DNA of 64,000 nucleotides from Oidiodendron maius Zn (Eukaryota > Ascomycota > Leotiomycetes > Myxotrichaceae). This document shows positions 1 through 64,000 of this stretch, piece after piece. A program made the position numbers and the translations under genes. Location of the stretch: assembly GCA_000827325.1 (NCBI GenBank), contig KN832902.1, positions 46,135 to 110,134 on the forward strand, read 5' to 3'. Below the pieces are notes generated by a model that ran no database searches, had not been told where the DNA came from, and saw only the letters and a list, made by a program, of their open reading frames with translations. Within the stretch, counting starts at the first letter, position 1. Each line of letters begins with the position of its first letter.

Positions 1-862
1 GGATATTCTGTTTATGTTTGAGTCCGTGGATATCCCAAGACGATAGAAGCTTAAACAATATCACCAGCCACGGGAGGTAGAGTTACCAATGCCTGACCAA
101 TATCTGGGGTTCATGGTAGAGAGCGTAAAGAATATAGAAAAAGTGAGTAGGTAGAAAAGTTCTGCGCAGACAGGGGCATTAATTGTAGATGAGACATATC
201 CGATCACGACCTTTTCAAGCTAAATCAATAAGACCAGGCTTCAGAATGGTGCGGAACATAGGTATTTGAGCTCACTAAAGTACCGATTTCTAACATGAAA
301 GAAACGCTTCTGATCAAGAGGTCCTAATGATGAATAGAATCAACGACTTCTTCTGGAAGGCTAACGGCTCCGTGATAAAGCAAGCGGTCCATTGAAGCAC
401 AGCACCTTGCCCTCTAACTGCCAACTCCTCTTCACCTACCACGGACATTTTACAACGCCAGAAGACTGCAATAGTCAATCTGTAACATCCTGACTAGCAG
501 CAGTGAATTCCGGCACGGAAAGTGCACATGACCTTTTTCGCACCCTTGTCATCCCCCCAACTCCAAGCCGTCCACCAGTCCGCCGGAGATAGAAAGTGCG
601 GGGTCCAGTCGTACAAACTTGGAAAGTGAACCGTATCGAGGACGGCTTGTACACCGGACAAGTTGGTAGATCGGAAACTAACTTTCTGAAGTTAGCTGCC
701 GTAAGCAACTCCTCAGACTCAACCGGAACTAGAGCCGCTCTTTTGAAATATGAGATATATGATAGTTTGTCTCTCCACAACTAACTCTTCTTTTGCTAAT
801 TAAACAGGCCAACAATTAAAAGTTACCTGCACCCTGTTCTCTCTTGTCACAATTACCAGACA
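1..862. other. Spacer with no supported gene
   Basis: The open frames here overlap on opposite strands (around 475-784) and show no recognisable domain. The 3' part immediately precedes the transporter start at 863 and probably carries its promoter. Confidence 0.5.
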
Positions 863-2711
863 ATGTCTGCTCTCACTTCTGGGCCTAATATTCGGATAGA
901 GACCCAGATAGTGGGGCCTAGCGATAAAGAAATAGGTGTAATTGAAGGGCAGTTTACCGCGGTTTCAAGCCAAGATCACACTGATATCGCACATGTCCTC
1001 TACAAGGAGTCTCTTGAGATGGACCCCATGGAGAGGGAAATCATTGCTAAACGGGTACTTCGAAAACTAGATTTTGTCGTTCTGCCCATGGTTGGTGATC
1101 CTACCCAACCGCGTTTAATTAACTAATGGCGTTCAGATGTGTTTTGTTTATTTCCTAAGCTTCTTGGACAAGAGTACGCTCAACTATGCCAATGCCTATG
1201 GACTGCAGACAGATCTACATCTCGTTGGACGTAATTACTGTGCGTTGCCACACTCTGAAACAACGGTATTTCGTTACATGCTTATTAGACCCATCCAGCT
1301 TGGATTGCCTCAATCACGAATTTCGGGTATCTCGCATTTGCTTTTCCTATGACAGTTGCTCTGCAAAAGCTTCCTATAGGAAAGGTCATCGGTACAATGC
1401 TAACACTATGGGGGGTCGTTCTCATCGGTACTGTGGGCGCTAAGAACTTTGCTGATATGATGGTTCTCCGCTTTATCCTTGGTAAGTCCTATGACAATTA
1501 AAGTAATAAAACTAATAACTACTGTGCAGGGGGCCTTGAGTCCGGGATTGGCCCTGCCTGGATGCTTCTAACAACTATGTTCTGGACTAAAAAAGAGGCA
1601 CCACTACGGATGTCCTTCTGGCTTGGATGCAACGGCCTCTCACAGATCATAGGTTCCGGACTATCATGGGGTCTAGGTCACACACACAGTCATCTTAGTC
1701 CATGGAAATTAATCTTCTTGGTTTGTATTATTTTCTTCTATTTATTAGCACTGTACTTATACTGACTGCTATCCACCTAGGTCATAGGGCTATTCAGTTT
1801 CTGTTTCGGTGCTATCTGTATCGTCCTTCTTCCTTCATCACCGAAAGACTGCGTTTTCTTCTCTCATAAAGAAGCGCTTGTAGCAGTCTGGAGAGTCTCA
1901 AAAAACCGTACTGGAGTTAAGCATTCAAAGATTCTGTGGTATCAGGTCTTAGAAGCATTGAAAGACCCGAAGATATACCTAATTGCGGCCTCGGCATTAT
2001 GTCTAGGCATCCTAAACGGCGCTATTTCGAACTTTTTAACAACATTGCTTCAAAGCTTTGGATATAATGCTCTGAAAAGTGTCTTATACCAAATGCCAGG
2101 TGGTAGATCTCCCCGCGGTTGTACTATAGCAAGTTGCTGCTGATTATCTCCTAGGTGGTTTTCAGTTCATCTTCACAGTCCTAGGTGGTCTATTAGCAAG
2201 CAAGGTTCCGAATACTCTTGCTCTTACCGTGATCCTAGGATATATCCCCGGCCTCGTAGGTGTTATCGGGATTCTCACTCTCCCGCTTTCTAAGCAACTT
2301 AATCTCGCTGCCTGCGCTTGGATGCTGCCTATCACCGGCTTAGCCATAATCATTACCTGGAACATGGTCGCCGCTAATATTGCCGGGCATACAAAGCGAA
2401 CCTTTACAAACGGGCAGGTAATATCATAGGCCCATTCTTGTTCATGCCAGCAGAAAAACCACGATATCCAACTGCCATTAAGGCATTATGCGGGGTTTAT
2501 TCGGCCGGTATGTTTTTGACTGTTATCCTCAGCTTGTATATGTGGAGACAGAATGTTTCCCGGAACGGGGAAGCAATTGCACAGGATGTGGGAGATGAAG
2601 CAGGGTATGTAGGCATTCTACCTCTAATGCTGTCCACAAAACGTCCCTGACACACCTAGATTCAATGATTACACAGATATTGAGAACAAAGGATTTTGTT
2701 ACCGACTCTAA
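863..2711 (+). pseudogene. Allantoate-permease-type MFS transporter, frame-broken
   Basis: This is a major facilitator of the fungal anion:cation symporter (DAL5/allantoate permease) family, a plasma-membrane importer of small organic acids or amides. Exons can be joined as 863-1090, 1137-1239, 1299-1481, 1530-1720, 1781-2099, 2155-about 2414, then up to 2604 and 2660-2711. All junctions used are GT/AG and keep frame. Recognisable blocks are FLDKSTLNYANAYGLQTDL after the first membrane helix, SGIGPAWM, and a C-terminal DYTDIENKGF motif. At 2412-2418 the conserved helix between TFTNG and AGNIIGPF is missing about seven codons, and the frame shifts by one base. No intron can bridge this (the only GT..AG there is 12 bp), so the gene looks inactive, though a sequencing error cannot be excluded. 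Substrate is unknown. Confidence 0.8.
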
Positions 2712-3864
2712 AAGTACATTCTCTACCATATAAATTAAAGTTAACCCTTATTTATTGCTTTGCACCAAGTGGAGAGGTGCTGCATTATATCAACGAAGCA
2801 CCTGCGTAACCCGATAATCCTACCATCATCCGGCCACATGAAGACACCTCTTCTTCATAAGCAACTTATAGCATAGGTGCGCGTCTGTAAACGGTGGGAC
2901 CACGTGACTCTCATATATTTGTATATTTGTGAAGCTATGCACAACTTTGTACAGAGCTCCTTACATACCAATATCTTCTCTCCTTGTAATCAATCAATTT
3001 AATCAAGCCTCGATTGTGTACGACCATGCACCTGTTCTGTGACAAGTAGCTATAGATTGAAGGAACTCTCTTGGTCCAGAATATGTTTGTTGCTGATGAC
3101 GCTAGCTCGGATTCCAATTGCCAAGAGTTTTTAAATTGGACTCTTGACGCATTTCTGCCAATTTATTGCCATGGGGACATGTGGTTTCCGTTGCTTCTGA
3201 TTCTGTCCGACTCCAGCTCACTCTTTGTACATGATGCAATAATAATCCAAGGCAACACACTCGAGAAGACTCTCCGCAAAGCTGACCTGTTTCAAATTGG
3301 ACTCGGCTTAAAATTTTTGCCTGCCTTACTTCTGGACTGATACACAGTCATGGTTCGACTATTTAACTTCCCAAAGTTAACCTTAACTGGCACTGAATCA
3401 GACCCAGTTGAAATTGGTGCGTGCCTGGCAAGATTGTTTAGGTTCGGAAAAATTCGTCTGGGCTGAGGGGAAACGGGGCCAGGGGCGTTGCTCCAGGGCT
3501 AGAAGAAGAACCATGACTCCTACTGTTACCCTACACCTGTATACCGTGACTTAAAAGGGAAATCTTTGCGGATGACCAAGCGAAACTCTCAGCCGTCGAT
3601 TTTAACCACAGTTGTCTAAAGCCTAACGAAAATTAGATTAGATTGTTATATCGAATGAACCAATGAACTCCGTATAATTCTAGCTACTCCAATCCGTTCA
3701 ACCCGGAATCATCCGCCAAGTATCCAGGCAAAACTGTGTCTTATTTATCTCAATAGTTTTATCTCTGGCTGTGTATCCCGCTCTTGTCCCTGTTGTTATA
3801 CTCTCCAAAGAAGAGTCCGCATTCCACTGAGATATTGAACTCCAGTTACATTTGAAGACTGGCC
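2712..3864. other. Spacer with one unrecognised short frame
   Basis: A plus-strand frame at 3071-3340 (about 89 codons) has no domain I recognise and no clear splice partners. It may be noncoding. The rest has no supported feature. The last part would hold the promoter of the esterase gene. Confidence 0.4.
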
Positions 3865-4810
3865 ATGAGATTCCCCATTGCCTTGATTACGGCATTGCCA
3901 GCATTCCCATCTTTCTGCCTTGCTCATAATCATGTACTTCCTACAATCGACCTGGGCTACGAGATTCACCAAGCCATCTCTTTCAATGTGAGTGCATATG
4001 ACTACTAAAGGTGATAGGATGGACTGATGGTGATAGGAAGCTGGCACCTTTTACAACCAAGAGGCTCGCCAACTCCCATACGGAAATCTTGTAGCTGCCA
4101 ACACGAAATTGGTCACACCAGCCAATTACGGACAATTCACATTCTCAGCCACAGTGGATGGTTCTTTCGTTCCAGGCTTGCCTGGTCAGCTCCTTCAGGA
4201 AGGAGAGTTTGATAAAGATGTAAGGATCATCGTTGGGCACAATTCGAACGAGGCCTTATTCTTCATCAACCCAAACACCACCAGCCCGACTGATTTCACA
4301 AACTCTCTCAAGTCCGCTTTCTTGACAATCCCCAACTCGGTTGTGAATTACATCTCAAACGTCCTGTATCCGTACCCCAATAGTTCGAATGTCGATGAAA
4401 CTGCAGCAATTGGGTACACCACACCCAGCAGCCTATTCGTGCTAACGCTAAGTGATGTATCAATCAACTGCAACGCCTACTTCCTAGCGAGGGCATTTTC
4501 AGCAATTCAACCCGATACATATGCCTATGAGTTTAGTGTTCCTCCCGGATACCATGGAGAAGACGTTGCATACCTCTATTACAATGGCCCTTCACCTTTA
4601 GTTATCAATGAGACCATCGCTCTTGCTATGCAGACTTATTACACCCGGTTTGCTATTACAGGCTCACCAGACAACGACCAGTATCCGATCTTCCATAAAT
4701 ACACGAATAATTCGAGCTTATTAAGCATGAATATTACTGGAATCAGCATGAAGCAAGATCTTGCTGACAATTCGCGGTGTCGGTGGTGGCAGCAGGCACT
4801 GTATTTCTAG
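3865..4810 (+). pseudogene. Secreted type-B carboxylesterase with deleted catalytic core
   Basis: Two exons, 3865-3987 and 4037-4810, give an open 298-residue product. It begins with a hydrophobic signal peptide (MRFPIALITALPAFPSF). The N-terminal segment ends near EAGTFYN, then jumps straight to the late part of the family fold (VAANTKLVTP, VDGSFVPGLPGQLL, PPGYHGEDVAYLY). Intact fungal type-B carboxylesterases/lipases are about 550 residues. The missing middle normally carries the oxyanion hole and the GESAG nucleophile elbow, and no GxSxG is present here. The His-bearing C-terminal block is kept. The open frame across the deletion suggests a recent event, but hydrolase activity is not expected. 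Alternatives are a non-catalytic secreted protein or an assembly deletion. Confidence 0.75.
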
Positions 4811-6335
4811 TCCAAGGGATAAATACGCAGCAAGTTCTGCCACCTCGATCATTCATGCAACAGTATTAATCGTTGGAAGGGAAGTCTTTGGAGGGAAAGT
4901 CTTTGGAGGAAATTTGTGGTAGGAGGAAACTCAGTGCTTGAATCAGTCATGTTGAGATGGATAACAGTTGATTGTCGCTTTGCTGAGAGCCCGACAGTAA
5001 TGCAAATTCAGTCATACTACTATTAACAAAGTCCTTCTTGCCTCCTGTCTACCTGCAAAAAGAAGAGAACAACGGAGTAACAATGGATTCCAAGAGACAG
5101 ACCATATTTTTCCTGTTTTGATTGTGGTTATAGATGAAACGCAATCTTACCACCCTCCAGGAGAGTGCCACGGAGGCTACTCGATTTAGTTAATGAAGCA
5201 TTTCATCCGTCAGGGGCATGCCCCGCTACCGAACCACCTCCGCTTTCTCCGCACTTTCTGGGCGTCTAATAAATCTGTGCACATCAGTGCATCGCACAAC
5301 GTATCACGATAGCCCATCGCTAGTCTACGGGGCAACAAAAGCGCCGTTGATCCTGCAGGTGTGTTTGCTATTGGCATTTGCCGTTCTATAAGCGAAGCCT
5401 TGTCCTACAACCTGTTATTTCTATAAGGGGCCAGCAACTAAACTTCTTGAACATGCCCTGGTGTGTGTCTGTGCGCATTAGATACTCTACGGTTCCATCA
5501 TTGGGTAGGATTGTTGTCCGGGCCGATCCCAGGATCCGCCTTTACGATAAGTATTCTGTCTCTAGGGAGGTCGGTCCTACTGTTATCCCGTACATACCGT
5601 ACACACCCGGCATGGCCGCGAGTCTCCCAAATCAAGCTCATCCCTTGAGATTCTAACTCAAATGAGCATGTTGAGCGGATGAGATTGCAGCGACTCGCCT
5701 GCGGATAAAAGAAGAAGGAGGAGAGCTAGCAAGCTGTACAGGCATAAGGGAAGATTGCTCTATAGTGAGTCGTATACCTTCTTTCAATCAGTCGCGTCAT
5801 CTATATTAATGAACTAAAGGCCCTGGCGGATTAATATTCTGATGAAGAGGTAATTTAGCTTAATATATTAAAGGACCCCCCTGAAAAAAGGTGCTCATTG
5901 GAGGATACGGTTTGCGTATTGGGTGGCAAAACACGGGATCCTTCACGGACGCCGTTCATCCCGGTTGGGTATATTTCATTGAACTATGAAAACGAGACGC
6001 CTGGTGCAGAAGAGAAGATAGACAGATGAAACTGGTTAGCTACATTTTATATCTCGAAAGCGCTGCAAGGAGTGGTGCTCGGACGGACAACAATGGATTT
6101 GGTGGAGGACATTGTAGCCAGTCAGCCGTTGGACGCTAGACATCGGCATTGAGTACGGAGGCCAATGAATACAAGGTTAAGGCCGAAAGGTAGAACGTAC
6201 ATGGCGTGGAGGGCCGAAAGACACATTAGATGCCATCTGAGGTGAAAGAAAATGAATAACTAAGGACCGGTGATGTAGACTTCGATCTCTGCCTCAGATT
6301 ATGCAGTTGCCTCTTTCCTAGTAATCCCTCTCCTC
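4811..6335. other. Spacer, no supported gene
   Basis: Frames at 5378-5656 and 5463-5648 overlap each other and lack domains or conserved motifs. I see no repeat or RNA gene. Confidence 0.4.
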
Positions 6336-7243
6336 CTACTGTCTTAATGTCATCTCTTGTGTGTTATATGGACAAACACCCGCGATCATTTCAGCTAAAC
6401 TCGGCAACGCCTTCCTCGCCTCCTTTATTGTGGTAGGTATGTCGCCTTTAACTAATGCTTCCGGCCGGTTAAAATTCTGATTGGATAGTAACATATGTCT
6501 GGGGCTGGTTCCGGTTGCCCCCTTAATTGGCTTAGCGCAATATTTTTTAGAGCCTCTAGGGTTGATGCTTGTTGCTCTGCTATATGGCGGGCTGGTCTCT
6601 CCGCAGAACCAAATCCTACTTGGCTTATATATGTTGATGTTGGCAGACCTTGAGCGGCTATTTAAGACCCTGCGAGCTGGCATGCGGCGGTCTCCCATCG
6701 GTGGTACTAACTCTCTTGAGGCCTCTTGTAGGAGTAGAGGAGTGACGCTGGCACGTTGTGCCATATCTACCTGGCCAAGCTGCCAGTGCATTGCTTCGGC
6801 TGCTCGCCAGGGAATTCCCGTTTCTCGTGCCACTTTTGACCACATATCTAGCTTGAATCTTGTAAGAGAATGTCAGCTGGTCCGAATACGGAAGGAGTTT
6901 GACACACAGAGTTCTAACTGGTTTTAATCAAATTTGAAGGGGACAGGTACCTCTCATATACTTTTGCAAGTACATCCTTACGATCTTCGTTCCACACACT
7001 ACGTCTCTCGAGATAATTCTGATAGTGGAGGCGGCAACTAAGAGGACTGCGTCCAGGCAGCCTCTCCGAAATAGCCGCCCACTTCGCTCCATTACCTCGC
7101 AAGTCGATGAGCAAGGTGTCTTCTTCTGGTGACCACTTTCTTTTGTTCTTCGATAGCGACTTTGTATGTTCGAGAGGCATACTTTTCATGGAACAGATAC
7201 AGAAAGGGGTTTGTTGCTTTGCAGGCCAAGATGCACATGTCAA
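6336..7243 (-). CDS. Myb/SANT-like DNA-binding protein
   Basis: Two exons (7243-6951 and 6858-6336, GT/AG, phase 2) give 271 residues. An N-terminal Myb/SANT-type helix-turn-helix is visible from about residue 35: KWSPEEDTLLIDLRG, then LPGRSPLSCRLHYQNYLERR. After the intron comes MWSKVARETGIPWRAAEAMHW, a block typical of fungal Myb-like regulators. The C-terminal part is basic and low in conserved features. The likely role is a nuclear DNA-binding regulator; targets are unknown. The start could be the later Met at residue 19 or 22, since the first residues are cysteine-rich and unlike the family. No clustered partner gene is evident. Confidence 0.7.
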
Positions 7244-9021
7244 GGACAGTCAACGAAATTCTACCTCCGTGCTTTAAAGTACTTATACTTCATGTCTCTG
7301 TCTCATTCTGAATGTCCTGCAGATTCTTAGGCTTATAGGAGGTCCATCTGTCTCGGGACGTTTAAGCTGCTATTCTTCCGTAACGAAGCCCTAGTAACCC
7401 TGTACCCTCTAAAACGTTACCAATATAATATATAATTTCAGGGGTGTCCTGAACTCCATATACTCTACGTGGAGGGAAGTCATGCCAAATACAGCGAATC
7501 TGGCAGGTGCGATCCAGGATTAAGTGGAAAACAACATATAAATGTTACCGCATACAATTAGCCAGTGTATCAGCCTCGACGCAGGTCGGTGGCGAGCTTC
7601 GAGCTTCTGGCCATCCGGTAGATATCTGTGGGACTAGGGTTTAATGTAGGGATGGCAGATGCTATCCAATTAGTCCTGCAGAAGTGACTCTGTCACTGAC
7701 CAGCACGACACGCAATGCAGTGGTACGTAAGGTGGACTGCGTTCAGCAAAGAGCACACCACATACAGGCCACGGTATGCCTCACACTACTATGGAATACG
7801 GCCCACTACATGATGAATGATACGGCGAATGCAGCTCGTACGGCATTGCAGGAGTTTGAAGCTTGCGGAATCAGGAGCGGAGCAGGGGCTTTGAGCCATC
7901 TGAGGAGCAGGGAAGGTACTGCATCAATGCCGGCCATTCTAGCTAGACCTACGGGTTAGATGTAAATGCCCCATATCGCTGAAAGATCCAGAGTGCGGTG
8001 TTCATCAACAGAAGGCATGAGGCCCTGTTGTCAGAGCCTGGACACGGACCTTCATGTCTAGAGAAGGCACTAGCATTCCTGATCCTCTGGCTTATATAAA
8101 TAGTAATGGAAGTAGAGCGGGGACATCCTTCTCATGATTGCAGCTGTCTATTCAGACTTCTCATAGAGATGTGTAGCTTACTTTCTAGCGCAAGGAGCAT
8201 CCGATATGCAGCAACCCTTCTTTTGGCGAGACAACTGCCGGAAGGAATTGCATCGTTCCGGGGTTCCCTTCCCGATTCTTTCCGATAATGCAGCACTCCA
8301 TCTCTGAAGAGGGGTGTTTGAGCGGGCGGCAAAGCAATAGCGCCGTCAATGGCTGGCTGTGGTGGAAGGAAACGGATACCTGGGTCAGGTGGGACGAGCT
8401 GCATGGGGCTGTATCTAGTAAAAAGCCGTTTTAGTAATTAGTCAATATGTGGGGTTGCATCCAGTAAATTGCCGTAATCAAAACTAACTCCCTGTTAGTC
8501 CTCTTGTGTTGGAACGAGTATGGCCTCTCACGATCACGCGGACTGAGTAATGTAGACAATATATTTGAAGTGGAGTTGACGACTTGATTCTTAAAACTAG
8601 AGAGGGAGGAGCTACCCTATATATATCCGAGGGTCGCATAAGCAACGTGGCTGTGCTGTACAGTGTTGCGTATATTGTCGCACTATAATCCTTCCTAGAC
8701 AACACTCAACAAGTAATATAGGCCTGTTTGTAGATAAGCGAGCCAATAAAGAGCTGGATCCGCGAACTGTGTTGTCGATGCGAACGAGACCACACAATAA
8801 ACCAAACTTAACTTAGGTTTGTTCCACTTTTGACATCACCCGAGATTTCTCAATCTCATCATAAGCATCATGAAGTTACTGGGAGAAAAGCCTTTTATTC
8901 CATAAAATAGCACTGCAAGATCAAGCAAAGTCCCTATAATTTTGTAGCTTGTAAGTTCCACCCGAAGCCCACAGCGATATAAACGTAAACCAACGATGCA
9001 AAAGAGACCTCTGCTCGGAGC
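7244..9021. other. Spacer, no supported gene
   Basis: Frames at 7684-7959 and 8132-8404 have no recognisable domain and are not supported by splice structure. The segment separates the Myb gene promoter from the 3' end of the glutamate dehydrogenase gene. Confidence 0.4.
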
Positions 9022-12000
9022 TCATGTACCGAGCGACTTTTGTTTAGTAGCAGTCGATGCCATTCTCTTCGACATACTATAATTTGTTAGCACTAAGCTT
9101 ATAAGAAAACGAGAGAAGCAGATGAGAGACTTACAAATCAAAGAAGGCGTATTGACTTGGACTACATCCGAACTCGTACACAAATCTGGAGGCAAGGTAG
9201 CTGCCGAAGATAGCTCTGAGGTAGTTTTTCGGAACCTGTAAAGAGTATTATGGAGCTAGTCTTATCAGCGAATATAACAGGCATACCCTCTTACAAATCA
9301 GATCCAGTCCAATCTTCTCCAACAGCAACTTTGGCAACGCATCCGAAAGCACTGACCGCCTAAGCTGCTGGTTGTGCCATAGCTGCGACTTTTGAAGCTC
9401 CTCATTTAGTTTGGTGATCGCCACACTCAACATATCGCTTATTGTAGACCTCGGAATACCCGTATATTCATGTTCGCGCCAAATTGCTTCGAATTCTAGT
9501 GTGGCATTTTGCTTGATCACCTCCTGGACATATTTAACGTATGCCTCGTAGAACTCCGGTACCTTGCTGTCATGGCCGACGCACATGTTCTCAACAAAGC
9601 CTTGATCGTCGAAGGACAATGATGCAAGGACTTCGAGGGAGGAAGAAGTCACGCCGCCTTTGTTAGTTGAAGCGTCTTTGAAGAGGATACAGCCTGATTT
9701 CTCGAGACAAAGTTTGGCGTCTTGGGTAATGAAGAGATTAGCGCCTTCAACAATATAGGGTATAGTGCTTTTGCCATCTTTGATGAGCTTGTTGACATTT
9801 ACAAGGTCAACTGACTCAGGTCGGCCACCACAAGGCACAAAGGAGTCTACTAAACCGGTGTTCCGAAGATGGAAGGTGTTGCGGAAGGTCATACCGTTAT
9901 GAATGAGCTCGCCGTTTGGAAGCTTGACATTAATATCGTCGACTAGAACACGATAGCCGTCTTTAGAGAGCTTCGAAGTATCGAATTCTGAGATCGTAAC
10001 ACGTCTTTTGGCGAGATGGATAAGTTCTTCATAGTTGATGCCATTTGGGTCAACAAGAACGCCGGCTCCATCAATAATAGCTGTGTACTTCTCTTTGCTT
10101 AGAAGGATCTCATTTGAACCAAGATCTCCATCAGGTCCACCAGTCTGCATCTTCCTCACCCTCGATGGGTCCAAATTAAGCTTCCGATAGATACCCGTTA
10201 CATACTCCCGAATGGACAACGTTGTCATGCCGTAAGTGTCATGAGGAATTCCCCCAAGTTTAGGACTCTTCCCAGTAAAGAATGACTTCCACCATGCCGC
10301 TCCTCGCTTGTAGGCATGCTTAGTTGCCCAATCCACAAGATCAGCAGTGTTCTCATCCGGGCCCATAAAGAGCATCTCTGGCTTGCCGTAAAAGTCAACA
10401 ATAGGATCTTTAATACCTGGGCTTGCAGGGGGAAGTAGAAGGTCCATGATGCTATCGATGTACTTTTCGAAAGCTAACCTGCCCTTGTCCTGATGTTCAG
10501 CGTCAAGGAGAATGACACCTTTCGAGCCACCTTCTGGGATATCTTTGTTTTTGAATTGCTGGGTATGGGCAAGACCATAGCTCTCATCAAACATAGAGCG
10601 TACGTTTATTGAATATGCCTCGTGATTTCGAGACTTGATGATCCTAATGCCACCTCGCGCAATATCTCGAAAACGAAGATGAAAGCCTCGAGATTCTGAG
10701 GTAATTACTAAGAACATCCCATATAACGGCTGGGGGTATTCAATCACCGGAAGAAACATTGGGTCTAGACGGAAGCTCAAAGCTACCTTCGTTGGGGTGT
10801 AGAAATTCGTCTTCAGGACGGCAGAATTAAATAGTCGAAATACTCCCCAAATCATCGCATCGTGCTCGTTGCTAACGACCCTTGAAACCTGCTCCTTGAG
10901 TTGGGAATCTGGAAGGACTTTGGATAATAGTGAAGGGACGACGTTGTTATCTTCGTGCTCGGAAATTGGGGTCAAGTAAATGTCTGCGAAATTCGAGTAA
11001 AATAATCGAACAAGTTCAGGATATTGACTAATAACGTCACGAATATAGTCCGCTGTGAATGTTTCGGTGCGTAGGCGACGTTTGATGTTTGATAGAATCT
11101 CAGCATGCAGGCTTATATTTGCATCTAATGCAGAGACTAGTGAAGCATACTCGGTCCCTGTAAAGTTTTAGTAATAGCTATTTGTTTTAGCTAGTTGGGA
11201 AATACCTAGCCTATTAATGAAATGCTGAACGAATACCCAGACGCAATGTCCATAGACGGTCTCCTGTAGACTTAGGCGGCCGCTTGCAAATAGGAACTGG
11301 AACTTGTTCTGGGGGATGCAATAGAGCAGAGAGATCTCCTTAGCAATCTGGTGAATCGACTGCTCAATTGAAGGAAATTTGGTGTTGAGAGTTTGACTAA
11401 AGATAGGCTTTAGGTAGATTGATATGATCGTAATCCTGTTGGCGAATTGCTCGACGTATTTTCTTGAGCTTGTGAGTCCATAATAATGATAAAGATCACT
11501 GAGTGCACCAAATATACCCAGGGCAGTACATTGACGGAATGCTACCACAACTCTCTTCTCGTGTGAAGCCCCAATGTCAAAGACCTCAATGACAGGCCCT
11601 GTTCTGGTAGTTGCCAAGTCAAGGATTTCCTGATATATTTGCATCGTATTCTTACTGGCTTTTGCGAGAAACATCTTGTCCCCAATTACCTGCAGTCTGG
11701 TTTCGTGAGGGCTAGGATTCGGTTCGACAAATTTGCATTGATATACGAAATTGCAACGCAGGGTTGCTTTAGAAGTCGGAGTGCCAATCAGGTTGCTAAG
11801 AGATCTGAATGTCTCAACGCGGAAGCATTTATTGGTATCCGGTCCGTCAAGATACTTTGCCTCGAGTCTCTGCTCGTATCTTGGGCCCTCACTGTAGCTT
11901 ACTCCTGGTTCGCTAGTGTCGATATATATGGCATGATCAGCGGCCTCCATATCAAGTCTGATCTCTCCGCATTTGTCTTCTCGTGAGACCGCTGCGATTT

Positions 12001-12578
12001 TAGCCGCATAGAGGGATATTATGTGGCTCGAGATTGCCTTGGTGGACTCTAACTGGAAATACATGTCGTCGATGCCAAGTTCGGTGTAGAACCACTCAAT
12101 TTGACGGTCGACTCTGTCGTCAGGGATCCATTTTTCTTTCATGATCATCTGTTTGACTAGATAATGTCAGTGATTAACGCTAACAGAGTCTTAGCATAGA
12201 AGCTAGAGCATTCATCGGTAGTTGGAGTTTAGCTATGTGATTAGTCCTCAAGCAAAGCTTTGCGGGACTTCGCTCTGTATCTAAGCTCCAAACCACTGAC
12301 AGAGGATACTGAAACGGTATCTAGTATAATAACTCGACGTAGGAGCTGAACTTCTATCTAATAATTCCTTTACACTGACCTTCTACCATTTGTGCCGTCT
12401 TTCCCTCGAATTTTGGTGCAATATATCCGATTGTCGAAGACCGCCAGATCTTGTGTCTATTATGGCCCCTCTGGTCATTATGGCTGGGTACACTGAGGTG
12501 TGGAAGTTGTGTAGGATTTGTGCCCAGTGTCATGATGTCCTGGTCCACCAACTTATTACAGAGTCTAGCATCCTCCAT
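9022..12578 (-). CDS. gdh2: NAD-specific glutamate dehydrogenase (large fungal type)
   Basis: Five exons (12578-12380, 12156-11206, 11157-9287, 9235-9135, 9076-9022) join in frame to 1058 residues, the usual size of the 115-kDa fungal NAD-GDH. The enzyme oxidises glutamate to 2-oxoglutarate and ammonia for nitrogen catabolism. Diagnostic blocks are PKFEGKTAQM near the N-terminus, GIDDMYFQ, IPEGGSKGVILLD, KMQTGGPDGDLGSNEI (nucleotide-binding region), YIVEGANLFIT, and the terminal SYLASRFVYEFG with MSKRMA after the last intron. The first intron uses a GTCAGT donor. The start at 12578 is the first in-frame Met; the true N-terminus could lie further upstream. It appears fully intact among decayed neighbours, so it may be a second paralogue rather than the housekeeping copy. 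Confidence 0.88.
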
Positions 12579-13453
12579 GTAGGCAAAGATTTCGTCGAAG
12601 GAATCGACGTAAGCACAGAAGACTGTAAATATTGTGGCAGTCTGGACTGGAAAAAACTTTATAGCAATAGAAGTCTCGTGGGTTAATGAGGGAGTTATGA
12701 GCCTTTAAGCATGTGGGTCTACATATAATCCCTCAGCAAGGGCCAGGGAAATATTCACTCTAAGACAAGACACAATAGGAAATTATGGCGAGATTTCCGT
12801 CAGGCAAACCGAAAGTCTCCTATTCCTTGCATTGTACCGAATCTCCTCCAGTTAGGTTGGCGCGGTCCTTTAGGTAGTGGAGGAGTTAATGCATATAGCG
12901 TCGTCAAATGCTATTATCCGAATGATTTTGAACAATTGTACACAGGGATCGGCTATTTGGCATGATAACTCGCCCCTTGGCGTTAGCATAGATGTAATAC
13001 GGCACATGGAGGCCTCGGATACATAAAACTTTTTTTCCGGCTTATTGATTCACTTGATTCAGGCTCAAATATAACGTTTTTGCCTCGCTAACTCAAAAGT
13101 ATAAAATAATTTATGCTAATTAATACGGTACATTACGTTATATTAACTGGCTAGCTGTGTTTCGTAGAGTCAGTAGTCAGTTGAATGGCAATTAATAGCC
13201 AGATGCCTCTTATTCTCCGCTCCTGACACTGCATATTCTTGACTAAAACCCTACAACCTGGGTCTGATACGGCCTTTAAGCCTATAATACCCATTATAAA
13301 ACTCCTCGTTGATGCTTCATAGTTTTATCTGCCTACGAATAATCTCGCCGCTGGATGCAGATCGCAGTTAGTGAGACCTGGAGCAAACCTTTCGGCGATC
13401 CAAGGATGCTGAGCTAGTGTTTTACCTGGGATTCATCTACAAACAAGGAAACT
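12579..13453. other. AT-rich spacer
   Basis: This holds the likely promoter of the glutamate dehydrogenase gene and an AT-rich stretch around 13040-13140. No gene is supported. Confidence 0.4.
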
Positions 13454-13900
13454 ATGGTGGAGAAGCCGAAAAATGATTTGGCACAGGTCCTGCTGGGGAA
13501 GCTGTCCATGGAGTTACTCGGTAAGTGATACTATTATGTCTCCGTCCGGGAAAGTTAGCAAAAATCAGTCGTGTAATTTTCTGGTCAATCTATAGGCAAC
13601 ATAATCGATCAGCTAGTTACTGACATACTACCAAATGGATTTCGGTCACGGACATTGACCTTATGTCGCTCCTCTTAACGTCACGTGCCCTGCATTCAGC
13701 GACGCTGGCAACCCTTTATAGCCAGGTCACCATCTCCCACTCCGAGGTTTTTTCACAAATTCATAAACCATGTTGCTGCAAATCCAGCTTTGGGGATGAT
13801 GGTTCGAATAAACTCGTGCGGGAGAGGTACAACGGATAGATGGTACAGAACAAAGAATACTTAACATCCTTTCTCACAATGCCACACTGCCGTCATGCAG
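13454..13900 (+). pseudogene. F-box-type protein remnant
   Basis: Pieces in shifted frames resemble the N-terminal part of a dispersed fungal F-box-like family. These are KLSMELLG near 13500, NIIDQLVTDILPNGF after a plausible intron, LLTSRALHSATLATLYSQVTISHSE at 13660-13745, and FINHVAANPALGMMVR in a third frame from about 13755. The shift between the last two falls inside one conserved segment (VFS..FINHV), which indicates a one-base indel. The leucine-rich C-terminal part expected for the family is not visible. Homology is from pattern memory, so the family name is tentative. Confidence 0.55.
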
Positions 13901-14640
13901 ACACCTAGCTAAAAGTTCAAGGGCATTCCTCGAGGTGCCTTCCCCGCTCCAGGAAATTCGGACACGGCAATTAAGCTAATGAGAAACTAAGATTCTTCGG
14001 CAAATAGTGGAGTTCAAGAGGAGACTGAGAAATCTTGTGGGTGCAGTAGAGGAAATTCGGCACTTGTCGGGTTTATCCTACCCCGGCACTACGATGCCGT
14101 ATGATTGGAAAGATAATATGTTATGCTTAGTAATCACGCTAACTCTAACCAGGAATTCGCTGCACTTGCGTGTGCGACTACGCCCGTGGGGTCGAATCTG
14201 TGCATATAAATTAAATTTCGCCTATTGGTTGGTCTTAAGGAACCGAAGCAGAATCTGCCCTTACCACCGGCTGAACTGTCAGAAAATAATCCCTCCTTCA
14301 TACAGTCGATCAATTCTACAACAAGACGGTCCGATGCATCCGCTTTTGGTTCTCGGGATAATTTTTTGAACTTAAATCGAGCCGAAAATAAAGTCGAAAA
14401 GAAGGGCCGGATGTTCTAGGGCCGTTTCCATAGCCATGCACGGGGGTCAATTTATTCCTTATGCAAGACGGCGCATCTGGCCATGCAGCAAGAGACTGTA
14501 ATTAGCACTGGAAATATGCTATAGCCGTTTTAGTTTTGCTCCCGCTTTACCGAGGCCTAGTAATACAGTTGTCTCTCTAGTATTATCTTCAACACTATTT
14601 GATGATCTTGTTCTTAATACTCTCATGTGGTGGCGATAAT
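13901..14640. other. Spacer, no supported gene
   Basis: The frame at 14007-14369 may be further decay of the F-box relic but shows no motif. The final 200 bases form the upstream region of the acyl-CoA dehydrogenase gene. Confidence 0.35.
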
Positions 14641-16200
14641 ATGGCAAATCCAACATCAATCCCGGAGGTTTTTGGTTCTTCCGCACCTTACGCAGAGCCC
14701 CCGTGGTATTTTAACAATAGCAGCGCTTACTACAGCACTTCTCACCACAATTTACGTGAAGTTGTACGAAAGTATGTTGATTACGAGCTCCGAGATCATG
14801 CGTGCGAATGGGAAGAAAAAGGCGAGGTCCCTATGCAGGTTAGGAGTAAATTGTTATTTTCTCATATAGCATTTTAAATCTTTCTGTTACTGATATAACA
14901 TCTAGGTTTACAAGAGGCATGCAAATCTGGGGTATCTGGTAACTCTGCCTCCAGATAAAAAATATATGGGATCAGCCAGGCTACCAGGAGATGTCGATCC
15001 AAACGACTGGGACGAATTTCATTCTCTCATCGTAGTAGATGAGCTTTCTAGGTAAGAGTGATCCTCCACAGGAGCAGCGTACGAAGCTGAAAATATTTTG
15101 TTTAGAATTGGATATTGGGGGGTGTGTTTGTGCCTTGGACAAGTCAATGCATTGGCATGCCTGGTAATTCTGAGATGTGGAACTGAAGAACAGAAAATGT
15201 ACTACTTGCGAAAAGTTGCCACTGGGGACATACGGCTTTACTATGCTGTAACGGAGCCAAATGGTTCGTAAAAATATCACCTTTGTGTAGATAAGACGTA
15301 CTAAGTCAAGTGATTTCTCTAAAGCTGGGTCAGATGTTGCAAATATTCAAACAACTGCGAGAAAGGAGGGCAGCTTTTATATACTAGATGGAATCAAAAA
15401 GTGGGTTACTGGCGGTATATTTGCACAATTCTGTGTTTCTGCTGTCCGCACAGGCGGCAAAGGCCGAGGAGGGATTTCCCTACTCATTGTTCCATTGAAT
15501 AGTCCAGGGATCACAATGAAGCGGATGGAGAACTCAGGGGTTAAAGCAAGTGGTGAGCATCACATTACAATATATGGATAACGGAAACTCACAGATGGCG
15601 GTAGGTTCCACACTCATCGAATTTGATTCAGTCCGCGTACCAGTAAGGAATCTAATCGGGAAAGAAAACGCAGGATTTGCAATGATGATGTCCAACTTCA
15701 ACCAGGAGCGCTTGATACTTGCTTGTGCAGCACTGCGTCTTAGCCGCGTTTGCTCGGAAGATGCCTACAACCATAGCATTGTGAGAGAGACATTTGGGCA
15801 GAAACTTATCTCACATGCATTAATTCAAGCTAAAATTACTCAGTTTGGGATGGATATTGAGCCGGCCTTCAGTTTGTTAGAGCAACTTACCCTTACAATC
15901 AAGCGTGCCCGTATGCATCCGGCGCAAGAAGAGAGCATAGGTGGGATGACAGCGTTGCTAAAAGTCGTGAGCATGCGAACATTGGAACGATGTGTGAGGG
16001 AGGCACAGCAGATAATGGGGGGCATTGGGTATTCGAGGGGGCGGCGAGGTGGGCGGGTAGAGCAAATCAGTCGGGATGTTCGAATGCTTGTGATCGGCGG
16101 AGGTAGTGAAGAGATAATGGTCGGCCTCGCTCTGCGACAACACCTTCGCGACTTACAAAGCTTAAAGAAACGCTCAATGCTAGTTCCGACAAAGTTGTAG
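14641..16200 (+). CDS. Acyl-CoA dehydrogenase family protein
   Basis: Five exons (14641-14838, 14906-15051, 15106-15263, 15325-15552, 15605-16200) join in frame to 441 residues, a normal length for this flavoprotein family, which oxidises acyl-CoA to enoyl-CoA using FAD. Visible landmarks are YYAVTEPNAGSDVANIQTTA (flavin/substrate loop), KKWVTGG, VRVPVRNLIGKENAGF, the QIMGGIGYSRG helix and the GGGSEEIMVGLALR C-terminus. The fourth intron needs the AG at 15603-15604 rather than an earlier one at 15594 to keep frame. Its convergent neighbour is a hotdog thioesterase, which suggests a shared acyl-CoA substrate. Chain-length preference cannot be read. Confidence 0.85.
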
Positions 16201-16335
16201 AGTAAAACCTGTAATTTAGATGTTTGAGTTGGGTGCTTGAGGCTGAGTCGGGCCGCTGTCAAGAGCCAAATGGAACAATCTAACTACTACATAGAACCAC
16301 CATTTAAAAGTACGGAAACCCCTACAAAGCGGGCC

Positions 16336-16884
16336 TCAGATTTTAGCTTCCTTGAATTTTATAAGGAGCATCCGTGCATGAGCACAAGTCACACCTGGGT
16401 CGGATCCCTCCACGACTCCCGTAATCCACAACTTTCGCTCCTCTACAGAGCTAACTTTGGCAATGATAACCGCAAAATCATCTACAAGCACTGGTCTTAG
16501 ATATTCAACATCTAGCTTGGCTGTGAAAGCAGATGCATTGCCTAGTACGCTTAAACTTGCTTTCCCCATCACCTCGTCGAGAAGCATAGCAATAAGGCCA
16601 CCATGGGCGATTCCAGGGTACCCAGCTAGGTCATTCCCTAGCGAAAAGGCTGCGAATACTGTTTGTTGAGAATTGTCCACGATGACGATAGGTGCTGTAC
16701 GGAGCAAGTGTGGCCCTCGTAGGACACCTTCTGTGACATTAAGTTTTGCAATATGCTTAGGAATAGCGAAGACTTCGTTAAGCACTATAGAAGTTGGCGA
16801 TGAAGAGAGTTCCATTGCAGCTGGATGCCTTTTAACGAAGTCTCGAAGCGAAGAGTCTAATTCTGCTTGTGTCGGTAGGGCCAT
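16336..16884 (-). CDS. PaaI/4HBT-type hotdog thioesterase
   Basis: A single exon of 182 residues. The hotdog-fold signature PGIAHGGLIAMLLDEVMG lies at about residues 90-108, with the conserved His-Gly-Gly and the acid in the following helix. Then comes a beta strand (LDVEYLRPVLVDD) typical of the fold. Such proteins hydrolyse acyl-CoA thioesters in the cytosol or mitochondria. It is transcribed toward the acyl-CoA dehydrogenase, with 135 bp between the stop codons. The pairing suggests catabolism or editing of an acyl-CoA, but this is inference. Confidence 0.82.
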   Translation of the reverse strand: MALPTQAELDSSLRDFVKRHPAAMELSSSPTSIVLNEVFAIPKHIAKLNVTEGVLRGPHLLRTAPIVIVDNSQQTVFAAFSLGNDLAGYPGIAHGGLIAMLLDEVMGKASLSVLGNASAFTAKLDVEYLRPVLVDDFAVIIAKVSSVEERKLWITGVVEGSDPGVTCAHARMLLIKFKEAKI

Positions 16885-18329
16885 GGCTGCATTTGCATAA
16901 CTTGCCGACGAAATTAGTTCCTAGAATACTAGGGGAGAGTTGACTTCTAGGCTCTCATGCAATTAAGGAACATACAGTAGTGTTGCAACAATTTGACCTG
17001 GAGTTGACGATTTAAATTGCCAGCACGATCGGAGAAGCCTGTATTAAATACATAAGCAGTGCCATGTGTACTAATATGCCAGCGAATATTGAGTCCTGGC
17101 ACTCCAACACGCCCTTTACGTAGTATAGAGCCGACTCTTGGCCGCCACTCCCCCCCCAAAGACCGACAGGACTATAAACCAGGGCATAACCGTAGCCAAG
17201 AACCAACGATCAGATAATAAATCATAGCCCATGTCTTATGCAATGGGATCATATTGTGCGCCCTCGCTTGCTCCGTTACGGATATACTGACTATCCGAAT
17301 ATCCTTCACACGTTCAGATTATGTGCTCAGCGAATGCAAAGGTTGCTTCCCCTTATGTCTATTCTGGCTAGCAAGCGCTTCATTCCGGCGAGGTTAATAA
17401 TGTGCACGCTAGATTAATCTCCGTGGTTGCCTGCTTTGTATTCTGACAATCCTGTTTTCGAGACACTCGCACTTTGGCTGTTAAATGGTTGCTAAGGCAA
17501 ATACCTTTCCACATATCTATTGACCGTTAGAGTTTCTCCCAACATCACATCTTCATGTTTTATATATACGATCTAATACTTATCCAACAAGCTTTTTTTT
17601 GGGAAGTACGTGCAGGTAAAGAATGATTAATAGGCCAAAGCTACTAATGATATTGCCTGCCAATCTATCATCTGGTGATCTCTAACTTGCTGCAGAGGAG
17701 TTGTATGATGTGAAGAAAATATCGAACCCCGTTATCTTATCCGCAGCCTGATCACCCATATGCGGATCATATCATCCTTCAACCCGGAGTCCTTTGGAGA
17801 GAAGGTGAGGTTCATGAACCTGATATGTGGTCTTGGTATTCCTCTGGGTTGGTTTACGCACTAGAAATGAAGACTTGGTCTCCATCCCGAAAGCAAGTTC
17901 AAAGTCTACGTTGAAGGACACTGAACTATCTTTTATAAGTAGTGTAGCAAAATATGGTATCGTCACACTTTTGACCAATTCCCAATGCCAACGCTCTTCC
18001 AGCTACTTCCCTCAGAAGCCCACACAAATAATTCATTACGTATCTAAGAGTTCTACCATTACTACCTTGAGCACCTATAAATGTCCGTATTATGTCCGTA
18101 CGGCGTATTGTTACCACTTTGTGATATCCCACTCCAGCTTCCCTTTCCACTCCTTTGCATGGACGCTGCTAAGTGTGTTAAAACCTCGTTCGATAAGTTG
18201 GAAGTACCGAGCTCGAGTCCAGTTGATAGGTCGTAGTCCAATCCAAAGCCAGTCTCGACGCTGTTGAGAAAGCTCTTTAAATATAGGGCACAGGTGGAAC
18301 ACAAACAACTGCATTGGATCATTTGTGTG
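16885..18329. other. Spacer, probably decayed sequence
   Basis: Several overlapping frames on both strands (16947-17206, 17772-18267, 18062-18373) show no domains. The part just before 18330 may be the ruined upstream portion of the P450 relic. Confidence 0.35.
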
Positions 18330-18590
18330 GTGACAGAAACATGCCCAGGCCAGCATGTGGCCTCGAGGGTCATCTATACGGCCCTCGTACGGCTATTGAC
18401 CAGCTACCGCATAATGGCGAGCGAGGATGAGCCTCCAAATACAGACTATGCCGGTTATAATCAGATCAAAAGTGTACTAGTTGCGATACCGGGAGACTTC
18501 AAGGTCAAATTAGTACCGCTCAACAGTGGAGAGCTGGAGGAATGTTTGAGAAATTCGGCACAGCGGACTGAGCGGTATTATGCTGAGTGA
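18330..18590 (+). pseudogene. Cytochrome P450 C-terminal fragment
   Basis: The frame ending at 18590 contains CPGQHVASRVIYTALVRLL followed by SYRIMASEDEPPNTDY and a run matching the last beta structure of fungal P450s. The cysteine would be the haem ligand, but the usual FGxGRR before it is replaced by unrelated residues. No upstream helices (ETxR, PERF) are found in frame. This is a 3' relic of a P450 gene, unrelated to the intact one at 42-43 kb. Confidence 0.7.
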
Positions 18591-21212
18591 ATTGCAAGGC
18601 AGTACTATATCCTCATACTGAGATTCTGCGTCATGGACTTCGCTCTGACAGAGTTTTGAAATGGCTGTGCTCGTCAGTTTTAGAATATAGAGTGGTTTGA
18701 ACACGGCCTGCCTTTTCATTTACCAGTGCCAGTTTAAAATTGCTCAATGGAAGCTGACAAAACCGAGGAAATCTGGATCGTAGCTGAGATTAAGCTTAAT
18801 ACTATATGCGGATGGCACATCGATAACAGAGTCACCTATACCACTAACCTCAGTCAAACAATTATCCGGGGGTTTTGGTATCTCAGTACGGTGTGGTCGG
18901 GAGCTTCGTGAGGATAGGCCAAGTGCAGGTATCACTTATGCTTTCGATGTGGTTGTTGCGTGCTGGCTAGCCTATAGAACCTACCTGAAAATACCCGTCT
19001 CACAAGCTGCTTCAGTTTCTAAAGTACTTCGACTAGCTAGTTACCCTTCCCAGAGCTTCTTTTGAGTTGAATATTTCTTGCGAAACTCATCCCAATTCCG
19101 ATTTTTTACATGTAGTAATATCTATTTCACAACGCTAGGTAACTTGCACAGTCCCATAATGCTCTCGACTGTCTTAGAAATGTAATCATCCAGCGTGCGA
19201 TTTTCGGGTTGTTACCACCATTTATGATGCAGCGACCGTAGATGCAGCGACCGTAGATGCAGCGACCGTAGATGCAGCGACCGCAGTTCAGGCGCAGTAA
19301 ACTGGTTTAGTGCACCGCATTCATATAGTTGTTAACAGCATAGAACCCCCCCTTCCCCTGGTTTCGGTGGTAGGTTTTGCTCAATCCCGTCATTGTCTGT
19401 TCGCCATCTAATTCGGAGCTCAGCAGGCATTAGCCTTCCCAGAACCGAACTGTTCTCCCGCAGCCCACCGATGCTGGCATCGTTTTGGAGGTGCAGGTTA
19501 GGGGCATCCACTCTTTGAGCATGATTGATGCTGCAATGCTAGTTATTGACTTATTTCGGCTCGCAAGTGACACGGGGCCAGACCGACCGTCCCATCAGAT
19601 AGCAGTGATGAGGTGTGGTGAATCCTTGACCTCACTTGCTGTTTTTGGTGTGGAGGGGCTGCGACTGCATTTAGGTGGGACACTCCTCGGGACTACTGAG
19701 TAGTGGCGCTGCCTCAGGTCACCCAAGCCATGATCGGTTGTATATTGGTAACGTTTCAAGGTCTGCGGGGTCATTCAGGGTGCATTACAGTGGAGGCTTT
19801 TTTGTGGAGCGGTTGGCCGTTTACACGCTGAAGAACATGCACCGAGACAAATGCAGGAGACATACCGGGTTCGCCATCGGTTGGGCCTTGCAGTCAACGG
19901 TCTGGGCCGTGTCAATGTTTAAGAAGATTGCTAGATCCCTATTTTCACTCGATCAATGCCCAATTTCCTCCCGCCAGCCCAAGCGGTCGAGGAGATAACC
20001 CCGCACATCAGCGAGGGAGTAATTCTATAGAAGAACCTTCTCCGAGAGGCTTTGGTTCAGTGTAAGTAATAATATTTTCATATCCTAGCAACCTAGCATA
20101 TACAAATACAGAGTTTTCAAGGATCGGAGCTGGAGCCTAATTAGGACTAGCTATTTTAGAATTTACTTTAATACTACTTGCATAGAAGACCTCTACTGTG
20201 CCGGTAATTCGAAATCTCACTCTACTGCGTTAGTAATTTTGAAAAGTCACTCTACTATGCCAGTAACATCGATAAAATATTCTACTATGAGGGTAACTAG
20301 CCGTTAATTATATATTCTGTTCACCTAGCTTTCAAGTCATGACCAACCGACCTTTGCGTACGGGGCTAAGGCACGGTAGGGGTAGGTTACACGAACATGG
20401 GTAGATATTTACCATCTAGCGTACTGTACAACAAAGCACTATAGAGTTACAAATGCCTTCTGGCCAAGATCCATGGTAAGATAATGGCTACAGCAAAGAA
20501 AAGGGGTTGAGGTGGCAGGGAGGATCTCTCGGTCTCGGTCTCGCATTTACAGGATCACTCCCGCCCCTGGCGTGGCTAAATATTGCTTGTCATGGTACGC
20601 CACTACGACTATGTACAGTACAGTACTAAGATTAACGTAATTGAACGTAAGAATCAAGTAGACAGCACCCATGAGAGGCAGATCAGGACGCCATGTCCGG
20701 GCTGTGCAAGTGCCGCATTGCGGCATTTTTTGATCCCACAATCTTGAGAACCAATAGGGGGAATTTCAAAACACCTCATACGCCAAGTCCCACCTTACGG
20801 CAGGGGAGCAGGCACAAAATAAGGTCTTGCCGCTCCACGGAGGTCACGGCAAAAAATTGCCGCACACCAGGATTCTGCGCCAATCTCGCTTACTCGTCAC
20901 CCAGCAACGACAGTCGCTGTAAAATCAGTGGGCTACAGGCTCATATTCCCTAATTGTACAGTGTACATAGCCTGTAGCATTCACTGAACGAGCTTGCCTA
21001 TGTCCCCTAATCCGTTGCTCTGCCAGGCCCTAGTCAATCTCAATGGACCCTGGTCAGCTCCCATGTGACCCCCGTAGGGTTGGCCTATTACGACGCCGGT
21101 GCGACAAGTGTAGAAAGCTCCCTCCAAATTCCAGATTTCTCTCTTGCTACTTGCTACGTCAACGATATCTGAATCCTAGGACAGATCCCAAAGTCTTTCT
21201 GATGCCATAAAA
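18591..21212. other. Long spacer without supported genes
   Basis: About 2.6 kb with short unrelated frames (for example 19485-19703, 19675-19998, 20693-20953), none with a recognisable domain. It contains the 15-bp tandem repeat at 19226-19283 and a reiterated phrase near 20180-20290 (variants of CTCTACTRTGCCRGTAA). The end should include the promoter of the NLR-like gene. Confidence 0.45.
19226..19283. repeat. 15-bp tandem repeat, four units
   Basis: The unit GATGCAGCGACCGTA occurs three times exactly, followed by a 13-base partial unit. It is a small minisatellite in a gene-free stretch, with no evident function. Confidence 0.95.
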
Positions 21213-23213
21213 ATGGCTGGGTTGCTGTTGGGACAACACCTGGGACTTCTCCAATACCTGGTAGACAAGGTGTTGCAGCTGACAATCCACACGTTAGATC
21301 ACCCAGCTCCAATCCCTCGATTCCATAATAAACACTACGAGGTCCAGGGAAATCCCAGCTCGGTATTTACCGGGCGAGAAGAGATCCTTGGTCAACTGAA
21401 AAGAAACTGCTTGCCAGCAGAATGCTCGAATGCTCAGTACCAGCAACAAGAACAACATAGTCAAAAACGATTCATCCTCCACGGGTTGGGGGGGTGCGGG
21501 AAAACCCAGCTGTGCTTGAAATTCGCGGAACTGTATCGCGAAAAGTAGGCAACAATATCTATTCTGGACGGTCACAAGGCCAGTCTATGCTAACAGCGGC
21601 TCAGGTATTGGGGAATATTCTGGATCGACGCGAGCAGCGAGGAAAACATCCAACGAGGGTTTTTGAATATCAGCAAAACATGTGGATTGGAAGATGATGT
21701 CCGTGCCGTCAAGATATGGTTATCTAATGTGCCGGACTCATGGATGTTGATCTTGGACAATGCGGACGACCCAGACTTAGACCTTTCTCCACATTTTCCT
21801 CTCGGTAACAGAGGAACTATCCTGATCACGTCACGAAACCCAGATTGCAGGATCCACGCCACCGCAGGAGTGTGCGAGCTTGGTCGGATGGAAGAGGAAG
21901 AGGCCATTACGTTACTGCTTAAAACGGCTGGACATGAGGACTTGTCAGATGAGGCAGCGCGTGAGATAGCGAAGTCGGTGGTTGCCATCCTCGGATGCCT
22001 TGCGCTCGCCATCGATCAAGCGGGGGCCGTAATCCGGCAGGGCCTTTACACGATGGAAGAGTATCGTAAAGTCTATTCTCGGCGTTGGAAAGAACTTCTT
22101 AACCGAAAGTCTGTTCAACACGGCGGTGACTATGTACACACGGTTTACACGACTTGGGACATCTCGCTTCAGATGATTGCGAATAAAGGGGGTGAGGCGG
22201 CACGAGACGCAATCGAGTTGTTACAGGTCTTCAGCTTTTTCCATTATAATGGAATATCAGAAGAGATCTTTCGCCGAGCGTGGGAAAATTTGAAGCTAGG
22301 CCGGCATTCGGAGTGGATGCGTTCAAATCAACTGAGTTTGGTCCGACAGGAATCAGCAACATGGGACGCTGGTCGCCTCCGGACTGGGTTGTCGCTTTTG
22401 TCTTCGTTCTCGCTGATCAGCCGTGATGAGAATGGTTTTGTCTCCATCCACCCGCTCGTACACAAGTGGGCTAGAGATTATTTAAACAGCTCGGACGAGG
22501 AACGGACGTGGACTATATCCGCATGCTCAATAGCAGTGTCGATTTCGTGGGCTTTTCAGACGGCCGATTATCGGTTTCGAAAACATCTTGTACCTCACAT
22601 TGACTCATGTCTCCATACATACGAGGATGGGGTTTTCCATATCCGTCAAGTAAGCGAGGAATGTCTGAGTATGGCCCAGCTCTTCGCGCTAGCATACGGC
22701 GAGGCCGGTAGGCAACGAGAGACGCTCCAACTGCTGGAAACGGTAGTGGCGGCTCACAGGAGGGCGCTAGGAGAAGAACATCCAGATACCCTTGGGTCGA
22801 TGCACGATCTCGCCATTAGCTATAGTGAGGCTGGTCGATGGCAGGAGGCGCTCCAACTGCTGGAAAAGGTGGTGGCGGCTCACAGGAGGACGCTAGGGGA
22901 GGAACATCCAGATACCCTTGGGTCGATGCACGATCTCGCCATTAGCTATAGTGAGGCTGGTCGACGGCAGGAGGCGCTCCAACTGAGAGAAACGGTGGTG
23001 GCGGCTCGCAAGAGGACGCTAGGGGAGGAACATCCAGACACCCTTATGTCGATACACGATCTCGCCATTAGCTACAGTGAGGCTGGTCGACGGCAGGAGG
23101 CGCTCCAACTGCTAGAAACGGTGGTGGCGGCTCGCAAGAGGACGCTAGGGGAGGAACATCCAGATACCCTGCTCTCGATCCAGAATCTCACGGCCTTTGA
23201 ATATGCCGACTAG
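21213..23213 (+). CDS. NB-ARC-TPR (NLR-like) protein
   Basis: Two exons (21213-21544 and 21605-23213) give 646 residues. A P-loop GLGGCGKTQ lies at about 91-99. After the intron come YWGIFWIDASS, the Walker-B-like WMLILDNADD, and LITSRNPDC, which together match NB-ARC ATPases. The C-terminal third consists of 42-residue TPR repeats of the kinesin-light-chain type (unit core EAGRRQEALQLLE..V..A...LGEEHPDT). Fungal NLR-like proteins of this form are implicated in non-self recognition and programmed cell death. The usual N-terminal effector domain is absent or unrecognised; only about 50 residues precede the ATPase. The protein ends abruptly after the last repeat, so it may be truncated at both ends. 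Confidence 0.85.
22690..23195 (+). repeat. Near-identical 126-bp TPR-coding repeats
   Basis: Four consecutive 126-bp units encode the TPR array of the NLR-like gene. The nucleotide sequence is almost the same between units (for example the shared phrase ACATCCAGATACCCT and the repeated GAGGAACATCCAGA), not only the protein. Differences cluster at a few codons, such as AHRR versus ARKR and LLEK versus LRET. Confidence 0.9.
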
Positions 23214-23970
23214 AATGGAGTCTCTCAACAAACCACAAGAACGTTCGAAATGAAAGATGATGAGTTTTATCGTGGGCAAAGAAGTGCAAGAGATCAATCT
23301 CTCAATCCATTATAAAACGATATAGCCAATAAAGAGCTGTCATGTGCAGACATGCGCCATAATGAATTGAGAATAATGCCTGTCTTTCGAATGTATCTTC
23401 CCTCACTTGGCTATAGATGTCAGCAATAAGGCAAATGCTACTCATATCATTCAGGCGCCATGGCATTCACCTCTCTTTGACCGCTGCGATGCAAACTGGA
23501 TCGTGACTGAAGAGTCAGTGTCAAATGGTGATATCTCGGCCAGAGAGCGGAAGTCGTGTACCATTCCTTCGGGCACCAATTTCTTTGGCCACCTCATCAA
23601 TACTTTACACAGTTTTCACTTCCGACTTTCTCGCGTCATTGAAGCCTTTGTCGCACATGACACTCGAAATTGATACTAAATATTACGGCAAATGACCAAA
23701 ACCGCCCACGGAAATATCGAAATGACTGAAAGAGACCAGACATATTAGTTAATGTTTGTATCACTTCGGTGATACTGCAAATGCAATATAAGGTCAAAAG
23801 CGTTGGTTGAATTCGTTGTATTCTCTAAAGGTAAGGCTACCTTGAATACTATATATCCATCAACCGCTCCGACATTCATCCTCCCGAATCATCGTATATT
23901 AGTTGATCCGGTGCGTTGGTTATACAGTTAATTACTAGAACTGCCCACCATGTCATTTCTGTAAGGGTAT
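23214..23970. other. Spacer with dispersed-repeat fragments
   Basis: No gene is supported; the frame at 23407-23673 lacks a domain. A stretch near 23683-23720 resembles sequence near 32988-33033 in inverted orientation. Another near 23760-23805 resembles 49500-49550. These look like remnants of dispersed elements. Confidence 0.5.
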
Positions 23971-24239
23971 TACCGTATAATCTGGTTTATAAGTCCCCCC
24001 AATGTGGCCCGTGCGAGACAAATGACCGTAATCACTTATCCACCAATAATACGCGTCGATTCTAGTTATATTTCTGGCGCGTCACCTACTTTTCAGGTAT
24101 AGCTTCATTTATTAGACTAATCAAAGGGGGGACTTATAATCCAAGAAAAAGTCAGGACAGCGACCCTCTCCTAGGGGGGGACTTATAAACCAGGGGGACT
24201 TATAGCGAAGGGGGGACTTATAAGCCAGATTATACGGTA
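23971..24239. mobile_element. MITE-like element with about 29-bp terminal inverted repeats
   Basis: The left end TACCGTATAATCTGG continues into TTTATAAGTCCCCCC. The right end is its inverse with one mismatch. The ends start and finish in TA, compatible with a TA target duplication as in pogo/Fot1 or Tc1 elements. The interior carries extra copies of the GGGGGACTTATAA phrase (about 24126, 24176, 24194). There is no coding capacity, so it must be mobilised by an unseen transposase if at all. Confidence 0.85.
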
Positions 24240-24558
24240 CAGTAACCTTTGTACTTGCATTCGCTCTGCCTTTCCGTACACATTGAAGTACTCTTTAAAG
24301 TACTTGTATTTAACCTAAATATGTGTTCGGTGTATCAGTTGCGTGTAGTATTTTGTATAGGAATAACCAGTGTGCACCTTAAGGCGCGCTTGTATGCAAC
24401 GCGGGCCGAGAGCGCGTTATGCACGCGCCCAAACATCGCGCGAACCTACTTCTAGGCCATGGCGAGTCTGATTCTCAGTCCCTGACCTTCTGATATGACT
24501 TAATATCGTGCCAGCGAGGGACTGCTCCATAGATCCCGACCTCTCCACATCTTCTACA

Positions 24559-24903
24559 ATGGCGCCGAAGCACAGTTGCGACGCTCCGCTAGCCAATACA
24601 CCAATACCGAAGCGTCAGAAGATTCCTCCATTTCCAGCTTCACGATCCGCAACTTCTGTCGAGATTACTGCATTAGCGCCCTTCTCCGTTCAGTATTGGA
24701 GTAAACGGCAAAATCTTGTCAGTGCCGAGCTCCATGTTTCGCCCTTTAAGAGGGGGAAGTTAAATCTATATTATTCCATCGCTCCGCGAGCGAAGTGGAG
24801 GTCGATGAGGCAATATAGAAACGTCAGGGGTAAGTGGAACCGGGGTTGCTATGCTTACGCTGGGATGCTAATGACCGTGAATTTGCAGTCTACGACGAGC
24901 AGT
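24559..24903 (+). pseudogene. Truncated nuclear-type protein fragment
   Basis: An ATG at 24559 opens a frame with a basic, Pro-rich start (PIPKRQKIPPFP) and then SPFKRGKLNLYYS and a KWRSMRQYRN segment. This is faintly like the lead-in of fungal BAH-type chromatin proteins, but I cannot name it with confidence. The frame changes near 24830, and the gene is cut at 24904, where the inverted duplication begins. It is therefore a fragment at best. Confidence 0.35.
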
Positions 24904-27167
<2,264 letters not shown>

Positions 27168-27565
27168 TGCAGTTCACCAAGGTTGCAACTCTTCTCGCCC
27201 TCTTTGGCTCCCTTGCCGCGGCTACCCCTGCTCCCAAATACGCCCCCATCAACCCGCTGGGAAAGCGCAGCTCAGTGACCTACACCGTGTACAGTGACGA
27301 TACGTGCGACAACGTCGTTTCCACGCAGACCGTCTATAACGGGCAGATCTGCACTCCCTACACCAACGTCAGATCCATTTCGGTCAACAATGACGAGTAC
27401 GTTAACCCTTGTGGCGGGCTCAATAAGGGTTTCAGAGACTAATGCTAGACGGGTAGTGGCTGTACCGTCTCGACCTGGAGTGGCAGTAACTGCGGTGGAA
27501 GCCATTACACGGCCGTTAGCGGGTGCAACACTGTCCTATTTGCCTCGGTCTTGGTCCAGTGCTAA
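27168..27565 (+). pseudogene. Small cysteine-containing secreted protein, frame-broken
   Basis: The ATG at 27168 gives a clear signal peptide (MQFTKVATLLALFGSLAAA). A KR dipeptide follows, then a mature part with YTVYSDDTCDNVVSTQTVYNG. The frame stops at 27442. A second block (GCTVSTWSGSNCGGSHY, SGCNTVLFASVLVQC) continues in another frame to a stop at 27565. The two halves together look like one small secreted beta-rich protein of about 130 residues. The intervening 25-30 bases have GT and AG but are too short for a normal intron, so a frameshift is more likely. Function is unknown. Confidence 0.6.
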
Positions 27566-29591
27566 ATGTGATGGCAAATCGATACTCGCGCGTTCGGCCT
27601 TGAAGAGATGCAAATATACGGCAGTAAGATGACGAGATCGGATGGGGAAATACCACGCTCACTAGTTAGATACGACAGTGAATAACAGCCTAGCGTTACG
27701 TCTTGATGATGAAAATATATCTAGGGTTATCCATGATACTTGATTTCTCGACGGCGGTTTATAACGCTGCTGAAAGTAGTTGAAGATAGCGAACTAGTCC
27801 GTCGGCATGATATAGGAGTCCGGCCGGGACTCCAATTTGCCCCAAATCTAGTCGATAGCCTCCTCGAGGATGGCGCTCACGGTCTCATGCTGTGCACCAC
27901 CCTCACTCTCATGTGCAAACTCAAGCGCCTGGAATACCATGATAGTCTCGGAAGGCAAAGTTTCGGGCCGGCCTGTCTTGTTCGGGCTTTCACTCATACT
28001 GTGATTGAAAATTATGTCGGTTGGGCTCTGGGGCATAGCAGTAGAAAACTTGTTCGCAGTAGAGGAAATTCAGAGAATAGAAGAAAATACTATGCCGGTG
28101 ACATATGTATAGGAACGTAAACCCACCCTCGGGACTGGCAAAAAGTTGTATACCTTGGCGCTATCGGCCCCTGTAAGCTGCGATAATTCAGAAGATTCCA
28201 CTGCGTAGGGTTAGGGTTGAGATCTTGTAAGTGCGTTAGCCCTTTTCTGTCCCCACCAATTCTGGCGTCTACCCATTATGGAGATTAGAATTATGGAGGT
28301 TCTAGGCTAGTAACTAGTAGAATTGAAGAACTCCACGAGCAGCTCCTTCAACTAACCCCAAATTGGGATAACGGCTACCTAAATCCTACTCTCAAGCATG
28401 CTTCGACACTAGTCCAGCGTTCTACCAATTTTGAACTCTCCAAGCGCTATGACTTTAGTGATACTTCTTACTTTTGTCGTAATAGGTGGTCACAATGTAA
28501 TGCTCTTTATATTAGCCAAGGCATAGCTTACTTTAAGAGGGGTTGTAGGCCAGCCTACAAATGGCCCTAGGCCAGGCAACTGTGGTAGAGTAAGCTGCTC
28601 TTATAATGCTGCGATTTATTGGTGCAATGATGTGTAGGTTATACTACTTTAATATACTTAATAAAAGCTTACAGTTTTGCTTTATAGAATACAAGTCCTT
28701 ATACACTTGGTGGATTTGGTGATATTGCGGATGGCGCTCAGTTTATTATGAATAAATGTATAATTTATGGCCTCCGTGATTTGGTTTCCGGCCAGGCGTT
28801 TACTAAGGACAACTGGAACGTAATTGTTACACAAGACAGTTGCTGAGATCTGGCTTTAGGGTGTGACGGGTTAGACCTGTGGATTTGAGTCGGTTAGGGG
28901 AGCTTCATTTCTGTGGTTATCTTTGCGTTTAGCTGTGGAATACATAGTCAGATTATTCCTTTGGGTCTGCTCCTCTAAAGCCAGCTCTATCCCATAGAGT
29001 CCTCATAACTTTCTCCCGTGCTCCGGATATCAAGGAACGCCCGTCTTTACACCTATAATGTGGATGCTCATAACACTTGGCTGGACCAAATTGCTGGGCA
29101 AACTATTCGTTCTGGTCGGCTTTGATTATTTTGTCGTGAACTATTCCTTTAGAGTTTACTTTGTAAAGAGAGGGAAACTGATTACGCTCATGGCTATACT
29201 GCTGATCATGTTCTGAATTAAAAGATGCCCAGAGAAGCACAAATGTTAGAGCTGATCCCAAAATGAACATATGGGACCCAATAAAGTGGCAGATCCTCGT
29301 ATAACTCACCTTATCTTGATTTGAATGCGGTTACTCCATTTGACGATCTTCGTAAACTTTCGTGCCGTATTTGCTTGCCCTTCTTGCAACATTCTCCGTG
29401 ACCCATCTGCCACGAAGACTTCTGCTTGCATGGTGAAGTCCCTCGCCTACTGATTCGTCGCTAACTCCTCGTTTCCGCATCCACTCGTACCTACAGCTGC
29501 TTTCCTAAAGTCGTTCCATGTTCGAATAATCAATAACGGAAAGGCGTTTGACTAAGGTGGCCAGTAGGACGGTCTGGCCGCAGCACTTATT
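27566..29591. other. Two-kilobase spacer, decayed sequence
   Basis: No gene is supported. An antisense frame at 27848-28036 contains a peptide (ALEFAHESEGGAQHETVS) that looks protein-like but has no partner exons. Around 28320-28560 a stretch reads as a partial frame (QLLQLTPNWDNGYLNP) without start or domain. A double TTAGGG occurs near 28209, too short to mean telomere. Confidence 0.4.
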
Positions 29592-31089
29592 TTGTGGAGC
29601 GTGGAGTCTGTCATATATCCAGAAGACGAATCGAGTGCCTCCGAGGCAGACTTCGATTTCGGCATTGATTGTGCCGTGGGATCAGAGCTTGATGCAGGTC
29701 TTTTCAGCCCTGTCACGAGTCCTGAATCAAGAGGTCAACGTCTGCTCCCAGTCCCAAAGGACCCTGCTGCGATGTCGAGAGCCATGACTCCATCGAGACG
29801 ACTGAATCCTTGGGGCTTGCTGAAGAGCAAGAAGCTTTGGCCGTCGATTCTACATGCCCTTCTAGCCAGTCTCCACGTCCTTCCAGCGAGCCGCTGCCCA
29901 ATCTCGTCAGTGCAAGAGATGCTGCCATGTCCCCGATTACTCGGGCTCGCATCTATACACCCTCTCTCCTACATACAGGGCAACGCGGGCCAGATTAACA
30001 CGAGCTCGTGCGCCCTCTACTCACGAATACTGGCACCTTTGAAGGGGAGATACAACGACAGTGGGGTGAGAGAGAGGGTGGCGACAAGGTGGATGGCATC
30101 AATATGCAGCAAGAGCCGAATGATGCTGCAGCAGTGCTAAGGGCTGAAAGCATGGGGGTTACCCTAGCTACTACTGAGGATGAGAGTCCAGGACCCGACA
30201 GCGGCGACTCATCTCGGAAGTCAAGTTTAGGGGATTTCAGCCCTCAGAGCGATGTTTGCAGTGACGATGGTCTCGATGACAGCACCATGATAGACGGCGA
30301 TAATGAAGGGCCACGTACGACTAAACGGAAGAGACAACCATCACCCGTCAATGTCCCAACACGTAAGAAGCACAAAGGTCAGCCTCAGAGATCCCCCCAC
30401 CGTAGTAGGGCACAGTCCAAATTGGGTGGACGCTCTCCTATATCATATTCCCGTCACCACGATACCCCATCAAGCACTGAGCCTAACACTAAGCGTCAAC
30501 TACCTTCGCCAGTTCCTTCCATACCACGTGCCATAGACACAGAGATGGGGTCAAGTAGCAGCGACTCGGGCCGCCCAGAATTAGCTTACCAATACTGACC
30601 GAAATCACCTTTCGTCCGCAGTCTCGGCGCTCCTGCTCCTTTACGGCGGTAGTTAGTGATGGCCGCGATGGGCGAGGAGTTTCTTTCAGTCAGCTAGGCC
30701 AGCTTATCGAGAGCATAGGCTATATTGGAAAGCTGGACGACATCACGATCAAGCCCCTACAAAAAGAGTCATTCCTCTTGACAGGCGTCGGTCACTATAC
30801 CTCGTCCCGAGTCTCGCCTAGTGAGAGGAAGACTCTACCGCCGCATGCGAAGCTCCATATCCTTGACAACGATGAAGCGCAAACTCGACTTCGACATGGT
30901 AGAGCTGGCCGAGAGGATACGTCACGAGAGAGCACCAGTGCGATAAGCGATGATGAGCGTCTGAGCGACAGTGATCCCGACCCCAGTGGCGGCGATGATG
31001 GATGTTGCAGTGAGGATGAGCAGCACCGTTTAAGCACGAGGAGGAATATTCCATGGGACGAAATAGAAGAGCAGCGCTTGCGGGTATAG
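29592..31089 (+). pseudogene. Disordered nuclear-type protein, several frameshifts
   Basis: Consecutive frames (about 29592-29810, 29810-29998, 30008-30580, 30600-31089) read as one Ser/Pro/Asp-rich protein. It contains a basic KRKRQPSP..RKKHKGQPQRSP patch like a nuclear localisation signal, then FSQLGQLIESIGYIGKLDDI, acidic runs (SDSDPDPSGGDD) and finally NIPWDEIEEQRLRV. That ending resembles the lead-in to a Myb/SANT-type helix, which is missing because a TAG follows at once. Frame changes near 29810, 30000 and 30580 mean it is not translatable as a unit. The family appears dispersed in Eurotiales, by memory only. Confidence 0.5.
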
Positions 31090-33029
31090 CAGTCTCTGAC
31101 ACATAACGTAGTTGATCAGTGCACCATGGGGTGTCGTTATTCCCGCACCACCTCAAAATTAGCCGAGTCCTGAATAGGGGCGTTGTTGTGTTTGTTCCTT
31201 CATTCTTTGAGAGGTTGACTGCACTTTCTTTCATTTGTTTCGCGTAGAGGTCAGAAGTGGCGTTAACACAGAACAGAGTCGCTGCTGAGTTGTAGGAGAG
31301 TTTGCACGGTTAATCCCCGACCGTAAAAATTGACATCTGTTCGATTAACAATTAGAAGGTTGTGCACATTTTCATCATTTTATATCTTAGGAACGTTCAG
31401 AATGGGTATACAAATCTCTTAAATTAGGAGCTCGCCGTAGTAATGCATCAGATGCATGAATGGAGACACGTGAAGGGTCACCAGGTATTATGGATTATAC
31501 GAAACAGATCCCCGTAAAGCTGGAAAGCACGCCAAAGGGGTACGTACATTCAGGTGGTGGAAAGTGGGCTTGTTGTCTACCATCCTGATGCGAGCGGGAA
31601 TGAGAGAACGACAATGAATATTGGCTTGAGTGGGTATGTTTCTCCTTATCCTGACTGGAAGATTGTTCGAAGGGAGATGAATGCGAGTTGAAAAGGACGA
31701 AGGAAGTCGGGGTATTATTTGGCGGAAAACGTAACCCTCATCGTCCCCGCACTCGTGAACGAAATGCCCGATCCCCGCCCCATCGTGACATTGACATATG
31801 AATACATCCCTACATCCCCAAAAACTTCAAGCCCGTTCCCGGAGTCAGCACTACTGTAGTATAACTTTTATGTACTGTACCCCCTACGTTTCGATAAATT
31901 GACGACATCCATTGTTGGTTTTACAGGGGATTATAGTGATATCACTAAGTAAAAGGAAAGATATAACAACTGCACTGTATTCATTGATTCCTTGTTGTTA
32001 GTCTGTACTAGCTAGGTAAGATATATCTGCGTGTTTCACGATACGCTTTGGCCACATAGTCAGGTGACTAAAGTGGTGTTGTTCTGTTGCGGTATCCCGG
32101 AAGCTAGTCCAGTTTCGGTGCTGAGTAACCAACTCAAATGATGATACAGTACTTGTGCTCTGAATACTAATGTTATAGACTGTGTGAAGGAGTACATGTT
32201 AAGGATGCTGAAACCACTTGATTTGAGTTATTTGAGACTGTATTTGGAATTCTAGTCCTGTCACGAAGTATAAAGGTGGTGGTTGAACCCACCCTTAGAA
32301 AATACAGAGCATCATTACCTGAAAATACGAGCCTATCACGTGCACCTACACTAAGCCCCACTCGACGCAACATGTTCCAACATCCATAATGCCTAACATA
32401 TATGGCGTCGATTTGAATCGACAACCATGGTGAGCTCAGTGTTGCAAAGCATTACAATACAAATGCCACCGGACCTCGATATTAGACGATATAACTGAGT
32501 TCCGAATTTTGCTCGGATTCGAGAGGCTTTGCCAGGTAAGGAGATCACTATCTGTACATTCGTTATGTCCCAAAGGACTGGTGGCTGTAGCGAACGAACG
32601 AATGTTCGAGCTGCTTGCCACTCGAACCGACTAATCAAGGCTGAGTTCAGAATTTTGTTGCACGTCGCAAGTAATTTCGCTGAACCAGTATCCAAAGCTG
32701 ATAGGGCTGACATGGTCCAGGGGGTCGCCCTGTTCCAATAATCAGTATTATTAGCCCATCAGCTTCTGAGTTCTGTTTTCAAGATTCATAAACGTGGCTT
32801 GCGCTATGGTGATTTCTGGTTTGTAAAGATTTTTTGTTTTATATATTAAAATATTTAGAAATAGCTAAGTTATTATAGTCTTAAAATCGTGATTTTTGTG
32901 GTAAAATTAGCTGACCAGCTTACTGATGAGTCATTTATCCTAATCCGGAAAGGTGGCGGCGATTTAGCTAAGTCTGGCGACAATTTAGCTGGTCCCAATA
33001 TTTTCATGGGCGGTTCTAGTCATTTGCCG
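31090..33029. other. Spacer downstream of the PKS gene
   Basis: Antisense frames at 32173-32424 and 32393-32713 show no domain. AT-rich sequence at 32820-32910 precedes a remnant at 32988-33033 that matches 23683-23720 inverted, with mainly C/T and A/G differences. I see no other feature. Confidence 0.45.
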
Positions 33030-36000
33030 TTACGATAATTGGCCGCCATGTTCACAAACAGTCTCAAACAAAAACCGATACCCCGGCGCTACCTGCTCCC
33101 CCCACTCGCGCATCTCCGGCGTCAAATGCAGATCGTGAATATGTGGCAGGTTCTGCAATGGCAAGAAGCCGTGAGGAACCCCCCTTGCCTCAAGCTCTCG
33201 CACGAATCGCTCCGCGCCCGCGAAAGGCGCTATTTCATCGGCGGCACCTAATGAATGATTGTTAATATCAAGGGTTGAAATACAATAAAGATGGGAGTTA
33301 CAGGACGAGGAGACATCACACACTGTGGATAATGAAGGTAGGGCAGGAATACTGTCCGGCTCGCAGGCGCGCTAGCGGACTGACAGAGGAGATGCGCTCG
33401 GGCGACGGCAGTGCGAGCGGCCAATCTATATCGTCTTCGCCAAACAGACACCCCTTGGGAAGCCCATTGAGCATCAGAGGAAGACCAATGTTTTCCTTGA
33501 AGAGTGCAAGAACGAGTTCGGAGCGAGGATCGCCGGGACGGACCCAGCCAAGCTTGGTGCTGTCTCCCCAGGCTGAGTTGTCGTAGGTGGTGATGGCCTG
33601 GGTTGGTAAGGAGGCAAGGATGCGTTTGAGGCTCATCTTACGGCCCGGAAGAGATTTCAGACGGGCCGCATCCAGCTCTCCCGACTCGAGGTCGACTGGA
33701 GCATAGAAGCTGAGAACCGCGGACGGAGGCGGGATGCTGGCAGCATGGGCTGTCCAACCGATTGACATGGCGAGCTGGCCGCCGGTTGACCAGCCGATGA
33801 GGACTACCTTGTCCGCCTTCACGGTAACACCATACTCAGTCGCTATTCCCGGGAGGACTGTTCGCGTCCACCGATAAGCATCGCATACATCAGTCATGGG
33901 TCCATCGACGAGGTTCACCTCGGGGCAAAGCCGGTAGTCAATGCTGACGGGGAGGAATCCATTCGCCAGGAGATGTCGCGTCTGGGTCGGCCGGATGGCT
34001 CTCCTGGAGAGGGTCATGTGGCCTCCGCCGTGGATCATCAAAGCTGTGGGGAAGATATAGGTTAGTGCATATGCTGTGTATGGGAAAATGATGGTGACAA
34101 AAGAATCTTTATGCAAAACCCGTACCGATGGGCATGGCCGAGGGCGGTGGCAGAGACGGAAAGTAGACATCAGCATGAATCCGCACTCCGCTCACCTCTT
34201 TGTACACTAACGTCTCCTTGCGGAATGAAGAGCCACCCTCCGCCCCAATGTCCTTAGCTGGAACATTCCAATGCTTATTGCACGCGACGAGGAGCTGCTG
34301 GCTGGTGGACTCGGGTGTTAGGCCGCCTGAACTGCTTGCAGATGCAAAACCTGCGGCCGCAAACATGGACATCCACGTCTCGGCCGGCTGGATGGGATAT
34401 GCGGTCCGGTTCTCGGCAAGCCACCAGCCGTCAAGAAGACCGAAACAGATGTCGTACCAGTCCATAACACGAGTAACCTCGGACAGGACGATGATGCCTC
34501 CTGGTTTGAGTGTCTCGCGTAGACGTCGGCATGAGGCGGTGCGATTGGTTGTTGCATGTACGCAGTTTGTGCTGACAACAACGTCGAAGCGGCCACGCAT
34601 CGCCTCCGGGATATCTTTCTCCAGATTGAAGGTCGTGAAGTCAAACCAGTCATAGAGCTTAAAAGTAGTCTTGGCCTTGGACACCAGGCTCGGCGCGATG
34701 TCGGTAAACGTGTACTGCGCTGAAATGCCAGCTGTTTCGAGGCCCGCAGCCAACCTCTTCGTGGTCCCCCCGGTGCCTGCCCCGACCTCAAGAATCTGCA
34801 CCGGCCTTCCCTTGACAGCCGTCTTCAGAAGCGCTGTGAGGTATACTGCCAACTGGTCTGTTAGTGTCGACATCATGGGTGAATGGCCATAGAAGTTCTC
34901 CATGATCTTCAGTGACGCGGGGCTCCCAAACATGATGGCAACGCTGTCGACCTTCCCGCTCAGGCAGTCTGCCAGCTTGGGGCCGGTAAGAGCGATAAGG
35001 GCGCTCTCGTCCCTGAATCCGGAGAATTTCTCTTGGAAGGCGGCTTGCAGTTGGGTCGCCGATCGCCACTCGACGTCACGGTCTCCTCGCTTGTACCCCC
35101 CCGCTGTACTGGTCGTCACGATGCCGTGTTTCTTTAAGATCTCCCACAGCCTTGGTACCAACCTGTCGTATTTGGGGGACTGGAAAGGGATCTGGGGAAG
35201 TCTTTCTCTGGGAGAAAATCGGGCAAGGTCGACCCCTAGCTTTGCGAAAGCCTCGACGATGTATGCGACAAGGAGTTCATCCTGGAACGGGGCGACGTTT
35301 GACCAGTATCCGACATAGTTTCGCTTGCTTGCCGAATCATGAAAGTGAGCGTCTGACTCCTTCAGGGCATCAAACGGATTCTCCACAATCGCGCTCTCCC
35401 CAGCAATTGCCTCTTGCTTCCCACCAGCAGGGCTGTAATTGGCGGTGCCTGTTGGGCCAACGCCTCCGCTTAATGTAATAACCTGTGGCTCTGCGCCGGG
35501 TGCGGCAATACCCAGTTGAGTCATCAAGTCTTGTACAGTGATATCAGTCATGATGTCGTCGATACGTACCGAGAAGCCGTCCTCGAGTTCCTGTTTCAGG
35601 TCCATAGCCGACAGTGAATCCACTCCAAGATCTGCGAGGAGGTCGGATGATTTGATGTCCTCGCTCTTTGCACTGGAGACCTGGGAGAGAACTTCCAGAA
35701 GCTTCGGCTGGCGCCGATCAGGCTGCCCGCCGGTTGCATATGGTGACTTCTCGCTTTGTGTGACTACGGCTGTCGAAGTCCGTGGTGCCAGCGGAGCAGG
35801 AGCTGGGGCGGAGAGGCACTGGCCTCCAAGCCGTTGGTGCAGTTCGTCCAGTGTAGTTCCGATAAGGTCACCAGAGTCGAAGGTCAGGCCAAATTTGGAT
35901 GACAGCTCGCCAACGAGCTCAACCGATGCGAGCGAATCTAGACCAAGATCGGCTAACATGCTCTCAGCGGCCATCTCAGATGCTGACGTTCCAGTGTACT

Positions 36001-39000
36001 CGGCTATAAGCTCTCTCAAAACCAGGCCTGTCGAGTCTCTGGTGCCTTGCGCAGAAGAAGTAGTGCTTGTTGCCGGTGTAACAATGCCTCCGCCTTCGGT
36101 GCTTGTGGTAACAGGAGAAATAGACGGTATAGCGGGAGCCTCTGATCGTGGCACGGAGGGCTCAGATCTACCTGCATCAAGCATCTTCTCAAGCCTGGCT
36201 ATGGGTAGCTTTGCGAAACGACAGCCGGTGAGCACAGCCACCAGATTACCTTTGGAATTGCATACGAACACATCGCCGATGGGTTGTTGCTCAGCTGTGA
36301 AGCCAAACTTGGCATAGATGCGCCATTGCTGCTTCAAATCATCCATCTTACAGGCCGGAGATATGGTAGCGTGATCAAGAGCAACCATGACCATGACCTC
36401 GTCAGCCGCGACGTGGTCACTAGTGTTCATGAGGAATCCCACCACCTGAATGAAAGCATCCACGGCCACTGCGTCGCAGAGCCTAGATGCCGTGCTTTCA
36501 TCCAATCCGGGCTGCCCGTCTGGCAGACGGACCGTGGCGATGGCCTCGTACCCATGCAGGGCTACGGAATGGATGCCGTGGAAAAAGGGTGCGTAATCAA
36601 CGACTCGGCTAAACAGACTATATGTTCGCTTTGACATCAGCCTCTCGGCATTCTCGTTGTCGTCTCTGTCCATCCTTTCCATCGGCTCCGAAACAAAACG
36701 TTGGAACACATCGAACCCGGCGCTTGGGGCCATGAAAACGCGGCCTCTTGCGTGGGCAATCTCCTTTGCTTTGGGCGAGCCAGACTCGGGCAGGAGAGTG
36801 CGAAGCGTCCACTTCCAGGATGTACCCACAGACAACTGCTCTAAGCGTACGATCACTTCACCCTCGGGCCTGATGCTTAGTGCGGAATTGAAGAAGACCT
36901 CCTCAAAGACGAGATTAGCTCCGCTCAGAGAAGCGTCATTGAGGAGCAACTGCAGCGACATGATGATGCATTCCATGTACATGGATGCAGGGCAAAGCGA
37001 CCTGGACCGCACCGCGTGGCCCTCGACGATGAAGCGGTAGCGTTGGCTCTGCGTGTTAATGACGAACTCTGTGGGCCCTGCACCATGGCTTGTCCTCTTG
37101 ACTACCAGCTTCAGGGATGGGGCGGCTAGTGGGATGCCATCTTGCACGGCCACGGATGGCGATATCTTCGACATGGTCTTCTGCATCTCCATGACTCGAT
37201 CAATATTGGTGATCCAGTGCCGCGTCCGCTTAAACTGGTACGGCGGCAGCCAGATAGGCTTGCAATGGCAAGTCCCGTTGACGGGGATCAAACGCCAGTG
37301 CGTCGGGAAGACACCCCTTCTCCAGAGGCTGGATACGACATCGGATACTACATCTACAGCTGGCTTTAGGCTTCCCTTGGTCTTGATGGAATGGAAGGTA
37401 TGGGATTCGGGTCGTTGGACAGCCGATCTGACCATGGCTGTCACGGGCGTGTCCACGCCGGCTTCCAAAAATGTGACTGGGCCGAGACGATCCTCGACTC
37501 TGCGAACGGCTTCGAAAAAGAAAACGGGGTCTCGTGCGTGCTTTGATGGACTGTACCCCTTCATAGTCCTGAGAGGCTCCTGTCGACATACCTCCAGTGC
37601 GATGTTTGGCTCGCCCCACTCCAGGGAATCTGCAACGATAGCAAGATCGGCCAGAATAGGTTCCATGAGTGTTGAGTGGAACCCATGACTTGTTGCGAGA
37701 CGCTGGGCCCGGATTTTTTGAAGGCTGGGCTCGGTGCGCAGCACGCTCTCGGCGGCGTCGACTGCGGCTGAGGTGCCGACGGCAACGAGGGTCGACGGAG
37801 CGTTGTGACAGGCGATCTCAAGCTGGGGAGAGTGCGTAGGTGCCCCCGACTGCTTTTGCAGCAGCGAGCAGATATCTTGGAACTGCTGGACTGAGCAGTT
37901 GCTGAGAGTGAGCATGGCCCCTTTCTCGGATCCCCATTTGGTGTCGATCAGATGTGCCCGAGCTGCGACCAGCTTGATAGCGTCGGATAGGGAGAGCACG
38001 CCTGAAACGGCGAGCGCGGTTATTTCGCCAAGGCTGTGGCCAATGATGGCGTTGATCTTCACGCCGGCATCAATCCAACATTGGGCACATGCATATTGCA
38101 TAGCAAAGATAGAGCATTGCAAGGTCACGACGTCGCTCAGTGGCTGTGTCGCGAAAATGGCGGGGATGATGGGAGGAAAACCTTGCTTCTTGAGCTCAGC
38201 ATCACAAGCGTCGATGTAGAACTGGACAGCCGGGAAGCGGTCGTACAATGACTCGTCCAGGCCGACCTTGTTGTCATACTGTCCACTGAATACGAGGACA
38301 ACTGGTTTCGGATCCTTCGGAGGCTGGAATATATCTGAAGCGGTTAGGCCCTCCAGAAGTCCGGCTGCATTGCTTACGGAGCCGGCTTGGACGTGTCCCA
38401 TGAACTGAAGTCGCTGTCTTCTCTGGTTCAGGGTCAAGGCAACGTCGGCTAGGTCCAGGCTCCCGGAATGCTGGCGTAGGTAGGCACCGATAGCCCGAGA
38501 ATTATCCAAGACGCCCTTTTGAGAAGAGGCAGTGATCATCAGCGGGAGAGTCACATTGATGTCGCCCAATGCCTTTCCATAGGCCTGCTGCTGGACAGCA
38601 GGCATCTCGCTGCAGAGCAAAGCGCAGTTGGATCCGGCCGCTCCGTAGCTGTTCACAAGTGCCGCCCGGAGAGGTGCATCCCAGGAGCGCAGCTTGCGTA
38701 CGATGGCGAGACCGTCAGGTTCCAGAGCTCCTATCTTGGGGTTCAAGCTATTGTGGTTGACCTGGGGCGGAAGCTGGCCGTGTTTGATCATGGCGAGGGT
38801 TTTCAGGAGGCCTGCGACACCAGCAGCTGTCTCGCAGTGTCCGATATTACCTTTGATGGAGCCCACATGGATGATGTTGTCGTTCTGCGTCTCGGATTGG
38901 CTTCTGTTGAAGACGGAGCGGATGCTCTCGATCTCGAGAGGGTCACCTGCCTGCGTCCCGGTTCCGTGTGCCTCGATATATGTGACCTTCTCAGGCGAAA

Positions 39001-41083
39001 GATGGGCCTGCTTCAGGACATTTTGGTATAATGCGATCTGTGCAGCCGAATGTGGAACCATGATGGACGCTGACAAACCACCCTGATTTGTAGCCACGCC
39101 AGAAATGACCCCCATGATAGCGTTTCCCTCGGCTAACGCTGTGCTGAGCTTCTTGATGATGACTAGTCCCGCCCCATCAGACCGGCAGTACCCATCTGCC
39201 GCTGCGTCAAAGGGCTTGCACTGGCCCGTGGCACTTAGAAAGCCAGCCTTACCCAGGTCGAAGTAATTGTTCATGCCCGTTATGAGGTTGACGCCACCTG
39301 CCAAGGCCATGCGGCACTCGCCATTTTGGACAGCCTTGCAGGCGCGGTTGATGGCGACTAGAGAGGAGGAACATGCCGTGTCGACCACTTCGGCGGGACC
39401 AGACCAGCCATAGTAGTAGCTCAGGCGGCCACAGAGGAAGGCGCGGATTGTGCCTGTTGATGTGTACGCTGTGGGTGCGTGGGCGTTGGTGTTGTCGAGG
39501 TATTCGACCAGACTGGCGCCGATGAAACAGCCGACGTTGTCCGCGTCCTCTCTTTTGTGGGTGACAAGGTACCCCGAGTCATTGAGGGCTTCGTATGAGA
39601 GCTCGAGGACTGAAGAGTGTTAGCGCCTTGTTGTAGTGGTTTTGGGGGCTATATGCATCTTACGAAGTCGCTGTTGCGGGTCCATATTGGCCGCCTCTCG
39701 GGCACTGACTCCAAAGAATGCATTATCGAAGCGTTGAACATCATCAATCAAGTTGCCGTAGAAGGTTCTTTCTTTGGCAAAGTTGCCGCTCTGGGTAGCG
39801 CGAAAGCCCCCATGGAGGTCGAACCGCTCCGTCGTGAGCTTCTGGTGACGGTCAGTCCCAGCAGCCAGCATGTCCCAGAGCTCCTCCAGGTTGTTAGCTC
39901 CTGGAAGGCGGCATGATGCCCCAACCACGGCGAGGGCATCCTCCGGGAAGGCGGGGATGCTCTTGATCCGCTGGATCAGAGTGTGTGCGGCCGTCTTGGT
40001 CGGGTGAAGACCCTTTTCAACGAAGGGGGTTCTGGGCACACAGTCGGTGAGGCCAAAGTAGACAAAGGATGGATTGCTGCGACCGGACTGCTCGACGTCG
40101 TTGGCAACCTCACCCAGCAGGCGGTACCACTCGCACCGGGAGGCCAGGATTGTGGTCACCAGTTCGTCCGAGAGTGAACCTTGGATGAGCCGCCTGCCGT
40201 CTCGGTTGGATCGCACGGGAACCTGGAGCTGCGAGGCATCAGGGAGCTGTAGACTGGGTGTCTCGCGGCAGAGCCGGCAGAGCTCGGCGGCCAGGTCCCC
40301 GTTATCAGGATTGTGCACCTTGCCCCTGATGTCGACCTTCTGCACTTGGAGACCTTGGTCTTGGGCATAAAGGAAGAGCTCCTGCAGGGTGTCCGCCGGC
40401 CCGACAATGCTGACGGTGCGTGGCTCCGTGATGGCCGAGACGTGGGTTCCAGGGAACTTCTCGGTCAGCTCGTCGCCCTGTCCTTCGTACTTGAGCTGGA
40501 GCGCCAGAGTTGTGGTTCCCGAGCCGCCTGAATCGTCGGCAAACTCGCCGTATGCGCCTACGCCGAGCAGGATACGCATGGTGGTGGCCGTGTGCTGGAC
40601 CACCTCGGCCTCGTCCCTGGCGCATGAGGCTGCTATAGCCGATGGGAGTCCCCCGCAGTATCCTTGCAGACCGCCGGCCGGCTTCACTTCGTCGAGGAAT
40701 TCACGATGAGAGAGGCCGTGGTAGGCGAGGTAGCGTAGGTACTGTCCAATCTGTAGGGCAACCAGCAAAGGGAGGGCCACGATGCCCGATCTGGCCTCAG
40801 CCAACGGTCCTCCCACGCCGTTGGCCGTCCAGTCATGGAACATGTCGACATAATGCGGGCCTTGGCTGAGCGCCGCGACTTCGGCTCTAGATTGGGCGAA
40901 TATTGACCAGACGTTGTCTGTCTTGAGGTTCTCGATGGCCTTCAGGAGCATGCATCCGTGCTTATCTTGGAGGAAGAAGGAACGGAGGCCGTTAAGGTAC
41001 TCCGAGTCTGGGGCTCGGGCTTGCGGACAGAAAAATGCGCCTGAGACTGGTAGTCTAATGTTGGTCATGGCCGTTGAGCCCAT
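33030..41083 (-). CDS. Nonreducing polyketide synthase SAT-KS-AT-PT-ACP-ACP-CMeT-esterase
   Basis: Four exons (41083-39664, 39609-34126, 34043-33324, 33247-33030) join in frame to 2613 residues. SAT: GYCGG with Cys143, and His257. KS from about 382: MDPQQRLLLELSYEAL restored across intron 1, VDTACSSS with Cys553, EAHGTGT and KGNIGH. AT: GHSLG near 998. PT: catalytic His in VEGHAVRS near 1345 and the Asp block DAVAVDAF near 1520. Two ACPs: GLDSLAS and GVDSLSA. CMeT: LEVGAGTGG near 2085. C-terminal alpha/beta-hydrolase: HGGGH at about 2306 and GWSTGG with Ser2387. The architecture fits the class making C-methylated orsellinate-type acids released hydrolytically. Product length and methyl count are not readable. 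It shares a 759-bp divergent promoter with the P450. Confidence 0.95.
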
Positions 41084-41842
41084 GGCTGGGTGTTATGACG
41101 TTGAAGAATAGGATTGTGAGTTGAGGAGACAGTGATGGAAGATAATGCATAAGAATAATAAACACAAAAAGTAAGCTTGGTGTCAAGGAACGGGGCTAAC
41201 TAACACACCCTCGGACCTCTGAGAAGGACTGTCCCGGCCGATAGATAGATAGATAGATAGATAAATAGATAGATGGTAGAGAGTAAGCCAGCTGGCGACC
41301 AGTTTGTCACACGGGGCTAAAGTAGCAACATAGATAGCTCTATGCATTTCACGGTTTGTATGCCATGCCAGGACATTGGACTCACGGCCGGTACAAAGAG
41401 TGACCGGAGAAATCTTGGCCACTAACTACTAGAGAGGCGCTCCTATTGAGACCCCGGGTCTGGCCACGGTCTGAGGCATGGCTATACTACTGCTTACGCC
41501 GAACTGCAGTCTTATTAAATGCGCCGGCATTACGTCCTCTCGCCGGTGTGTTTTATAGCCAAAAGGAGGAAACGCGCCGGATAAATACTGGAAACTATGT
41601 TCCTGCCTCAACCTCGCTGTTCAGACTGTGATCATTCTCCTGCTCTGGATTGCACATATCAATCGCATCAAGGTTTAGATCTTCAGCCTCTTTATCTAGC
41701 CGGTCCTGGCCACTGACTCGACTTCCTCCAGTTAGGCTTCCCCCTAAGCATTCGTACGCGACTTCTCTAGCAGCTCGCGATTTCTTATATCTCCGGGTTG
41801 GAGAAAACAATAATACGAGAGCAAACACTTAGGAACTCAACA
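41084..41842. promoter_or_regulatory. Divergent PKS/P450 promoter region
   Basis: This is the shared upstream region of the PKS (minus) and P450 (plus). A (GATA)n microsatellite with one GATAAATA interruption lies at 41240-41276, near the PKS side; GATA sites can bind nitrogen-response factors, but a simple repeat is also plausible. Three GCCGG-centred sites occur at about 41501-41580 near the P450 side (GCGCCGGCA, TCGCCGGTG, GCGCCGGAT) and are candidate Zn2Cys6 sites. Confidence 0.5.
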
Positions 41843-43711
41843 ATGACTAAGCCTCTCCAGTATCTTGAAGTGGGTGGTAGCTTGACCGTTACGGCGCTCG
41901 TCGTGTTATGCATACAAGTCTACGTAGTGGTATGTGTCCGATGTTCTTCCCAAGTAATATGCAGGAAGGCTGACTGGCCATGACGGCGACAGTATTACCT
42001 CGCCTCGGCCGTCTACTTGCTCACCTTCCACCCTCTGGCGAAGTATCCCGGACCGAAGCTGTGGGCTGTATCGCGGATTCCATGGGCACTGCGTGTTATC
42101 AGGGGTGATTTGTGGGTTGCCCTAGACAAGTTTCATGAGAAATACGGCGATGTCGTACGGATTGCGCCAGATGAGATGTATGTGACCGTGGTTCCGTTGT
42201 TGTCTCCAGTAGAATGTGTAGGCCCATCCGGGGTCAATCATCCTGTGTCTAACCCATACTCGTGCCGTACTAACCCAGATATACTTATTCCAGCACAACT
42301 ATCCGACCAAGCGCCTGGAAGGACATCTATGTAACCAAACCTGTCCTCCCCAAAGACCCGTACAGCCTGACCCCCCCCCTGAACGGTGCCCACTCTCTCT
42401 TCACCGCAGAAGGCGACACAAACCGACGCATCCGCCAAGCCCTCATTAACGGGTTCTCTGATAAGGCCCAGCGTGATCAGGCGCCGATTGTTGAGGGTTA
42501 TGCTAAACTGCTGATAGCTCGCATGCTGCGTGAAGCAGCTAAGACGAGCGATGGACAGATCGACATCCAGAGGCTGTTTGGATATGCTACTTTTGACACC
42601 GTCACTGACCTGAGCTTTGGTGAAGCGTTACTGAACACTCTCGAGGAGCACGATACTGAGCATAATGAGATCTACATGTTTTCCCTCCACGCCAAATTTG
42701 GGACAATCCGCAACTGTCTCTCCAGGTTCAAGCCCTTTGATGCCCTCCTCCGCTTGGTCCTCCTCCGCGTGACGCGTCCTGTCCGCGAACACAACTGGCA
42801 GCTGGCTACCGAGAAGGTCGAGCGACGGCTGGCGAGGGGCGACCTGACAGGTATTCGATCAGACCTCCTAACCCCAGTGGTTGGCAAGCTGGACGAGAGC
42901 GGCCAGAAAGGGAGCATCACAAAGAAGGAGCTCATAACCAACCAGCTGGCCTTTGTCATCGCTGACTGCCAATTGACGACGGTAGCTCTGTCTATGGCCA
43001 CCTACCTCCTCCTGCGCGACCCATCTAAATGGCAACAACTGGCCAATGAGATCCGCGGCCGCTTCAACAGTGATGAGCAGATTACGGTGCAATCGACCCT
43101 GGAGCTTCCATACCTAGAGGCTGTCATTAACGAGACAATGCGGTTCCGCCATCCTACGCCTATTAGCCTGCCTAGGGTCATGCCTTCTAACGGTCGCATG
43201 GTGGATGGAGAGTTGATTCCCGGAAATGTGAGCTTAATAACTTCTACTTCTCCACCAGACTTACCTATGATGGTCTGGTGTTCTAACTATCCAATCATAG
43301 GTGATTTACGGCATCAACCTGCAGAATATCCAGACCACACCAAGCCTGTGGGCCGAACCGCAAGCCTTCCACCCTGAGCGGTTCCTGCCCCAGACAGATG
43401 AGCGCTACGACCATCGGTTTGACCGGGACGTCAAAGCTGCGTTCATGCCCTTCTCCACTGGGGCGCGGAATTGCCTAGGATCAAAGTGAGTAACCATTTC
43501 CTATTATTCTCCACCACTTAAAATACCTGACATGAGTTTCTTTTTTCATAGGGTATATCTCGCTCAAGCGCGCGTATTCCTCGCCAGGGTGGTCTGGAAC
43601 TTTGATCTGATCATGGAGGATGGGAGGATGAAGGATGAATGGCTGGATCAGAAGGCCTATTTAGTATTTGAGCCTAAGCCATTGCAGGTAAAGCTGAGGT
43701 TGGCTAGGTAG
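41843..43711 (+). CDS. Cytochrome P450 monooxygenase
   Basis: Five exons (41843-41929, 41993-42177, 42294-43227, 43301-43485, 43552-43711) give 516 residues, a full-length microsomal P450. An N-terminal membrane anchor (TALVVLCIQVYVV) is followed by the hinge HPLAKYPGPKLW. The K-helix ETMR, FHPERF and the haem loop FMPFSTGARNCLG (Cys near 460) are intact. The I-helix is unusual. Where fungal relatives have AG-x-E/D-T-T, this reads ADCQLTT, so the acid-alcohol pair is replaced by Gln-Leu when aligned on the following ALSxATY. The gene is divergent from the PKS and probably oxidises its product. The reaction cannot be predicted. Confidence 0.92.
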
Positions 43712-44529
43712 TCGCCCAAGGTTTAAGGTCCAGGATGGGTTTACAGCTATATAGGTATAAATATACGATTTTATACAATCGTTCTAGTCTTAAGGGTATA
43801 ATATCTGTTGCGGTCGCCCATGGCGTTGGCGCTGGCGATAGTCTGGGCGAACAGCGGATATAGTCGTGGGGAGGGCCGTAGCGTAGTGCGAGCACTCGCT
43901 TCGCGGGCACACTACAGTACCACAATAGAAGCCAGCCCTAGTAGTTCGTCAGCACACTGATATATTGAGTCCCAGGAGTTTTACCTGGTAGGACGGTGCG
44001 ATTTAGGTGTCACTTTGGACACGTGGCGCAGCAGTATAGAACTACCACCCTATACTAATCCTATACAGCCATAATATATACCTGACCAGGTACGGGAGGT
44101 ACAGTACCTAGGTACCTTCTTTACGTCACATTTTATTACCTCTACACACTACCCTATTATTAATTTATGCTATTGTATGTATTCTTCTTTAATAAAGGCA
44201 CCGTCGGTCGGCAAGGCATCTGAAACTTCAATGTTATAAAGCGCAGTCCCAACACACAAAATTACTCGATCTAAGTGAAGCAGAGGCTGCACGCCAAAAG
44301 GGGGGTGGAGGGAAGGATAATAATTGTAAAGTAGAAAAAAGGTATAGAAAATATGCGGATATTAGGCTCAAAGATAAATTGAACGAGGTGAGGATGATAA
44401 GAAATAAAGCTGTAGATGTGCAACAACAGAGGGTACCTCTAACTGCCACGAAAGTACCAACGGAACCGGGCAGCAAAAGGGGTTGCAATGAGATTCATCA
44501 TTATTTCTCGATAACACTACATATCCTCG
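43712..44529. other. Convergent intergenic region
   Basis: This lies between the 3' ends of the P450 and halogenase genes and holds their terminators. It is AT-rich with no gene; frames at 43704-43925 and 44234-44488 have no domain. Confidence 0.5.
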
Positions 44530-46727
<2,198 letters not shown>

Positions 46728-48130
46728 CTAGAAGTCAACAAGCTTCATGCCTGCCTCCGGGTACCGGGTGCCATGGATAGGGAAACTAGCCAAGATGTCC
46801 GTAATAGCCTTCAAGTCGTCCCCGGACAACTCCACTGTTGTCGTATTCTCCCTCATCCTCTCGGGAGACCGTGTCCCCGATATAGGAATAATAAAAGGCA
46901 TGCCTGGCTTATTGCTCTGTGCCTTTATCCACGACAAGGCGAGCTGGCCAGGCGTGACACCCTTCGCCTTGGCCAGCTTTGCCACCTCAGAGACGAGCTC
47001 CAGATTCTTGTCGAAATTCTTGCCCTGGAAGCGCGGAAATGCGCGGTGGTGACCCTTCACGTCGTCGGCCGTTTTCCATTTTCCGGCCAGCATCCCGGCG
47101 CCGAGGGGAGTGTGTGCCACAATGAGGATTNNNNNNNNNNNNNNNNNNNNNNNNNNNNNNNNNNNNNNNNNNNNNNNNNNNNNNNNNNNNNNNNNNNNNN
47201 NNNNNNNNNNNNNNNNNNNNNNNNNNNNNNNNNNNNNNNNNNNNNNNTGCCTGGCTTATTGCTCTGTGCCTTTATCCACGACAAGGCGAGCTGGCCAGGC
47301 GTGACACCCTTCGCCTTGGCCAGCTTTGCCACCTCAGAGACGAGCTCCAGATTCTTGTCGAATCTTGCCCTGGAAGCGCGGAAATGCGCGGTGGTGACCC
47401 TTCACGTCGTCGGCCGTTTTCCATTTTCCGGCCAGCATCCCGGCGCCGAGGGGAGTGTGTGCCACAATGAGGATTCCCAGCTCGGCACATGTTGTCGCAA
47501 CGCCATTGTCAAAGATCTCGGGCGCCCACAGGCTGACCTCCTCCTCGACCATGTCAATCTTGGCGACGGCAGTGGCCCGACGGATGGTGGCGGCCCCGAC
47601 CTCGCTCAGCTGGATGCCGCCAATCGCTCCCTCGGCGACTAGCTCGGCCAAGGCACCAACAGTATCCTCAATAGGGGTGTTCTTATCCACACGGCCGATG
47701 CCAAACAGATCGATCTTCTTGTGGCCGCGAAGGGTATTATTCGCGTTGACGACAAGGCGGCGGACACACTCAGGAGAACCATCGATGAGGTATCTCCTCA
47801 TATCCACCACGCCGCTCTTGATGCACACAACTACCTTGTCAGCATCTTCAGGATACGTGGCAAAGTATGACGCTAACAGATGCAAGGAGTTGTGCTCGGG
47901 GGTGCCGTAGAAGTCTGCCCCGTTCCAAAGGGTGACGCCCTCTGCGAGCGCTGCTTTCAGCACCTTGAAGGCCGCCTCATCAGGCATCGGGTTAACGGGG
48001 TCGGTCAACCCTGTTTGGTGTGTTTAGTCATGCTGGCCTTTCTAACGGACGAAGTATAAGAATAAAAAGACATACGCATCAGGCCGAGGCCATTCTGACC
48101 GACAACCTTGTCAACGATCGTGGTTGTCAT
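46728..48130 (-). CDS. Aldo-keto reductase (pyridoxal-reductase-like)
   Basis: Exon 1 is 48130-48076 and exon 2 starts at 48010. As printed, exon 2 is interrupted by a false gap. Skipping 47131-47475 (the N run and the repeated unit) gives 938 bases in frame and a 330-residue protein, normal for the family. It starts MTTTIVDKVVGQNGLGLM. The catalytic Asp51 and Tyr53 lie in GADFYGT and Lys83 in CIKSG; RVD follows DLFGIG, where many members have His. AHTPLGAGMLAGKW and FIIPISGTR are cofactor-side motifs. It would reduce an aldehyde or ketone with NADPH. Position between the halogenase and the oxidase suggests a cluster role, but related enzymes also act in vitamin B6 metabolism. Confidence 0.88.
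46901..47475. other. False assembly gap with unmerged contig ends
   Basis: The 230 bp at 46901-47130 recur at 47248-47475 with a two-base deletion near 47361; 117 N (47131-47247) lie between. This is what results when two overlapping contig ends are scaffolded instead of merged. The two-base deletion in the second unit breaks the aldo-keto reductase frame and is probably a contig-end error. Confidence 0.93.
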
Positions 48131-49692
48131 CTTGCACTCGCTTCGTGAGATGTTCGGTGCCTGTCGGAGGACTTTGCTTTCTATTCACGTTGCTTCGGTG
48201 TGTTCCGTCAATCCAACATGTTCTTGACTGGACTGGGTTTCTAGTTAAAGTAGTGGGTGAGACGAAAGGCGTACGTGCAGGCTTTCGGAGTTAGGGATAG
48301 AGAAAGTCCTGTTACACAAACGAGGCGTCAGCAACAAAGGAACAAACAGGCCAATTAGTTGAAGCGGCCTCCTTCTGCCGGCTTGTCCCGGTCTGAAGGC
48401 AAGACCAGCAACGGGTTATTAAAGATCCGATTTCTTCTTTGGGAAGAACCCACCGGAGCGGAGATACTAGTTCCGGTCGGTCTAGAAGGTGTCTACAAAT
48501 AAGTAAGTAAAAGCAACCCGCCGTTGATAGCAGGGGACAAGAGTGGGCTACCGTGGTGAGCGGTCCCATGTGACGAGGGATTGTGCGGTGTTCATATCAG
48601 GAAAGCCACATCCACTAAGCCCTAACTTATCGGATGGAAATACCACTTGGTAGGAACGTGCTTGTATTTAGTGACCGGGGTTCTGCAGTCCCTGGCTGTC
48701 TAAACGCCGGACACCTTCCTTGATACTGGCCCTCTGTCCGTCTGCCTACAGTTACCTGGGATAGTTTAGATCATACGATGATGTTTCCAAGGCACAGGCT
48801 CGGTCTAGGTTTCGTTAGACAGGTCCCCGATCAGAGGCATCGAACGGGGAAGAACTAGCTCTTTGCTCTCCGCGCAGAACAGGGTCAGTGGAGCCCTGGA
48901 GCTTCTCCTGGGAATTGGTGGGAGTAACGTGTTCAGGCATAATGCCGAGTCATTTGAAAAGCTATTGCAGGAAGTAGGTGAGGCTATAGGCACAGAATGG
49001 AAAGTTACTGCGAGTGTAGACTATGGACTGGGCATTGATAACTTCAAAAAGAAGTGGGATGATTCGACAACGCGTCGGCTAGTCCTTGAGGTCAGGCGCC
49101 TTTGAGGCACTTATCATAGTAACAGAGTTTCATATCATAATTATTATTTCTTTACTCTATATAGCTATTATTTCCTTCTTAAGTCCCTAAAGCCCTTCTA
49201 TTTGGCTAGGCGTATGGTACAGGAGTAGGTGATATAGCGCATTGAACTGAGGCGCAGCAGCAGCGGCTTTTGGACGTGAATTGGCATCCATAGTTGTGCG
49301 GGGAGCAGCAATATTAGTCCCAATTTCAGTTATATTGGCTGACATGTTGGCTTGAAAAGGTGGTGTTGCATGAAAGTGGGAAAAATTTACGTATTGGTGG
49401 ATTTCATTATTGCGAGATGTTGCACTAGCAGAACGATTAATAGATACAACAGGAAACTCAATGCTGCATTCAGGCACCCGATCTTACACATTGCGAATTT
49501 TTGTATTACTCTGGTGATACTGCATATGCAATATTGGTTCAAAATGATAGTTATTATTAGTTGTTGTCTAAGTCGACGGTCTAGTCTTAGCTATCCATAT
49601 ACTCTCCCCGGTCTGTCGTTCATCAGTCGTCCTGAAAAGGTTTATCCGTGAGTCCGGTCATACAGCGATCAATATCTCTGGTTCTCGCCCAC
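48131..49692. other. Spacer upstream of the aldo-keto reductase
   Basis: The first part is the aldo-keto reductase promoter. A plus frame ending at 49105 (GALELLLGIGGSNVFRHNAESF) is protein-like but has no identifiable family or start. At 49500-49550 a phrase (GTGATACTGCAWATGCAATAT) recurs from 23770-23795. No gene is asserted. Confidence 0.45.
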
Positions 49693-51400
49693 TCACGCTA
49701 TTATAGGGTTATAGTACCGAAACAAGTTCCCTGGGTCATACACAGCCTTGAGCGCCCTCAGCGCCGGAAGCTTGCGGGCTGAGTACCAGGCCGCAGGGCC
49801 CTCATCTCCATGGCCAAAGTTCACGTAGGTCTCGAGATCAGTGCTCCCGCTTCCCTTCTGTGCCAGTCTTCGAACCTCCTGGCCGAACTGGTTTAGGGAT
49901 GGAATGTCGGAGGCATCAAGGGCGAAGCCGTCGAATTGCCTGTTTTTCAGTTTCTTGTCAGCACCAGCTCCGGCAGCTCCGGGAGCAAATGTTGGGACTT
50001 GGGATGGGGAACTCACAGAAAGACGGCAACATCGCGATACGGAAACGCAGACGAGGAATCTGGGTACAAGTGGAACCCATAGCTAGAAAACTGTGCCCAG
50101 GAAAGAGTCGCTGTCTTTATCTCCGAATTAATGGGAATGGTCTGGTTCATGTAGTTGAAGAGCTCGATGAGATTTTCCACGTCAACTTGGTAGAGATTTA
50201 CAGCATACGGTACAAAAGGCACACCTTTCTGTGTACCTCCCTTCAATTCACCGTAGAGTAGCACCGCGGTGAAGTTGTCGTATGGAACCGGGTAGTTAAT
50301 CTCAACCTCGATGGGACTCAGGTCCAAGAAGGGTTGCATGTACTTCATACCAGCTGCCTGTGGCCCTACATAAATGAAGCCGGCAGCGATAATCATGCCA
50401 CCTAGTGTGGCATTGTACTGGACAGCAAGATTAATGGTGAATTCCTTTGGCTGACGGCCAACCAGGCCCCCCGCCAACCGCCACACAGATGCATTCTTCG
50501 GCCCGGTGAAGAGCGCATTGACGATCAGGGCCTCGCCATTGTTGGTAGCAGGATAAATGCGGTAGGTGAGAGATGTTACGACACCATAATTGAAGCCAGC
50601 GCCCTTGATGCCCCAGAACAGATCCGGATGCTGCGTGGCCGAGACGTTGAAGATATTGCCGGTGCCTGTGATGATCTCCACGGAAAGTAGCGAATCTGAA
50701 ATAGCTCCGTACATTCCTCCGTAGGGGCCCACACCTCCACCGAGAGTAATACCTGCTAGACCTGCGGTTGGGCATTGGCCAACGGCTGAAAGGCGGACAC
50801 TCCCTATTAGCGGGCAGTTCTTGTAAGATATGGTGGAGACAAGCGTATAGAAAACTTACGAAGCTCCTTGCCAATAGCTTGGAGGGTGGATGTAATATTG
50901 CTAAGGTGCCAAGCTGGGCCGACAGTGATAGTGTTCGCACTTTCGTCGATTTCGAGGTTATCAAAGTTAGAAAGGTCGAGGTCTATGGCACCCTGGACAC
51001 TAGACAGAGACCAACTGTATCCGTGACCACCAGAGGTAGCGAGGAAAGACACATTGTACTGAGACGCATATTGGATCTAGAAGAGAAATATGTGGTGAGT
51101 TGGAGGATTCTCTTAAGGAAACTGGCCGAATCATTCAATACAGTTTGTACATACCACCTTCTGCACATCGCCCACAAGTGCAGGCTTTACACCGACAACG
51201 TAGGTCGGCGAACCGCTGCTGCTAAACCGGGGGATAAAGTCTTGGCTGTAGGCCGCACTGGATGTGAGTACGACCTCAGACTCTGAAGAGAGTCGCAACT
51301 GCAGGTCTTGGACTATTTGCAGAGGAGAGAAAGCTGCCGCAATATGGACGGCATAGAAGTAAGCAAGGCCGTATATAACGGCGGAACGGAGTGTAACCAT
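49693..51400 (-). CDS. Secreted berberine-bridge-type FAD oxidase
   Basis: Four exons (51400-51155, 51076-50860, 50803-50017, 49939-49693) give 498 residues. An N-terminal signal peptide runs to about residue 24 (ends HIAAAFS). The FAD-binding PCMH domain has SGGHGYSW with His100 and VGQCPTAG with Cys165. That 65-residue spacing is expected for bicovalent flavin attachment. GGGVGPYGG and the C-terminal DPGNLFRYYNPI (BBE domain) complete the fold. Such enzymes oxidise alcohols, phenols or C-C/C-N bonds using oxygen. Several Asn-glycosylation sites fit passage through the secretory pathway. It sits 1.04 kb divergent from the SDR gene. A tailoring oxidation or ring closure of the polyketide is plausible. 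Confidence 0.92.
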
Positions 51401-52443
51401 GTCCTGTTGGACGGTGAGTGGTTGGTTCTCGCAGAAAGAGGGAATTTGCCGATATTGGGATATTGGGGACGTGTTTCGGATAGAGATACTTGGTGTTCGA
51501 TTCCAGACTTCTTAAATACCAGAAGAAGCTTCTTCGGACGAAAACCCCTTGGGCCGAATTAGACGCTGTACCCTGGACTCATAAGCAGGCATCCACGTGG
51601 GCTTTTCCTAAGTCAACATTAGTACTCGCATCTATTTTGGCCTATGTATTCCGGATAAGCTAATCTTGCAAGTAGAATCCATGTGGCTCGCACCAAATAG
51701 TGCGCTACTTCGTATAACCGACAATAGCCAGCTATTCTTACGAAAGCAAGTGGGTATCCGAGAGTGTGTGAGCAGCGCCATGGCTGGTTCACAGGCCATA
51801 GACTGACTGGCTACCGGCCTGATCGGGTTAGAAACTCCCGGTTGTTACGTGAAGTCAAGAGGCATGGCTTTTGCAGAATCCTCAGAGGCGCAGCCTCGTA
51901 AGACTCGGTCTACACTAGTCCCTATACCATAGAATACTAGGGATTAAGGTTACTCGAACGGGAAGAACCCACCGGTAATGCTACTCGCTGGACCGGGTTC
52001 TAATCTCCATAAGGCTTGTGGTTTTCCCCGATGCGGATCTCTGTTAAGTAGGCCCCTGGCCCGGATCGGAGAGCCTACTACTTGTATCCCTTAGTGTGGC
52101 AGCCACAGCCTATAAAAGTGGGGGCCGTTAAAATATCTATATTGGGTAATTCTATCTAAAAAAAGCATATACTTAAACATAGATTTACGGGAGAATTTTC
52201 TTAATAAGGTAATTACAGCGTATTTATCTTTCATCATTAAGGCTGTGGCTGCTGAGCGTGCACCGTAAAAAGTGGCCGATGTTTTGCCAAATCGGCTGAC
52301 TACCCTTCGGCTGTCGCGAAGGTTGTCAGCCCTGGCCCGTCATACCAACATCCACATCCAACATTCACATCCACATTTCGGCTTGAGATATCCGTATACT
52401 GTATTTCAACCTCTCAGGTCTTCGACTGGAAACTTTGCTCAAC
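51401..52443. promoter_or_regulatory. Divergent oxidase/SDR upstream region
   Basis: No gene is seen between the two divergent starts. No copy of the TCGGCGG array was found here. A near-palindromic CCACGTGG (51593-51600) resembles an E-box. The 52125-52220 part is AT-rich. Regulation is not readable beyond this. Confidence 0.35.
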
Positions 52444-53385
52444 ATGTGGTCATACATCGGGTATCTAGGCATTTTCTGGCTCTCTATCCTCGTTATCAAA
52501 CTCACCCGCTTTTTATACCTGCACATGCGCCCATCCTCTCTGCACCGCTACAAATACAACAAAGGCAGTGAGCTGTCATGGGCATTCGTGACCGGCTCGT
52601 CCGATGGCATAGGGCTTGGTTTAGCGCACGAATTGGCGCAATCAGGATTTAATATCATTCTCCATGGACGCAACCCCACGAAGCTAGAAGGAGTGAGGAG
52701 GACCCTTGGTCAGGAATACCCGCAATCTGAGATCCGTGTCATCGTCGCAGATGTGAGTGATAGTGCCCAGATGCAGATGCGAATTAGTTCCATCGTGGAA
52801 GAACTGCGACATCTGCATCTTACTGTTCTGATCAATAACATCGGCGGCCCTCCGCCGCTAATGAAACCTCTTTACAAACCATTTGCAGCAAATATCGACA
52901 CGGATGTTGAGGGCATGCTGAATATGAACATCCGCTTCACCATATACCTCACACGAGCTCTACTTCCTCATCTCACCAAGAATCAAAAGCCTAGTTTGAT
53001 CATCAATATCGGCTCTTTTGCTGACGTTGGAATGCCTTGGTTGAGCATGTACTCTGGCACCAAGGCGTTCATCAATGGCTGGAGCTCAGCGCTGGCGCGG
53101 GAGCTGAAGGCAGAGAAGAAGCGTGTGGAAGTACTGGCGATTGTGCCGGTGAGAGTGACGGATGTGTCTTTTAGGAAAGAGGCGCCTACTTTAGTGCAGC
53201 CGAATGTAAGGACTTTTGCCAGGGCGAGTTTGCAAAAGGTAGGTTGTGGGCGGCATGTTGTGGCGGGGTACTGGGTGCATGATGTTGTGATTTCGCTGTT
53301 GAGTTTGCTGCCGGGGAGCAGGTTCTCGAAAATACTCGTGAAAAGCATCACAGCCGAGTCTCTGAAGGATATGAAGAAAGATTGA
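52444..53385 (+). CDS. 17beta-HSD/3-ketoacyl-reductase-like SDR
   Basis: A single exon of 313 residues. An N-terminal hydrophobic helix (IGYLGIFWLSILVIKL) suggests ER or membrane anchoring. The NAD(P)-binding TGSSDGIG lies at 50-57, followed by NNIGG, the catalytic Ser in NIGSFAD and Tyr/Lys in MYSGTKAF. This is the classical short-chain dehydrogenase layout of the 17beta-hydroxysteroid dehydrogenase type 3/12 and very-long-chain 3-oxoacyl-CoA reductase group. ATG at 52444 was chosen because the open frame upstream has no earlier ATG. It may reduce a ketone of the polyketide or belong to lipid metabolism; cluster membership is by position only. Confidence 0.88.
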   Translation: MWSYIGYLGIFWLSILVIKLTRFLYLHMRPSSLHRYKYNKGSELSWAFVTGSSDGIGLGLAHELAQSGFNIILHGRNPTKLEGVRRTLGQEYPQSEIRVIVADVSDSAQMQMRISSIVEELRHLHLTVLINNIGGPPPLMKPLYKPFAANIDTDVEGMLNMNIRFTIYLTRALLPHLTKNQKPSLIINIGSFADVGMPWLSMYSGTKAFINGWSSALARELKAEKKRVEVLAIVPVRVTDVSFRKEAPTLVQPNVRTFARASLQKVGCGRHVVAGYWVHDVVISLLSLLPGSRFSKILVKSITAESLKDMKKD

Positions 53386-53505
53386 GGAGCCTACCTTGGA
53401 TTTGGGCGTCTTTCTGTGAAGATTCGTGACACGGCCTCTTCGGAGGAGAAAAAAGTGGCAGAAATTGGCACGTGCGCAACCACAGAAAATCATCAATTTG
53501 ACTAC

Positions 53506-53862
53506 TTAGTACTTCGTCATTTGCCCACCAGCGCGCCTACAATCATGTAGCCTTTTAGTATACCAATTATACATATTCTGAATTGTCTTCTGATCCATTT
53601 CCTTCTCAAAAATCTTTATAAACCGTGCTAAACCAGCCTGTTCAGACGCACGTCTCTTAGAGTGAAATATCTGCTTGAGAGGATGCGTCATTGACTCTAA
53701 GATAGAGAAATCTGGTGAGACTCCTGGAAGAGTAATTAGATCTAAGCCATTCTTTTTCGCCCATACCTGTGTCTCTTTTGAATCATGTGCTGAATCGGCA
53801 TCTTGGCAAAGAGTAAGGCCTTGATCTTTAAGGTCTTGTAAGAGGGAAGGAAGGACCTCCAT
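53506..53862 (-). mobile_element. Tc1/mariner transposase C-terminal relic
   Basis: The frame has QDADSAHDSKETQVW and then LPGVSPDFSILES. These are the second Asp region and the SPDxNxIE block that ends the DDE triad of Tc1-type transposases. The N-terminal helix-turn-helix and first Asp are missing, so it is a fragment. Confidence 0.75.
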
Positions 53863-54537
53863 AGGGAATCCGCTCCTTTATCGCCGCCGCCGCCACCACC
53901 ATGAATTCCTACGTTGCTTCCTTCGACGAGATAACCGTCCTCAAGTTTCCAATGGCAACGACTGCGAATACGGCGGTGTGCACGACGATACACGACGATA
54001 CTCGGCGATACAATACGATGGAGAGAGCGACCACCAGAACATATGACAAGGCATAATGGTGGGCATGACGATGAGTACAACGGTGGGCACAACGATAGCG
54101 ACCACAACAGCGGGTACCACGATGGCGGCGACGGTTATCGCAAGGCATATCAATCACGGGCATGACAAGCACGGCAGAGGGATACCAAAGGCTGGCCTCT
54201 ATCTCTATTTTGCCTGTCTGTACGACTATTACTATTACTGTGCCACAAGGGCAACGAAGACCGGATCAGCGCCAACGTCCAATGCTACCGATAGCTACGT
54301 GAAAGGGATTATTTACCCAACTATTATTGATCTTCTGACTCTAATACCTGCAAAGTACAAACTCGCCATCATCCTGTCATACTATACATAGAGGAATCTA
54401 GAAGATTCTAGACACTGAGTGGCAGTTATTAACCACTATAAAGCCATACGCTCTCCTTTAACCCTCTATGAAATAGAGATAAAAGAAAAAGAGATATTAA
54501 ATTAAGACTACAATACAAGGTTAACTATACACTAGTT
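53863..54537. other. Low-complexity spacer
   Basis: Around 54050-54170 a codon-biased stretch reads in one frame as Gly/His/Asp-rich peptide (NGGHNDSDHNSGYHDGG) and in others as Thr- or Arg-rich. It may be the remnant of a disordered-protein gene. No start, domain or splice structure is clear. Confidence 0.4.
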
Positions 54538-55880
54538 CTATGCTACAAGCTTTGGCCCTTCTCTAAACTGAAGAAATGAAAGTCTTCCTGATGCATGTCC
54601 TAAAATGATAGTTTCATCCCAAATAGCTTCACATATAGATCGGTAATCAGGAGGCAGCCAGAGAATATTCGCTTCACCTTCCACTATCCAATGATTAGAT
54701 ACACGTAACGTAGGTAGTAGCTTGCCGTCTGGTGAGAAGGCGACTGAGTAGACGAAGCCCAAGTGGCCCTCGAGCATCCGTAGTGCTGCTCCTGTCGCGG
54801 CGTCCCAGAGCCGCACTGTCTCATTGAGAGACCCAGATACGATCTGAGTGCCGTCTGGTGAGAAGGCGACTGAGTAGACCAAGCCCGAGTGGCCCTCTAG
54901 TGTTTGTAGCATCGCATTCCAATATACTTCTACTCTAGGCTTTTTCTGGATCCAAGGCGGAATACACTTCTCAAATGTTGTTCGGACAATACTCTTCTCT
55001 GGGGCAAAGACAAGGGCCGAACAATACGATTGAAGGGGCGTCTGCTCAATAACTGATCGGCTATATATAGCGAAGCGCCTCGCATCATATATTGAACAGG
55101 TTTACTGGTTCAATAAAGGACGGTATTGCGCAGGTCGTAATCAGAATCAAGGTGAAACTCAGAGTTATATTGACTATTGAGTGATGCAGAGACAACTAAC
55201 TAAGCACAGCTATGCTGGAGTAAGAACCCCTTTATATAGACCTATTCGGCCTCTTATTGACTCATATGAATCCTCTGAATCCTGGATCCTAAAGGATATC
55301 CTAGATCCTAAGGGATGTGTTATGCGTGGTTGAGGCCCTGATCAATATCATATATAAATGCATGTATATCAAGGCTATCATCAACCCATGGACAAGTAAA
55401 TTACTCTCCTATAAACAGTAGCTACATAGCTTACCGGAATGTGAGCCTCTAAGGATAATATCGCTTGAATCCATTCTGACATCTTGCCCATCCACCCAAG
55501 CGCCTCAAGCCAGTGCAGTAGATGAGCCTGCAGAAACTGATGAGCTTCGCTATTGTAAACCTGAGAACCGCTCTTTTGCAGATGCTGGACCCAATAAAGG
55601 CATGCATATTGAACTTCGGGTGGAAGACAATTCTCAATCCAACTGCTCTTGGCTTGACTAGTTTGACTACCAGGACTATGCGTTTCGCAAATGTCCTCCT
55701 TGAGTATCTGAGACATTATCTGTACGCAACTAGCAGCTACTATCTGGTGGGTCTCCTTTTCATCCACCCAGAAATCCCCACATCGATCTTTATTAAGGAG
55801 GAAGTCGCGAAATGAAGGATGGTGCAGGCGAGTTAGCCGTGCGGGGAACTCGCCGCTATTGTTGTGGAGGCGGAAATAGA
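54538..55880 (-). pseudogene. NACHT-WD40 NLR remnant
   Basis: From 5' to 3': LHHPSFRDFLLN and FWVDEKETHQIVAASC, then CLPPEVQYACLYWVQHL and LHWLEALGWMGK. These blocks follow the NACHT ATPase in fungal NACHT-WD40 proteins. After an intron-like interval comes YDARRFAIYSRSVIEQTPLQ and IPPWIQKKP, leading into WD40 repeats (LEGHSGLVYSVAFSPDG). Only two WD repeats remain before a divergent tail, and the ATPase itself is absent upstream. Intact relatives have many WD repeats. The gene is therefore truncated at both ends and probably dead, although the remaining frames are open. Confidence 0.82.
55110..55430 (-). other. Intron of NLR remnant, possible solo LTR inside
   Basis: A GTAAGC donor after LEAHIP at about 55431 opens an interval ending near 55110. 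It is much longer than other introns here. On the minus strand it contains a TATATAAAGGGG box followed by about 140 bases of leader-like sequence, as in LTR promoters. I could not fix TG..CA ends or a target duplication, so the LTR call is weak. Confidence 0.35.
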
Positions 55881-56231
55881 CGGATACCTGGTTGCGATTT
55901 GCGATTTGCTGCGCCTATTTTCAAGTGGCCATCTCGAGGCGACGGTCTTACCATTACGAGTTCAATGACAAACTTACAAGCCCCATGGGGATACTATTGT
56001 GTCTAATTTTTCCCTTGAATGTCCGTTCGGGTGTGTCACTCGGCCCCTAGTTGCCTAACAAAAAGCTGAAACCTGGTCTAGGAGTCAGAGATTGCTTATA
56101 TAATTGATACCCGATCCGGTGGATTGAAGCCCAACCCTAGAAGCATATAAACCCCTAAGCCAGAGGATTATATCCTTAATTAATTGAGACACATATACGG
56201 TAGAGACGGCGGCATCATTGGCGAAGGCAGC
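55881..56231. other. Short spacer
   Basis: Nothing is supported here. The sequence resembles decayed transposon or NLR flank. Confidence 0.35.
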
Positions 56232-56632
56232 CGCTCTCAATGACTTGAAGTGGCCTAAATATTCTAGTCCGTGGTTAGATTAGGCTCGTCATGTATCCCC
56301 ATATATATAATAGCTCCAATAAACACATATAGCCTTTCTGTAACTAAGCTAACCCACTCATATTGCCTCTCCTCTATTGCTCGCTTCCTTTGAATAGCTG
56401 CGTATTGATTCGCATTCTTAGTAATAGTCTCAAATAGCTCAGGTGCAAAGAATAAGGTAAAATAGTCAAAGGAGTGCGAATCAGGTAAAAAGGTAGGTGG
56501 TAAGAGAACTTGTGCGTCCTTATGAGGCTCTAGTTGAACCGGCTCAAATATAACCTGATCAATAGATCCGAACTCAGCTAGTATATCCTCAAGAGACCTG
56601 GCTTTACTAGAAGCAGCAGCCTTAGAGTCCAT
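56232..56632 (-). mobile_element. piggyBac-like transposase N-terminal relic
   Basis: From the Met at 56632 the frame reads DSHSFDYFTLFFAPELFETI, then IYMGIHDEPNLTTD. These are the start of the piggyBac-type transposase domain. A TAG follows where relatives have Tyr-Trp, and more stops come after it. TGG-to-TAG-type changes fit RIP. The catalytic core is missing. Confidence 0.75.
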
Positions 56633-56700
56633 GTTGTATTTGGTAAGTCGGTAGGTAGGTAGGTAGGGAGGGAGGGAAGGTAGTTGGAGTAGTCGGTTCA

Positions 56701-56757
56701 GGTGATTCAAGGCGATTCAAGGCGATTCAAGGCGATTCAAGTGATTCAAGGCGATTA
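56701..56757. repeat. 10-bp tandem repeat
   Basis: The unit GGCGATTCAA occurs about six times with small variants (GGTGATTCAA, GTGATTCAA), just upstream of the piggyBac relic. A short GGTA/GGGA run precedes it at about 56650-56685. Confidence 0.9.
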
Positions 56758-57125
56758 AGAGGGGAGTATTCAGGCGGTTGGATCGCGCGAAAAAGATGTA
56801 AATAGCCTATTCGGGACTAGTGCTTATATTATACAACCTCCTTAGGTGGAGATGGGTTGCATACTGCGCCTTATGGAATTCACCCTATTGGTCCATCGGA
56901 CACTTTTCTTCCACAAAATTGGCAGCACGTGTAAAGATGTATTTGCGTCAACCGAATGGCTAAAACGGTAATGATTACCCACTAGATAAAAACTCCTCAC
57001 TATCCAGCGAATAACCCAAAGCTAGCGCGAAGATTGTAGAGAGGTTTCCCCAAATTCTACCTTTTCTTTGGCGTACCATATATTAGCTCCTGAATTAGCG
57101 CTAAACTCCCTGCGATTCGACTACA

Positions 57126-58925
57126 ATGGCTGCACAACTATGTGAGCTTCATAGGAAAAGAATCAAGGTCAGACAAGCTTGCGATTGCTGCCACAACCGC
57201 AAGATCCGCTGCGATGCCACCAAGCCTTGCGGAAACTGTGAGGTTGGAGGGCTTCTATGTATGTACCGCTCCATACCGAAGAAAACAGGGCCGAAGGGCC
57301 CGAGAAGAGGCCTAAGAGCGGTAGTGGGCCAGATGGAACAATATGCAGAGGGGGGCGCTGGTCCGGCGTCAGGAACAAGCTCCGACGCCGCCTCTCACGA
57401 TATACGACAATGCCGCTATTCCGTCAAGACTGACTTAAGCCTTGACAATAAAGGTTTTCAGCCCTCCCCGCTGGTACCTATCGATGTTATCGAGCGCTGT
57501 GTCAATGCTTTCTTCACGAACAGATATCTAATTATGCCAATTCTTAATCGTCATCATGTCTATGCTACTTTATCTCACCTTCATGACTCTCCTGAGCAAT
57601 ATGGACTGATCACCGCCCTTTGCGCAGTTGTTATGATCCAGCCGGAGTTGCTCCAGCCTGTATCTGGTGGCGACCTTCTCGACTTGGCGCAAGCCCCCTC
57701 CACGGAGATTTTCATACAGGAGACTCTGAGGGCAAGACAATTCTTCAATTTTTTGGAACTACCATCCTTAGCCTCGGTCCAGACCTCATTTTTCCTCTTT
57801 GCTGCCCTCTTCGCTCTAGACCGAGACCGCACCGCCTGGCATTATCTCAGAGAAGCAATAGCTCTGCTCCAAACCCAACGTCTAGACGAAGAGGCTACAT
57901 ATGCCGAGTTACTGGATGAAAAGTACGCCACTAGCTGTCGTCGAACGTTCTGGCTCCTGTTTATAACGGAGCGAGCATATGCACTACAAAGAAATCACCA
58001 GTTGACTATTAAACGCACAATTGGCCTCCCTACAGTAAATCCTGGACCAGAAGCAAACATCCTCCATGGATTCCTTGATCTTATATATCTTTTCCAAAAT
58101 TTTGACGAAAGATTCCTATCGCTATGGAATCTCTCTTCAACAGACTCAGATGTTTCGCCACACTGCTTCATCCAGCTTCAAAACACTCTCGAGGTTGCGC
58201 TTCCACAAGTTTTCCGACGGACGGATGTTCAGAAAGCGGATTTATTCGTTACTAGACAGTGGCTCAAAGCCATGGTATGGAGACTCTGCCTCTTCAGGAA
58301 GCTTTTATCTAGCGGAACAGCAAACGAATGTATGACCTTTAACTACCCAATTGCCATTGCTCGGGGCATTGCCGTAGTCTCAAGTATCCTACCTACCAAA
58401 GCCTTCGAGGTGAACGGCGTTGGAATTCTAGAAAAAGTCTTTGATATCGGATGCAGTTTGGCTGATGTCTTGCTCCTGTATGGAAATTCCATTCCTATCT
58501 CTGGCCGAGAAGTCGGACCGAGAGATTATTTGATAGAACTAGTGAGGATCCTAGGGACTGTTTTGGATGGGAGTTCGAAATACTTGGGATTGCTAGTAGC
58601 TAAAGCGAATGACTGTCTACATGTCCGGATCAGGGTGGCATTAGGTGGGTGCAAGAGGTCTGGTCAAGGCCCTTGGATCGAGCACCGGAAAGATTACAAC
58701 GACTCCAGGAGTAAAGCCTTCAAGAACAACATGAACGCAAAATCAACCTTTGATCCCCCTCCTTTCGATAATTCTAAGGAATTAGAAAGCACGGCTATTG
58801 CTGATCAATGTAAACTATCGTATCCTCACCCACAGATATGCTGGCCCTCGGAGTTAAATTCCTCCCTGGTGGGAAGCGGGAATGTGGAGTATCAAATTTG
58901 TGACTTTTTCTCAATGACAGATTGA
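57126..58925 (+). CDS. Zn2Cys6 transcription factor
   Basis: A single open frame of 599 residues. The zinc cluster has Cys19, 22, 29, 35, 38 and 45 (C-x2-C-x6-C-x5-C-x2-C-x6-C), followed by a basic linker (KKTGPKGPRRG). A fungal-specific transcription-factor middle region runs from about 115 to 450, with RTFWLLFITERAYALQ and RTIGLPTVN. Nuclear activator or repressor. It lies 3.7 kb past the SDR gene, with relics between, so it may regulate the PKS cluster. No other regulator lies nearer. The sequence after about 500 is poorly conserved, and a missed 3' intron near 58645 is possible. Confidence 0.88.
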   Translation: MAAQLCELHRKRIKVRQACDCCHNRKIRCDATKPCGNCEVGGLLCMYRSIPKKTGPKGPRRGLRAVVGQMEQYAEGGAGPASGTSSDAASHDIRQCRYSVKTDLSLDNKGFQPSPLVPIDVIERCVNAFFTNRYLIMPILNRHHVYATLSHLHDSPEQYGLITALCAVVMIQPELLQPVSGGDLLDLAQAPSTEIFIQETLRARQFFNFLELPSLASVQTSFFLFAALFALDRDRTAWHYLREAIALLQTQRLDEEATYAELLDEKYATSCRRTFWLLFITERAYALQRNHQLTIKRTIGLPTVNPGPEANILHGFLDLIYLFQNFDERFLSLWNLSSTDSDVSPHCFIQLQNTLEVALPQVFRRTDVQKADLFVTRQWLKAMVWRLCLFRKLLSSGTANECMTFNYPIAIARGIAVVSSILPTKAFEVNGVGILEKVFDIGCSLADVLLLYGNSIPISGREVGPRDYLIELVRILGTVLDGSSKYLGLLVAKANDCLHVRIRVALGGCKRSGQGPWIEHRKDYNDSRSKAFKNNMNAKSTFDPPPFDNSKELESTAIADQCKLSYPHPQICWPSELNSSLVGSGNVEYQICDFFSMTD

Positions 58926-59389
58926 TTAGCGGTTGAGAGTCTAATTTGACTTTTGTGGCCTATTCGCATAGGCAATACTGTACTACAACGCTATTTTTAG
59001 TGATTTTGGTGCAATCCGTTTAAATCAGGAGAACTTTATCGGCGGTTACCGTACCACGGCTAGATAAGCCATATATGATTCAGGTATGCGGCGTTGGACG
59101 ACGTGCTGATACCATAGCTACTTGTACGGCAGCTAATAGAGGACAGGGACAAGTATTATGATATATATTCTCATCATGCTGTCCTTCTATTGTTGTCTCC
59201 GCACTATAAATTCTTCTGCTGCAATCGAAGCGCATAGTTCATCTGGGTGGTAAAATTTTAACTGGATTGTTCAGCCACCTAAAACGGCCCTATTATGCTT
59301 TAGCTTTGTATTTCTACCACGGTAGGAGAAGCTTGAGTATACGTCAGAAGTTACAACCCAATTGAAGCCAGCTGGAAGATCTGCTTTAC
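58926..59389. other. Spacer
   Basis: No gene. One TCGGCGG occurs at about 59039-59045. The right end borders the decayed MULE, whose far terminal repeat I could not locate. Confidence 0.4.
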
Positions 59390-61318
59390 CCATACTTTTT
59401 AAAACATGCACTATATCGAGCCCAATCGAGGTTTAAAGGTGTTCTGATTCGATCCCTTGCTGCAAGAGCCTTAATAGTCTGGAACTGACTAGTTATAGCC
59501 TGTTCAATCAATAGCCAGGTCGTTAAGAGATCACCCTGGGAGCTAAGAATGAAGCGCTTAATATATGAATGCGCTGCTTCAACCCTAAATATTATTAATA
59601 CTATATAGTCAAATTAAATAAGCCAGTATCCTTACTTACCTTGATGTGACTGTAATACCGAAGTGAGTATATTCATTAGTCCAGGCCTGAACTAGTAGCT
59701 CAACTCGGCCTGGCTTTAGCCACGTCTTTTTGATATATTCAACATATGCTAGGTGTTCTAGAGTCTCAGAATACTGTATTTCAAACTGGAGCAGTTGAGC
59801 ATGATACTCAGGGATACTAGGCGACTGAATAATACCCAGCCATGCCTGAAAGAAATCATTATAGTCCTCAGCACTAGTAAACTTAGCTTTGCAGTGCTGC
59901 TGGACATTTTATTGGCATGCCAGAGGCATAGTAGTGTACCAGAATCCGGGAATGCCTTAGAAATGGCATTTCTTAAGGCTTGATCACAATCAGTACTAAT
60001 TGCACTTGGAGCAATGCCAACTACAGGGTGAATAAGACTGTAAAGGGTCTTGATTTGACTTAAGGCCCAGTAATACGAGCTCTCTGATTGGTCTGGGAGG
60101 AAGTCAAAGGCAATGAAGAAGCTCTTATTATTGTGATCAACCCCTATTATACTAGTAAGCTAGGGAGCTAGTAAGAGAGGCTTAAGAACTAACCGATAAT
60201 ATCCATTAGGGGCATCTCAAATCAATTAGTATTGTATGTATTGTCGATTAGGACGACATCGTGGTGAGACTGAAGGTATTTGATTGATTCGGGGTAGGCC
60301 CAGAAGAGGCCCTGCAGTCGTTTAGTCACCTTATCCCTTAGGATATGATGCTTAATCCCCTTAGCCTCAAGGTTCTGGGCTAGTGCCTCAGTTGAAGAGT
60401 AGCCTTGGCGTATATCTCGACGAATTTGAGAAGCCTGGTTATAAATATCCTGTGGCAGAAGTGGTGTTTTAGGGACTAGGTCACGGAGGAAAGTCAGGGT
60501 TTGCCGTGGCTGGATACCTAATAACCCTTAGTTTAGCACCCTAATTAAACCCCTAGACTTACTAGCTGAGAAGAGGTTACGGTGTGTATTTTGAGCTTTA
60601 ACTGGAAGCCTGTGGTGTGAAGGGTGGGCAGTAGGGCTTTGGCTAGGAGGGTGGTTATGAGTATTAAACTTAGTCCCAGTGCGATATTTAAGCTCCTATT
60701 CAGAGCTAAGGGTCTCTAGTGCAACCACTTGAAATAGGCACCCTGTACCGCGTGATTGAGTATCCCGAACACGCTTAATTCGAGGTTTAGGCTTAGGTCG
60801 AGGGTAGCGATTGCATGCATAATATACCTTTTGGCGCCCATTACGGATGCGCTTGCTTTTGCCTACAGTAAAGGCATACCCTCGTAGCTTAGCCTAGCTC
60901 TGAATAGCCTCAAAAAGGGCATCCCTAGAGGGGTATGTAGCTAGAGGTGGTAGGGATAACGCGTTAGACGCGCTGGTTAGGGGCGGCGCTGGTGGTGGTT
61001 GAGAAAAGGGGTCAGAAACGTCGAATTGGCTGAACTGATTCATTTTCAGGGCTGTATTTAAGCTTCAAGAGGGCTGTATTCAAGCTTCAGGAGGGCTGTA
61101 TTTGATTTAGGACTATTAGGAGCCTAGGGTCGGTATATACGCGTCCAGGTAAAGGGAGGTTATACTAGCCGTAAAGGGATATGCTAGTTATATTCGCACC
61201 ACAGCGTCCAAAAGAGGTAATCTTAGTAATATTCGCACCAGAGGTGGCCGAAAAGGGTAATTGATATGCGGTGGTGCGAATCTTAGTCATTCCTTGTGGT
61301 GCGAATGTAATACGAGCC
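59390..61318 (-). mobile_element. MULE DNA transposon, decayed copy
   Basis: The element begins at 61318 with GGCTCGTATTACATTCGC and a leader with repeated GCGAATATNACTA phrases. The transposase starts at 61043 (MNQFSQFDVSDPF). Later blocks are VVLIDNTYNTN, IIGVDHNNKSFFIAFDFLP, ISTDCDQALRNAI and LCLWHANKNVQQHCKAKF, which carry the MULE-type DDE core and the CxxH-like zinc motif. A TAG at 60894-60896 replaces the TGG found in the second copy, and further stops occur (for example after TLSSE). The changes are of the C-to-T type. Introns with GTAAGT remain near 59640. The distal terminal repeat is not found, so the element may be truncated. Confidence 0.85.
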
Positions 61319-61622
61319 AGCAATTTGCCGGTTGAACATTCATTCCGACGCAGGTTCGGATCCCACCGAGTCGGTGTAACTCCTACTCCGATCTAGTTCG
61401 GCCCCGTTAAATAAATGCCTCTTAATCCAACAGTATCATACTTGATATCGACTACTGCCGCGCAACCTTTGTCGTGTAATAACAGCTCTGATTCGCGATC
61501 CCGACCGACCATGAATCTCCATCTTCGGCTATGACCGTGTTGACAACGAGGAGAAGCATCCCAAAAACCAGAAGCTGACATGCAAGAATCTTGTGTTTTA
61601 ACAATAGTAACGACTTTTATAG
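61319..61622. other. Short upstream region
   Basis: This lies between the MULE end and the oxidoreductase start and serves as that gene's promoter. The TE end is only about 300 bp from the gene. Confidence 0.4.
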
Positions 61623-63011
61623 ATGGCGTCAGTTATTGGCTTTGTACAGCGGATATGGGACATCTCCCGCCCTATTGAAACACCAAAATCAGCAGACGCT
61701 GTTAGAATTGGGCTTCTCGGTGCTTCAACTACTGCGTATTATATCTCCATCTGTATCTGCTCGCGCTTGTAGAGGCTTATCGATGTTACAATAGGCCTTT
61801 GTCCCTCATCACTCCCGCAAAGTCGCATCCTGGTGTCGTCATCGCTGCTGTAGCGGCCCGCGACTTTAAAAAGGCGGAGGCTTTTGCCCAGAAGCATAAT
61901 ATCGCAAAGATCCATAGGTCATACCAGAGTATGTTTTCCACCGCGCGATATCGCTGATAGAGAGTCTATGTCTTATCTGCTGCGGCCAGCTAATCTCTCT
62001 TCAGACCTCATTGACGATCCTTCAATCGACGTAATCTACAACCCCCTCCCAAACGGCCTCCATTTTGAATGGGCTATGCAGGCCCTCCGCGCTGGAAAGC
62101 ATGTTCTTCTTGAAAAGCCTTCGGTATCAAATGCGGCGGAAGCTGATACGCTTTTCTCCTTCCATGCCGAACTTCGATCTCCTAGGCCAGTCCTATTAGA
62201 AGCCTTCCACTATCGTTTTCACCCTTCTTGGTCAGGTTTCCTTTCTTTCATAACAGCGTCCACAATTGAAAGTGCTCGGTCTTGGATGAGTGTTCCTGCA
62301 GGCGTCCTTTCTAGTAACGACATCCGTTTTCAATATGACCTTGCCGGTGGCGCGCTCATGGACCCTGGGACTTACCTGGTTTCAATCTTACGACAGGTCT
62401 TTGGAGCCGAGCCAGAAGAGTGTCTAAGTGCTGTAGCGACACCTATGCCACAAGGGCGCGACCAGAAAATTGATCAAGTTATGAAAGCTAGCTGGCGATT
62501 TCCGAATGGTGGTATTGGCAGTATAGAAGCGAACCTGGCTCGGTCGACATGGCTTGGTATGCCAGGATTGGATCTGCCATCTGTCGTTGTAAAGCACAAG
62601 GAGGTACCGGTCACAGATGAGGTGGGATCGGACAAAAGTCAGAGCCATGGAATGATCCATACAGTGGCATTATATAATTGGGCGCTGCCAGCGATTTGGC
62701 ACAGGATTGATATTGTGGATGAGCATGTTACTAGGGACGATGAGGGAAAGGTACTTAAGAGATGGACTTTAAAGAAAACCAAGAAATATTATACTTGGGA
62801 CGAACTTCAGGAGGAGGGAAAGACTAGGGTTGGAAGTAAGTCTTGGACGACATATAGGCATCAGTTAGAGCAGTTTATAAATAGGATCAAAGGACAGAGG
62901 GGCTCAGGAGTGTGGGTTGATGAAGATGATTCAATAAAGCAGATGGAGATGATTGATGGCGCTTATAAGAAGGCTGGTCTACCAATTAGACCCACTAGTA
63001 CCTATGGGTAA
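61623..63011 (+). CDS. Gfo/Idh/MocA-family NAD(P) oxidoreductase
   Basis: Three exons (61623-61735, 61795-61928, 62005-63011) give 417 residues. The Rossmann start RIGLLGAST leads into AVAARDFKKAEAFAQKHNI. The family signature around YNPLPNGLHFEWAMQALRAGKHVLLEKP contains the catalytic Lys (EKP). LEAFHYRFHP and LAGGALMDPGTYLVS are further conserved blocks. The set is typical of fungal dihydrodiol/D-xylose dehydrogenase-like proteins that oxidise sugars or diols. The gene lies between two MULE copies in opposite orientation. No link to the PKS cluster is shown. Confidence 0.88.
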
Positions 63012-63086
63012 TATCTCTTGGTAGCACTTGTAGGGCTACGAATAAAGGATAATTCTACCACTATACTATCCCTACTTGACTAAGAC

Positions 63087-63322
63087 TAATCACCTTCCCT
63101 GAAGATAAAGAGTTCATGTTTTGGGACTGTTTCTCGTATAACAAGAAAGGGCCATGTTATGTGTGGCATAATGAGACTATAAAGGAGAAGGAGTCAATTG
63201 AGTGGTTGAAACAAGAGGATGAAGAGTGTGAGCCTCTAGCTAAGGGTGCCTTTAGCACAATACCTTTAGAAGACGATGCTATTTCAGCTGTAACAACTGC
63301 GATAGGAAACCTTCGACTGTAG
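63087..63322 (+). mobile_element. Tc1-type transposase mid-fragment
   Basis: The frame has MFWDCFSYNKKGPCYVW, which matches the strand after the first catalytic Asp in fungal Tc1-type transposases, and an acidic Glu/Lys-rich stretch. Both ends are missing. It may come from the same family as the relic at 53506-53862. Confidence 0.65.
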
Positions 63323-63493
63323 TAGTACCTATTATTAGTTCTCACCAACCTGGCTCGACACGCTACCCCTTTTAGTCCCTTGGCTTTGTGTATACGCCCA
63401 ATGATTTAGCGGACTAGCGCTCAACAATATCGAACACCTTGGGGCTTTGCTGCGGCAGCATGAGAAGACATGTCAGCGTGGTTAGTCATCCAA

Positions 63494-64000
63494 GGCTCGT
63501 GTTACAAACACACCACAGATGCTGACATAACCGACACACCACGCATATCATTTACCCTTTTCGGCCAAAGGGAGTGTATTATTACTAAGATTACCCCTTT
63601 AGGACGCTGTGGTGTGTATGCAACTAGCGCAGCCCTTTACGGCTAGTATTAACTCCCTTTACCTGGACGCGTATTTACTGCCCTAGGCTCCTAGTAGTCC
63701 TGAATCAAATACAACCCTCCTGAAGCTCGAATACAGCCCTCTTGAAGCCCGAATACAGCCCTCTTGAAGCTTAAATACAGCCCTGAAAATGAATCAGTTT
63801 AGCCAATTCGACGTTTCTGACCCCTTTTCTCAACCACCACCACCAGCGCAGCCCCTGACCAGCGCGTCTGACGCGTTATCCCTGCCACCTCTAGCCACCT
63901 ACCCCTCTAAAGAAGCCCTTTTTGAGGCTATTCAGAGCTGGGCTAAGCTACAAGGGTATGCCTTTACTGTAATTAGAAGCAAGCGGATTAAGGATGGGCG
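63494..64000 (+). mobile_element. MULE DNA transposon, second copy, incomplete at window end
   Basis: This copy begins GGCTCGTGTTACAAACACACC at 63494 and is related to the copy ending at 61318, in the opposite orientation. Its transposase ATG is at 63789 (MNQFSQFDVSDPF), and the frame stays open to the window edge, with TGG at 63939-63941. Terminal and leader sequences differ by many transitions from the other copy. Whether it is complete cannot be seen. Confidence 0.85.

Follow-up and report, generated by a model that had tools for sequence, protein, structure and literature searches.

The question raised by this locus of Oidiodendron maius is what a six-gene cluster would make in which a non-reducing polyketide synthase (NR-PKS) with a CMeT domain is found together with a close relative of RadH, a halogenase of the radicicol pathway. 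Judging from the predicted proteins, the six genes probably form a biosynthetic cluster for a chlorinated, C-methylated single-ring aromatic polyketide, made along the lines of the pathway proposed below. The kind of cluster is familiar; the unusual part is a cytochrome P450 without the residues that are usually needed.

Gene content of the locus

The features in the window, that is, the entire stretch of 64 000 nucleotides that was analysed, are as follows.

24904..26346, plus strand: inverted partial copy of the 3' part of the aldo-keto reductase (AKR) gene and the 5' end of the halogenase gene, with 520 N inside
33030-53385: six-gene cluster (NR-PKS, P450, RadH-type halogenase, AKR, berberine-bridge-type (BBE) oxidase, SDR)
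33030..41083, minus strand: NR-PKS, four exons (41083-39664, 39609-34126, 34043-33324, 33247-33030), 2613 aa, spliced model in frame
41084..41842: PKS/P450 intergenic region, 759 bp, divergent genes
41843..43711, plus strand: P450, five exons, 516 aa, in frame; PF00067, 3e-57
44530..46389, minus strand: RadH-type flavin-dependent phenolic halogenase, six exons, 520 aa, in frame
46728..48130, minus strand: AKR, two separate pieces across an assembly gap, start codon read, PF00248 on both
47131..47247: assembly gap, 117 N within the AKR
48441..48456, plus strand: second copy of GGGAAGAACCCACCGG, upstream of the AKR
49693..51400, minus strand: BBE-type FAD oxidase, four exons, 492 aa, in frame; PF01565 and PF08031
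51401..52443: BBE/SDR intergenic region, 1043 bp, divergent genes, with GGGAAGAACCCACCGG at 51960-51975
52444..53385, plus strand: SDR, single exon, 313 aa, N-terminus hydrophobic by eye
53509-53877, 56267-56716 and 59761-60159: transposon remnants
57105..58922, plus strand: Zn2Cys6 transcription factor gene, open frame; PF00172 and PF04082 on 509 of 606 residues

The first-pass annotation had placed six gene families together within these bounds, and so they are: every family is matched by Pfam, the stop codon of the PKS ends at 33030 and that of the SDR at 53385. The further claim that all exon joins are in frame stands for the PKS, P450, halogenase, BBE oxidase and SDR; it is only partly right because the AKR crosses the 117-N gap and the right-hand copy of the sequence flanking this gap is out of frame. 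All introns of these five models, three in the PKS and 12 elsewhere (49-116 nt), have the form GT...AG, and active-site motifs are found in the models of the PKS, P450, halogenase, BBE oxidase and SDR.

A 230-bp stretch is duplicated on the two sides of the gap (46901-47130 and 47248-47475); the copies align at 99.1% identity with two gaps and look like overlapping contig ends. The two AKR pieces match PF00248 with E-values of 2e-36 and 4e-15, and the best PDB match of the larger one is perakine reductase. The inverted copy lies 20 kb away, is 99.5-100% identical in the aligned pieces and stays open across the AKR break point. The first-pass annotation was silent on the AKR gap, the inverted copy and the Zn2Cys6 gene (~57105-58922).

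The neighbourhood was scanned with Pfam in 24 flanking ORFs, chosen from the window ORFs of at least 90 aa. As claimed earlier, there is no prenyltransferase or O-methyltransferase in the six genes or in these 24 ORFs, and no transporter beside the PKS among the scanned neighbours; a weak sub-threshold MFS match lies at 1781-2140, ~31 kb from the cluster. A beta-lactamase-like match is likewise missing from the cluster genes and the flanking ORFs scanned. The longest window ORF outside the cluster, a piece of glutamate dehydrogenase, has 639 aa, so that a second PKS is absent from the window. No tRNA was detected in the window in a scan with the bacterial code, and a search for 5.8S rRNA gave no match in the 58-contig assembly.

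The polyketide synthase and the tailoring enzymes

The domain order of the NR-PKS, according to Pfam, is SAT-KS-MAT-PT-ACP-ACP-CMeT-alpha/beta hydrolase, with the motifs GYCGG, TACSSS, GHSLGE, VEGHAV, two LGxDSL, NCVHATTN, HGGG and GWSTGG; the release domain matches BD-FAE/Abhydrolase_3. These are the SAT-KS-AT-PT-ACP-CMeT-hydrolase order and the catalytic motifs of group VI, in which the enzyme can be placed by domain content rather than by a tree. In the available portions of the respective sources, the TE-like domains of group VI NR-PKSs are described as releasing tetraketides by hydrolysis (PMC5591372), and C2-C7 cyclisation is attributed to PKSs of groups VI and VII, most of which have a CMeT (PMC5386248). 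The CMeT domain is 34.4% identical to that of CitS/PksCT (5mpt) and, in the alignment, has Val at 2094 and Tyr at 2101 of the CitS numbering. The accessible text of PMC11579551 gives a residue code for CitS Val2101, with Phe in 3,5-dimethylorsellinate (DMOA) synthases and Leu in 5-methylorsellinate synthases, and describes it as partly predictive, given that a single swap in NvfA yielded partial product conversion and the KS also matters. The Tyr found here is neither of the two residues; on this ground, the DMOA and 5-methylorsellinate types were set aside, and the earlier reading of the product as not DMOA-type agrees with the replacement of the DMOA-synthase Phe.

The halogenase is identical to RadH in 391 of 516 positions (75.8%), conserves Lys74 and has 8gu0 (RadH) as a phmmer match with 908 bits; the 11 strongest matches elsewhere in its own genome are 45-61% identical. 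It carries three FDH motifs, including GGGPAG and WCWTIP, and is free of a methyltransferase domain as judged by Pfam. The identity is above the 60% network threshold given in the available part of PMC10377541, and together with Lys74, GxGxxG and WxWxIP, it places the protein in the RadH/Rdc2 group, so that chlorination of a phenol is predicted. For comparison, CHEESY1 is reported, in the text available, to be 26% identical to Rdc2 (PMC12645471). Among prokaryote contigs, 22 stretches fit the halogenase peptide pattern and none was confirmed.

The P450 belongs to the superfamily by its intact ExxR, PERF and heme-Cys loop (FSTGARNCLG). Its helix I, however, aligned to CYP3A4, reads ADCQLTT in place of AGxE/DT, with Gln and Leu at the acid-alcohol pair of the A/G-G-x-D/E-T/S signature that is canonical for hydroxylating P450s. 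Of the 24 P450 paralogues of the same genome that were compared, all retain the acid and 23 retain Thr/Ser. The altered enzyme might have lost its activity, or it might activate oxygen with the help of the substrate.

The BBE-type oxidase has SGGH at residues 97-100 and GQCPT at 157-161, so that a bicovalently bound flavin is predicted; in the alignment with PDB 9p1p, both FAD-linking residues, His and Cys, coincide. EncM is also among its best PDB matches and aligns without the Cys, and a bicovalent flavin is therefore not universal in this set of relatives. The secreted flavin oxidase proposed earlier is compatible with a hydrophobic, signal-like N-terminal segment, recognized by eye, along with the FAD-linking His and Cys, and remains a prediction. 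The SDR also matches the KR model of Pfam.

In the proposed pathway, the NR-PKS would form a methylated tetraketide and release it hydrolytically as a methylorsellinic-type acid; because the residues of the CMeT pocket speak against 3,5-dimethylorsellinate and 5-methylorsellinate, 3-methylorsellinate is the simplest guess. The RadH-type halogenase would then, by analogy, chlorinate ortho to the phenol. RadH chlorinates the C5 position in radicicol, and given this site and a position left free when the methyl group is at C3, C5 is the simplest choice. The P450, without the acid/threonine pair of ordinary hydroxylases, might catalyse an unusual oxidation (for example, coupling through phenol radicals), the flavin oxidase might act, perhaps outside the cytosol, on a phenolic or benzylic position, and the AKR and SDR might reduce carbonyls formed en route. 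The best guess for the product, on these predictions, is a chlorinated methylorsellinate that the atypical P450 and the flavin oxidase oxidise or couple. The earlier reading, a chlorinated C-methylated aromatic polyketide released by hydrolysis, fits the PKS domains, the CMeT comparison and the halogenase match. RadH is known in nature from the formation of a resorcylic lactone, and a tetraketide substrate is therefore an extrapolation here.

A more specific version of this pathway is tentative at best: the P450 would be a non-hydroxylating oxidase that forms phenoxyl radicals, and its joint action with the flavin oxidase would lead to a chlorinated scaffold, coupled or dearomatised, to which no cluster has yet been assigned, with a halogenase recruited from resorcylic-lactone chemistry. 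Such a scaffold would derive from chlorinated methylorsellinate, with Gln/Leu replacing the acid and threonine in the P450 and a C-methylated tetraketide ring as the substrate of the halogenase.

Candidate regulation

Judging from the gene coordinates, the region between the divergent PKS and P450 genes (41084..41842) is a candidate bidirectional promoter, and the Zn2Cys6 gene, with transposon and WD40 remnants lying between it and the SDR, is a candidate regulator of the cluster. Exact matches to the 16-mer GGGAAGAACCCACCGG are found at two places of the 45.9-Mb genome, both in this cluster. When up to three mismatches are allowed, shuffling the window 100 times gave at least the two observed matches in 4 cases, and random pairs of segments of the same length shared a 16-mer in 27 of 5000 draws, a number that includes skipped draws (segments <1.1 kb apart), to be set beside the 21 intergenic pairs that were compared. 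As a putative shared promoter motif with a regulatory role, GGGAAGAACCCACCGG is a weak lead. All four window copies of GGGAAGAAC fall within the bounds of the cluster, including one inside intron 1 of the P450 gene, and none of 100 shuffles reached this number. No 9-mer is common to three of the four promoters; one 8-mer, with its complement counted, is common to three.

Related clusters and alternative readings

No cluster matching the six genes was found among the listed papers and accessible passages on halogenated fungal clusters, a scope with few subscription journals, and a search combining five of the six terms for the gene set gave no paper; the systems below are compared as described in the accessible part of each source. 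RadH (Floropilus/Chaetomium chiversii) and Rdc2 (Pochonia chlamydosporia) are halogenases of the radicicol pathway (PMC9144378), the likeness to RadH consisting in the halogenase identity, Lys74 and motifs, and that to Rdc2 in the description only. The radicicol systems differ in that the PKS here has a CMeT and a hydrolase and the window is without a second PKS; accordingly, the HR-PKS beside an NR-PKS that marks radicicol/resorcylic-lactone clusters is not seen within the window. The DMOA synthases AusA, Trt4, AndM and NvfA and 5-methylorsellinate synthases such as FncE have a CMeT in common with the NR-PKS, as well as the hydrolytic tetraketide release of group VI, but have Phe or Leu in place of the Tyr, and the genes scanned here include no prenyltransferase. 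The dia cluster for diaporthinic acid/dichlorodiaporthin (A. oryzae, T. reesei) shares an NR-PKS, a flavin halogenase, an SDR and a PCMH-type FAD oxidoreductase (PMC13301986). In dia, a methyltransferase is the fusion partner or companion of the halogenase, and a beta-lactamase-like protein is encoded as well (PMC13301986); neither feature was found in the ORFs scanned here, and CMeT, P450 and AKR are present beyond the dia set. The atranorin cluster of lichens (atr1-atr4) shares a PKS with MT and TE and a P450 acting on 3-methylorsellinate units (PMC8262933), whereas its O-methyltransferase (atr3) and transporter (atr4) have no counterpart by the PKS and P450 among the scanned neighbours, their place being taken by the halogenase, BBE oxidase, AKR and SDR.

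The tals cluster for Talaromyces depsides also combines an NR-PKS for methylorsellinate units, a P450 and an FAD-dependent oxidoreductase, but the term halogenase does not occur in its paper, and neither a decarboxylase gene nor a Diels-Alderase-like one was identified here. The PKS of meroterpenoid-type clusters in Hypoxylaceae (SAT-KS-AT-PT-ACP-CMeT-TE) is the same but for the second ACP present here, and the three P450s, O-methyltransferase and terpene cyclase of those clusters were not found (PMC8403587). An NR-PKS with a flavin-dependent halogenase is also known from the terrein-like rsl, chm and plo clusters and Cladonia PKS-4 (PMC12848540), the pestalachloride cluster (PMC9598291) and the sclerotiorin and ilicicolin clusters (PMC9569342), where, in the sections available, the gene sets are others (e.g. 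with an HR-PKS partner, a prenyltransferase or a TerB-like reductase) and not these six. The griseofulvin and geodin types, which had been disfavoured earlier, are presumably further from this locus on account of its CMeT and fused hydrolase.

Several other explanations have to be weighed. The match to RadH had suggested the radicicol pathway, which was rejected as the first choice because the window contains a single PKS and this one carries a CMeT. A version split across the genome, in which a remote HR-PKS supplies the SAT with its chain and a radicicol-like ring is the substrate of the halogenase, appears very unlikely: the halogenase is indeed closer to RadH than to its 11 strongest matches elsewhere in the same genome, and the many KR matches elsewhere in this genome make an HR-PKS possible, but the NR-PKS bears a CMeT and a BD-FAE-type hydrolase, the window has no other PKS, and KR, SAT and halogenase matches already co-occur on two other contigs (C28 and C1). 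The 43 listed KR matches, which come from the scoring of 35 of 237 candidates, also include none on the contig of the cluster; the window SDR fits the KR model yet is absent from the same matches, and hence weaker matches were missed there. Decay of the cluster, with the gap and the partial inverted copy reflecting rearrangement and the P450 change reflecting loss of function, is improbable as well. The near-identical inverted copy, the assembly gap, the three transposon remnants and the missing helix-I residues would be in line with it, whereas five of the six genes retain full open frames, GT...AG introns and catalytic motifs, the inverted copy is open at the AKR break, and the flanks of the N run resemble overlapping contig ends.

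Two further rivals are narrower versions of the main frame, so that the odds overlap. The product might be a chlorinated depside or depsidone, with the PKS joining two methylorsellinates, the P450 closing a diaryl ether and the halogenase and oxidases decorating it. The tandem ACPs and the atypical P450 are compatible with such a product, and lichen depsides and depsidones derive from orsellinic or 3-methylorsellinic acid, with chlorination possible (PMC8262933, as available). We nevertheless consider it unlikely given the BD-FAE/Abhydrolase_3 release domain, the TE-like domains of group VI being hydrolytic in the accessible text of PMC5591372, an objection that is not strong. A phthalide or isocoumarin, for which the P450 would hydroxylate the ring methyl, the acid would lactonise and the oxidases would set the oxidation level, has a comparably small chance. 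In the portions available, Atr2 of the atranorin cluster oxidises the methyl group of a 3-methylorsellinate unit (PMC8262933) and an FAD oxidoreductase works in the isocoumarin cluster dia (PMC13301986), but the P450 is devoid of the hydroxylase-type acid/threonine pair.

If the locus is a cluster for a chlorinated, C-methylated aromatic polyketide, as appears probable, it belongs to a kind of cluster from which work on chlorinated natural products and on biocatalysts can start, and offers three handles: a close relative of RadH with a likely different substrate, a CMeT pocket outside both residue rules given in the accessible part of PMC11579551, and a P450 that retains its heme site but not the usual oxygen-activation pair. 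If this P450 is active, it would help define the need for the acid/alcohol pair in fungal polyketide tailoring.

Gene content of the cluster

The segment 33030-53385 contains six genes, and gene models were built by hand for five of them (all but the AKR); same-genome searches covered 45.9 Mb in 58 contigs. All the gene families named for the cluster in the first-pass annotation were matched by Pfam. The introns are short and of the GT...AG type, which together with the gene families indicates a fungal source.

Genes of the cluster and the nearby regulator gene (window positions)
41083-33030, minus strand: nonreducing polyketide synthase (NR-PKS), 4 exons, 2613 aa, in frame
41843-43711, plus strand: P450, 5 exons, 516 aa, in frame
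46389-44530, minus strand: halogenase, 6 exons, 520 aa, in frame
46728-48130, minus strand: aldo-keto reductase (AKR)
51400-49693, minus strand: berberine-bridge-type (BBE) FAD oxidase, 4 exons, 492 aa, in frame
52444-53385, plus strand: SDR, 313 aa, in frame
57105-58922: gene for a Zn2Cys6 regulator, close to the cluster but not within it, past transposase remnants and WD40 pieces

The cluster is real, and its initial description is good except for the AKR: exon joins had been reported as in frame throughout, which is correct for the PKS, P450, halogenase, BBE-type oxidase and SDR and wrong for the AKR, where the assembly is discontinuous, with a run of 117 N inside the gene. The reported lack of prenyltransferase and O-methyltransferase genes was borne out by Pfam in the 24 flanking ORFs scanned.

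Both AKR pieces match PF00248, and the larger one has perakine reductase as its best PDB match. On the two sides of the N run, 230 bases of one flank are repeated on the other (99.1% identity, two gaps), and the reading frame shifts because of these gaps; from the sequence, the flanks look like two contig ends that truly overlap. In addition, the stretch 46292-47686 recurs in inverted orientation at 24904-26346, forming a pair of ~1.4 kb in which the aligned pieces are 99.5%, 99.8% and 100% identical, with gaps of two bases in one piece and one base in another. The inverted copy has 520 N in place of 126 bases of the first copy and puts parts of the AKR and halogenase genes in an unrelated sequence context; a genome search with 839 bases of this stretch gave matches confined to the window. 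The pair may be a pure assembly artefact, but as each copy contains one of the N runs, it is plausible that a genuine recent duplication misled the assembler.

Two intergenic motifs were found. Of GGGAAGAACCCACCGG the 45.9-Mb genome has just two exact copies, upstream of the AKR (48441-48456) and between the BBE-type oxidase and SDR genes (51960-51975); it is a weak candidate for a regulator site. CCGCCGACT is present three times in tandem upstream of the halogenase (46553-46590), an array copied near 26048-26089.

Elsewhere in the window, the right flank of the cluster holds remnants of three transposase types, DDE_3, DDE_Tnp_1_7 and MULE (53509-53877, 56267-56716 and 59761-60159), and an imperfect inverted repeat (60850-61318 and 63494-63985; 83% over 497 aligned columns) may represent the two ends of a transposable element. 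The gene at 21594-23210 codes for a TPR repeat protein, has tandem 126-bp repeats (92% between copies) and resembles fungal NLR-like genes.

Polyketide synthase, oxidoreductases and halogenase

The PKS has the domain order SAT-KS-MAT-PT-ACP-ACP-CMeT-hydrolase, with the catalytic motifs present, and the hydrolase domain matches BD-FAE and Abhydrolase_3. Hydrolytic release of tetraketides is described for the TE-like domains of group VI NR-PKSs (PMC5591372), and C2-C7 cyclisation for groups VI and VII (PMC5386248); by domain content, the PKS would belong here. The C-methyltransferase (CMeT) domain shares 117 of 340 positions (34.4%) with its counterpart in CitS (5mpt), which makes citrinin. Among the 17 substrate-pocket residues given in PMC11579551, 11 match CitS, the His/Glu dyad among them, and six differ (L1938V, V1954F, I1960M, N1961M, M2094V and V2101Y). 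According to the same source, residue 2101 is Phe in 3,5-dimethylorsellinate synthases and Leu in 5-methylorsellinate synthases, a rule only partly predictive in the authors' own test; the Tyr found here fits neither type. By CMeT region, the nearest PKS of the same genome is on contig C12 (37% identical), and a further one lies on C3, with two pieces that are 34% and 43% identical.

The BBE-type oxidase, aligned with 9p1p, retains both FAD-linking residues (SGGH, GQCPT) and has an N-terminus that, by eye, is signal-peptide-like; the EncM alignment has no Cys at the position of the BBE FAD-linking Cys. The SDR keeps TGxxxGxG, NNxG and YxxxK and has a hydrophobic N-terminus.

The best PDB match of the halogenase is RadH (8gu0), at 908 bits, with the next at 144 bits; 391 of 516 residues are identical over the printed alignment, 335 of 411 within the first 412, and Lys74 is conserved. 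RadH is grouped with six other sequences in a 60%-identity network (PMC10377541), and MycoCosm matches to RadH span 37-79% (review, PMC9144378); by this sequence identity, therefore, the enzyme is assigned to the RadH group. Relatives elsewhere in the genome comprise 11 matches above 90 bits (45-61% identical) and shorter or weaker ones (29 to 73%); the 92% match on the window's own contig is the inverted copy. Halogenase matches on contigs C28 and C1 lie near SAT and KR hits. The halogenase family model gave seven other places among the matches listed; SAT hits are numerous, and the two kinds of places are close together on C1, C14 and C28. On the window's contig, no KR appeared among the matches listed (35 of 237 candidates scored, with the window's own SDR, a KR-model match, also absent); the ORF scan, with no second PKS-sized frame in the window, is firmer.

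An outlier P450

The cluster P450 retains the heme loop, ExxR and PERF, but its helix I reads ADCQLTT, against AGYETTS in CYP3A4, with Gln for the acid and Leu for the threonine. For comparison, 30 loci were cut out of the 94 same-genome matches listed; four are the cluster P450 itself, one (L071) gave no alignment, and 25 aligned across helix I, representing 24 genes since L074 and L078 are one gene. All 24 have the acid (Asp/Glu, by eye; L082 is shifted in the alignment), and 23 have Thr or Ser beside it, the exception being Pro in L068. Thus, the cluster P450 is an outlier among the same-genome P450s compared. The plain alternative to altered chemistry is loss of function; however, an uninterrupted reading frame and a preserved heme site favour a retained enzyme. 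P450s without the acid/threonine pair are known for unusual chemistry, including plant phenol coupling, and GliF is reportedly the subject of a study on a fungal ring-closure P450. Judged by title, the literature found on P450s without the pair contained no study on fungal phenol coupling.

Known clusters and a proposed pathway

In the available text, the dia cluster also combines an NR-PKS, halogenase, SDR and PCMH-type FAD oxidoreductase (PMC13301986), so that the pairing of halogenase and flavin oxidase has a precedent; the atranorin cluster (PMC8262933) and the tals depsides (PMC11944171) have, as here, a P450 with the PKS, which in those is a methylorsellinate synthase. The six-gene set was found neither in these descriptions nor among the other halogenated clusters described in the available parts of PMC12848540, PMC9598291 and PMC9569342. 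The cluster is an orphan halogenated NR-PKS cluster, ordinary in kind.

In the simplest chain, the PKS would make a methylated tetraketide acid, the halogenase would chlorinate ortho to a phenol, the P450 would perform an atypical oxidation, and oxidation by the flavin enzyme would precede carbonyl reductions. The RadH site in radicicol is C5 in orsellinate numbering; if it carries over, a methyl at C3 and chlorine at C5 would leave the ring fully substituted, and later steps would then fall on the methyls, oxygens or carboxyl. The moderate interest of the cluster rests on the P450 and the link to RadH.
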